41,634 nucleotides of DNA from Verrucomicrobiota bacterium. Lineage in GTDB: Bacteria > Verrucomicrobiota > Verrucomicrobiia > Limisphaerales > UBA9464. A program made the position numbers and the translations under genes. Position 1 is the stretch's first letter. Each line of letters starts with the position of its first letter. The stretch spans positions 1 through 41,634 of the forward strand of contig JANYDN010000138.1 of NCBI GenBank assembly GCA_025363585.1. Reading direction: 5' to 3'. Positions 1 to 41,634 of the stretch are shown piece by piece. A model generated the notes under the pieces. It searched no databases. It was not told the DNA's origin and saw nothing but the letters and a program-made list of their open reading frames with translations.

Positions 1-450
1 CCGGCGGACCGCGCCGCGGTGGGCACGATCCCCAAGATCAAGTACACGCCGCGCATCCGCAGCATCTCGATGAGCCAGGCGTTCGACTTTGGCGGTTGGT
101 TGCCGGCTCCGCCGTACAAGGTCTTCGCGAAGGACAGCGACATCAACATCCCCACCAAGACCTGGGTTTTCATCGACGAGCATCCGGACAGCATCAACGA
201 CGCGGCCTGCGCGGTGAAGATGGCGGACCCGGGCGCGAAGACGGCGCAGATCATCGATTTTCCCGCCAGTTGGCACAATGGCGCGTGCGGCATTTCCTTC
301 GCCGACGGCCATTCCGAGATCCACAAATGGATCGGTTCCAAGATCCGCGCCAAGCCGAGCTATAACGGCAGCCTCGGCCTGAACGTCCCGGCGGGCGATT
401 CCGTGGTCGACGTCCTTTGGTGGTCCGAGAACACCACGACGAAGAACTGA
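1..450 (+). CDS. Prepilin-type protein with H-X9-DG C-terminal motif (5' truncated)
   Basis: This is the C-terminal part of a type II secretion/type IV pilin-like protein; the frame is open to the first base of the window, so the N-terminal cleavage/methylation helix lies outside. Near residue 92 (counted from the GTG at 19) a His is followed nine residues later by Asp-Gly (WHNGACGISFADGHSEIHKW), which is the H-X9-DG motif typical of the prepilin-like proteins expanded in Verrucomicrobia and Planctomycetes. The function of these pseudopilins is not established; they are presumed exported and processed by a prepilin peptidase. The gene is convergent with the complete prepilin-like gene at 644-1387. 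Stop TGA at 448-450. Confidence 0.8.
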   Translation, partial: PADRAAVGTIPKIKYTPRIRSISMSQAFDFGGWLPAPPYKVFAKDSDINIPTKTWVFIDEHPDSINDAACAVKMADPGAKTAQIIDFPASWHNGACGISFADGHSEIHKWIGSKIRAKPSYNGSLGLNVPAGDSVVDVLWWSENTTTKN

Positions 451-499
451 TACGGGGGGCAGGGCAGTTTTCAGTTTTCAGTGGTCAGTCCGTGCGCCA

Positions 500-582
500 G
501 CCGCGTTGGCCACGACGCGAACGGTCCCCGCGCGAAGCGCTTTCGGACTGCGGTGGGAAGTCGGACGCCACACCGCTTTCCT
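500..582 (+). repeat. Dispersed repeat, partial copy 1
   Basis: The stretch runs from the GGCCACGACG region through GCGAAGCGCTTTCGGACTGC to CGCCACACCGCTTT. The same order of words occurs at 2160-2266 and, inverted, at 2893-3003. This copy lacks the clear CCACCGTC/GACGGTGG hairpin at its start. It fills most of the gap between two convergent prepilin genes. Confidence 0.7.
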
Positions 583-616
583 CGCCCACGCTGTCAACGC
601 AAACGCAGGCGAGTGT

Positions 617-640
617 CCCTGCTCCCTGCTCCCTGCTCCC
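617..640. repeat. Short tandem repeat, 7-bp unit CCCTGCT
   Basis: Three consecutive CCCTGCT units followed by a partial CCC sit just past the stop codon of the minus-strand gene at 644-1387. A short simple repeat; no function is apparent. Confidence 0.8.
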
Positions 641-643
641 CCA

Positions 644-1387
644 TCACCACCACGTGTGCCCCGGGTCGGGAGCTTTGGTCCAATAGGGGTCCGTCGAGAC
701 GATCGTCGGGAACTTGAAGGCCTCGGAGTGGCCGTCGCCGAAGGTCAGGACCGACAGGCTCCTGCCTTTGTAGTTGTGCCATTGGCTCTTCTTGTCGTCC
801 CAACCGCGGTTGGGATGCCACGGCCAATCGCCCTGGATGATCTTGTTGGAGGCGCTCAGCGCGATCTCCGAGGTCTTCATCGGGGTCCCGTTGTACGTCC
901 CCGGGTTGTTCTTGTCGCCCGTCACGCGCTTGGTCCGCGCGAAGTCCGCCGCCCATTCCATGAGGTAACTCGTGCCATACTGGCGGAAGCAATTGGTCGC
1001 CTTGTAGTCGCCGATGACCTTCTCCCGAAAGATGTCCCCCTTGTCCGCCGGGCACGAGAAGACCAGCGGGCTGCCCTGGTATTTGTAGAGCGGACGGTTG
1101 GTCATGGCGGTGAAGACGTCGTACTTTCCGTTGGTGCCACCGGCGGACGCCCAGTCGTTGCACAAGGGCAGGAAGTCGCGGAAATCGTCCGCGTACATCT
1201 GGAAGGCGAGGACGGCCTGCTTGTTGTTGGAGATGCATTTGGTCTGCATCGCCTTGCTTTTCGCACGTGCCAGCGCGGGCAAAAGCATCCCGGCGAGGAT
1301 CGCGATGATGGCGATCACCACGAGCAATTCGATGAGGGTGAAGGCCGCGGGCGACGCGCCTGGAGTTCGGGGGCGGGAACTGTTCAT
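644..1387 (-). CDS. Prepilin-type N-terminal cleavage/methylation domain protein
   Basis: This 247-aa pseudopilin starts [10 protein letters not shown] and has a textbook class III signal, [20 protein letters not shown], with the processing site before F and the conserved Glu five residues into the mature protein (FTLIE), followed by the hydrophobic helix and [13 protein letters not shown]. Mid-protein it resembles the globular domain of verrucomicrobial pseudopilins ([17 protein letters not shown]). Near the end [21 protein letters not shown] keeps the DG of the H-X9-DG motif but with a longer spacing. The ATG at 1387 was chosen because it places the pilin signal normally; the frame stays open upstream through repeat DNA, which is not coding. 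No strong ribosome binding site. It lies 209 bp downstream of the TPR gene on the same strand. Confidence 0.88.
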
Positions 1388-1569
1388 GGAGCTTTCGGGA
1401 GGCTCGGCATCCCGCGGGGTTCTGGGAAGGCGCCAAATGGGGCAGGGCACGGCTTGGCGTAGAGCGGCCTTCCCCGCCTTCGCCTGGCTTCGACGGGCAA
1501 TGCCGGCTGCGCAGGGAGCACCGTCCCGGTGCGGCGTCTTGCCCGGGTAGCTCCGGGGCCAGCTTCGGT

Positions 1570-1589
1570 CCACCGTCTCACGACGGTGG
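1570..1589. repeat. Hairpin repeat CCACCGTC-TCAC-GACGGTGG, copy 1
   Basis: A perfect 8-bp stem with a 4-base loop. The same hairpin is the core of the repeats at 2170-2189 and 2973-2992 (one mismatch in the last). It lies just past the stop of the TPR gene, where it could help end transcription, but there is no T run. Confidence 0.75.
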
Positions 1590-1596
1590 CCACGTG

Positions 1597-2106
1597 CTAC
1601 GGCTCCTCCAGTCCCCTGAGGTATTCCCAGAGCGCGCTCAGATCGGGATCCGTCAGCGCGTAGGCCACGATGTTCTCGCGTCGGCCCATTGCGAAACTCT
1701 TGTCGAGCCAGCCGCGGGCCTCGTCGATTTTTCCGAGCCGCACGCAATAGCAGGCGAGGTTGTACGGAAGGGCCGACACCTTCGGGAACCGGCCGAGCAC
1801 CGAACCCACCGCCTCGCACGCGGCCTCGGTCTCGCCCAGCCAGAAAAGGGAGTTGCCGAGGTTCAGGTGGCCGCGGTGATCGCCGTCGTCGTGCTCGATT
1901 TGGCGTCGGGCGATCACGAGGCCCTCGGCGTGGCGCTTCTGTCCGACCAACGCCTGGAACCACGCCTCGAGGACGTCCGGATGCGCCATCGATTCGTGCC
2001 GGAGTTGCACCAACTCGGCCTCGGCCTCGACGTGATTGCCGAGCTCCATCCAGCCGCGCGCGGCGCGCAGGTGGAAGTAATCGGGATGAGGCAACGCCTC
2101 GGACAT
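1597..2106 (-). CDS. TPR-like protein
   Basis: 169 aa starting [19 protein letters not shown]. The whole protein is made of about four helical hairpins with TPR spacing: [56 protein letters not shown] and [19 protein letters not shown]. No signal peptide, so probably cytoplasmic, acting as a protein-binding scaffold; the partner is unknown. The frame is open upstream to 2325, but that part crosses the dispersed repeat and has no domain character, so the ATG at 2106 is preferred. No clear ribosome binding site. The prepilin-like gene follows on the same strand. Confidence 0.75.
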
Positions 2107-2159
2107 GCGGACAGCGTGGTCGGCAAATCCGATCCCGGCAATTCCGGAGAGGGTGGAGG

Positions 2160-2266
2160 CGAGGTGTGGCCACCGTCGTGAGACGGTGGACTCGAGCCGC
2201 AACTGCGCGAAGCGCCTTGGGAGTGCGGTGGGAAGCCTTCGGAAGGCGCCACACCGCTTTGTAGGG
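2160..2266 (+). repeat. Dispersed ~105-bp repeat, copy 2
   Basis: Begins with the hairpin CCACCGTC-GTGA-GACGGTGG (2170-2189), then GCGAAGCGCC, GTGCGGTGGGAAGCC and GCGCCACACCGCTTT. The copy at 2893-3003 is in the opposite orientation, so the two bracket the gene at 2304-2864. Looks like a non-autonomous palindromic element (REP/MITE-like). Confidence 0.75.
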
Positions 2267-2303
2267 TTGTGGCCGACGATCGTGGAGGGAGACCTTCGTA
2301 ACC

Positions 2304-2864
2304 GTGAGTTCCAACGAACAACCAAGTCCCGACGTGAAGAGGCCGTTCACCGATGCCTTTCTGACGCAGTACTCTGCGGAGCACGTCAGGTACGAAATCG
2401 ACATGTTCTTCGAGTGCGTCGAACTGCGAACCCGGCCGGGATTCACCACGCAGGCATTGGCGCAGTTGGGCAATCATCAACTGGTCAACAGCGCGCTTAT
2501 CGAATCCTTCGTCGTTCACCTCCGAAATCTGATCGATTTCCTGTATTTGGAATCGCCGGGCAAAACAGACGTAGTTGCTAAAGACTTTATCGCCACCGGG
2601 GTCTGGGAAAGTATCCGTCCAGTGGAGACGGAGTCGCTCAAGCGCGCAAAAGAGCGCGCCAACAAAGAGATCTCGCACCTCACCTCAAAACGCATCGCGG
2701 ACACGCACGGAAACAAGGACTGGGATTTCGTTGGGCTTGCATCAGAGATGTCGGCCTTGCTCGCGTGCTTTGCGCGGCCGGCATGCCGGCACGAGACGTC
2801 TTGCACCGGTCACTTTGGAAACGATCCTACGATGCCAAACTCGTCACGCACCCGGTGTGGTTGA
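2304..2864 (+). CDS. Hypothetical helical protein, C-terminus possibly altered
   Basis: 186 aa from a GTG start. It is not identified to a named family. Residues about 60-150 look like a conserved all-helical unit ([52 protein letters not shown]), a pattern reminiscent of uncharacterised HEPN-like proteins, but the resemblance is by eye only. After about residue 155 the sequence changes character ([18 protein letters not shown], rich in Cys/His/Arg), which suggests that the last ~30 residues come from a frameshift or from the inserted repeat DNA just downstream. Flanked on both sides by inverted copies of the same repeat, it may have arrived as a unit. Base composition is less GC-rich than its neighbours (many AAA, GAA and ATC-rich stretches), which fits transfer. 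Confidence 0.6.
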
Positions 2865-2892
2865 TGATCGGTTGGGCACCGGATAGTCCGGT

Positions 2893-3003
2893 TGCCTTCA
2901 AAGCGGTGTGGCGCCCTCCGAGGGCTTCCCACCGCAGTCCGAAGGCGCTTCGCGCGGGGGGATGGCCTCGATCCACCGTCTCACGACGGTCGCCACGCGA
3001 GGC
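2893..3003 (-). repeat. Dispersed ~105-bp repeat, copy 3 (inverted)
   Basis: Reverse-oriented relative of 2160-2266: AAAGCGGTGTGGCGCC, GGGCTTCCCACCGCAGTCC, GAAGGCGCTTCGCGC, then the hairpin at 2973-2992. Lies between the helical gene and the lipoprotein gene. Confidence 0.75.
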
Positions 3004-3078
3004 TCGACCCGAGTCGATTGGATTCTCGTCCCGGACTTTCCTTGAAACCCAAGGGGTGGTTTCGTGTCGTTCCTGCGC

Positions 3079-3417
3079 ATGAAGAAAATCGTCATTCCCG
3101 CCGCGGCCCTCGCATCGCTCTTGTTCGCGGGCTGCATCCACACCCAGCAAACCTCCTACAAGGACGAATCCCGGGTGCCGGTGGAGTTCGAGACCGAGTC
3201 GGCCGGCCGGATTTTCTACGAGGCATTGAGCCGCCGGCCGCATTCCGGGGAGCGGCAGGAGAGCAAGACCGAGGTCTCGTTGCCGCTGGTCTTCAGCAAC
3301 GAAAACCGCGTGGTCCGGGGTCCGAATATCGCCTTCAACCGGGCCGTCGCCGAGGCCGACAGCAACCGGGACGGAAAGATCACCGAGATCGAGGCCCGCA
3401 TCTTCGCGGGACGCTGA
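3079..3417 (+). CDS. Small lipoprotein with an EF-hand loop
   Basis: 112 aa. The N-terminus MKKIVIPAAALASLLFAGC is a lipoprotein signal with lipobox LFAGC, so the mature protein should begin at Cys19 and be membrane-anchored. Near the C-terminus DSNRDGKITEIE matches the 12-residue EF-hand calcium loop (D-x-N-x-D-G-x-I-x-x-x-E), so one calcium-binding loop is likely. The middle has no recognised domain. A GTG at 3064 would add five residues (MSFLR), but the ATG at 3079 gives the normal lipoprotein signal. The role is unknown; single-EF-hand small proteins are common in Planctomycetes/Verrucomicrobia. Confidence 0.75.
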   Translation: MKKIVIPAAALASLLFAGCIHTQQTSYKDESRVPVEFETESAGRIFYEALSRRPHSGERQESKTEVSLPLVFSNENRVVRGPNIAFNRAVAEADSNRDGKITEIEARIFAGR

Positions 3418-3425
3418 ACGCTCTG

Positions 3426-3460
3426 GAATTTTTTACGGGAGCAAACAGAGGGAACGGAGA
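3426..3460 (+). repeat. Purine-rich dispersed repeat (TTTTTTACRGGAGSAAA family)
   Basis: A T run followed by ACGGGAGCAAACAGAGGGAA. Related copies: 3554-3573 (inverted), 5883-5917 (inverted) and 39262-39296 (direct; TTTTTTACAGGAGGAAA then GGAGGAAACGGAGG). All sit in gene-free DNA. The gap 3418-3664 holds nothing else recognised. Confidence 0.65.
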
Positions 3461-3664
3461 TTTGATCCGGGAACACCGACGCGCGCGAGCACCCGTTGTT
3501 TCCTGATCGTTGGTCGGCTCGCATGGGAAAAACCGTCCGTCGCTCTCCCTTACCCCTGTTTCCTCCTGTAAATAAATTCCCGAACCTTCCGGGACCGTTC
3601 TCCGCGTCGTGTGCCGGACTTGCCGCTTGCGCGGCGCCCACCGGCCGCCAGCCTCCCGCCAACC

Positions 3665-5416
3665 ATGGACAAGGATCAGGTCGCCGCGGCGTTGGGTGAG
3701 ATCGGCACCCTGCTCGAATTGAAGGGCGAGAACCCGTTCAAAACCCGCGCCTACCACAACGCCGCGCGCATGCTCGAGGGACTCGCCGAACCCCTCGGCC
3801 TCCTCGTCGCCGAGAAACGCCTCGGCGAACTGAAAGGCATCGGCGACGCACTCCAGGAAAAGATCACGATCCTCGTCGGGACCGGACGGCTCCCTTACCT
3901 CGATGACCTTCGCGCGTCGGTTCCCCCGGGCCTTCTCGAGTTGCTCCAAATCCAGGGCCTCGGTCCCAAGAAGGCCCGCAAACTCCACGAGGAACTCGGC
4001 GTCGATTCCCTCGCGTCGCTCGAGGCCGCGTGCAAGGACGGGCGCGTGGCCGCGCTCGAGGGCTTCGGCGACAAATCGCAGGCGCGCCTGCTCGAGGCCA
4101 TCGCCTTCAAGCGCCAGTTCGCGTCGCGCCATCGCCTCGTCGACGCGCTCACGGCGGCCGAGCCGATCCTCGAGGCGTTGCGCGGGCATCCGGGCGTGGT
4201 CCGGTGCGGCACCGCGGGCAGCCTGCGTCGATGGAAGGAAGTCATCGGCGACATCGACTTCGTGGTGTCGAGCAAGCGGCCCGGGGAAGTCCTGGATTTC
4301 TTCGTGGGATTGCCGGGCGTGCGGTCGGTGCTCGCGCGGGGCGAGACGAAGGCGAGCGTGATCCTCGACGGCGAGGGCATCCAGGCGGACCTGCGCGTGG
4401 TGGACGATGCCGAGTTCGCGACGGCGCTGGCCTATTTCACCGGGAGCAAGGAGCACAACATCGCGATGCGGCAGCGGGCGATCGCACGCGGACTGCGGTT
4501 GAACGAATACGGCTTGTTCCGGGCGACGGAGGAAACCCGGGACCCGGCGTTGCGCGTCGATTGCCCGACCGAGGAGGCGTTGTACGAGAAGCTCGGGCTG
4601 GACTACGTGCCGCCCGAATTGCGCGAGGACCACGGGGAATTCGTCGCGGCGGAGAAGCACGCGTTGCCGCGATTGCTCGAGTGGACCGATCTCCGCGGGT
4701 CGTTGCACAACCACTCGACCTGGAGCGACGGCAGGAACTCGATCGCCGACGTGGCCGCCCACGCCATCGAACAGGGGCTCGCCTATTGGGCGATGACGGA
4801 CCATTCGCGGGCATCGTTCCAGGCCAATGGCCTCGACTGGGGCCGGCTCCGCCTGCAACTGGAGGAAATCGCCGACCTAAACAAACGATTCGAGGACGAG
4901 GAAACGGACTTCCGGCTGTTGACGGGGAGCGAGGTCGACATCCTCAAGGACGGCTTGGATTTTCCCGACGACGTGCTGGCGCAACTGGACGTGGTGGTCG
5001 CGAGCCTGCACGTGCCATCGGGCGAGGAGGCGGAGAACACGCGCCGCCTGATCGCGGCGGCGGAGAACCCGAACGTCCACATGCTGGGCCACCTTACGGG
5101 ACGGCTGTTGCTCGAGCGCGATGCCTACAAGGTGAACGTGCAGGCGGTGATCGACGCGTGCGGCGCGACCGGCACGTGGATCGAGCTCAACGCGAATCCG
5201 TACCGCTTCGACCTCGATTGGCGGCAATGGCAATACGCACTCTCGCGCGGCGTGAAATGCGTGGTGAACTGCGACGCGCACCGGCTCGAGCATTTCGGAT
5301 TCCTGCGCCTCGGCGCGGGCCTCGCGCGCAAGGGCTGGCTCACGAAGTCGGACGTCATGAACACGCTGCCGCTCGAGAAACTCCGCGCGGCGTTGGCGAA
5401 AAAGCGCCGCGGTTGA
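3665..5416 (+). CDS. polX: DNA polymerase X with PHP domain
   Basis: 583 aa, the usual length for bacterial PolX (about 570-580). Order: helix-hairpin-helix 8-kDa-like region (residues 1-150, including LGELKGIGDALQEKI and IQGLGPKKARKLHEELGV), the Pol X palm (GSLRR, then metal-binding Asp196 and Asp198 in GDIDFVV, third Asp near 242 in QADLRVV), and the C-terminal PHP domain from about residue 340 with H348-N-H350 in LHNHSTWSDG, MTDHSRA, GSEVDI, ASLH and NCDAH. In this family the palm fills short gaps in base excision repair and the PHP domain gives a Mn-dependent 3'-5' exonuclease. All visible metal ligands are kept. The ATG at 3665 is chosen because homology begins there; the frame is open upstream to 3611 without domain content. 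No operon partner. Tyr codons here are mostly TAC, unlike the genes at 7.3-33 kb. Confidence 0.95.
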   Translation: MDKDQVAAALGEIGTLLELKGENPFKTRAYHNAARMLEGLAEPLGLLVAEKRLGELKGIGDALQEKITILVGTGRLPYLDDLRASVPPGLLELLQIQGLGPKKARKLHEELGVDSLASLEAACKDGRVAALEGFGDKSQARLLEAIAFKRQFASRHRLVDALTAAEPILEALRGHPGVVRCGTAGSLRRWKEVIGDIDFVVSSKRPGEVLDFFVGLPGVRSVLARGETKASVILDGEGIQADLRVVDDAEFATALAYFTGSKEHNIAMRQRAIARGLRLNEYGLFRATEETRDPALRVDCPTEEALYEKLGLDYVPPELREDHGEFVAAEKHALPRLLEWTDLRGSLHNHSTWSDGRNSIADVAAHAIEQGLAYWAMTDHSRASFQANGLDWGRLRLQLEEIADLNKRFEDEETDFRLLTGSEVDILKDGLDFPDDVLAQLDVVVASLHVPSGEEAENTRRLIAAAENPNVHMLGHLTGRLLLERDAYKVNVQAVIDACGATGTWIELNANPYRFDLDWRQWQYALSRGVKCVVNCDAHRLEHFGFLRLGAGLARKGWLTKSDVMNTLPLEKLRAALAKKRRG

Positions 5417-5429
5417 GGCGCCTTTTTTT
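5404..5429 (+). terminator. Intrinsic terminator overlapping the polX stop
   Basis: GCGCC pairs with GGCGC around the stop codon, followed directly by seven T residues (5423-5429). The stem is short (5 bp) and the loop is about 8 bases. The T run is also the first part of the dispersed repeat that starts here. Confidence 0.6.
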
Positions 5430-5526
5430 GTCCGCAGATGGCGCAGATAACGCGGATATTTAACTCGGATCATCATCTGCGGCATCTGCGGCATCTGCGG
5501 ACGTCTTGCCGGCAATCCGGCAGCGC
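5424..5526 (+). repeat. Dispersed GCAGAT repeat, copy 1
   Basis: Begins TTTTTGTCCGCAGATGGCGC, with three tandem-like GGCATCTGCGG words and an end at CAATCCGGCAGCG. Nearly identical to 5764-5865. Related shorter copies lie at 38078-38140 and 39733-39785. Internal CCGCAGATG/CATCTGCGG words make it imperfectly palindromic. Confidence 0.85.
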
Positions 5527-5763
5527 GCGCTTGCACGGGACGACCGGATCACTGCGCGCCCAACTCGGGTTCCTCGCTCCGTTCCGCGGCTGGAATATGA
5601 ACAGCGATCCGGCCGCGGGAATTGGACCGTGTTGGGATCTCGCGCCGAGGGAATGTGGATCATGTCCGGGACCTCCGGGTCTCCGCGTCTCTGCGGGAGT
5701 TGCGGCCCCGCCTCCGCTCTCTCTTGTAAAATATTCCCACCGCAGTCGGCAACGTCGCCTCCA
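5527..5763. other. Gene-free spacer between two repeat copies
   Basis: No credible gene. A short dispersed word, TCTCCGCGTCTCTGCGGGAG (5684-5703), recurs near 39373-39395. Around 5727-5740 there is a remnant resembling the purine-rich repeat. Confidence 0.6.
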
Positions 5764-5865
5764 TTTTTTGTCCGCAGATGGCGCAGATAACGCGGATGTT
5801 TGGCTCGGATCATCATCTGCGGCATCTGCGCCATCTGCGGACGTCTTGCCGGCAATCCGGCAGCG
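5764..5865 (+). repeat. Dispersed GCAGAT repeat, copy 2
   Basis: Almost the same 100 bases as 5424-5526, differing at a handful of positions, in direct orientation 340 bp apart. It is followed at 5883-5917 by an inverted copy of the purine-rich repeat that ends at the stop of the next minus-strand gene. Confidence 0.85.
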
Positions 5866-5921
5866 GGAGTTGCGGCTCCCATCCCTGTTTCCTCCGTTAC
5901 CTCCTGTAAAAAAATCCGCGG

Positions 5922-7121
5922 TCAGGGAACCGGCCGCGTGAATTGCCGCAGCCGGTCTCGCATGAGTTCCAGTGCCATCCGGCGCGACGCGAAACGCGGG
6001 TCCGACAACCACGTTTCGACCCGTGCCAGCGCGGCCAAATCGTGCGCGGCGCGATCCCCGCGCGGGGTCGGTTGCGATGGCGTCGCGAGGTTGTCCGACA
6101 CGAACGCGTTGTCGTTCGGATACACGCCCGCGAAGCGCGCCAGTTCCGCGTCCGCGAACCGCGGGTCCGCGAGGTAGCGTTCGAGCAACGCGCCTTGCAC
6201 GGGATCGCGTACATCGGCGCGCGCCATGAGGCCGGCGCGCGTCGCCTCGCGTCCCGCGAACAACGACGGGTCGGCCAGCAACACGGGCAAGACCGCGGCG
6301 GGCTCGCGCGTGGCGAGGCGATCAAGCGCGAGGAAACCCGCGTGGGCCAATGCCGGTTCGTCGGTGCGGCGAAGGTGCGAGGCGAGGTCGGGAATGGCCG
6401 CGCTCCCGCCGAGCGCGACGGCGATGTCGAAAGCCTCGAGATAACCCGCCGTGGGTTCGCGCTGCCATTCGGCGCGGGTCAACAGTTCGTGGAGCCTGGC
6501 CGCCGCCACCGCGCGGTCCGCGGGATCCGAGCGCGACAAGGTGCGCAGCGCGATCGCCCATTCGTCCGGCGTGCCACCGCGTGCGACGAGTTCGCGCGCC
6601 ACCGTGGCCGCCGCGGCGGGATCGAGGCGGGAGAGGAGATCGAGGAGATGGACCCGCAGCGACGACGCGGAGTCGAGGTTGCCGCCGGGGCCGGGCTTGA
6701 GATCGAGTCCGGTGGACGCGTCCGTGCCGGAAGCCAGGAACGCGCGGATCGCGGCGACGGCGCGTTCGCGTCCGAGCGCGAGCAACGCGGCGTCGAGTTC
6801 GTCCAGGGTGCCGTGGACATCGCCGCGGTGCCCGCGAAGCCGATCGACCGCCGTGCGTAGGCTCGTGACGCCGGGTTGTCGGGACGATTCGTCGCGGGGC
6901 ACGGCGTTCGAAGGGGATGGATCGGCAAACCGCGCGGCTCCACGGCGACCGTGTTGGAATGCCCAGGCGCCCAATCCGAGCGTCAGCACGAGCGACGCCG
7001 CGACGGCAACCCTCCACCGACGGGATGTGCGGTCGTGCGGCACCGGGCCAGCGTGAGGCAAGGCGGACGCGATGGGAACGGTCGAATGCGCGGGGTGGGC
7101 AGGGCGGGCGCACCCTGGCAC
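5922..7121 (-). CDS. Membrane-anchored protein with HEAT-like helical body, function unknown
   Basis: About 399 aa. One transmembrane segment near the N-terminus (WRVAVAASLVLTLGLGAWAF) follows basic residues, so the bulk should lie outside the cytoplasmic membrane. The rest is almost all helix, with repeating 30-40-residue units (LRVHLLDLLSRLDPAAAATV, EWAIALRTLSRSDPADRAVA, AALGGSAAIPDLASHLRR-like, AHAGFLALDRLATREPAA) that look like HEAT/ARM-type repeats. No catalytic motif. The start is uncertain: GTG at 7121 is used here; TTG at 7133 or GTG at 7043 also keep the transmembrane helix, and none has a good ribosome binding site. The gene is transcribed away from the large plus-strand operon, with about 200 bp between; I see no convincing -35/-10 pair there. 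Confidence 0.65.
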   Translation of the reverse strand: MPGCARPAHPAHSTVPIASALPHAGPVPHDRTSRRWRVAVAASLVLTLGLGAWAFQHGRRGAARFADPSPSNAVPRDESSRQPGVTSLRTAVDRLRGHRGDVHGTLDELDAALLALGRERAVAAIRAFLASGTDASTGLDLKPGPGGNLDSASSLRVHLLDLLSRLDPAAAATVARELVARGGTPDEWAIALRTLSRSDPADRAVAAARLHELLTRAEWQREPTAGYLEAFDIAVALGGSAAIPDLASHLRRTDEPALAHAGFLALDRLATREPAAVLPVLLADPSLFAGREATRAGLMARADVRDPVQGALLERYLADPRFADAELARFAGVYPNDNAFVSDNLATPSQPTPRGDRAAHDLAALARVETWLSDPRFASRRMALELMRDRLRQFTRPVP

Positions 7122-7329
7122 TTTCCAGATCAAGCGAGCCGCACAGGACGCTTCCGCGTGTAGTCAGTGACCGGCTTCGGCCAGTGATCCCAAGTTCTTC
7201 ATTCCCGTGCTCGGTGCCGCGAACGCCGCTTGCATCCGGACCGGTCCTAGACAGGCGCCCGAGGCTCGGATACCAACGCCATGTCAATGCGGGACCCAAC
7301 CCAGGCCCGATGTGGGTCACGACCTTGCC

Positions 7330-10300
7330 ATGAGACTTATACCCCGATTGGTCGCCGCGATCCGGAGCGGATGGATGGCGGCGGCGCTTTTTGTTGTGGC
7401 GGCGGCTTCGCCGTCGGATGCGGCGGGCGCGACGGACGTCTATGACATCGTCCTGCCATTCGGCGATCCGGCGCGGGTGGGATATCATATACTAGCCCCG
7501 CTGACGGCGGATTCAGGCTGGCTCTACGGGGTCGCGGAAGGTGGTCCGGGCGGCTACGGACAGCCCTCGGCCGGCGTGGTATTCCGGGTGCACGAGGACG
7601 GCACGGGCTACCAGATCCTCCATCGGTTCGGTTTGGTCTCGACCGACGGCTATGTCCCGAACGAACTGGTTTTCGGTCCCGACCATCGCCTTTACGGAAC
7701 CACGCGGCGGGGCGGGAAGGGTGACCGCGGCTCCGTGTACTCGTTGGCGCCCGACAGTCCCGCGCCCGATGTGGGCTATAAGCTAATCTATAGTTTTCCG
7801 TCGACGAGCTCGACCGGGGGAACCCCGTTGTCGGGGTTGACCGTGGCCGGCGGACGGTTGTTCGGCATGGCATCCGAGGGCGGCTTCAAAGAGGCCGGGG
7901 TTATTTTCCGGATCACCACCAACGGCGACTATGCGGTGCATGCGGAACCCGGACGCAGGATCGTGCTCAACGGCACCCCGATGTCGTTCGATCCGCCGGC
8001 GGCCGGGAACACCTACCAGTGGCCCCGGGGATTGGCGGCGTCATTGGCGCTGGGGCCCGATGGCCTGCTGTATGGCACCTCGCAGGGCGGGGGTGCTTCG
8101 AACGGCGTCGTGTTCGCCGTCTCGCCCACCAACGGGGCGGTGGTGACCGTGTATGCGGATCTGGGGGACATCGGGCTTCCCAAGGTGCTCAGCACGGAGC
8201 GTCTGGCCTTTGGCACCAATGCCACGGGGCCCGCGGTGTTCGGGACCTCTCTCAGGGGCGGGGACGTCGGGCCCACTTATGGGGAAGGCGGCGGCGTCCT
8301 GTTTTTCACGGGCCTGTATGATCCAGCGTCCGGCAACTCCACCGTGGTGTCGCGCGTGGTGTTCGGCGGCCTGCCGGGCGTGGATCCACCCACGCGGCCA
8401 CTGGATCCCGCGATGCCGTCCGGGCCGTTGATTTCGCACGGCGGGCAGCTCTATGGCGCGAGCGTCTTCGGCGGCGACGGAAGCCAGGGCTCGATCTATA
8501 GGATCGACACGGTGCATCCAGGATATGTTCCCGAGCCGGAGCGGCTTTATTCGTTCGCTTACCAGGACGAATTCGGGATCCAACCCTACGCGGGATTGGT
8601 GACGGGCTCGGACGGCGCGCTCTATGGAGCGACCTCGATCGGAAGCCTGCCCGCCGATGGCTCGATCTACCGGTTTGAGCCCGATGCCGGCACGTCGCCC
8701 ACGCTGTTGTTCGCCACCCTGAAAGGCGGCGGGCTCGGATCGGAAGCGAACGGGGATCTCGCCGAGGTGACCGACCGGGGCGAACTCTGGGGAATGACCC
8801 GCCGTGGCGGTCGCTTCGGGATGGGAACGGTCTTCAAAACCCGCCGCGACGGCTCGTCCTACCAGACGGTTCTCGATTTCGGCGATTCCCTGGTGGCGAA
8901 CAATTCCGGGAGAATGCCGAACGGCGGATTGGTCCGGGTCGGCAATTATCTCTACGGCCTGACCCCGCAGGGGGACGGGGGAGGAATCGTCTTCAAAATC
9001 AATCCCCTCACCGCTGGCACGACGAGCTACCGACGCCTCCACGCCTTCCAGAGTGGCGACGACGGCTCTTATCCGTATGGCACCCTGACTCGGGGAACCG
9101 CAGCCCGGGGCGACGCGGGAATGCTCTACGGGGTCACGACGGGAGAGAATTCGAATCCGGGTTCGGTGTTCAGGATCGATACCGACCACTCGGATGCGAT
9201 GAAGACCCTCCGCCTCTTCTCCCCCGCGACGCCGGCTATGGGAGTCGGTCCGGCCTCGCCGCTCCTCGCGGCGGCCAACGGAAGGCTGTACGGGCTCACG
9301 GCGACCGGCGGCGACACCGGTTCCGGCGTGGTCTATTCGCTCTCGACCAACGGCGCCGACTATCGGGTCGAGGCACGGTTGCAGGGCGGCGCCCCCGAGG
9401 AATTGTTCCCGCTGGGCGGCCTCGTGGAGCGCGGCGGCCGGTTTTTCGGCATCTCGATCCGTGGTGGCGATTTCAACGGGGGAACCGTCTTCGAACTGGT
9501 CCCCGACGGGACGCCCCTGAGACTCCTCCACCATTTCGCGGGCTCCATGCAACCGGTGGGCGGCCAGATCGACGGGACTTATCCATACGGCACCCCGCGT
9601 CTGGGGCTCGACAATCTTTTCTACGGAGTGACGGCCGGTGGCGGCGCCTATAACAGCGGGGTATTATATCGCTTTGATCCGGACGCGGATCCCTCCGGGA
9701 ACATGGAGATCCTGCACGCGTTCCACGAGTCGGCTTCGGACGCGTCGGCACCGGCCGGAGGGCTATTGAGTGCCTCCGACGGCAAGCTTTACGGAGCGGC
9801 GCCGTTCGGCGGGATCGCCGGGGACGGCGTGTTGTTCTCCTTCGCGCCGGGAAACTCCGCGCCGGTGTTCGACCCGGCCAAACTTCCCGATGCCCGCGCG
9901 ACCAACGGGTTGGCCTTCGATTATATAATCCCGTCCGATGCCTTCGTGGATCCAAATCCCGGGCAGACGGTCGCGCTCGGCGCGGGGAATCTTCCCGGTT
10001 GGCTCTCGTTCGATCCCGTCACCAGGTCGTTCCATGGGATTCCCGACGCGGCCGGTCCGCTGGACATCGCGGTCACGGCGTCGGACTCCTCGTCGCCGCC
10101 GGCCACCGTGACGGGCACCCTGCACCTGACGGTTGCCGAGTCGCCGGTGGCATTGGTGCGATGGGCCGTCACCACCCTGGCCGTGCCGGAAACGCAGGTC
10201 GATGGCACCAACCGGGTGGTCTGGTTGGCGATCGTCAAGTCCGGCGTCGCGGGCGGGACGGTGAATTTCAGCGTGGACACCGGCGGCCGCGCGAACCCCG

Positions 10301-12321
10301 CGGATCTGGACCGCGACGTGGCGATCGAGCGTTCGGGATCGCGGGCGTTCGGCGGCGGGACGGTCACGAATTATATAAGTTTGGAAATCGAGGACGACCT
10401 GTTGGACGAGGGCGACGAACGGTTCGTGGTGCATTTGGTGTCGAGCGACCCGGCCAAGGTGACGGTGACGGGCGACGCGGCGTTGGAGGTGACGATACTG
10501 GACGACGATGCGGGGATCGCGACGCGCTCGGTGCCGGCCCACGTGTTCGGAGCGACGACGGGCGCGGACGTGGTGGTGAACGTGGCAGTGCCCGCGCCGG
10601 CGACGGGCGTCGGCGGCTGGCGCCTGGCATGGGAGCGCGCGTGGCGCCGCGCCGGGGACCGCGTCACGATCCCGACGGACCTCCCGTCGGTGGACGTGGT
10701 GTTCGAGCCGCTGGCCGGATTGCGCGCGCCGGAGCCGGCGACGGTGATGGTGGCGCTGGGGCAAACGACGGTATTGGACCGGGCTTATACCACGGTCGCG
10801 GCGACGACGGGGAGCCTGCGGGTCGATCTCGCGCCGTCGGGCGGCAAGTGGCGGATGCTGGGCGAGGGCGGGGCCTACACGGACTCCGGCGGAACGCGCG
10901 CGAACCTCCCGGCGGGGCAGGGGTTGGTCGAGATCCAGCCGGCGGCGGGATTCCTCGTGCCGGAGCCGCAGCCCGTGCAGGTGTTGCCGGGAGCGAACAA
11001 CGCGTTCGCGTTCTCCTGTGCGGAGGGAACGGTGCAAAAGGTGGGGGCACCGGCCGTCGTTTCCACGCTCCGGTTGGAAGACCACACGACGGAGCCGGAC
11101 GTGACTTATATCGGGCAATTGGTTTCGCCCGCCGGTTCGGGAAGCGGCGTCGCGGTGATGCCGCACACCGTGCTGACGGCCGCGCACATGGCCTTCGACC
11201 TCGTGGAGTTGGCGCCGGTCCCGGATCTAAGATGGGCCTGGAAACGCGCGAGGCGCGAGGCGGACGCGACGACCGCGGGAACTTCGGATCCCGCCCCGAT
11301 TTATTCGCGGGGTTCCTATATGCTCGGTGGCTACGCGCTGCAACGGTCGAACGACATGGCGAATCCCGGGCTGGGCGGGGCGCCGTCGCTGGCGTCGAGC
11401 GCGCTGGACGCGGCGACATTATGGTTCGCGGGCGCACGGCCGGCCCGCGGCGGGCAATCGGGATTCCTGGTCGCGCTCGGGGCGCCGGGCCCGTGGCTGA
11501 TCGACACGAACCCGGTGGCGCTGGCGGGTTATCCGCAGGAAGGACTGGGGACGGTCCCGGGCCTCCCTCACCTTGGATCTCCGGGAAAAGTCGTGTTCGA
11601 CGCGAGCCGTTACCCGGTGCTGGTGGCGACGGGATTGCCCGGGTTTCCCGGGAACAGCGGCGGTCCGGTATTCGCGTTCGGACCGAAGCCGCCCGGGGCC
11701 GGCGCGCAGGCGATGTTCCCGGCCGGGATATTCCTTGGGCAAGAGCCCAACGGTTACCGGGTGCGGGTGATCGACACGAACGTGGTGGCGTTGATCGAAC
11801 TGGCGGAATCGTCGTCGCGCATCGGGACAAACTATAATAGCGGCGGGGTGACGCGGTTCGACACGACGCCCGCGGTGCAGTCACACCGGCAGTCGCTGTC
11901 GGTGCGGTTCGATCCGGCGTCGGGCGGCGCGCAATTGTCGCCGAACGGGCCGGTGAAGACGGGACCGACGGCCGGTTACCGGGTCGTGCCCGGGACTTAT
12001 ACCCTCGTGTTCACGGCGGTGGCGGGATATAGGACGCCGGATCCCTATACCTTCGCGGTGGGGCCGGACGTGGACCTGAACCTGGAGGTGCACTACGCGC
12101 CGTCCGGGCCGGCGTTGGGGATCAGCGGGGCGAGCGGGCTGGTGGCACTCGGCGCGAAGGGGCTGAAGGTGCAATTGCAATTCGCGCCCTCGATCGGCGC
12201 GGGAACCCTCTGGCAGCCACTCGGAGCCCAGCGGTCGGTTCTTACGGACGCCGACGATTTGTCCGTGAAATTGCCGGGCGCCGGCGCCGGTGGATATTAT
12301 CGCCTGCTGGTGGTCCCCTGA
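7330..12321 (+). CDS. Giant secreted GloVer-repeat protein with Ig-like, Calx-beta and trypsin-like domains
   Basis: 1663 aa. Residues 1-33 are a Sec signal peptide (MRLIPRLVAAIRSGWMAAAL, cleavage near SDAAG). Residues ~35-840 contain a dozen or more ~45-60-residue GloVer tandem repeats (core LYG-x-x-x-x-GG ... G-x-V/I-F/Y-x-x), which probably form beta-propellers. Then follow a putative Ig/cadherin-like domain (~845-935, LPGWLSFDPVTRSFHGIP), a Calx-beta-like domain (~940-1065, DEGDERFVVHL, TILDDDAG), a linker, and a chymotrypsin-fold protease domain (~1240-1490). The protease has His1286 in LTAAHM, a candidate Asp1360 in LDAATLWF and Ser1443 in GNSGGPVF, so it should be active. The C-terminus is beta-rich and has no sorting motif that I recognise. 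It is first gene of the 7.3-33.2 kb run, 12 bp ahead of the FecR-barrel gene. The ATG at 7330 gives the signal peptide; the frame is open 123 bp further upstream. Confidence 0.88.
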   Translation: MRLIPRLVAAIRSGWMAAALFVVAAASPSDAAGATDVYDIVLPFGDPARVGYHILAPLTADSGWLYGVAEGGPGGYGQPSAGVVFRVHEDGTGYQILHRFGLVSTDGYVPNELVFGPDHRLYGTTRRGGKGDRGSVYSLAPDSPAPDVGYKLIYSFPSTSSTGGTPLSGLTVAGGRLFGMASEGGFKEAGVIFRITTNGDYAVHAEPGRRIVLNGTPMSFDPPAAGNTYQWPRGLAASLALGPDGLLYGTSQGGGASNGVVFAVSPTNGAVVTVYADLGDIGLPKVLSTERLAFGTNATGPAVFGTSLRGGDVGPTYGEGGGVLFFTGLYDPASGNSTVVSRVVFGGLPGVDPPTRPLDPAMPSGPLISHGGQLYGASVFGGDGSQGSIYRIDTVHPGYVPEPERLYSFAYQDEFGIQPYAGLVTGSDGALYGATSIGSLPADGSIYRFEPDAGTSPTLLFATLKGGGLGSEANGDLAEVTDRGELWGMTRRGGRFGMGTVFKTRRDGSSYQTVLDFGDSLVANNSGRMPNGGLVRVGNYLYGLTPQGDGGGIVFKINPLTAGTTSYRRLHAFQSGDDGSYPYGTLTRGTAARGDAGMLYGVTTGENSNPGSVFRIDTDHSDAMKTLRLFSPATPAMGVGPASPLLAAANGRLYGLTATGGDTGSGVVYSLSTNGADYRVEARLQGGAPEELFPLGGLVERGGRFFGISIRGGDFNGGTVFELVPDGTPLRLLHHFAGSMQPVGGQIDGTYPYGTPRLGLDNLFYGVTAGGGAYNSGVLYRFDPDADPSGNMEILHAFHESASDASAPAGGLLSASDGKLYGAAPFGGIAGDGVLFSFAPGNSAPVFDPAKLPDARATNGLAFDYIIPSDAFVDPNPGQTVALGAGNLPGWLSFDPVTRSFHGIPDAAGPLDIAVTASDSSSPPATVTGTLHLTVAESPVALVRWAVTTLAVPETQVDGTNRVVWLAIVKSGVAGGTVNFSVDTGGRANPADLDRDVAIERSGSRAFGGGTVTNYISLEIEDDLLDEGDERFVVHLVSSDPAKVTVTGDAALEVTILDDDAGIATRSVPAHVFGATTGADVVVNVAVPAPATGVGGWRLAWERAWRRAGDRVTIPTDLPSVDVVFEPLAGLRAPEPATVMVALGQTTVLDRAYTTVAATTGSLRVDLAPSGGKWRMLGEGGAYTDSGGTRANLPAGQGLVEIQPAAGFLVPEPQPVQVLPGANNAFAFSCAEGTVQKVGAPAVVSTLRLEDHTTEPDVTYIGQLVSPAGSGSGVAVMPHTVLTAAHMAFDLVELAPVPDLRWAWKRARREADATTAGTSDPAPIYSRGSYMLGGYALQRSNDMANPGLGGAPSLASSALDAATLWFAGARPARGGQSGFLVALGAPGPWLIDTNPVALAGYPQEGLGTVPGLPHLGSPGKVVFDASRYPVLVATGLPGFPGNSGGPVFAFGPKPPGAGAQAMFPAGIFLGQEPNGYRVRVIDTNVVALIELAESSSRIGTNYNSGGVTRFDTTPAVQSHRQSLSVRFDPASGGAQLSPNGPVKTGPTAGYRVVPGTYTLVFTAVAGYRTPDPYTFAVGPDVDLNLEVHYAPSGPALGISGASGLVALGAKGLKVQLQFAPSIGAGTLWQPLGAQRSVLTDADDLSVKLPGAGAGGYYRLLVVP

Positions 12322-12333
12322 CCCACGAGGACC

Positions 12334-15300
12334 ATGGCCAACCCACACCGGTTCCCGACCGCAGCGCTCCTGGTCCTGGGCCTTCTCGTGGGACTTAATA
12401 CCATTGCGGCCGATGCCTGCCGGTTGATCTCCGCCAAGGGCGACGTGCGGTGGCAACCGGCTGGGCAGACGAATTGGTACCGGTTCGCGTCCACGAACGT
12501 GGCATTGGCGGGCGGCACACGGATCGATGTCCGCGACCACGGCGAGGCGATGATCCTGCTGCCGAACGGATGCGTGCACCGCGCCGCGTCCGGAAGCTCG
12601 TTCGTCGTCCAGCCACCGGAGCCCAGCGGCACGGTGCGGAGCGTATTGGAGAAGGGACTCCATTATTTCTTCGACCGCGGCAAGTCGGAGAGCCTCGAGA
12701 TCAAGGCGGGCGGTGGCTCCGGGCTGTTCCAGGGAACGGAACTCACCGTGCGGATCCTGGCCGACGGCGGCGCGGAGTTCTCGTTGCTCGAGGGCGCGGT
12801 GGTGCTGACCAACGCGTCCGGAACGGTCCGCCTCGAGGGAATCGATGCCGCGCGCGTCGCGCCGGGCGATGGCCCGCGTCGTGTTCCCGCGATCCAGGCC
12901 AAGAACACCATCCAATGGTTCCTATATTATCCCGCCGTACTCGAATCCCGGGAACCAAGTCTAGCGGACGGGGAACGGGCCCGGCTCGCGACGGCGCTCG
13001 AAGCCTATAGGTTCGGCGATGTCGCGGGCGCGCTGGCCGCGTGGCCGGCGGATTGGACGCCGGGCTCGCCGGGCTCGGCAGGCTCGCCCGCCGCGCGGGC
13101 ATTGCACGCCCAGTTGTTGCTGGGCGTGGGCGACATCGACGCGGCGCGCTCGGAACTCGCCGGCACGACGGGTCCGGAAGCCGAGAACGTGTTGACGTTG
13201 CTGGGGGCCGTGACGGACCCGGCCAACACGGTCGCTCCGGCCGACGACGCGACCGCTTCGCGCGCGCTGGCGTTGGCATATCTCGCGCAGGCGAACCGGC
13301 GGCTCGTCGACGCACGGGCGTTGGCGCGCGCGTCACTGGACCGGTCGCCCGGGCACGGGTTCGCATGGGCTTATCTGGCCGAGCTGGAATTCGGGTTCGG
13401 CGAATTGGAGGCGGCGCGCACCGCGAACCGGCGCGCGCGGGAATTGGCGCCGCGTCACGCGCCGGCGGCGGCGTTGGATGGATTCCTCGCGGCTGCCGGC
13501 AACCATCCGCGCGAGGCGATGGCCCATTTCGACGAGGCGATCCGGCTCGATCCGCGCCTGGCGAACGGATGGCTCGGCCGCGGCCTCTGCCGTATTAGAG
13601 TCGGTGACCGCGCGGGAGGGTTGGAGGATTTGACGATCGCGGCCGCGACGGAACCCAACCGCTCGTTGTTGCGTTCGCACCTTGCGAAGGCGTGGGAGGA
13701 ATCGGGCGATCCCTTGCGGGCGCGGCACGAGCTCGCGTTGGCCCGGGAATTGGATCCGCGCGATCCGACGCCCCATTTTTACGGCGCGTTGATGGCCTAT
13801 GACCAGAACCGCATCAACGACGCCATCGGCGGGTTGGAGGAATCGCTGGCCGCGAACGACAACCGCGCGGTGTTTCGCTCCGGACTAAGACTCGACGAGG
13901 ACCGCGCGGTTCGGGGCACGGGCTTGGCGCGGGTCTATGCGCGGGCCGGGCTTTCGGACGTGGCGCTGCGCGAGGCGTCGCGGGCCGTGGCGGCGGACTA
14001 CGGGAATTATGCCGCGCACCTGTTCCTCGCGGAGACGTACGACGCGCTGCGGGATCCGACGCGCTTCAACCTCCGCTATGAGACCGCGTGGTTCAACGAG
14101 CTGTTGCTCGCGGATTTGCTCGCGCCGGTCGGGGCGGGGACGTTCTCGCCGAACGTCTCGCAGCAGGAATACACGCGGCTGTTCGAACACGAGGCGTTCG
14201 GGTTGTCGTCGGTCACCGAGTGGCGCAGCGACCGCCAGTGGCACGAGCTCGCGACGCAGAGCGGGTACTTCGGACGCACGGCGTGGTCGCTGGACGTCGA
14301 CTACGAGCACCACGCCGGTGTTCGCCCGAACAACGACCTGGATCGCATCGAGTGGTACAGCCGGATCAAGCAACAGGTAAGCAACGCGGACACGGTGACG
14401 TTGCTGGCGAAGGTCCAGGAATATTCCAGCGGCGATAATTTCCAGTATCAAAACCCGGCGGACGCGAGCCGCTCGTTCCGCTACGACGAATCGCAGCACC
14501 CGATCCTGGTGGGTGGTTGGCGGCACGAGTGGTCGCCCGGGGTGCAGACGCTGGCGTTGGCCGGAAGGCTGGAGAACGACCAAAGATTCCGGCAGGACGA
14601 CGTCGCCTTTCCCGAACTGCTTCTTCACGCGGGGGATTTCCCGCCCAACAGTTCCATCCCGTCCGGCATCACGTACCGGGGGCAACTCGAGATCTATACC
14701 GCGGAGCTGAGCCAGATCGTCGAGACCGAACACCAGGTGCTGGTGGCCGGAGGACGCATTCAGTCCGGCGACACGCGGGTGCAATATCGCATCGATCCCA
14801 AGGACACCGGTTTCCTAGACGATTACCCGTCACAGCTCGGTGTGGACCGCAATGGCGGCGGTGACATCCGACGGTGGTCCGCGTACCTATATGAGACTTG
14901 GAAGCCCATCGACGCGCTCGCGCTGACGGCCGGCATTAGCTACGAGCGGCTCGAGGCGCCGGCGGATTTCCGGAGCCCACCGCTGGGTGGCGGGCAGGTG
15001 GTCCACCAACGGGTGGAGCCCAAGGCGTCGGTGGTCTGGACGGCGACGACCAACGTCGTGGTGCGCGGCATGTACGCGCAATCGCTCGGCGGGGTGAGCC
15101 TCGACGAGAGCTTCCGGCTGGAGCCGGTTCAATTGGCGGGGTTCAGCCAGGCGTTTAGGACCGTGATCCCGGAAACGTTCGCGGGTTCGGTCACGGCGCC
15201 GCGGTTCGAGGTCGCGGGCTTGGCGCTCGATACCAAGTGGCCGGGGCGTTGGTACGCGGGGCTCGGTCTCGATTGGATTAGGTCCCAGGTGACGGAGGGT

Positions 15301-15840
15301 AACGGGCTTTTCGAATTCGATTTCACCAGCGGCGACGGCACGGCGGTCGTGCGACCCCATGCCTATCGCTATGACGAGCGCGCGGCGACCCTGGCGCTCG
15401 ACAAACTCGTCGGGGAACAGTGGTCCTTCGGCGCGTCGGTCCGCGGTGCCCGGACGCGGCTCTCGGACCAATTCGATGACTATGGTTCCGTGGCGCGGCG
15501 GGTTTCGACGCTCGGGGAATTCGGGCTCAGAGCGGGATGGAACCATCCGGACGGTTGGTTCGGCACGGGAATGCTTCGCTGGGAACTTCAGGACTGGCGC
15601 GTTTCGCGCGACAACACGACGGACCCGGGCAACGCGTCGTTGGCATCGGAGCAGGCGGGCGGGGCGGATGTTCCGTTCGTGGACCTGCGGGCGGGATGGC
15701 GGTTCCCGCGCAACCGCGCCGAGCTTTCCGTCGGCGTGCTGAACGCGCTGGATCGCGACTATCATATCGACGCCCTCGGCGGCCTGCCGGAGTTTGCCCG
15801 TGGCCGCGTTTTCACCGCGCGGTTTCGATTCAATTTCTGA
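12334..15840 (+). CDS. FecR domain-TPR-outer-membrane beta-barrel fusion
   Basis: 1168 aa. Signal peptide at residues 1-27 (PTAALLVLGLLVGLNTIAA). Residues ~28-185 match a FecR domain (GTRIDVRDHGEAMILLPNG, LFQGTELTVRILADGGAEFS, LEGAVVL), a periplasmic sensor module. Residues ~210-560 are TPR hairpins (LAYLAQANRRLVDARALARA, AMAHFDEAIRLDPRLANGW, ARVYARAGLSDVALREA). From about 600 to the end alternating aromatic beta-strands resemble a TonB-dependent-receptor barrel, closing with FTARFRFNF and a terminal Phe, the usual outer-membrane insertion signal. I see no TonB box or plug domain. A GAGG at 12327-12330 precedes the ATG. One base separates its stop from the CHASE2 cyclase, a pairing (FecR with CHASE2) seen in other bacteria; the likely role is sensing at the outer membrane and passing the signal inward. 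Confidence 0.85.
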   Translation: MANPHRFPTAALLVLGLLVGLNTIAADACRLISAKGDVRWQPAGQTNWYRFASTNVALAGGTRIDVRDHGEAMILLPNGCVHRAASGSSFVVQPPEPSGTVRSVLEKGLHYFFDRGKSESLEIKAGGGSGLFQGTELTVRILADGGAEFSLLEGAVVLTNASGTVRLEGIDAARVAPGDGPRRVPAIQAKNTIQWFLYYPAVLESREPSLADGERARLATALEAYRFGDVAGALAAWPADWTPGSPGSAGSPAARALHAQLLLGVGDIDAARSELAGTTGPEAENVLTLLGAVTDPANTVAPADDATASRALALAYLAQANRRLVDARALARASLDRSPGHGFAWAYLAELEFGFGELEAARTANRRARELAPRHAPAAALDGFLAAAGNHPREAMAHFDEAIRLDPRLANGWLGRGLCRIRVGDRAGGLEDLTIAAATEPNRSLLRSHLAKAWEESGDPLRARHELALARELDPRDPTPHFYGALMAYDQNRINDAIGGLEESLAANDNRAVFRSGLRLDEDRAVRGTGLARVYARAGLSDVALREASRAVAADYGNYAAHLFLAETYDALRDPTRFNLRYETAWFNELLLADLLAPVGAGTFSPNVSQQEYTRLFEHEAFGLSSVTEWRSDRQWHELATQSGYFGRTAWSLDVDYEHHAGVRPNNDLDRIEWYSRIKQQVSNADTVTLLAKVQEYSSGDNFQYQNPADASRSFRYDESQHPILVGGWRHEWSPGVQTLALAGRLENDQRFRQDDVAFPELLLHAGDFPPNSSIPSGITYRGQLEIYTAELSQIVETEHQVLVAGGRIQSGDTRVQYRIDPKDTGFLDDYPSQLGVDRNGGGDIRRWSAYLYETWKPIDALALTAGISYERLEAPADFRSPPLGGGQVVHQRVEPKASVVWTATTNVVVRGMYAQSLGGVSLDESFRLEPVQLAGFSQAFRTVIPETFAGSVTAPRFEVAGLALDTKWPGRWYAGLGLDWIRSQVTEGNGLFEFDFTSGDGTAVVRPHAYRYDERAATLALDKLVGEQWSFGASVRGARTRLSDQFDDYGSVARRVSTLGEFGLRAGWNHPDGWFGTGMLRWELQDWRVSRDNTTDPGNASLASEQAGGADVPFVDLRAGWRFPRNRAELSVGVLNALDRDYHIDALGGLPEFARGRVFTARFRFNF

Positions 15841-15841
15841 C

Positions 15842-17839
15842 ATGTTCCGGCGATTCATATCCAAGTGGAAGGGATGGGCGAGCGGAGGGGTCGTCGGGTT
15901 CCTGGCACTGTGGCTGTTCGGCCCGGGACCGCTGGGCGACCGTTGCGAACTCATGTCCTTCGACCTCCCGATGTCGGGACACCCGACCGTCGGGCCGGAC
16001 GGCGTCGTGCTGGTCTATATCGACGACGCGTCGTTCCGGGAACTCCAGTGGCCGCACAACCGGACGGTGGACCGTCGTTGGCATGCGGCGTTGCTGAAGG
16101 CGCTGCGGGCGGGCGGCGCGCGGCGCGTGGTGTTCGACGTGTTGTTCAGCGACCCGGACATCGACCCGCGGGGCGACGCGGCGTTCCTCGCCGAGCTACG
16201 TCTTCGGCCCGACACGATCCTCGCCATGAAACACACGTGGACGACGGAATCCGGCGGACGCTCGCTGGTGTCGACCCCGGTGGCTTCCAATTATATAGCG
16301 GGGGTGGGCGGCCGCGTCGGCACCACGTGGTTCCAAAATGATTCCGACGTGGGGGTCCGGAAGCTCCCGACCGCGGTCGGCGGCGTGCCGGCGCTGGCGG
16401 AACTTGCGGCGGCGCTCGACGGAAAGAATCCGGAGGCCGGCGAGCGTGTTCGTTACCTGCATTATTACGGGACGCAGGACCGGTATCCGCAGATTAGTTA
16501 TGCCGGGGTGCTGGCGGGCCGTGCGCCGCCGGGATATTTCAAGGACAAGGTGGTGTTCGTGGGACAGCGGCAGAAGACGGCGTCGGCGGGAAGCGACATG
16601 GACATGTTCGTGACACCTTATACGCGGGCGGGCGACGGCGCGGCGCCCGGGGTGTTGGTGCATGCGACGGCTTACCTGAATCGAATGCGGCACGAATCGC
16701 TGGCCGAACTCGGCGTCGGCTGGGAGGGCCTGCTGTGGCTGGGGGTGCTCGGGATCTCGATGGCATTGCCCGTGTTGTCGCCGCTCCGGTCCGGGGCGGT
16801 GGCGTGGGTCGCGATCGCGGGCTTGGTGGCCGGGGGTTACATGGGCGCACGGTCGGAACACGTGTGGTTCCCCTGGCTTAACATCTCGCTGGTGCTCGTC
16901 GTGGGATGGATCTGGGCGGTCGCCTATGGCGGCGTGCGCCAACACGTCGCCAACCGCGTCCTCGCGGAATCGATCGGCAAACACGTCTCGCCGCGGCGCG
17001 TGCGGCAGCTCCTGGCCCAGCCGGAGGCGCTCCAACCGGGCGGCCGGATGCTCGACGTGAGCGTGGTGTTCACGGACCTCGAGGGATTTTCCAAACTCGC
17101 GCAGCGCGTGCCGCCGTCGGAGCTGATGCGCGAGTTGAACGCCTATTATGAAAAGGCGATCTCGGTGGTCCACGCGGGGGACGGCACGGTGATGGATCTC
17201 ATCGGCGACGCGATCTTCGCGATCTGGAACGCGCCGGAGCCGCAGGAAGACCATGCGGAACGCGCGTGCCGCGCGGCGCTCGCGCTGGCGGGCAAGGTGG
17301 GCGTGTTCGCGGCCGCCAACGGCGGCGTGCCCATGCGCACGCGCATCGGCGTGCACCGCGGCCCGGCGTGCGTCGGCAACGTCGGGAGCAAGAGTCGTTT
17401 TGATTATACAGCGCTGGGCGACGCCGTGAACCTCGCCTCGCGCCTCGAGGGATTGAACAAGCAGCTGGGAACGCGGGTGCTCGCGACCCACGACATCGTC
17501 GCCGACCTCCAGCACGTCCTCGTCACGCGGTTCATCGGGCAGTTCCGGGCCAAGGGTTCCGACCGCGTCTTCCTCGTGCACGAATTGATCCGGCTCCGCG
17601 CGGACGGCGTTGCCGAGGAACCGTGGCTGGAAGTCTTCCGCGAAGGCGTGCGTTCCTTCCAGAACCGCGAGTGGGACCGCGCGGTCGCGTCGTTCTCGCG
17701 CGTCGTCGAGTTGCGCCGCGACCCGGACACCCGCGCCGGCGACGGTCCTTCCGGATTCCTGCTGCAGCGTGTAGCGCGCCTGCGCCAGGAGCCGCCGCCC
17801 GATGACTGGAAGGGCGAGATGACACTGGACGAAAAGTGA
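15842..17839 (+). CDS. CHASE2-domain class III adenylate/guanylate cyclase
   Basis: 665 aa. N-terminal membrane helix (GGVVGFLALWLFG), an extracytoplasmic CHASE2 sensor (~30-280, VVLVYIDDASF, VVFDVLFSDPD), three membrane helices (~295-370), then a cytoplasmic class III cyclase domain (~405-590). Metal-binding Asp412 (FTDLEGF) and Asp456 (IGDAIF) are 44 residues apart, as in the family, and the transition-state Asn and Arg are present in NLASRLEG. The position that usually holds the purine-selecting Lys (DKFIGD-type) reads MDLIGD, so base preference is uncertain. A short TPR-like tail follows (FREGVRSFQNREWDRAVASF). The ATG lies one base after the upstream stop, so translation is probably coupled to the FecR-barrel gene. 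It likely makes cAMP or cGMP in response to a periplasmic signal. Confidence 0.9.
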   Translation: MFRRFISKWKGWASGGVVGFLALWLFGPGPLGDRCELMSFDLPMSGHPTVGPDGVVLVYIDDASFRELQWPHNRTVDRRWHAALLKALRAGGARRVVFDVLFSDPDIDPRGDAAFLAELRLRPDTILAMKHTWTTESGGRSLVSTPVASNYIAGVGGRVGTTWFQNDSDVGVRKLPTAVGGVPALAELAAALDGKNPEAGERVRYLHYYGTQDRYPQISYAGVLAGRAPPGYFKDKVVFVGQRQKTASAGSDMDMFVTPYTRAGDGAAPGVLVHATAYLNRMRHESLAELGVGWEGLLWLGVLGISMALPVLSPLRSGAVAWVAIAGLVAGGYMGARSEHVWFPWLNISLVLVVGWIWAVAYGGVRQHVANRVLAESIGKHVSPRRVRQLLAQPEALQPGGRMLDVSVVFTDLEGFSKLAQRVPPSELMRELNAYYEKAISVVHAGDGTVMDLIGDAIFAIWNAPEPQEDHAERACRAALALAGKVGVFAAANGGVPMRTRIGVHRGPACVGNVGSKSRFDYTALGDAVNLASRLEGLNKQLGTRVLATHDIVADLQHVLVTRFIGQFRAKGSDRVFLVHELIRLRADGVAEEPWLEVFREGVRSFQNREWDRAVASFSRVVELRRDPDTRAGDGPSGFLLQRVARLRQEPPPDDWKGEMTLDEK

Positions 17840-17909
17840 TGGGCTCTTGGCTGGACCGGTGGCGAGGGGGCTTGTATTTACGGGCGACAGAATTCGTGTT
17901 TTCAGGAGG

Positions 17910-19121
17910 ATGAACATCGATACCCAGCCCATCGCGGATTGCACCGGTCCCCGTGCCGTCGCGCCCCATCATGCCGCGGACGAAACGGATTTCGGGCCGC
18001 GTCTCAGCGGGCAGATCGGCGCGGGTTGCCGCCGTGCCACGGCCGCCGGTTCGCCATTCCTGATCGGCGTCCTTCGCGGCGAGGGCATCGGGCCCGAGAT
18101 CATCGAGTGCGCGCTCGAGGTGCTCCGCGCGGTCGGCGAGGCCGACGACGCCTCGTTCCGGATCGAGTTTGGCGGCGACATCGGCCGCGTCTCGGAGAAG
18201 CAATGCGGCCGCGCGCTGTCCGACGACGTGGTCGGTTTCTGCCGCGCCATCTTCGATCGCGGCGGCGTGATCCTCAGCGGCCCCGGCGGCGGTCGCTATG
18301 TCTATGACCTCCGGCAACGCTTCGACCTGTTCTGCAAGCTGAGCCCGATCCGCCCGCCCGCGGAATTGGCCGGTGCCGGCCGCATGGCGGCGGGGCACGC
18401 GGCGGGCACGGACATCCTCGTGGTGCGCGAGTGCGCCTCCGGGCTTTACCAGGGGAAATGGGAACTGGAATCGCGACCGGGCGAACCGCGTCGCGGCGTC
18501 CACACGTTTTCGTACACGGAGTCGGACGTCCGCCGGGTCGTCGGAGCGGCGGCGCGGATGGCGCGCGAACGACGCGGCAGGATCACGGTGATCTACAAGG
18601 AGGCGGGCGCGCCCACGATCAGCGAATTGTGGCGCGACTGCGCGACGGCGATCGCCGCCGAGGTCGGCGTGGAGTGCAACTTCCTCGACATCGATTACTC
18701 CGCCTACCGGATGCTCCAGCATCCTCGCGAGTTCGACGTGATCGTGGCACCGAACCTTTTCGGCGACATTCTTTCCGATGTCGGCGGCGTGCTGCTCGGG
18801 TCGCGGGCGCTCACGTACGGTGGCAACTACGGCGCGGACGGTTCCGCGTTCTACCAGACCAACCACGGTTCCGCGTACGACCTCGCGGGAACGGACCGGT
18901 CGAATCCCGTGGGCCAGTTGTTTTCGCTCGCGCTGTTGTTGCACGAGAGCTTTGGGCTGTCCGGGCCGGCGCGCCGCATCGAGCGCGCGGTCCGCGCCGT
19001 CTGGGCGGCCGGATGGCGCACCGAGGATCTCGCCGAGGCGGGCGGCCGCGTCGTCGGCACCCGGCGCTTCGCCCAACTGGTCGCGGCGGCGATCCTTGAT
19101 CGGTCCCGGCGGGTGGCATGA
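17910..19121 (+). CDS. Isocitrate/isopropylmalate dehydrogenase-family beta-decarboxylating dehydrogenase
   Basis: 403 aa. The fold signature starts at about residue 50 (FLIGVLRGEGIGPEI) and runs to the end: substrate loop VRECASGLYQG (~173), catalytic-type Lys in IYKEAGAP (~228), metal-binding Asp in LDIDYSAYRM, then FDVIVAPNLFGDILSD (~280) and the nucleotide loop NHGSAYDLAGTDRSNP. The family oxidises a 2-hydroxy acid with NAD(P) and decarboxylates it. The substrate loop differs from LeuB (RELTGGIYFG-like) and from isocitrate dehydrogenase, so this is probably a specialised enzyme rather than leucine biosynthesis. Residues 1-49 are an extra segment. AGGAGG lies directly against the ATG at 17910, an unusually short spacing; a TTG at 17847 is a possible alternative. 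70 bp after the cyclase and 1 bp before the next gene, it likely supplies a precursor for the synthetase. Tyr is mostly TAC here, unlike the synthetase. Confidence 0.88.
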   Translation: MNIDTQPIADCTGPRAVAPHHAADETDFGPRLSGQIGAGCRRATAAGSPFLIGVLRGEGIGPEIIECALEVLRAVGEADDASFRIEFGGDIGRVSEKQCGRALSDDVVGFCRAIFDRGGVILSGPGGGRYVYDLRQRFDLFCKLSPIRPPAELAGAGRMAAGHAAGTDILVVRECASGLYQGKWELESRPGEPRRGVHTFSYTESDVRRVVGAAARMARERRGRITVIYKEAGAPTISELWRDCATAIAAEVGVECNFLDIDYSAYRMLQHPREFDVIVAPNLFGDILSDVGGVLLGSRALTYGGNYGADGSAFYQTNHGSAYDLAGTDRSNPVGQLFSLALLLHESFGLSGPARRIERAVRAVWAAGWRTEDLAEAGGRVVGTRRFAQLVAAAILDRSRRVA

Positions 19122-19122
19122 C

Positions 19123-21003
19123 GTGAATGCCCTCCTGATCCTGGTGGATTTGCAGCGCGATTACCTCGCCGCCCCCGGATTGCAACCGCCGGCGGGCGCC
19201 GTGACGGAGCGCGCCGCGCGGTTGCTCGACGCCTTCCGCGCCGCCGGCAGGCCGGTCGTGCACGCGTGGACCACCGTCGATCGCGCCGACGACCGGCGCA
19301 TGCCGCATTGGAAGCGTCTCGGGAAATGGCAGTGCGTGGAAGGCACCGAGGGACACCGACCGCCTCCGGAACTCCAACCGCTCGACGGCGAACCCGTCGT
19401 TCACAAAAGATTCTTCAGCGCTTTCGGCACCGGCGAATTGGACCGGGTATTAAAACAACTCGGCGCGGACACGCTGGTCCTCGCGGGCGTCCATCTCCAC
19501 GCGTGCGTCCGCGCCACCGCGCTGGATGCCTACGAGCGCGGATACCGCGTGTGCATCGCGGAGGACGCGGTCGCGAGCGACGATCCGATCCACGCCGCGA
19601 TCACGCGTCGCTATCTGGGCGACCGCGCCGCGGAATTCCGTCCGGCCGAGTTCTGGTCGGGCCCGTGTGATCCGGATCCGTCGGATATAAGTCGGATCCA
19701 ACCCGCGGTCGGCGGGGCGACGGCATCGGCACGAACCGCGGCGCGGGATTGGGAAGGCACGTCGCCGGAGGCGCGCGTCCGGTTGCTGGAGGAATGGGCG
19801 TGCCGCATCGAGGAAGACGCCGGGATGGCCGGGGCGATCACGGCCGAGACGGGGAAACCGATCCGCCACGCGCGCGGGGAAGTGGCGGCGACGGCGGCGC
19901 AACTGCGGGCGATCGCGCGGCGGATCGCGTCGGAACCGGCGCCGCCCGACGAAGCGACGGCGTTGGTGCGGCACCGCGCTCTCGGCGTGGTGGCGGTGAT
20001 CACGCCTTGGAACAATCCCATTTATATCCCGGCCGGAAAGATCGGGGCGACGCTCGCGCACGGCAACGTCGCGGTGTGGAAACCCGCGCCCGCGGCGTCT
20101 TCGGTCGCACGGCGTCTGGCGGGCCATCTTCGCGCGGCGGGCGCGCCCGAAGGCGTGCTGGGAATCGTGACGGGAGACCGCGCGACCGCCCTCGCGTTGA
20201 TGTCTGATCCCGCCGTGGACGCGGTGACGCTCACGGGGTCGTCCGCCGCCGGCCACGACGCGCAGGAGATCTGCGCGCGGCGCAACATTCCCCTGCAGGC
20301 CGAACTGGGCGGCAACAACGCGGCGATCGTGTGGTCCGACGCGGATCTTCCGGCGGCGGCCGCGGCGATTGCCGAGGGTGCCTTCGCCATGGCGGGACAA
20401 CGCTGCACCGCCAACCGCCGGGTCGTCGTCCACGCGGCGTCGCTCGACGCGTTCCTTGAATTGTTGGTTGAAGCCACCGCCCGGTTGAAGAACGGCGATC
20501 CGATGGATCCCGGGGTGACGATCGGGCCGTTGGTCTCCCGCGCGAGCCGTGATCGCGTCGATGCCTGCGTGGCCCGCGCGCGCGCCCGCGGCCTGCGCAT
20601 CCGCGTGCCGCACGCGGAGGCCGGCGAAGCATCGCCATCCGCCGGAGCCGCGTATCATGACCCGACGTTGATCCTTGCCGACGATCCGCGGGACGAGTGC
20701 GTGCGGGAAGAAACGTTCGGGCCGGTGCTCGTCGTGCAGCGCGCGGCGGACTGGGACGAGGCGATCGCGTTGTGCAACGGGGTCGAGCAGGGACTCGCGG
20801 CCGCGTTGTTCTCGCGGTCCGCGGATTTGCAGCGGGCGTTCCTCGCCGGGGCGCGCGCGGGAATCCTCAAGTTGAACATCTCCACCGCCGGCGCGGACAT
20901 CGACCTTCCCTTCGGTGGTTGGAAATCCTCGGGAATCGGCCCGGCGGAACACGGCGCGAGCGACCGCGAGTTCCATACCCGGACCCAGACGGTGTACCGA
21001 TGA
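19123..21003 (+). CDS. Cysteine hydrolase (isochorismatase-like)-aldehyde dehydrogenase fusion
   Basis: 626 aa from GTG. Residues 1-180 are an isochorismatase-like hydrolase with the full Asp9 (LVDLQRDY), Lys95 (VVHKRFF), Cys128 (LHACVRA) triad; this family cleaves vinyl ethers, nicotinamide, carbamoyl or other amide bonds. Residues ~185-626 are a complete NAD(P)-dependent aldehyde dehydrogenase: TPWNNP, LTGSSAAG, general base Glu394 (AELGGNN), nucleophile Cys428 (GQRCTANR), ETFGPVLVV and FGGWKSSG. Glu-Cys spacing is 34, the family norm. Both halves should be active; fusion suggests that one product feeds the other (an acid and an amine/ammonia-type product). It follows the dehydrogenase by one base and its stop overlaps the synthetase start (ATGA), so it belongs to the same pathway. 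No other in-frame start fits; the GTG at 19123 is the only reasonable one. I know no characterised enzyme with this architecture. Confidence 0.88.
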   Translation: MNALLILVDLQRDYLAAPGLQPPAGAVTERAARLLDAFRAAGRPVVHAWTTVDRADDRRMPHWKRLGKWQCVEGTEGHRPPPELQPLDGEPVVHKRFFSAFGTGELDRVLKQLGADTLVLAGVHLHACVRATALDAYERGYRVCIAEDAVASDDPIHAAITRRYLGDRAAEFRPAEFWSGPCDPDPSDISRIQPAVGGATASARTAARDWEGTSPEARVRLLEEWACRIEEDAGMAGAITAETGKPIRHARGEVAATAAQLRAIARRIASEPAPPDEATALVRHRALGVVAVITPWNNPIYIPAGKIGATLAHGNVAVWKPAPAASSVARRLAGHLRAAGAPEGVLGIVTGDRATALALMSDPAVDAVTLTGSSAAGHDAQEICARRNIPLQAELGGNNAAIVWSDADLPAAAAAIAEGAFAMAGQRCTANRRVVVHAASLDAFLELLVEATARLKNGDPMDPGVTIGPLVSRASRDRVDACVARARARGLRIRVPHAEAGEASPSAGAAYHDPTLILADDPRDECVREETFGPVLVVQRAADWDEAIALCNGVEQGLAAALFSRSADLQRAFLAGARAGILKLNISTAGADIDLPFGGWKSSGIGPAEHGASDREFHTRTQTVYR

Positions 21004-22755
21004 CCGAACCCACGATCATCCGGGCGTTCGATCGACAAGTCGGATTATATCCCGACGCGATCGCCTATAGGTCGGCGTCGGAATCCGTGACTTATACGGA
21101 ATTGCGACGGCGGTCCGGCCGCATCGCGAGCGCCTTGATCGAACGCTCGCCGGCGCCGGGCGAACGGGTGGGCATCCGGTTGCCGCAGGGCGTCGCCTCG
21201 ATCGCCGCTTTCCTGGGAATCCTCGAGGCGGGGAAGATCGCGGTGCCGTTGGATTACATCGGTCCCGACCCGTTGGCCCGCGAGATCCTGGCGGATGCCG
21301 GGGCCTCGTGGTTGATCGGTGGCGAGGCCGGTCACGGGGGCGCGGCGCCGTGGCTGCCGGCGGGTTGTGGTTTCCTTGCTGTCCGCGATCTGGAAACGAC
21401 GGGGACCGGAATTCTTCCGCCGCCGCTTGTGGACGCAGACGCCCCGGCGGTGCTGGTTTATACCTCCGGATCGACGGGACGGCCCAAGGGCGTGTTGAGG
21501 ACCCACGGGAACCTCGTCTGGAACGCGGGCACGTTGGCCGGCGGGCTCTCGGTGCAGGCCGGCGACCGATATGGTTTCCTGGCCGGATATAATACCGGGA
21601 ACGGCGTGTCGAATTTGTTCCGGGCGCTGTTGAACGGCGCCACGATCCTGGGCTTCGACCTGCGCGTCCAGGGCATCGATAGTCTCGCGCCGTGGCTTCG
21701 GGATCAAAAGGCGACCCTCCTCTCGTGCCCGGCGTCGGTGTTCCGCGAACTAATCGCTACGTTGTCGCCGGGCCAGGAATTCCATGGGGTCCGGATGGTC
21801 GGGCTGACCAGCGAGCCCGTCCAACCGCGCGATCTGGAGACGTGGCGACGACATTTCGCGGCGCCCTGCGTTTTCGGCAACACGCTGTCGTCCACCGAAA
21901 CCGGCGTGATCGCGTCGCGGGTGTTCGGGCGCGACACGGTGCTCCCGACGCCGTCCGTGCCCATCGGGTGGCCCGCGGCCGGGGTCCGGGTCCGTTTGTT
22001 GGATGCGTCGGGCGGCGAGTCGGGGGAAGGCGAGTCCGGCGAGATCGTGGCGAGCGGTCCGGGGATTGCCGCCGGATATTGGAATCAGGAAGAAGCAACG
22101 GCGCGGGTCTTCCGGCGCGACGCGGACGGCAGCGTGTGGTTTCACACGGGCGACATGGCGAGCCGTGGGCCGGACGGTTGTATAAGTCACGCCGGCCGCC
22201 GCGATTTCAGGATCAAGGTCCGCGGGCATGGCGTGGAACTCGAGGCGGTCGAGGCGGCGGTCGCCGGGCATCCGGGTGTGCGCGACGCCGCGGTGGCCGT
22301 GCGCTCGGGAACGCGGAACGAAGCCGTGCTGGTGGCCTTCGTCGTGCCCGTCCCGGGATCGGCTCCCGGCGCGGCCGGACTCCGACGCGGTCTCCAGGAA
22401 CGGCTGCCCGAACCGATGGTTCCCGCGTCCTTCGTGTTCCTGGAGAAATTGCCGCGCGGCGCCAACGGGAAGGTGGATCGCCGGGCGTTGGCGGAAATGC
22501 CGGTGGAACATCCGGCGCCGCACGCCGGGATCGCGCCGCGGACGCCGACGGAGGAACGGCTCGCGGGAATCTGGAGCGAGGTATTGGGGCCGGTGGATTT
22601 CGGCGTGGACGATGGCTTCCACGAATTGGGCGGACACTCGTTGTCGGCGACGCGCGTATTGTCGCGGATCACCAAGGCCTTCGAAGTCTCGGTTCCGCTG
22701 CGCGATTTCCTCGGGAATCCCACGATCAAATGGCTGGCGGGCCGGATCGATTCGG
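21000..22755 (+). other. NRPS module 1: loading A domain and PCP
   Basis: The adenylation core motifs VYTSGSTGRPKG (~residue 153) and RIKVRGHGVELEAVE plus NGKVDR with its Lys are present, so it should form an acyl-adenylate. Where amino-acid-activating domains have FD (Asp235, GrsA numbering), this one reads GYNTGNGVSNLFRALLNGA, aligning Gly with Asp235; the A5 motif is LSSTETG instead of YGPTET. Loss of Asp235 means that an alpha-amino group is probably not bound. The starter may be a keto, hydroxy, dicarboxylic or aryl acid. PCP motif LGGHSLSAT. Confidence 0.8.
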
Positions 22756-25700
22756 GGGCGATGGCGATCGTGGGCGATGCCTCCGCGCTTCGGCCGCGGC
22801 GCCGCGACGGCGAGATCCCGTTGTCGTTCGCACAACAGCGGTTTTGGTTTCTCGAACAATTCGGCCCGGGCACCGGCGCCTACAATGTCCCGTGGGCACT
22901 GCGCCTGCGCGGTCGTTTGGATCGCGGGGCGTTGATGCACGGGTTGCACGTCATCGTGGGTCGACACGAATCGCTGCGCACCGTGTTCCGCGCGGGCAAC
23001 GGCGATCCCGTGCAGATCGTCCTGCCCGACGTGGACCTCGAACCGGTGGCGAGGGATTTGTCGGGACTCGCCGGAGAAGCCCGCGAATCCGCCTGCGGGG
23101 AATTCCTGCGCGCGGAGGCCCGCCGGCCCTTCGATCTGGAACGGGGACCGCTGGTGCGCGTCGCGCTGGCGGTGCTCGGGACCGACGACCACGTGCTCCT
23201 GGTCACGCTGCACCACATCGTCTGCGATCGTTGGTCGAAGTGGATCCTGACCCGCGAATTGGCGGTATTATATAAGGACCGCGTCGAGGGTCGCGAACCG
23301 GGATTGCCGGCCTTGCCGCTGCAGTACGGTGATTTCGCGACGTGGCAACGGGAGCGTCCGGAAGGCCCGGGATACGCCGTTGATGTCGGTTATTGGAAGC
23401 GGAAGCTCGCCGGGCTCGAGCCGGTGGAATTGCCGGGCGATCGACCCAGATCCGCGAACGAGAGCCCGGCCGGCGCCACCATGTGGTTCGCGATCGACGC
23501 CGCGTTGGTGCGGGGCGTCGCGGAGTTGGCGCGTCGCGAGGGAACCAGCCCGTTCGCGGTCGCCATGGCCGCGTTCCAGGTCCTGCTGCATCGCCACACG
23601 GGACAGTCGGACCTCGCGGTCGGGACGGCGGTCGCGAACCGGCACCATGTCGATCTCGAGGGCGTCATCGGGCTCTTCATCAACATGCTGGTCATCCGGG
23701 GCGACCTGTCCGGCAACCCGCCGTTCCGTCGGTTCCTGCACGGGCTTTGGCAGACGGTGTTGGAGGCGCGCGACCACCAGGAATTGCCGTTCGAGCGATT
23801 GGTGGAGGAACTCCATCCGGGCCGGAGTCTGGGACGGCACCCGTTGTTCCAAGTCCTTTTCCTCCTGCAGAACATGCCCACGGAGGACCTGTCGCTTCCC
23901 GGCCTCGCGATCGAGACGCTCGACGTCGATTCGGGACGGGCCACGTTCGATTTGTCGGTGGTCCTGATGGAGGAGGAAGGCCAATGGAGGGCGCGCTGGG
24001 AATATAACTCGGACCTCTTCGACGCGGCGACGATCCGGCGGATGGCCGCGCACTACCTGATCCTGCTGGAGTCCGTGGTGTCGGATCCGGAGTGCGTCGT
24101 GGGCGGTTTGCCGATGCTGGCGGGCGACGAGCGACGGTGGTTGCTCGAGACGTGCAACCGCACGGAGTCGCCGTTGCCGGGGGACAAGGGAGTCCACCAT
24201 TTGTTCGCCGAACAGGTGGCGCGCGCGCCCGGCGGGATCGCCGTGGAATTCGGCGAGCGTCGGTTGACTTATACCGCGTTGGATCGTCGCGCGCGCGCTC
24301 TGGCCGCCCGTCTCCGCGCCCTCGGCGTGGGTCCGGACGTGACGGTGGGGGTTTACCTGGAGCGTTCGGAGAACATGGTGGCGGGGTTGCTCGGGATATT
24401 GATGGCCGGCGGCGTCTACCTGCCGCTGGACCCGAACCTGCCCGCCGCCCGCTTGGAACGGATGCTCGGCGACGCGCGTCCCGCGGCCGTGTTGGTCGGG
24501 CGAAAAACGCGGGAAGGTCCACCCGGGAATTCCGCCGCGCTGGTGTGGGTCGAGGAGATGCAAGACGAAGGCGATCCGTCGGACGATGGGAACCGCGGCG
24601 GGGAATATCCGGCGGTCGGCGCGTCCCTTGCCTATATTCTTTATACCTCGGGTTCGACCGGCCAACCGAAGGGCGTCGCGATCCCGCATCGTGCCCTCGT
24701 CAATTTCCTGCTCTCGATGGCCCGCGAGCCGGGAATGGGGCCCGGGGACCGGATGCTGGCGATCACGACGATCGGCTTCGACATCGCCGCGCTGGAGATT
24801 TTCCTGCCGTTGATCACGGGCGCCCGGGTGGTACTCGCGAGCCGCGAGCAAGCGACCGACGGCAAGGCCATTTCGCGCCTCATCGACGGGTCCGGGGCGA
24901 CGGTCGTGCAGGCGACGCCGGCGACCTGGCGCATGCTCGTGGAATCGGGATGGCAGGGAAGCCCATCGCTCCGGTTCCTGACGGGTGGCGAGGCATTGCC
25001 CCGGGAACTCGCGGGACAGTTGTTGGCCCGGTGCGGGGAATTATGGAACCTATATGGTCCCACCGAGACCACCGTCTACTCCCTCGGGTCGCGCGTCGCG
25101 GCCGGGGCGGCGATCGTCATCGGCCGGCCGCTCGCCAATACCCGTGCCTATATCCTCGACGCGCTGCGGCAACCGGTCCCGGTGGGCGTGGCCGGCGAAC
25201 TCCACGTCGGCGGCGAGGGTCTCGCCCGGGGTTATGTAAACCAACCGGGTTTGACCGCGGACAAATTCGTTCCGGATCCGTTCGCGGTCGTGCCCGGCGA
25301 ACGCATGTACCGGACCGGGGACCTCGCGCGATGGCGGTCCGACGGCACCGTCGAGTATCTCGGACGCATCGACCACCAGGTCAAGCTGCGTGGATTCCGC
25401 ATCGAGCCCGCCGAGATAGAATCCGCGCTCGCCGCGTGCCCCGGGGTTTTGCGGTCCACCGTCGTTCTCCGGAAGGATGCGCGCGGCGACGAGCGCCTGG
25501 TGGCCTATATCGTGCCGGTGGACCCGGCGTCGCGCCCGGCGTTCGCCGTCCTTGCCAGGCAACTCCGGTCCGTCCTGCCGGACTACATGGTGCCGACGGC
25601 CTTCGTCGCGCTCGGGTCGTTGCCTTTGACGCCGGGCGGCAAGCTGGATCGGCGGGCGTTGCCCGAACCCGATGCCAACGGGACGGGTACGGACGACACT

Positions 25701-28700
25701 TATATGGCGCCCGCCACGCCCGTGCAGGAACGCCTCGCCGGGATCTGGGGGAAGTTGTTGGGCGTGGAACGGCCCGGGCTCCGCGATGATTTCTTCGAGG
25801 CGGGCGGCCATTCGTTGCTCGCGATGCGCTTCGTCGCCCGCGTGCGGAACGCATGGTCGATCGAGTTGCCCATCCGTGCATTGTTCGAGCAACCGTCCCT
25901 TGGCGGACTCGCGGAACGCGTCGAGGCATTGCTGGTCCGGCCGACGGGAGAGAGCGCGACGATTCCCCGGCGCGCGGCCGACGACGGGTTGCCGCCGCTT
26001 TCGTTCGCGCAACAGCGGTTGTGGTTTCTCGATCGCTTCAAGGGCTCGAGCCTCGAATACAACATGCCCGAGGTGCTGTCGCTTCGCGGCGCCCTCGATG
26101 CGGACGCCTTGGAACGCGCTTTCAATCGCGTCGTCGCCCGGCACCAAAGCCTGCGCACGCGGTTCAACGAGGCCGACGCCGTCGCGGTGCAGGTCGTGGC
26201 GGCCGAGCTTCGTGTCCCGTTGCCGGTGGAAGACCTCTCGGGACTCGGTGGCGCCCAGCGGGAGGCGTCGATTGCCGCGGCGGTGGCACACGACCGCGCG
26301 GATCCGTTCGACCTCGAGCGGGGTCCGTTGCTGCGGGTGCGACTGCTGCGGTTGGGTCCGGCGGAGCACCTGCTGCTGCGGAATTGCCACCATATAATAT
26401 CCGACGGCTGGTCGAGGGAAGTGTTCGACCGCGAACTGGAGGCGCTGTACGCGGCCTATATATCGGGCGGCGACGATCCGTTGCCGCCGCTGGCCATCCA
26501 ATATCCGGACTACGCGGTGTGGCAGCGCCAATGGTTGTCCGGCGCGGAACTCGCGCGGCAAATCGGATATTGGCGCGGGCGACTGGCGGACGCCCCGGCG
26601 CTGGAGTTGCCCCTGGATCGTCCGCGTCCCGCCGAGGAGACCCACAAGGGTGGGCTGCATCGGTTCGCGTTGCCGGCCGGGCTCGGGAAACGGCTCCGGG
26701 AATTCAACCGGATGGAGAACGCCACGCCGTTCATGACGATGCTGGGAGCGTTCCAGATCCTGTTGTCGCGGCTCTCCGGCCAGAACGACATCCTCGTGGG
26801 GACGCCGATCGCCAATCGACGGCGGCTCGAACTCGAGGCGCTGATCGGGTTCCTGGCCAACACCCTCGTGTTGCGTCTGGACCTCTCGGGCGTACCGGAC
26901 TTCCGGGAAATCGTCGCGCGCGTGCGCCGGTCGACGCTCGATGCCTTCGAACACCAGGACCTGCCGTTCGAGAAGCTCGTCGAGGAGCTGAACCCCGCGC
27001 GCGACCTCGCCCGCCACCCGTTTTTCCAGGTTCTTTTCGGGATCCAGGACGTCCCGCCCCGAAGATTGGATCTGGAGGGACTGGAGGTCTCCGTGGTGCC
27101 CGGCGCCGGGGGTACGACGCATTTCGACCTCGAGCTCAACGTCTCCGCGACCGGGGGGGACTGGGCGGGTTACATTAAGTATAACTCCGATCTTTTCGAC
27201 ACCGCGACGATCGCACGGATGGCGGTTCAATTCGGGATATTGCTCGGGGGCTTGCTGGCCAACCCGGACCTCGAGGTCTCGCGCCAACCGCTGATGGAAG
27301 CGGACGAGCGCCGGCGCCTGTTGTCCGCCCGGAACCCGCCGCGCGCGAACGCCGCCGCGGGGCTCCGCGTGCACGAGACGGTCGCCCTCGTCGCGGCCGA
27401 CGCCCCAGGCCGGCCCGCCGCGACGTTGGGCGACGCCTCGATTGGCTATGGCGAGCTCGTCGAACGCGCCGATCGCCTCGCGCGCCGGTTGATCGCGCTG
27501 GGCGTGGGTCCCGACGTCCCGGTCGGCCTGTGCGTCCCGCGCACGCTCGATCTTCCCGTCGCGGTGCTCGGGATCCTCCGGGCGGGCGGCGCGTGCGTGC
27601 CCCTCGATCCCGAGCTTCCCGACGGGCGATTGGCCTTGATGTTGGCCGACGCGCGTCCGGCGGTGGTCGTCGTGCAACCCGGCCTCGAACCGCGCGTGGG
27701 CGGCGCGGGCCATGTCACCGTGCCCGTGGATGCGTCCGGACCGGAAACCGCGGCGGCAACGTTATATAAGCCACGCGTCCGGGCGGGGGCCGATGACCTG
27801 GCTTATATCCTGTTCACGTCGGGATCCACGGGCCGGCCCAAGGGCGTCGCGGTCCCGCACCGGACGCTGGAGAATCTCGTGGAATGGCAGGTGCGCGCGT
27901 CGGGGCTCGCGCCGGGCGCGAGGACATTGCAGTTCGCGTCGCCCGGATTCGACGTGGCGTTCCAGGAACTGTTCGCGACGTGGTGCGGCGGCGGCACCCT
28001 GGTGATGGCGGACGAGGCGACGCGGCGCGACGCGGCGGCGCTGGCGCGGTTGGTCCGCGGGGCTTCGGTCGCGCGGGTGTTCGTTCCCTTCGCGGTGCTC
28101 GACGCGCTCGCGTCGGCGTTGTGCGACGGTCCCGGCGGCCCGCACGCGCTGCGCGAGGTGATCACCGCGGGCGAGGCGCTCCGCGTCACGCCGGCGATCC
28201 GGTCGATGTTCGCGCGCTGGCCCGGGATGGTCCTCGTGAACCAATACGGTCCCACGGAAACGCACGTGGCCACCGCGTGGACTTTGGCCGGCCCGCCCGC
28301 GGATTGGCCGTCGCGACCGCCCATCGGCCATCCCGTCGCGAACACGTCCGCCCTCGTGCTGGACGGCCATCTCCAGCCCGTGCCCATCGGCGTCGCCGGC
28401 GAGTTATATCTCGGGGGCGACGGCCTCGCGCGGGGCTATGTCGGTTCGCCGTCGTCGACGGCCGCTCGGTTCGTGGCGGACCCGTTCGACCCCGCGGGGG
28501 GCGCGCGGTTATATAGGACCGGAGATTGGTGCCGCCGGCTTCCCGACGGCGCGATCGAGTTCCTGCACCGGCGCGACGACCAGGTAAAGATCCGCGGGCA
28601 CCGGGTCGAGACGGGAGAGGTGGCGTCGGTGCTGGGCGGCGCCCCGGGCGTCAGGGCGTGCGTGGTTTCGGCGGAGGCGGACGCGGGCGGCGACACGCGG

Positions 28701-31700
28701 TTGGTGGCGCACGTCGTGCCGATGGATCCGGGGTCGCCGCCGGAACGCGCGGCGCTTCGGGACTTCGTGCGGCGGCAATTGCCGGACGCGATGATACCGG
28801 CCGGGATCGTGTTCCTGCCGGCCCTTCCGCTCACGGCGAACGGAAAGGTGGATCGACGCGCGCTCCCGTCGGCGGAATCCAAGGAACCGGAAACGGGCGG
28901 GAGCCATGCCTATGTCGCGCCCCGCACTCCTGTGGAGGACGCGGTGGCCGGCATCTGGCGGGACGTGCTGGGGACGTCCCGCGCCGGGATCCACGACGAT
29001 TTCTTCGCGTCGGGCGGCCACTCGCTGATGGCGATGCGGCTGGTGGCGCGCGTCCGCGCGGTGTTCTCGGTCGAATTGCCGGTGCGGACGTTGTTCCAGC
29101 ACCCGACCCTGGGCGCGCTGGCGGGGAACATCCTGGCGTTGGGCGACGCGGCCCCGCGGATGCGGATCGTCCCGCTGGAAGCCGGACGGCGGGCGGCAAG
29201 GACGCCGCTTTCGTTCGCGCAGCAGAGGCTTTGGTTCCTTGACGAACTGGAACCCGGCGGCGCCGCCTATAACATCTCGTCCGGGCTCCGGCTCCGCGGC
29301 CCGCTGGATGCCGCGTCGCTCGCCCTGAGCCTGCGGGAGTTGGTGCGGCGGCACCAGGTCCTGCGCACCACGTTTCCGGCCACGGCGGGCGAACCCGAAC
29401 AGGTCGTCGGCGCGCCGTGCGACGTGGCCATCGAATGCTCGGACCTCCGGGAATTGCCGGAAGAGGCCCGCCTCGCGGAGGCACGGCGCCTGTCGTCGTC
29501 GGCCGCAAATCGTCCCTTCGACCTGGCGCGCGACCCGATGCTGCGGGCGTTGTGCCTGCGCCTTGCGGACGACGAGCACGAGCTCGTGATCACGGTGCAC
29601 CACATCGCGGCCGACGGCTGGTCCCTGGACGTGCTGTGGAGGGAATTGGGGGTGTTATATAGCTCTTATATAGCCGGCCGCCCCTCGCCGATGCCGGAGT
29701 TGCCGCTGCAATACGCCGACTACGCCGCGTGGCAACGCGAATGGCTGCGGGGTGATATATTGGATCGCCAGTTGGCTTACTGGAAGGAACGCATGGCGGG
29801 CGCGCCGCCGTTGCTGGAGCTCCCGACGGATTTCCACCGACCCGCGTCGGTCGGATACCGGGGTGAACGGCGGGAACTCCAGTTGGCCCCGGCCTTGGGT
29901 CGATCGATCCGGGCCCTGGGGCGACGCGAGGGCACCACGCTGTTCATGACGCTTCTGGCGGCATGGGCGTCCTTGCTGTGCCGACTCGGGGGGCAGGACG
30001 ACGTGGTGGTCGGCACCCCGATCGGCGGGCGAACCCTCTCGGAGTTGGAGGGGTTGGTCGGCTTTTTCGTCAACACCCTCGCATTGCGGGTCGATCTCGC
30101 GGGCCGTCCGACGTTCCGGGAATTGCTGCGTCGGGTGCGGGAGGTGGCGCTGGGCGCGTACGCGCATCCGGACCTTCCGTTCGAGCGGTTGGTGGAGGAA
30201 CTGAGACCCGAACGCCACTCCGGCCACGCGCCGTTGTTCCAGGCGATGTTGCTGCTGCAGCCCGCGCCCGGTCCGGTCGGGCCGTTTGGGACGCTGGAGG
30301 CCGGCGCGCTCGACATCCCGTTCACCGCCGCGAAGTTCGACCTGACGCTCTCGTTGCGGGAGCAGGGCGACGGGTTGCGGTGCGCGCTCCTATATAATAC
30401 CGAGCTCTTCGAGGGCGCGACCATCGTTCGGTGGCTTGGGCATTTCGAGCGGCTCCTCCAAGGCATCGCGAGGGATCCCGACTGCCGGGTCGGCGAGTTG
30501 CCGTTGTTGTCGGACGCCGATCGGCGCCGGCTCCTGGAGGAATGGAACCCGGCCCCGACCGGCTTTCCCGGCACGCGCTGCGTGCACGAATTGTTCGCCG
30601 ACCAGGCACGGCTTACCCCGGCGGCGACGGCGGTCGTGCACGGCGGCGAGACGATGACTTATATCGGGCTCGATGGCCGCGCGAACCGCCGGGCCCACGA
30701 ACTCCGCGCGCGCGGCGTGTCGCGCGGCTCCGCCGTGGCGGTCCATCTGGAACGCTCCGCCGACCTGTTGGTCGCCGTGCTCGCGATCCTCAAGTGCGGC
30801 GCATGCTATGTCCCGTTGGCCGTCGATTATCCCGCCGCCCGCAAACGCTTCATCCTCGAAGACTGCCGGGCGACCGTGGTCATCGGCCACGGGGATTTGC
30901 CGGACGACGCCCGGCCGCCTTCCTGCATTGATATCGACGCCCGCGGATGGGCCTCGGGAGATCCGGATGGTCCGGCCGGGCCTCCGTCGACGGACGCGGG
31001 CCCGTGCGACCCCGCCTACGTGATCTATACGTCGGGTTCCGCCGGCGAACCGCGGGGCGTCGTGGTCGGGCATCGGGCCATCGCGCGGCTGGTCTTCGGC
31101 CAATCGTACGCCGAGTTCGGTGGCGACCGCGTGTTCCTGCAACTCGCACCGGTGGCGTTCGATGCCTCGACTTTCGAAATCTGGGGCGCGTTGTTGCACG
31201 GGGCGAAGCTGGTCGTGGCACCTGAAAGCCCTTTGGATCTTCCCGCGCTCGGCGAACTGATCCGGACGCACGGCGTCACCACGCTTTGGATGACGGTCGG
31301 CCTTTTCAACGAGGTCATCGACACGAGGCCCGGGACCCTGGAAGGGGTGCGGGAAATACTGACCGGGGGCGACGCGCTCTCGCCGCGGCACGTCCGCCTG
31401 GCGCAGGAACACCTGGGCCCGCGGACGCGAATCATCAATGGCTATGGTCCCACCGAATGCACGACCTTCGCGTGCTGCCATTCGATCCCGCGGGATTCCG
31501 GCACCGCGGCGTCCAGCGTTTCCATCGGTCGTCCCATCGCCAACACGCTCGCCTATGTGCTCGACGCGCGCGGGGAATTGGCGCCGATCGGCGTGCCCGG
31601 GGAATTATACCTGGGCGGTCCTGGGCTCGCGGACGGATACCTAAATAATCCACGCCTCACCGCCGAACGATTCGTGGCCGACCCGTTCTCTCGCGAGCCC

Positions 31701-33227
31701 GGGGCCCGGATGTATCGCACGGGCGACCGCGTCCGATGGTTGCCGGACGGCACGCTGGACTTCCTTGGGCGCGGGGATTTCCAGGTGAAGATCCGCGGGT
31801 TCCGCGTCGAGTTGGGCGAGATCGAGCGGGTGTTGGAGGAACATCCCGCCGTCGAGGAAGTGGTCGTGGACGCGCGCGCCGGGGCGGACGGCGGGAAATC
31901 GCTCGTCGCCTATTGGAAGGCACGCCCGGGCCAGGCCACCGAGGGCGCCGGTCTCGCGGCGTTCGCGAGGGAGCGGCTCCCTGCATTCATGATGCCGGGC
32001 GCGTGGGTGGAGTTGGCCGCGTTGCCGCTCACGCGGTCGGGCAAGATCGACCGTCGTGCGTTGCCGGAGCCGACGTCGTCGGGAGCGCCGGGCGCGGGTC
32101 CGGCGGAAGCCGACTCGATTTACGAGGCCATGCTGGCACGGCATTTTGCCGAGGTATTGGGACGCGGGAAGGTCGGGCTCGACGACAATTTCTTCGCGTG
32201 CGGGGGGCATTCGCTGGCGGCGTTGCGGTTGCTCCACCGGATCGAGGAAGGGTTCGGCGTGCGGCTGCCGCCGCGCGTGTTGTTCGAGGCGGCGACCGTC
32301 CGCACGCTCTCGGTCCGCATCCAGTCGTTGCGCAAGGAACATCCCGGGGGGTTGTCTTATCCCGCGGGCGATCCGTTGGTCACGATCCAGGAAGGCGACG
32401 GGAAACGGCCGCTGTTCCTGTTCCCCGGGGGTTATGGGGACGAATCGGAATTCCTGACGCACGCGTGGATCTGCCAGCGGCATCTCGGCCCCGATTTCGC
32501 GCTGAAGGCGTTCCGGAACCGCTCGTGGCGCGGCGCCGCGCCGCTGCAGGCCGATCTCCGGACGATGGCCCGCGATTGCATCGCGGACATGCGGCGCGTG
32601 CAGGGCGCCGGACCGTGGCACCTGGTCGGCCTTTGCGTGGGCAGCACCCTCGCGCATGAGGTCGCGCTTCAACTCCAGGAGTCGGGCGAGGAGGTGGCGA
32701 TGCTGGCGATGGGCGACGCGCCGCGGTCCGGTCCTCGTGGCTATTGGAAGTTGTGCCGGGCGGATTCGTTCCGCGGCGCGCGGCAATGGATCTCGAACAC
32801 GCTGTTCCTGGGATTGCCGTGGCTCCGCGCCGCGATGACGGCATCGGGACGTCGAGTGGTCCAGCAACGGCTGCTCGGGGGGCTGGGCCATGGGTCGGCG
32901 GCATCGGGCTCGCCGGAAGCCGCCGCCTTGGAACTGGACCGTCATCTGCACTCGGAATGGTGCCACTATCAGAACGGCGAGGCCTACCTGCGCCGGATGA
33001 TGTCGGTTCCCCGCGGCAAATTCCGCGGGCGTCTCGACCTCATGTTGAGCGGCGAGCACGCGGCCCGGGGACGCGGCATGGAGTGGGCGTCGCGCGCGAC
33101 CGGCGGCGCCGAGGTGCTGCGGCTGCCCGGCTCGCACGCTACGTACCAAGTGGAGGGCGGCGAACAAATCGCCGCCTTGTACCTAAAGCGCCTCGGCCGG
33201 GAATCGGGTGGAACGGACGCCGCCTAG
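21000..33227 (+). CDS. Four-module non-ribosomal peptide synthetase with C-terminal thioesterase
   Basis: 4075 aa, order A-PCP-C-A-PCP-C-A-PCP-C-A-PCP-TE, detailed in the five following entries. Carrier-protein Ser is present in all four GGHSL motifs (residues ~547, 1604, 2674, 3737). Three C domains carry HHxxxD at ~738, 1797 and 2868. No epimerisation, methylation or reductase domain is visible, and there is no donor-accepting C domain at the front, so this protein should start its own chain. The predicted product is a linear or cyclised acyl-tripeptide: unknown starter acid, then Gly-, Pro- and Val-like residues. The start ATG overlaps the preceding stop (ATGA), giving coupled translation. 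No transporter, phosphopantetheinyl transferase or regulator gene of the usual type is in the window. The gene is dotted with TATA-containing AT-rich spots that break its GC-rich codon use. Confidence 0.97.
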   Translation: MTEPTIIRAFDRQVGLYPDAIAYRSASESVTYTELRRRSGRIASALIERSPAPGERVGIRLPQGVASIAAFLGILEAGKIAVPLDYIGPDPLAREILADAGASWLIGGEAGHGGAAPWLPAGCGFLAVRDLETTGTGILPPPLVDADAPAVLVYTSGSTGRPKGVLRTHGNLVWNAGTLAGGLSVQAGDRYGFLAGYNTGNGVSNLFRALLNGATILGFDLRVQGIDSLAPWLRDQKATLLSCPASVFRELIATLSPGQEFHGVRMVGLTSEPVQPRDLETWRRHFAAPCVFGNTLSSTETGVIASRVFGRDTVLPTPSVPIGWPAAGVRVRLLDASGGESGEGESGEIVASGPGIAAGYWNQEEATARVFRRDADGSVWFHTGDMASRGPDGCISHAGRRDFRIKVRGHGVELEAVEAAVAGHPGVRDAAVAVRSGTRNEAVLVAFVVPVPGSAPGAAGLRRGLQERLPEPMVPASFVFLEKLPRGANGKVDRRALAEMPVEHPAPHAGIAPRTPTEERLAGIWSEVLGPVDFGVDDGFHELGGHSLSATRVLSRITKAFEVSVPLRDFLGNPTIKWLAGRIDSGAMAIVGDASALRPRRRDGEIPLSFAQQRFWFLEQFGPGTGAYNVPWALRLRGRLDRGALMHGLHVIVGRHESLRTVFRAGNGDPVQIVLPDVDLEPVARDLSGLAGEARESACGEFLRAEARRPFDLERGPLVRVALAVLGTDDHVLLVTLHHIVCDRWSKWILTRELAVLYKDRVEGREPGLPALPLQYGDFATWQRERPEGPGYAVDVGYWKRKLAGLEPVELPGDRPRSANESPAGATMWFAIDAALVRGVAELARREGTSPFAVAMAAFQVLLHRHTGQSDLAVGTAVANRHHVDLEGVIGLFINMLVIRGDLSGNPPFRRFLHGLWQTVLEARDHQELPFERLVEELHPGRSLGRHPLFQVLFLLQNMPTEDLSLPGLAIETLDVDSGRATFDLSVVLMEEEGQWRARWEYNSDLFDAATIRRMAAHYLILLESVVSDPECVVGGLPMLAGDERRWLLETCNRTESPLPGDKGVHHLFAEQVARAPGGIAVEFGERRLTYTALDRRARALAARLRALGVGPDVTVGVYLERSENMVAGLLGILMAGGVYLPLDPNLPAARLERMLGDARPAAVLVGRKTREGPPGNSAALVWVEEMQDEGDPSDDGNRGGEYPAVGASLAYILYTSGSTGQPKGVAIPHRALVNFLLSMAREPGMGPGDRMLAITTIGFDIAALEIFLPLITGARVVLASREQATDGKAISRLIDGSGATVVQATPATWRMLVESGWQGSPSLRFLTGGEALPRELAGQLLARCGELWNLYGPTETTVYSLGSRVAAGAAIVIGRPLANTRAYILDALRQPVPVGVAGELHVGGEGLARGYVNQPGLTADKFVPDPFAVVPGERMYRTGDLARWRSDGTVEYLGRIDHQVKLRGFRIEPAEIESALAACPGVLRSTVVLRKDARGDERLVAYIVPVDPASRPAFAVLARQLRSVLPDYMVPTAFVALGSLPLTPGGKLDRRALPEPDANGTGTDDTYMAPATPVQERLAGIWGKLLGVERPGLRDDFFEAGGHSLLAMRFVARVRNAWSIELPIRALFEQPSLGGLAERVEALLVRPTGESATIPRRAADDGLPPLSFAQQRLWFLDRFKGSSLEYNMPEVLSLRGALDADALERAFNRVVARHQSLRTRFNEADAVAVQVVAAELRVPLPVEDLSGLGGAQREASIAAAVAHDRADPFDLERGPLLRVRLLRLGPAEHLLLRNCHHIISDGWSREVFDRELEALYAAYISGGDDPLPPLAIQYPDYAVWQRQWLSGAELARQIGYWRGRLADAPALELPLDRPRPAEETHKGGLHRFALPAGLGKRLREFNRMENATPFMTMLGAFQILLSRLSGQNDILVGTPIANRRRLELEALIGFLANTLVLRLDLSGVPDFREIVARVRRSTLDAFEHQDLPFEKLVEELNPARDLARHPFFQVLFGIQDVPPRRLDLEGLEVSVVPGAGGTTHFDLELNVSATGGDWAGYIKYNSDLFDTATIARMAVQFGILLGGLLANPDLEVSRQPLMEADERRRLLSARNPPRANAAAGLRVHETVALVAADAPGRPAATLGDASIGYGELVERADRLARRLIALGVGPDVPVGLCVPRTLDLPVAVLGILRAGGACVPLDPELPDGRLALMLADARPAVVVVQPGLEPRVGGAGHVTVPVDASGPETAAATLYKPRVRAGADDLAYILFTSGSTGRPKGVAVPHRTLENLVEWQVRASGLAPGARTLQFASPGFDVAFQELFATWCGGGTLVMADEATRRDAAALARLVRGASVARVFVPFAVLDALASALCDGPGGPHALREVITAGEALRVTPAIRSMFARWPGMVLVNQYGPTETHVATAWTLAGPPADWPSRPPIGHPVANTSALVLDGHLQPVPIGVAGELYLGGDGLARGYVGSPSSTAARFVADPFDPAGGARLYRTGDWCRRLPDGAIEFLHRRDDQVKIRGHRVETGEVASVLGGAPGVRACVVSAEADAGGDTRLVAHVVPMDPGSPPERAALRDFVRRQLPDAMIPAGIVFLPALPLTANGKVDRRALPSAESKEPETGGSHAYVAPRTPVEDAVAGIWRDVLGTSRAGIHDDFFASGGHSLMAMRLVARVRAVFSVELPVRTLFQHPTLGALAGNILALGDAAPRMRIVPLEAGRRAARTPLSFAQQRLWFLDELEPGGAAYNISSGLRLRGPLDAASLALSLRELVRRHQVLRTTFPATAGEPEQVVGAPCDVAIECSDLRELPEEARLAEARRLSSSAANRPFDLARDPMLRALCLRLADDEHELVITVHHIAADGWSLDVLWRELGVLYSSYIAGRPSPMPELPLQYADYAAWQREWLRGDILDRQLAYWKERMAGAPPLLELPTDFHRPASVGYRGERRELQLAPALGRSIRALGRREGTTLFMTLLAAWASLLCRLGGQDDVVVGTPIGGRTLSELEGLVGFFVNTLALRVDLAGRPTFRELLRRVREVALGAYAHPDLPFERLVEELRPERHSGHAPLFQAMLLLQPAPGPVGPFGTLEAGALDIPFTAAKFDLTLSLREQGDGLRCALLYNTELFEGATIVRWLGHFERLLQGIARDPDCRVGELPLLSDADRRRLLEEWNPAPTGFPGTRCVHELFADQARLTPAATAVVHGGETMTYIGLDGRANRRAHELRARGVSRGSAVAVHLERSADLLVAVLAILKCGACYVPLAVDYPAARKRFILEDCRATVVIGHGDLPDDARPPSCIDIDARGWASGDPDGPAGPPSTDAGPCDPAYVIYTSGSAGEPRGVVVGHRAIARLVFGQSYAEFGGDRVFLQLAPVAFDASTFEIWGALLHGAKLVVAPESPLDLPALGELIRTHGVTTLWMTVGLFNEVIDTRPGTLEGVREILTGGDALSPRHVRLAQEHLGPRTRIINGYGPTECTTFACCHSIPRDSGTAASSVSIGRPIANTLAYVLDARGELAPIGVPGELYLGGPGLADGYLNNPRLTAERFVADPFSREPGARMYRTGDRVRWLPDGTLDFLGRGDFQVKIRGFRVELGEIERVLEEHPAVEEVVVDARAGADGGKSLVAYWKARPGQATEGAGLAAFARERLPAFMMPGAWVELAALPLTRSGKIDRRALPEPTSSGAPGAGPAEADSIYEAMLARHFAEVLGRGKVGLDDNFFACGGHSLAALRLLHRIEEGFGVRLPPRVLFEAATVRTLSVRIQSLRKEHPGGLSYPAGDPLVTIQEGDGKRPLFLFPGGYGDESEFLTHAWICQRHLGPDFALKAFRNRSWRGAAPLQADLRTMARDCIADMRRVQGAGPWHLVGLCVGSTLAHEVALQLQESGEEVAMLAMGDAPRSGPRGYWKLCRADSFRGARQWISNTLFLGLPWLRAAMTASGRRVVQQRLLGGLGHGSAASGSPEAAALELDRHLHSEWCHYQNGEAYLRRMMSVPRGKFRGRLDLMLSGEHAARGRGMEWASRATGGAEVLRLPGSHATYQVEGGEQIAALYLKRLGRESGGTDAA
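22812..25935 (+). other. NRPS module 2: C-A-PCP, glycine-like code
   Basis: The C domain begins LSFAQQRFWF and its active site reads HHIVCDR (~738), with Arg in place of the usual Gly of HHxxxDG. The A domain aligned by eye to GrsA gives specificity residues D-I-L-Q-L-G-L-V-Y-K, close to the known glycine code DILQLGLIWK; the run QATPATW is also typical. PCP motif AGGHSLLAM. It probably joins the starter acid to Gly. Confidence 0.7.
25980..29145 (+). other. NRPS module 3: C-A-PCP, proline-like code
   Basis: C domain LSFAQQRLWF with HHIISDG (~1797). A domain residues read D-V-Q-F-I-A-Q-V-A-K, differing at two positions from the proline code DVQFIAHVVK; the local sequence GFDVAFQELFATWCGGGTL is of the proline-activating type. 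A related cyclic imino acid is possible. PCP motif SGGHSLMAM. Confidence 0.65.
29175..32310 (+). other. NRPS module 4: C-A-PCP, valine-like code
   Basis: C domain LSFAQQRLWF with HHIAADG (~2868). A domain residues read D-A-F-W-L-G-G-T-F-K, one conservative change from the valine code DAFWIGGTFK. The A3 phosphate-binding loop is IYTSGSAGEPRG, with Ala and Arg where Thr and Lys are usual. PCP motif CGGHSLAAL. Confidence 0.7.
32380..33224 (+). other. NRPS thioesterase domain with Cys nucleophile
   Basis: Alpha/beta-hydrolase thioesterase starting PLFLFPGGYGDESEF. The nucleophile elbow reads GLCVGS with Cys3879 where type I thioesterases normally have Ser (GxSxG). The candidate acid Asp3906 (AMGDAP) is 27 residues later, the same spacing as Ser80-Asp107 in surfactin thioesterase, and His4046 lies in LPGSHATYQVEG. 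All triad positions are therefore filled, with Cys for Ser. It releases the peptide by hydrolysis or ring closure. Confidence 0.85.
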
Positions 33228-33291
33228 ATGGGACGAACATCCATCACTGTCACCGTTCCTGCCAACGAATACCGACGAGCCGTTTTTAGCC

Positions 33292-33400
33292 CCGGATTGG
33301 AACCCGATTTCACGGATTTGGTAATTAGGTTCCTGCGCGCTTCGGGCTTGGATGACGGGATTCGAATCCGGAAAAATGCGTTCCAATCGGTGGCTGCCGG
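33292..33400. repeat. Imperfect inverted repeat after the NRPS stop
   Basis: GGATTGGAACCCGATTTC (33294 on) pairs, with mismatches, with GGAAAAATGCGTTCCAATC (33370-33388 region). It begins 65 bp after the synthetase stop and could fold into a large hairpin that ends or stabilises the long transcript. No T run. Confidence 0.45.
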
Positions 33401-33438
33401 CTTCCTGATCCTGCCTTTTGGCCAGGCGCTCCGGAATT

Positions 33439-33597
33439 TTGAACCACGAACCACACGAAATACACGAAAAGTGAAGGAATCACTTGGGGTTTCAAAAGCG
33501 AAGGTCCCAAGACTCGGACGAACCTTGAACGAGTCGTGAATCGCATCACGGAATCTTGCCTCGGCTTTTCGTGTATTTCGTGTGGTTCGTGGTTCAA
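33439..33597. repeat. Inverted pair of the CACGAA dispersed repeat
   Basis: The left arm TTGAACCACGAACCACACGA and following bases (33439-33471) are repeated as a near-perfect inverse at 33565-33597 (CTTTTCGTGTATTTCGTGTG onward), with ~93 bp between. This word family is a frequent dispersed repeat in Verrucomicrobia and Planctomycetes (recalled, not searched). Confidence 0.85.
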
Positions 33598-33987
33598 AAA
33601 TCCCAAGGCATCGTGGTTCCACCTTCCCGAAAGATGAACCAAGAACCCCACGTGCTCCGCGCATGTCGATGCACTTATTTGATTCGGCCGCGTCGGAACA
33701 CGATCGCATACGATGCACCGTGAGTTCCCAACGGAATCCCTTTGGGCGGCGGGCCCCTCACGGGCTCTGGCTCGTCACTTGGAACACGATGTTGGTGACA
33801 TCGTCGGCGTTGACGAGTGCCACCAGCGTGCGCGCCGCGCCGGTCCAGCCGGGGCGCGTGATGCCGACCCCGCCGCGCATCTCCATCGGGCTCCGGATTT
33901 CACCGGGAGGCTTGATGCCGTCGCGAGGAGAACCACGACGGGCACGATGGTGGGTTTCGATCCCCGGATTTGCCCATGGACGGTTTG

Positions 33988-34443
33988 TTACTTTGCCGTC
34001 GGACGCAGGTATCCGAATCCCGTGATGGAATCAATCATGTTGCCCTTGATGACGATGTCCGGCGCATGGAAGCCGATGCCCCCCGCCGCCTTGCCATCCT
34101 GAATGTCCTTGGCCGCCTTCAACGAATCCTTCCATGCCTGTTCCAGCACCTTGCCGGGCGCGGCCTCCGGGCCCCGCTTGACCGTGAAGGTCGCCTGGTT
34201 GGAAATGACCTGCACCCGCGTGACCGGCATTCCGTGCCAGTTGTCCCCCGTGTATTTGGGATCGTAATCGTCCCGGATCAAGGTGAGGAGGGTCTTCGAC
34301 TCGGCGACGGTGATCGTGATCACGTCTTCCTCGATGGCCACTTTCTTGATTTTCATATAAGTGACATCCGCGTCGGAGGCAGCGCGGGCAGACGTGGATA
34401 GGAAGACAAAGAGCGCCAGGGCAAAGGCGAGGAGCGGCTTCAT
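33988..34443 (-). CDS. Small exported protein, function unknown
   Basis: 151 aa. MKPLLAFALALFVFLSTSARA is a clear Sec signal peptide with cleavage after ARA, so the mature ~130 aa are periplasmic or secreted. The body (VTYMKIKKVAIEEDVITITV, GKVLEQAWKDSLKAAKDIQD) looks like a mixed alpha/beta domain without a motif known to me; a single DDYD is acidic but not diagnostic. The ATG at 34443 gives the signal peptide; the frame is open 13 codons upstream. The first of the run of minus-strand small genes reading toward the NRPS operon. Confidence 0.7.
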   Translation of the reverse strand: MKPLLAFALALFVFLSTSARAASDADVTYMKIKKVAIEEDVITITVAESKTLLTLIRDDYDPKYTGDNWHGMPVTRVQVISNQATFTVKRGPEAAPGKVLEQAWKDSLKAAKDIQDGKAAGGIGFHAPDIVIKGNMIDSITGFGYLRPTAK

Positions 34444-34883
34444 GGGATCCAGCTTCAAGGCAGTCACGGCGGCAATTGTCATGCGTTTGTCAGAAAGCTG
34501 CGAATCGTTTGTTCAGCAAGGGACAATTGTGATCGAAGCCGGGAAGTCGCGAAGGGATGCAAGGCTCTCCGGGGTCGATCATCCATTGATGGGCCGGCCG
34601 GCCGTTGGAGTGTAAGTTGGGTAGCCCAGATCTTGGTTCGGGCCTTCGCGCCTTCGCGCGAAATATGGCGTGATGTATAAGGTAGACGACCGGGCTCTGG
34701 GACGCCGGGCCTAGTTCGTGCGATTTGGGAATCGGGCCTCCGTCCCGCAATCCGGTGAAGCTCAACACGCCGTAACACGAGACGATGGGTCCGCCTGAGG
34801 GGACCTGCATCCGGTTCCCAGCAGCGGGATCGCCGCCGCCGGAGTGCGCCACGCCGTCGTCAAAATGGTGTCGGGATCTGCCA
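34444..34883. other. 440-bp spacer without a recognised gene
   Basis: No supported coding sequence. Holds a short GC palindrome (GGCCGGCCGGCC near 34591) and the word GCCTTCGCGCCTTCGCGCG near 34650. A GTTGGGT at 34616 would fit an integron R box, but no matching left arm was found. Confidence 0.5.
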
Positions 34884-35633
34884 TCACCAGATCTTCCACC
34901 ACGGACGTTTCGTCAGCGACGGTGGCGTCGGCTGCCTCGGCGGCGGTGGGTTCGCGGTGGTGTGCGGGGAATTGGTGGCCGGCGCCCCTTGCTTCGGCGG
35001 CGACCAGCCGGCCGGCGCCGGCCTATTTGGATCGGACACCACCGCGGTGACCGCCCGGAGAAACGAGTCGCGGTCTGCCGGCACACTCAGTCCGAAATTG
35101 CGGTGGTCGCCGTCCCGAGTCCACTCGCAGACCAATCCCGTCCCGATCTCGGCGGCAGACGGGCTGAGTTTGGCCTCAAGAGTTAGCACCCGAGCCTGCG
35201 CGTCGTGGGGCCAGCTTTCGGGGCGTGCTGCCGAAGCCAGAAGCGTGCAGGCGACAAAAAATGCCCCCGCAGGTTGCTCGGGCGACGGCATCTGCACCAA
35301 TGCCAGGGGCCTTCCTGCCGAGTGGTGGGTGGACATCGAGAGTTCGGCAACCCGACGGAAGGGCAAGCCTCTCCACGAAGGATCGCTGTTTGGCGGGATA
35401 AACCCCGCCATCTGCTCGAACATGGTCCACCGGCTGTGGATGAATCGCGTGGGCTCCATCGCGCCTCCCGGCACGTCCCGATGGAAAAGGTACGAGAAGA
35501 ACGCGTGGGGGTTGTGATGGACGTATTGGGGCAGAAACCGGTGGGCGAACTCGTAGTGCGCCCGATTTCGCGCCGTGAGGTCGGGATAGAACTCCCGGAA
35601 TGTCCGGCGGACTTCATGAATGTCGATGCCCAT
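34884..35633 (-). CDS. Hypothetical protein with proline-rich C-terminus
   Basis: 249 aa, MGIDIHEVRRTFREFYPDL. Not recognised. The N-terminal ~110 residues are helical and rich in aromatic and His residues (AHYEFAHRFLPQYVHHNPHA, FFSYLFHRDVPGGAMEP); the middle looks like an alpha/beta domain (AFFVACTLLASAA, RVLTLEAKLSPSAAEIGTGL); the last ~45 residues are low-complexity Pro/Ala/Thr ending TKRPWWKIW. No signal peptide, so probably cytoplasmic. It lies 14 bp downstream of the 112-aa gene on the same strand, so the pair is likely co-transcribed. Confidence 0.65.
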   Translation of the reverse strand: MGIDIHEVRRTFREFYPDLTARNRAHYEFAHRFLPQYVHHNPHAFFSYLFHRDVPGGAMEPTRFIHSRWTMFEQMAGFIPPNSDPSWRGLPFRRVAELSMSTHHSAGRPLALVQMPSPEQPAGAFFVACTLLASAARPESWPHDAQARVLTLEAKLSPSAAEIGTGLVCEWTRDGDHRNFGLSVPADRDSFLRAVTAVVSDPNRPAPAGWSPPKQGAPATNSPHTTANPPPPRQPTPPSLTKRPWWKIW

Positions 35634-35647
35634 GGCGGGTGTATGTG

Positions 35648-35986
35648 CTACACGTCCTCTTCGCACTCGAGCTGCATGTACTCACCCGAAAGGGTGGAGA
35701 TCAGAAGATTCTTGTCGTCCATCGTGGCCGTGACACGTTCCAAATCGCGCGCAGCCTTCTCGGTGCCCTCGTCGAACTCATCGAGGGACTCTTGCTGACG
35801 CTTCGTATGGCGAAAGGGCTTGCCGGTCCTGGCCTCGCGATGACGAATGATGCTCGCCAAAAAGTCATCCTGCATCCGGGCGAATGTCGACGCCCTACTG
35901 GCAAGGCATTCGAAGAGTTCGGCGACCTTCGGCGACGACGCTTGCCTTGCGGCGAGCGTGTACGACGGGTCGGGTCGAGTGGCCAT
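35648..35986 (-). CDS. Hypothetical small helical protein
   Basis: 112 aa, nearly all predicted helix and highly charged (KVAELFECLASRASTFARMQ, KRQQESLDEFDEGTEKAARD, LERVTATMDDKNLLISTLSG), with a possible coiled coil at residues 60-95. No motif recognised. The ATG at 35986 is the only good start. It is the upstream partner of the 249-aa gene; a two-gene unit of unknown function, possibly a cassette in the minus-strand array. Confidence 0.6.
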   Translation of the reverse strand: MATRPDPSYTLAARQASSPKVAELFECLASRASTFARMQDDFLASIIRHREARTGKPFRHTKRQQESLDEFDEGTEKAARDLERVTATMDDKNLLISTLSGEYMQLECEEDV

Positions 35987-36108
35987 AAGGTTTCGGACGG
36001 CGGCTATGGGCCCAAGCTCGTCGACTCAGCCCATGAGACACCGCCATTGCGGCGGCGAATCAATGTCCGGGTTCGCCGCGGCTCATGGTTCGACGGATTC
36101 ATTGGATT

Positions 36109-36169
36109 GCTCAATTTACCCTTCCGACCTTGGGGTCGGTCGCCAAGGTCGCGGTTAACGTGGTTGAAC
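36109..36169 (-). other. Possible degenerate attC site
   Basis: The plus strand shows GCTCAAT (36109) and GTTGAAC (36163) around a perfect 9-bp inverted repeat, CGACCTTGG/CCAAGGTCG. On the minus strand it would begin GTTCAAC and end ATTGAGC, one base off the R-box consensus GTTRRRY. It lies 33 bp past the stop of the gene at 36202-36936, where a cassette's attC belongs. No extrahelical-base pattern like the good sites. Confidence 0.35.
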
Positions 36170-36201
36170 AAACCGTCCGAGCCTACCTCCGGCACGACCC
36201 C

Positions 36202-36936
36202 TTACGGCTTATCCGCATGGCCGAAATACTCATCGTAGAGGTTTCCCTCGCTCGACTCCACTTCGGCGTCCTGAAAGGCCGCCAGACGCGCGGCTGGGGT
36301 TTTGATCGATTTGGATGCTTCGGCTATTTCCGGATGGGCCATGAACCTCTCCAACGCCATTCTCACCAGCTTGTCTCCATGGTCACTAAACATGCCGAAC
36401 TTGGCCGGCAGCTTGTAACGGGGTTGGGGCATGATGAATCCGTTTCGAACCGCATCATGCAGCTCTTCCCGCACGGCCGTATCGCCAAGCTCTTCGTTCT
36501 TCTCGAAAACCTTGTCCAGCGCGTTGATGAGTTGTTTCAGTGCCTTCCTTACCGATTGGTTTTTCGCGCGTGGCGCAGCCGCTTTGCCCCGCTTTGCCGG
36601 TTGTTTTCGCTTCTGCCCGTCGATGGCTTCCTGCATCAGCCTAAGGAGTTCCTCGTCTGTTGGTCCCGTCTTTTGGCCGAATATCAGCGTTTTCCCCCGA
36701 TTGTATTGGTTGTTGCGTCGGCGAAGTCGAGATGCCATCCAGGCGGCGACAACACCTATTTCCGGACCGCAAACCTCAAAACCAACCGGAAGGACAAGAT
36801 CGCAGGTGGACAGTAGAATCGAGGCCTCCTTGGGAACCGACAGGCGCACGCCGTCCGGCGGATTGGCAACCCCCAATGCTCTTGCCGCTTTGCGATCTAA
36901 AAAGAGCAAGCGGAAGCAAATCGTCTTCAAAGGCAT
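36202..36936 (-). CDS. Hypothetical basic protein
   Basis: 244 aa, MPLKTICFRLLFLDRKAARA. Not recognised. The first ~80 residues look like a beta-rich domain (VRLSVPKEASILLSTCDLVL, VGFEVCGPEIGVVAAW); the centre is a Lys/Arg-rich linker (DGQKRKQPAKRGKAAAPRAK) that could bind nucleic acid; the C-terminal half is helical (KALKQLINALDKVFEKNEEL, MALERFMAHPEIAEASKS). The frame is open upstream to 37098, but that part reads through the repeated element also found at 38.9 kb, so the ATG at 36936 is preferred. Base composition is lower in GC than the operon, consistent with acquired DNA. Confidence 0.6.
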   Translation of the reverse strand: MPLKTICFRLLFLDRKAARALGVANPPDGVRLSVPKEASILLSTCDLVLPVGFEVCGPEIGVVAAWMASRLRRRNNQYNRGKTLIFGQKTGPTDEELLRLMQEAIDGQKRKQPAKRGKAAAPRAKNQSVRKALKQLINALDKVFEKNEELGDTAVREELHDAVRNGFIMPQPRYKLPAKFGMFSDHGDKLVRMALERFMAHPEIAEASKSIKTPAARLAAFQDAEVESSEGNLYDEYFGHADKP

Positions 36937-37063
36937 GAAACGAATTAACCGAGAATAGGCAATCGGGTCAAAGTGGGATAGCGATTGGTTGAACGAAGCC
37001 GCTGCGCGGGGGGCTTCGCCGTAGTGGACGACCATGGTGGTCCGGGGCACACGCTCCGGGTGT

Positions 37064-37370
37064 ATGAACACCATTAAGCCACTTCGGCAAAAAGTCATCG
37101 ATCACTCCCTCAAGTCCGCCGAAGCCTCGGGCGAAAGTGGACTCTCAAGTCCGCCGAAGCCTCGCGCGAAGGTGGATCACCCTCCGACAACTCGCCGCGC
37201 GCACCGTCGGGACTTATATCACTTGGGTCGCCGACTTCGCCGGGTTTCACGGGCGCTCTCCCGATGCCCTCGGGCGTCCGGAGATCGACTCGTGGTTACT
37301 CCACCTCATCCAAAGTCGCAAGCTCTCCGACGCCTCCGTCACCCTCGCGAGCGCATCGTGCCACTGCCCC
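37064..37370 (+). pseudogene. Tyrosine recombinase N-terminal fragment, copy A
   Basis: Joined across frames it reads MNTIKPLRQKVIDH..., then RTVGTYITWVADFAGFHGRS and LGRPEIDSWLLHLIQSRKLS, the SAM-like core-binding domain of a phage-type integrase (IS91-associated or IntI-like; not resolved). A tandem duplication of the palindromic word TCCGCCGAAGCCTCGCGCGA breaks the frame after IDH, and the catalytic domain (Arg, His, Tyr) is missing. Confidence 0.65.
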
Positions 37371-37753
37371 CGGATTTTCACGGCGCGATTCTCTCCCGCT
37401 GAATCGCCCGGTGCGGCAACTCGGTTTCCGGAACACCGATTGTTCATGGGAAGCAAGGGAGCAGGGAACGGGGTTGGCCTGCCACCGCAGGAAGCGGGCG
37501 ACAAGGCACATCCCTTTCCTGCGGGGAAGTGGGAGCCACAGATTGCGGTCCATTTGCACGGAATTGTTCCTCGGGAAGGAAGATCTGGCGTTGGGAAACC
37601 GGAGGAGTCCCGACGATCCTCCGCACGGGGTTCTTGGGCCAACGCGCGGCAACGGAACCCGGATTTCCCGAACTCCCCTTCGCCCAACAACGCCATCCAA
37701 ACAAAACAAAAATCTGTGGAAATGGGTTCCAATCTGTGGCTAACAGATCCTCG

Positions 37754-38011
37754 CGAACAACCGGCGCAAGCGCGTCGTGCCACTCGCGCGCGATGCGCCG
37801 GCCCGGACCCGGTGGCACCTCGCCCTCGCGATCCACGCCGCGCTGCCGCGGGCCCGTGCGCGACGAGGCCGAATGCCCCCGTTGCGGGGCCACCGAACTC
37901 GTGTGCGTTGGCCGGCTGGATGCGCACGGCCGATTCACGCCCCTGGCGGCGGGAGCGCGCCGGCTGCGCATCCGCACGGGCGATCCGCCGGCGTCACTCG
38001 ACACCTCGTGA
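37754..38011 (+). pseudogene. Zn-ribbon-like transposase remnant, copy A
   Basis: In pieces over several frames: a basic stretch RRKRVVPLAREAPA-like, then (by comparison with copy B) ECPRCGATELVCVGRLDAHG and RRLRIRTGDPPA. The CPRCG pair resembles the C-terminal zinc ribbon of IS91-type transposases. Not translatable as one frame. Confidence 0.45.
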
Positions 38012-38077
38012 GATGAACGCAAGCGCCCATGAAATCGTGGCCGCGCCGCGCCGGAGCCTTTGCAAGTGTTGGGGGAC

Positions 38078-38140
38078 ATCCGCAGATGGCGCAGATGCCG
38101 CAGATAAACATCTGCGTGAATCTGCGCCATCTGCGGATAA
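38078..38140 (+). repeat. GCAGAT dispersed repeat, copy 3
   Basis: CATCCGCAGATGGCGCAGAT followed by CATCTGCGTGAATCTGCGCC and ATCTGCGGATAA; same family as the copies at 5.4 and 5.8 kb. Lies inside element copy A. Confidence 0.75.
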
Positions 38141-38343
38141 ACTCCCCGGTTTCAACACCGTCTCTGAATTGAGGGTCGGGAAACCGGCCGCGGGACCCCC
38201 TGCGGGCGGGTTGGTATGCGGGGCTCGTCTTCTTATACCGGGCCCGGGAGCGAATGGAACCCGACGAAAGCACGGTGGCCCGCACCTTCGGCAAGCGGAC
38301 CCGGGCTAGTTTTCCTATAGCCTGCGGGCTTCCCCGCGGCTCC

Positions 38344-38430
38344 GTCCAACCGCGAAATAAATCGGGCGATCCATCCCCGCTCCCGATCCACGCCCATCCG
38401 CGCCCGATCTATTCCGCTTAGGTGTTAGGC
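38344..38430. other. Folded site at end of element copy A (attC-like)
   Basis: GTCCAAC at the left and GTTAGGC at the right match the R-box consensus in both directions, and GCGAAATAAATCGGGCG pairs with CGCCCGATCTATTCCGC (3 mismatches in 17). There are no extrahelical bases and the two spacers differ in length (1 and 6), so it is less typical than the three good sites. The stop codon of the next minus-strand gene lies in its GTTAGGC end. Confidence 0.45.
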
Positions 38431-38754
38431 GGGGTCATTGTTTTTTGCTTTCTCCCGCTTCCTTGGCCCCCGCGAAAAATACATGAGAAGGCAGGCAATG
38501 CTCGACAACATCACAATCAAACCTGCAATCCCGAAAACATTTGTGAGCGGGTTTGCGCCCCCTCCCACCAAAATAAAAATAGTAAACGCCAAAAACACCG
38601 CTTGGACGACGATAAGCAAGCCTGCAACAACCCCCAAAACCGTATAGGCTCGCTGGCTTGCAACGAACAATCTGCTGCTGAGCATAATAAGTAGACTCAC
38701 GGTACCCGGGCCGCCAACAAGCCGTGCAGAGGAGATGATGTCTTCGTGTGTCAT
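38425..38754 (-). CDS. Small three-helix membrane protein (cassette gene)
   Basis: 109 aa with three hydrophobic segments: GTVSLLIMLSSRLFVA (~18-33), TVLGVVAGLLIVVQAVFLAF (~39-58, continuing TIFILVG) and FGIAGLIVMLSSIACLLMYF (~74-93), ending in a basic tail GPRKREKAKNNDPA. Inner-membrane protein of unknown role. The ATG at 38754 is 14 bp from attC1, and the TAA stop is formed inside the R-box word GCCTAAC on the minus strand, an arrangement typical of integron cassettes. Clearly lower in GC than the rest of the window. Confidence 0.7.
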   Translation of the reverse strand: MTHEDIISSARLVGGPGTVSLLIMLSSRLFVASQRAYTVLGVVAGLLIVVQAVFLAFTIFILVGGGANPLTNVFGIAGLIVMLSSIACLLMYFSRGPRKREKAKNNDPA

Positions 38755-38768
38755 AGCGTGTTCATTTT

Positions 38769-38861
38769 GCCTAACGACACGAGCTCAGCGACCCGGCGCA
38801 CGAAACGCAACCATTGCAACCACAACCCTGACGCCGGGTTCGCTGGAGCGCATGGTTGAAC
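38769..38861 (-). other. Integron attC site 1
   Basis: Minus strand: GTTCAAC, 5-base spacer, arm GCTCCAGCGAACCCGGCG, a ~33-base central part, arm CGCCGGGTCGCTGAGC, spacer, GTTAGGC. The left arm has two unpaired bases (C and A) relative to the right arm, the extrahelical-base pattern known from V. cholerae VCR and aadA-type attC sites. This fixes the orientation as minus-strand, the same as the genes. Confidence 0.72.
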
Positions 38862-38930
38862 GAAGCCGCTGCGCGGGGGGCTTCGCCGTAGTGGACGACA
38901 ATGGGGGTCCGGGGCACACGCTCCGGATGC

Positions 38931-39232
38931 ATGAACACCATTATGCCACTACGGCAAAAATTCATCGATCACTCCCTCCAGTCCGCCGAAGCCTCGCGCG
39001 AAAGTGGACCCTCAAGTCCGCCGAAGCCTCGCGCGAAGGCGGATCACCCTCCGCCAACTCGCCGCGCGTACCGTCGAAACTTATATCACATGGGTCGCGG
39101 ACTTCGCCGGGTTTCACAAGCGCTCCCCGGACACCCTCGGGCGTCCGGAAATCGACTCGTGGTTACTCCACCTCATCCAAGAGCGCAAGCTTTCCGACGC
39201 CCCGTCACCCTCGCGAACACGTCTCGGCACTG
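38931..39232 (+). pseudogene. Tyrosine recombinase N-terminal fragment, copy B
   Basis: Joined across frames: MNTIMPLRQKFIDH, then ITLRQLAARTVETYITWVAD and FAGFHKRSPDTLGRPEIDSW, LLHLIQERKLSD. Carries the same tandem TCCGCCGAAG repeat insertion as copy A after IDH, so both copies descend from one already broken gene. Catalytic domain absent. Confidence 0.65.
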
Positions 39233-39404
39233 CCCCCGGGATCACTCGGAAGGGGACCCAGACATTTTTTACAGGAGGAAAGGGAGGAAACGGAGGCCGA
39301 GGCATGCCGGTTTTCCAACATGGACTTCCCGCAGAGGCGGTGTGGCAAGGTTGATCACGTGGGGATCTCTGCGTCTCCGCGTCTCTGCGGGAGTTAATAC
39401 ATCG

Positions 39405-39672
39405 CGCGCGAATGGAGAACCGGCGCAAGCGCGTCGTGCCGCTCGCGCGCGAGGCGCTGGCCCGGACCCGGTGGCACCTCGCCCTCGGATCCACGCCGCC
39501 CTGCAGCGGCCCGTGCGCGACGAGGCCGAATGCCCCCGTTGCGGGGCCACCGAGCTTGTGTGCGTCGGCCGGTTGGAGGCTCACGGCCGCTTCACGCCCC
39601 TGGCGGCGGGAGCGCGCCGACTGCGCATCCGCACGGGCGATCCGCCGGCGGCACCCGACACCTCGTCAGATG
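39405..39672 (+). pseudogene. Zn-ribbon-like transposase remnant, copy B
   Basis: One frame reads DEAECPRCGATELVCVGRLE, AHGRFTPLAAGARRLRIRTG and DPPAAPD; an upstream frame gives NRRKRVVPLAREALARTRWH. Frames change between the two parts. Possibly the 3' end of an IS91-type transposase; the assignment rests on the CxxC pair and its position next to an integrase fragment. Confidence 0.45.
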
Positions 39673-39732
39673 AACGCCACCGCCCATGAAATCGTGGCCG
39701 CGCCGCGCCGGAGCCTTTGCAAGAGTTGGGGG

Positions 39733-39785
39733 ACATCCGCAGATGGCGCAGATAAACATCTGCGTGAATCCGCGCCATCTGCGGA
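39733..39785 (+). repeat. GCAGAT dispersed repeat, copy 4
   Basis: Shortened version of 38078-38140 inside element copy B, missing one internal GATGCCGCA unit. Confidence 0.7.
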
Positions 39786-39994
39786 CAAAATCTCCGCGTT
39801 GAACATCGCCCCTGGATCAAGGGTCGGGAAACCGGTCGTGGGGAGCCCATGCGGGCGGTTTGTCATCCGAGGTTTGTCTTCTTATACCGGGCCCGGAAGC
39901 GAATGGAACCCGGCGAAAGCACGGTGGCCCGCACCTTCGGCAAGCGGACCCGGTCTAGTTTGCCTATAGCCTTTGGACTTCCCCGCGGCTCCCC

Positions 39995-40081
39995 GTCCAA
40001 CCGCGAAATAAATCGGGCGATCCATCCCCGCTCCTATTCCACGCCCATCCGCGCCCGATCTATTCCGCTTAGGTGTAACGT
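39995..40081. other. Folded site at end of element copy B (attC-like)
   Basis: Same arms as 38344-38430 (GTCCAAC; GCGAAATAAATCGGGCG with CGCCCGATCTATTCCGC), but the right box reads GTAACGT rather than GTTAGGC. The two copies diverge exactly at this box. Confidence 0.4.
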
Positions 40082-40107
40082 CTGCGTTCGGCGAATAGGC
40101 GACGTGC

Positions 40108-40488
40108 CTATTTATTCCAGTAATACGAGTTGGTCGCGGCATCATCTTCAACCCATTGGAGGACATTCGTTCCGAAACGCCTATAGAGCTCAATGAACAT
40201 TGTTCGATTGTAGCTGTAAAAATAGAGGCGATTCTGTTCAGTCGCCGGTCCATTTTCGAAGGGCATCTCAACACCGTATCGTTTGAACGCATAAGAATGA
40301 GCGATTGCGTTCTCATCTTTCTGCCAGCCCAAAACGGCAAGCCGTCGTCGGCGTATGTCTCGTTTGGCGTCAGCCTCGCCGTTATCCCATTGCGTTCTTA
40401 TGTCGGTTGAAGCCGGCGGTTGGTGGTGCTGTACGCAGCTCGCTCCGACGAGGAAGAGAGAAAGCGAGACAGTATGTCGGATTCTCAT
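40108..40488 (-). CDS. Possible small lipoprotein (cassette gene)
   Basis: 126 aa, MRIRHTVSLSLFLVGASC: a basic start, short hydrophobic stretch and a Cys at 18 suggest a lipoprotein signal, although the lipobox (GASC) is not ideal. The body has no known motif; it is rich in Tyr, Asn and Arg (RLYFYSYNRTMFIELYRRFG) and ends TNSYYWNK. The ATG at 40488 lies 15 bp from attC2, as expected for a cassette gene. Distinctly AT-richer than the operon, consistent with capture from elsewhere. Confidence 0.65.
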   Translation of the reverse strand: MRIRHTVSLSLFLVGASCVQHHQPPASTDIRTQWDNGEADAKRDIRRRRLAVLGWQKDENAIAHSYAFKRYGVEMPFENGPATEQNRLYFYSYNRTMFIELYRRFGTNVLQWVEDDAATNSYYWNK

Positions 40489-40502
40489 ATGTGAACTGTA
40501 TC

Positions 40503-40593
40503 GCCTAACGCCTGAGCTCAGGGACGCCGGACCCCGGGCGTGCGAATGGAAGCGGAGGGCAATCCCGGCGTTCCCTGGAGCGGCCTGTTCGGC
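40503..40593 (-). other. Integron attC site 2
   Basis: Minus strand: GCCGAAC (one base off RYYYAAC), spacer, arm GCTCCAGGGAACGCCGG, central part, arm CCGGCGTCCCTGAGC, spacer, GTTAGGC. The same two unpaired bases as attC1 in the left arm. The toxin pseudogene stops 10 bp upstream of it. Confidence 0.72.
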
Positions 40594-40602
40594 GTCCCTG
40601 AA

Positions 40603-40895
40603 TCATCCGCGACTCCTCCAATACCCAGGCAAACGGTGGCCGTGCGCTATGGCAGCCACCAGGACACGTTCCTCGCGGATAAAATATACGACGTGGTAAG
40701 GGAACACCGGGCAATTGACCCGCCGGTAGCCACCCGGACGCTCCCTCTCCAAAGTCGCGGCTGTCGAAGGATCGCATCGCAAACTTCCAGAACCTCGGGG
40801 TGAAGCCTCCGACCAAGCCCAACCTCCCTCGCTTCGTAGTACTCCGCCGCAGCGTAAAGCTCGCTCACCGCATCTGGGAGAAACTCCAGATTCAT
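40603..40895 (-). pseudogene. RelE/ParE-family toxin, frameshifted
   Basis: The first frame gives MNLEFLPDAVSELYAAAEYY, EAREVGLGRRLHPEVLEVCD and AILRQPRLWR; the natural continuation RERPGGYRRVNCPVFPYHVV, YFIREERVLVAAIAHGHRLP, GYWRSRG is in another frame. The join is near 40745-40755, at the purine run GGAGAGGGAGC, and a two-base excess explains it. Repaired, it would be ~96 aa, the normal ParE length. As read, translation leaves the family after about 48 residues, so the toxin should be dead unless the ribosome shifts frame or the read is wrong. Its ATG overlaps the antitoxin stop (ATGA). Confidence 0.75.
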
Positions 40896-41125
40896 CGGCG
40901 CAGACGGCGCTCCAACTCCGCGAACACCTCGGATCCTGGAACACCCACGGCTTCGCCGGCATCGTGACTCGCGATCCTACGACGAATCTCCGCGTCCCAC
41001 GCCAACCCGACCTCAGCGGACTCCGCGGGCTCGATGCTAGTGAGAATGCGATGCGCAAGCGTCAAACGCTGGTCTACCGGAAGCCGTCCGGCATCCGCCG
41101 CAATCGAATCTACCGTCGAACTCAT
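40892..41125 (-). CDS. Addiction-module antitoxin, Unstab_antitox type
   Basis: 77 aa: MSSTVDSIAADAGRLPVDQR, LTLAHRILTSIEPAESAEVG, LAWDAEIRRRIASHDAGEAV, GVPGSEVFAELERRLRR. This matches the short 'putative addiction module component' antitoxins (L-P-x-x-x-R-x-x-L-A-x-x-L then W-x-x-E-I-x-x-R-x-x-x-x-x-x-G), which sit directly before a ParE-type toxin, as here. The ATG at 41125 is chosen from the family start; the frame is open to 41209. It would bind and neutralise the toxin and repress its own promoter. In an integron array such pairs are thought to stabilise the array. Confidence 0.82.
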   Translation of the reverse strand: MSSTVDSIAADAGRLPVDQRLTLAHRILTSIEPAESAEVGLAWDAEIRRRIASHDAGEAVGVPGSEVFAELERRLRR

Positions 41126-41176
41126 GAATTCACCGTAGCGATCGGCCCCGGTTTGTCGAGGCTTGCCACGAGGTTT

Positions 41177-41269
41177 GCCGAACGAAACGAGCTCAGCGAC
41201 CCGGCGCACGGGACGTGACGATTGAAACCAGGACGACGACGCCGGGTTCGCTGCAGCGACTGGTTAGCC
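41177..41269 (-). other. Integron attC site 3
   Basis: Minus strand: GGCTAAC, spacer, arm GCTGCAGCGAACCCGGCG, central part, arm CGCCGGGTCGCTGAGC, spacer, GTTCGGC (one base off GTTRRRY). Two unpaired bases in the left arm as in sites 1 and 2. Sits between the partial gene at the window end and the antitoxin. Confidence 0.7.
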
Positions 41270-41286
41270 CACTCTCCGCTGTGACA

Positions 41287-41634
41287 CTAAAGTTCCATGC
41301 CATAGGAAAAAACATGGCCATTCGTTTTGGCAATCCAGACCGATCCAAAATATCCGGCCCTGTCCCATGTGTCATAAAGCTCCACCGGGTCAGGGGCAAA
41401 CCAGCTCGGAGTATCGTCAGAATGCATGTTGTTGCGGAAGCTTCGTGCGACAGAAGGAGGAACGGGTGTGAGGCCGCGCCTCTTCAGGAACGCATCTTTC
41501 CACTCTGGCGTGGCCTCGACTTCAAAGTAGTAAATGAACTCCACGGTAAAGTGGTCCGATCTCCAATACTTCGAGTGGACGACTTTGACTTGGGCTGGCT
41601 GGTGCTCGCCGAACGCACGAAACCAATTCTGTGG
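41287..41634 (-). CDS. Hypothetical cassette protein (5' truncated by window end)
   Basis: At least 115 residues; the frame is open to the last base, so the start lies outside. Reads WFRAFGEHQPAQVKVVHSKY, WRSDHFTVEFIYYFEVEATP, EWKDAFLKRRGLTPVPP and ends GHVFSYGMEL. An internal GTG at 41544 could be mistaken for the start. Looks like an alpha/beta domain with many aromatics; not recognised. TAG stop 18 bp upstream of attC3, again as in a cassette. Lower GC than the operon. Confidence 0.65.
   Translation of the reverse strand, partial: PQNWFRAFGEHQPAQVKVVHSKYWRSDHFTVEFIYYFEVEATPEWKDAFLKRRGLTPVPPSVARSFRNNMHSDDTPSWFAPDPVELYDTWDRAGYFGSVWIAKTNGHVFSYGMEL

Follow-up and report, generated by a model that had tools for sequence, protein, structure and literature searches.

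Organisation of the locus

The window, that is the whole stretch of 41,634 nucleotides that was analysed, contains three plus-strand genes that form a tight operon: a LeuB-like dehydrogenase, a fusion of a hydrolase and an aldehyde dehydrogenase (ICH-ALDH), and a non-ribosomal peptide synthetase (NRPS) (Table 1). The fusion starts one base past the stop of the LeuB-like gene, and a 4-base ATGA overlap joins it to the NRPS gene. These start codons and gaps confirm the first-pass annotation, which had described the genes as overlapping or one base apart. Among the annotated open reading frames of the window we recognised no other biosynthetic, transport or carrier-activating gene, and scanning it for Rfam families and tRNAs gave no matches; a search of the assembly for 16S rRNA likewise gave none. 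At the level of the genome, two matches to PF01648, the phosphopantetheinyl transferase family, on contig C381 could provide carrier activation; the two genes lie about 2.4 kb apart (11579-14477).

Table 1. Genes and domains of the operon, with positions in the window
Feature	Position	Strand	Basis and remarks
LeuB-like beta-decarboxylating dehydrogenase paralogue, 403 aa	17910..19121	+	ATG 17910; Pfam Iso_dh, E 5e-59
ICH-ALDH fusion	19123..21003	+	GTG 19123; Pfam Isochorismatase (E 1e-39) and Aldedh (E 8e-111) within the same protein
N-terminal isochorismatase-like cysteine hydrolase domain	19123..19680	+	Pfam Isochorismatase
C-terminal aldehyde dehydrogenase domain	19681..21003	+	Pfam Aldedh
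NRPS, 4,075 aa, A1-T-C-A2-T-C-A3-T-C-A4-T-TE	21000..33227	+	ATG 21000; Pfam domains
A1, starter adenylation domain	21000..22499	+	Code GNSSGTT.., no Asp235, C-terminal Lys kept
C1, condensation domain	22830..24179	+	HHIVCDR in place of HHxxxDG (motif table)
A2, DILQLGLVYK, predicted Gly	24180..25709	+	GrsA alignment
A3, DVQFIAQVAK, predicted Pro	27390..28889	+	GrsA alignment
A4, DAFWLGGTFK, predicted Val	30570..32069	+	GrsA alignment
Type I thioesterase (TE)	32310..33227	+	Cys nucleophile in GLCVG (codon 32634-32636), Asp in GDAP, His in GSHATY

Upstream of the LeuB-like gene, Pfam identified three proteins. One is a CHASE2-cyclase, in which a CHASE2 sensor is fused to an adenylate/guanylate cyclase (15794-17839); it ends 70 bases 5' of the LeuB-like gene and is not conserved beside relatives. 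The other two are very long proteins (7207-15840), one of 1,704 aa with a He_PIG domain and one of 1,168 aa that combines TPRs and a TonB/autotransporter-like barrel in a single chain. In the sister genome G576, PolX directly adjoins the LeuB-like gene with none of these proteins in between; in the window PolX lies 12 kb upstream. Because of this arrangement in G576, and since the three genes are not found beside the relatives, we rejected them as members of the cluster. Downstream of the NRPS gene, a gene-poor region of lower GC contains two imperfect direct copies of a stretch of about 1.2-1.4 kb (37030-38420 and 38860-40090), which share about 90% identity where they align.

The LeuB-like dehydrogenase forms a separate clade

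Fold, catalytic residues and cofactor region of the LeuB-like protein are those of 3-isopropylmalate dehydrogenase (IPMDH; LeuB, TIGR00169), which also gave the best PDB and profile matches, and an AlphaFold model (pLDDT 84) matches IPMDH folds, although such a model does not tell the ligand. The catalytic set is kept (R135, R173, Y180, K230, D262, D286, D290), and the Tyr, Lys and metal-binding Asp residues characteristic of the beta-decarboxylating dehydrogenase superfamily (Y180, K230, D262, D286, D290) are invariant in 16/16 sequences. In contrast to LeuB, however, the protein scores only 200 bits against the TIGR00169 cut-off of 353, and it falls far below every other NCBIfam equivalog cut-off as well, while a true LeuB of the same genome, on contig C241, reaches 450 bits. 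The roles of the IPMDH residues, including the substrate-binding arginines, are well established. Of the three substrate arginines of IPMDH, the second (equivalent to Arg104) is gone from the LeuB-like protein, where S145 in KLSP takes its place; Ser, Val, Thr or Asn is found there in the relatives. Alignments further mark the clade by a shortened loop (about 13 residues missing compared to LeuB), a conserved GGRYVYDLR-type stretch and a conserved lysine, K143, and in a phylogenetic tree 16 LeuB-like sequences were split from 16 canonical ones by a branch with support 100.

Its score, its clade and the true leuB elsewhere in the genome rule out that this is the housekeeping LeuB, and bear out the earlier description of the enzyme as specialised. 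The sub-cut-off scores, the separate clade, the loss of the Arg104 equivalent, the missing loop, the GGRYVYDLR-type stretch and Lys143 together make it likely that its substrate differs from that of canonical LeuB. LeuB paralogues that serve an NRPS are known from natural product clusters, where enzymes of the HphB/HtyC type (homophenylalanine, homotyrosine) accompany paralogues of LeuA and LeuCD and the product is an amino acid. The window likewise has a LeuB paralogue that probably serves an NRPS, but unlike those systems we saw no LeuA or LeuCD paralogues in its cluster, and A1 does not have Asp235.

The fusion combines a cysteine hydrolase with an aldehyde dehydrogenase

Reading of the hydrolase domain located a triad of Asp (LVDLQRDY), Lys (VVHKRF) and Cys (HLHACVRA), and its nearest PDB structure is 3eef, related to N-carbamoylsarcosine amidase. 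True isochorismatases of the EntB type have no catalytic Cys. Judged by its Asp-Lys-Cys triad, the hydrolase half is thus of the cysteine amidohydrolase (amidase) type and not a true isochorismatase. The same triad rules out a true isochorismatase that would provide a 2,3-DHB starter. The aldehyde dehydrogenase half retains its catalytic residues (Cys in GQRCTANRR, Glu in AELGGNN); its nearest NCBIfam models are the alpha-ketoglutaric semialdehyde and 2,5-dioxovalerate dehydrogenases, with a score far under the cut-off, and its nearest PDB structure is a succinate-semialdehyde dehydrogenase.

The NRPS is predicted to join a non-amino acid to Gly, Pro and Val

By Pfam the NRPS contains 4 AMP-binding, 3 Condensation, 4 PP-binding and 1 Thioesterase domains. 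Its C-A-T modules follow one another with their core motifs intact and end in a TE, and neither a KR nor an E or MT domain was recognised. Domain order and codes agreed with the first-pass annotation, which had read an acyl-Gly-Pro-Val assembly line with a starter-acid A domain and a Cys thioesterase. Specificity codes were derived by alignment to GrsA, and for A4 two residues were adjusted by eye for a one-column gap. The A2 code is an established Stachelhaus code for Gly. The A4 code is listed as Val, for MlcM, and the A3 code resembles Pro codes given in the same source, among them DVQFVAQVVK (PMC9113097).

A1 differs from these domains. In A domains that activate amino acids, Asp235 holds the alpha-amino group of the substrate (PMC11355689). 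A1 has Gly at this place and some relatives have Ala or Ser, and a branch with support 100 sets A1 and its relatives apart from the A domains for amino acids. The AlphaFold model of A1 (pLDDT 87) has the ANL adenylation fold, and the model does not tell the ligand. The predicted substrate of A1 is a non-amino acid. Position 299 of the pocket is Arg in most relatives and Gly in the window; because the pocket residues vary in this way, the starter acid may differ between them. Furthermore, the C1 domains that follow A1 in the window and in the relatives have HHxxxD(R/K) instead of HHxxxDG.

A conserved cassette recurs across the phylum

We searched for the LeuB-like gene in the phylum, in the order and also in the order to which genome G066 belongs, and read the flanks of each orthologue over about 5-48 kb. 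This gave orthologues with 44-72% identity in 18 further genomes of the same phylum. A fused ICH-ALDH adjoins the LeuB-like gene in 13/18 genomes, an unfused aldehyde dehydrogenase in 2/18 (G059 and G781, where the hydrolase domain is absent near the cassette), and in the remaining 3/18 (G544, G559, G563) the fusion is encoded at another place in the genome. In 14/18 an A1-type domain is a neighbour, and in 2 the contig ends first. Because this arrangement recurs in other genomes, it is not due to chance. Of the 36 family genomes searched for both genes, 6 carry the LeuB-like gene, and exactly these 6 also carry the fusion; the chance of this is 1/C(36,6) = 5e-7 if the genomes are independent, and since they are related the figure serves only for orientation. 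In both G544 and G559 a single LeuB-like gene and a single fusion lie on separate contigs; the LeuB-like gene neighbours an adenylating protein of the A1 type, and ICH-ALDH neighbours a second A1-T-C. With each of the split genes next to its own A1-type protein, it is probable that both serve to supply the acid for A1.

The partner protein is a one-module A-T-TE in nine genomes (G548, G443, G566, G330, G338, G652, G556, G059, G066), whereas in the window's family the A1-type domain opens a longer NRPS, namely in G544, in G576, at the end of whose NRPS no TE was found, and in the window. By their codes the products of these three would be acyl-Pro, acyl-Pro-Val and acyl-Gly-Pro-Val, respectively. 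The LeuB-like gene, ICH-ALDH and A1-T are, by these sequence comparisons, a conserved cassette that also occurs without extra modules. From this distribution we infer that the first two genes and the A1-T part represent the older cassette, also found with the one-module A-T-TE protein, and that the extra modules were added later by C-A-T insertion.

In several A-T-TE relatives (L056, L057, L059, L060, L054, L062) the TE-like domain carries Cys at the Ser position (Arg in L062), and the catalytic His seems to be missing. Since Cys is present and His seemingly missing, the TE of many A-T-TE relatives may work differently, act non-hydrolytically or be inactive.

A probable pathway to an N-acylated Gly-Pro-Val and its alternatives

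Taken together, we consider it fairly probable that the operon makes an N-acylated Gly-Pro-Val, capped with an unusual small non-amino (or alpha-keto) acid that the LeuB-like enzyme and ICH-ALDH supply. The LeuB-like enzyme would oxidise a malate-type hydroxy acid with NAD, a step in which CO2 is probably lost, and ICH-ALDH would hydrolyse an amide (or enamide) and oxidise an aldehyde to an acid. The two would thereby feed A1, which would adenylate the acid and load it onto T1; C1 to C3 would then add Gly, Pro and Val in turn, and the Cys-thioesterase would free the finished chain. Operon, domain order, codes, loss of Asp235 and Cys nucleophile are all read from the sequence; we infer, rather than read, that the two enzymes feed A1, in which order they react, what the acid is chemically and how the chain is released. 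Several observations stand against it. In G622, which carries both the LeuB-like gene and the fusion, the 48 kb read around them encode no A1-type protein, and the acid may therefore have another use too. Furthermore, the A1 pocket varies at position 299, G059 and G781 do without a nearby hydrolase domain, and the A1-type domain beside the LeuB-like gene of G559 is only 28% identical to A1.

LeuB-family enzymes yield alpha-keto acids, and direct loading of alpha-keto acids is known for cereulide, for valinomycin-type systems and for A-T-TE quinone/furanone synthetases. The LeuB-like enzyme might thus make an alpha-keto acid that A1 loads directly, with ICH-ALDH acting earlier to create the carboxylate required by the LeuB-like enzyme, and the product would be an alpha-keto-acyl-Gly-Pro-Val. 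Consistent with this, the LeuB-like gene directly adjoins A1 without ICH-ALDH between them in G544, G559 and G563, and the usual A-T-TE partner has the layout of synthetases that dimerise alpha-keto acids (PMC10316625). However, the NRPS has no KR domain, and Val in the first position of the code, a sign of alpha-keto-acid activation in the fungal group (PMC10316625), is replaced by Gly in A1, although that rule comes from fungal enzymes. The fungal A-T-TE synthetases (PMC10316625) resemble the partner of most relatives in layout and in using a non-amino acid substrate, but differ in their code, whereas here a LeuB-like enzyme and ICH-ALDH are associated and the window protein is extended by C-A-T modules. 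We regard the alpha-keto-acid variant as rather unlikely. Release by ring closure appears improbable: the Cys-TE would then close a strained or macrocyclic ring, in the style of a beta-lactone or beta-lactam, and no linear acid would be released. The Cys nucleophile is indeed shared with ObiF (obafluorin) and SulM (sulfazecin), which form four-membered rings and combine it with a shifted Asp (PMC6668435, PMC11298585). Judged on sequence only, however, the Asp of the window TE (GDAP) occupies the canonical first position, as in AB3403, and this disfavours a beta-lactone-type release; in addition, the terminal Val offers no beta-nucleophile, and the catalytic His is seemingly absent in several relatives. 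It is very improbable that the LeuB-like enzyme and ICH-ALDH belong to catabolic or housekeeping metabolism and lie beside the NRPS by chance, with A1 taking a common acid. All three enzyme families include catabolic members, and the NRPS part is missing nearby in G622, but the joint occurrence of the two genes and their repeated adjacency to A1 across families, the one-base and 4-base gene junctions and the true LeuB elsewhere in the genome all argue against it.

As to the earlier remark that the combination matches no recognised cluster, a search of the accessible literature for the three-gene combination found no paper naming it, and a limited scan of 84,980 species genomes with the fusion returned only ALDH relatives at 33%, no close fused relative and no cassette. 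The biosynthetic cassette is real and apparently undescribed. More tentatively, the LeuB-like clade and ICH-ALDH could make a starter acid unseen in natural products and form a portable cassette, which the phylum would use with stand-alone A-T-TE proteins and, through C-A-T insertion between T and TE, for capping short Pro-containing peptides; we hold this broader proposal to be possible, if doubtful. The locus suggests that one bacterial phylum harbours an entire family of clusters for small molecules, and it offers a new clade of LeuB-like enzymes that is open to assay, an unusual fusion enzyme and a putative starter acid. The series from A-T-TE over acyl-Pro and acyl-Pro-Val to acyl-Gly-Pro-Val is a possible case of assembly-line growth by module insertion.

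We also observed oxygenase genes next to the cassette in some genomes. Rieske oxygenases with a LigXa-type C-terminal domain adjoin it in G548, G566 and G544 (L056:13069-14382, L058:11695-13302 and L051:323-1621), which suggests oxidative tailoring of the acid, and in G066 the cassette is followed by what reads, from its sequence alone, as a PhyH-like protein.

Follow-up and report, generated by a model that had tools for sequence, protein, structure and literature searches.

The stretch of DNA analysed here (the window; 41,634 nucleotides) is one contig (C169) of the 5.13-Mb draft genome of an uncultured verrucomicrobium. It encodes an intact four-module non-ribosomal peptide synthetase (NRPS) that carries, at its C-terminus, a thioesterase (TE) with a complete Cys-Asp-His triad in the layout of EntF, AB3403 and BulbE. 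The domain is probably an ordinary terminal type I NRPS thioesterase of the kind that combines a Cys nucleophile with an Asp at position I; every step from the triad layout to the product is one that we infer. Finding Cys as the nucleophile of such a thioesterase should not be read as a flag for β-lactone or β-lactam release, as it is the majority state in the sampled domains of the order. To screen for chemistry of the ObiF/SulM type, it is better to look first at where the triad acid lies.

The NRPS gene and its neighbours

The architecture revealed by the Pfam scan is A1-PCP1-C2-A2-PCP2-C3-A3-PCP3-C4-A4-PCP4-TE, i.e. A-PCP-(C-A-PCP)x3-TE (Table 1). The gene starts at the ATG 21000-21002, which forms an overlapping ATGA with the stop of the ORF before it (21001-21003), and ends with TAG at 33225-33227. 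Motif reading showed the protein to be intact, with GGHSL in the four PCPs and HHxxxD in the three C domains. The ORF immediately upstream and the genes of dehydrogenase type may, we infer, supply the starter acid. Between 33.3 and 41.6 kb the window has scant clear coding signal. Two diverged direct copies of a stretch of about 1.3 kb (36980-38425 and 38847-40076; about 79-96% alike by segment) are found there, and the repeat region contains an N-terminal fragment of a tyrosine recombinase (37137-38309; Pfam Phage_int_SAM_4, with a weak NCBIfam integron-integrase match).

Table 1. Coordinates in the window of the NRPS gene, its thioesterase triad and the upstream ORFs
Feature	Position	Strand	Evidence
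Isocitrate/isopropylmalate dehydrogenase-family ORF, upstream of the NRPS	17847..19121	+	Pfam scan
ORF with isochorismatase-fold then aldehyde dehydrogenase domain, single frame	18778..21003	+	Pfam scan; overlaps NRPS start
NRPS gene, 4075 aa	21000..33227	+	Pfam scan, motifs, ORF list
Starter module A1-PCP1	21000..22799	+	Specificity code
PCP4 (DNFFACGGHSL), carrier feeding the TE	32136..32312	+	PF00550 at residues 13-71 of the translation of window 32100-33227
Terminal thioesterase domain	32370..33224	+	PF00975; AlphaFold2 model
Nucleophile Cys3879 (TGC), GLCVGS	32634..32636	+	Codon read; invariant in clade
Triad acid Asp3906 (GAC), position I (+27)	32715..32717	+	Codon read; clade alignment
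Triad His4046 (+167), in LPGSHATY	33135..33137	+	Codon read; clade alignment

The thioesterase domain

With a PF00975 match of 48.8-56 bits (cut-off 26.4), a location C-terminal to a PCP and a nucleophile-Asp-His triad, the domain is a type I NRPS thioesterase; its Cys nucleophile and the Asp at +27 assign it to the position-I enzymes of the AB3403/BulbE kind. A first-pass annotation made from the sequence had named Cys3879 in GLCVGS as the nucleophile, with an Asp 27 residues on and His4046, and this was confirmed, including the TGC codon (residues are counted from the ATG at 21000). In the alignment, position II, which lies 30 residues before the His, is occupied by Leu. A long lid was considered as a special feature and rejected, since the Cys-His spacing of 167 is normal (160 in AB3403; median of 161 in the sampled Ser TEs).

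The AlphaFold2 model of the domain is of the α/β-hydrolase type (mean pLDDT 80.9, the lid being weaker). The best solved fold in VIA-align was SgTE1 (7CRN; Z 24.4, rmsd 4.7, 230 aligned), followed by AB3403 (4ZXH; Z 23.1, rmsd 3.6, 242 aligned), and EntF (3TEJ; Z 22.3, rmsd 2.2, 191 aligned) also ranked above SulM (Z 19.4, rmsd 4.3, 224 aligned), where Z differences smaller than 1 are to be read as ties. ObiF was absent among the 50 VIA-align entries listed, an absence that carries no weight. SgTE1, AB3403 and EntF also headed the profile search of solved structures, and neither ObiF nor SulM was among the best 60 of the 72 PDB matches of the clade profile.

Conservation of the triad in relatives

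A paralogous TE on another contig (C88) of the same genome, 63% identical to that of the window, has the motif GLCVGG, and the motifs of relatives in other genomes are GLCIGG, GDCTGG, GDCIGG and GDCLGG. None of the seven members of this clade (the window TE, the paralogue and five relatives) deviates from Cys, Asp at +27 and His, and they also share an inserted loop of the GG[YN]G type close to the oxyanion hole. Conservation of the triad throughout the clade, whose other members are 31-63% identical to the window domain, looks like the product of selection and not of error. As the window is a single contig of a draft assembly, the Cys at residue 3879 might be suspected of being a decayed Ser or an artefact of sequencing or assembly. 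However, the triad and the entire gene are intact, and the same column holds Cys in the paralogue on a separate contig and in the five relatives from other genomes; these independent sequences refute an error, the probability of which is negligible.

The nearest relatives by TE domain are in verrucomicrobial draft genomes. When 388 genomes of the phylum, few of them close relatives, were searched with a seven-sequence profile (E 1e-25), no clade members were found outside the window genome; the remaining matches were TEs of the GYC[FL]GG type. The NRPS on C88 (L025:1461-8198, minus strand) has the order A-PCP-TE(Ser, GYSFGG)-C-A-PCP-TE(Cys), such that an internal TE-like domain precedes a condensation domain. 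It adjoins a protein of the molybdenum aldehyde oxidase/xanthine dehydrogenase type (L025:9518-13714, minus strand).

Cysteine and serine nucleophiles in the order

The order was sampled by a PF00975 search of 196 genomes, from which most of the matches linked to NRPS/PKS were aligned. The nucleophile column contained Cys in 67 of the 107 sampled domains, Ser in 40 and no other residue; the resulting Cys share of 63% is approximate, the domains having been picked by open-frame length and score. The proposal of the first-pass annotation that the Cys signals an unusual release is not upheld by these counts: in many TE groups of the order Cys is a frequent nucleophile, and it is therefore a poor marker. 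Large groups with GYC[FL]GG and GWC[YF]GG motifs occur across the order (e.g. L009, L010, L011, L065, L103). In these groups the acid at position I is replaced by Asn or Glu (39 of the 67 Cys domains), while most of the GYC[FL]GG TEs retain the Asp of a CS[FY]D motif, located five residues ahead of the W in a conserved GW. The triad acid may have moved in them.

A tree of 146 domains was calculated by a quick method without bootstraps and with the nucleophile column masked, and many of its deep forks are unresolved. The window TE belongs to the all-Cys clade of seven (SH-aLRT 100), which is separate from the type II TEs, from a mostly-Ser clade containing EntF and from AB3403. The best tree requires 14 changes between Cys and Ser, two of them forced by well-supported branches. 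The annotation had named, as a result that would count against its proposal, a clustering with ordinary thioesterases in which Cys is frequent, and this is where the domain falls. The Cys of the window TE is probably in large part inherited, as the usual state of the TE domains of the order.

Predicted chain and its release

The specificity codes, read by alignment, are GNSSGTTVI (A1), DILQLGLVY (A2), DVQFIAQVA (A3) and DAFWLGGTF (A4). Because the A1 code is without Asp235, the starter is probably not an α-amino acid. Asp235 is missing in the starter A domain alone, and the three elongation A domains differ from A1 at this position. DILQLG- has been published as a Gly code (PMC12283262), on which the assignment of Gly to A2 is based, and A3 is taken as Pro-like from the published code DVQFVAQVV (PMC9113097). 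DAFWLGGTF, the code of A4, is listed as that of Val for malacidin MlcM (PMC9113097), and the identical code recurs in the last module of the paralogue. The earlier prediction of a Val-like last residue, with the ring type left open, thus holds. The predicted units are a starter acid, Gly, a Pro-like residue and Val. As a Val terminus has neither a β-hydroxyl nor a β-amine, a four-membered ring is unlikely; a ring could be closed by an amine or a hydroxyl group if the starter acid carries one. In the proposed reaction, PCP4 would hand the chain (starter acid-Gly-Pro-Val) to Cys3879 to give an S-acyl enzyme, with His4046, supported by Asp3906, acting as the base. Release by water or a simple amine would then yield a linear acid, an amide or a macrolactam, the last of which may close through the starter.

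Comparison with known thioesterases

The first-pass annotation had linked the Cys to ObiF and SulM. ObiF1 and SulM do resemble the window TE in being α/β-hydrolase thioesterases with a Cys nucleophile, but only the Cys speaks for a β-lactone- or β-lactam-forming enzyme, and the triad acid is placed differently. In ObiF1 (Asp1254) and SulM (Asp2926) it follows the next strand, at position II, 30 residues before the His, and ObiF1 has Gly1173 at +27 (PMC6668435, PMC11298585), whereas the window TE has Leu at position II and Asp at +27. The Cys-His spacing, computed from residue numbers, is 138 in both ObiF1 and SulM versus 167, and the SulTE motif Gln-Cys-Asn (PMC11298585) contrasts with Leu-Cys-Val. 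The last residue bears a β-nucleophile in the ObiF1 and SulM systems but is predicted to be Val-like here, and the MbtH domain fused to ObiF1 has no counterpart in the Pfam scan of the window NRPS. The Pfam-scanned neighbours include no hydroxylase or sulfotransferase, and the lower fold score of SulM points in the same direction. The ObiF/SulM TEs have been reported to group with type II TEs (PMC11298585). Our tree was built without ObiF, SulM and BulbE, and the distance from these three is judged by triad layout, profile rank and fold score. Given the different triad layout and the lack of a β-hydroxyl or β-amine on the predicted Val, four-membered-ring chemistry of this kind is unlikely in the window TE, and that the domain is a β-lactone- or β-lactam-forming TE is very improbable.

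A stronger competitor, although still a doubtful one, is a TE in which Cys is needed and not merely inherited, for a demanding intramolecular release such as macrolactam formation through a weak nucleophile. A parallel is the BulbE-TE of the bulbiferamides from Microbulbifer, whose triad Cys961/Asp988(+27)/His1097 has the layout of the window TE; it forms an indolylamide macrolactam, and replacing its Cys by Ser leaves hydrolysis alone (PMC11536411). In ObiF, SulM and BulbE, the three Cys enzymes that have been tested, Ser stands in for Cys poorly or not at all in making the ring product (PMC6668435, PMC11536411), which leaves Cys as a possible sign of a demanding release, and it is invariant in the window clade. 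However, the frequency of Cys in many TE groups of the order weakens this argument, the chain comprises only four units, and residues 2 to 4 have no predicted nucleophile-bearing side chain. BulbE-TE also differs in its shorter Cys-His spacing (136) and in its substrate, a ureidopeptide of six residues in which Trp provides the ring nucleophile. It is improbable, though less so than ObiF/SulM chemistry, that the all-Cys clade of seven with its GG[YN]G-type insertion constitutes a TE group with a release chemistry of its own, for example closure of the short Gly-Pro-Val chain into a strained small ring, or its transfer to an external amine.

An ordinary terminal type I thioesterase, the reading preferred here, has its counterparts in AB3403, EntF and SgTE1. 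AB3403 of Acinetobacter baumannii is likewise a terminal NRPS TE with a Cys nucleophile and the acid at the usual position (PMC11298585). It resembles the window TE in its Cys, contained in GWCFGG, its Asp at position I and its Cys-His spacing, and differs in an identity of only about 18% over the fold alignment and in belonging to another clade of the tree. The EntF TE and SgTE1 are type I NRPS TEs with Asp at the same position and are among the best profile and fold matches, but in both the nucleophile is Ser, and SgTE1 is a bifunctional enzyme that epimerises and cyclises.
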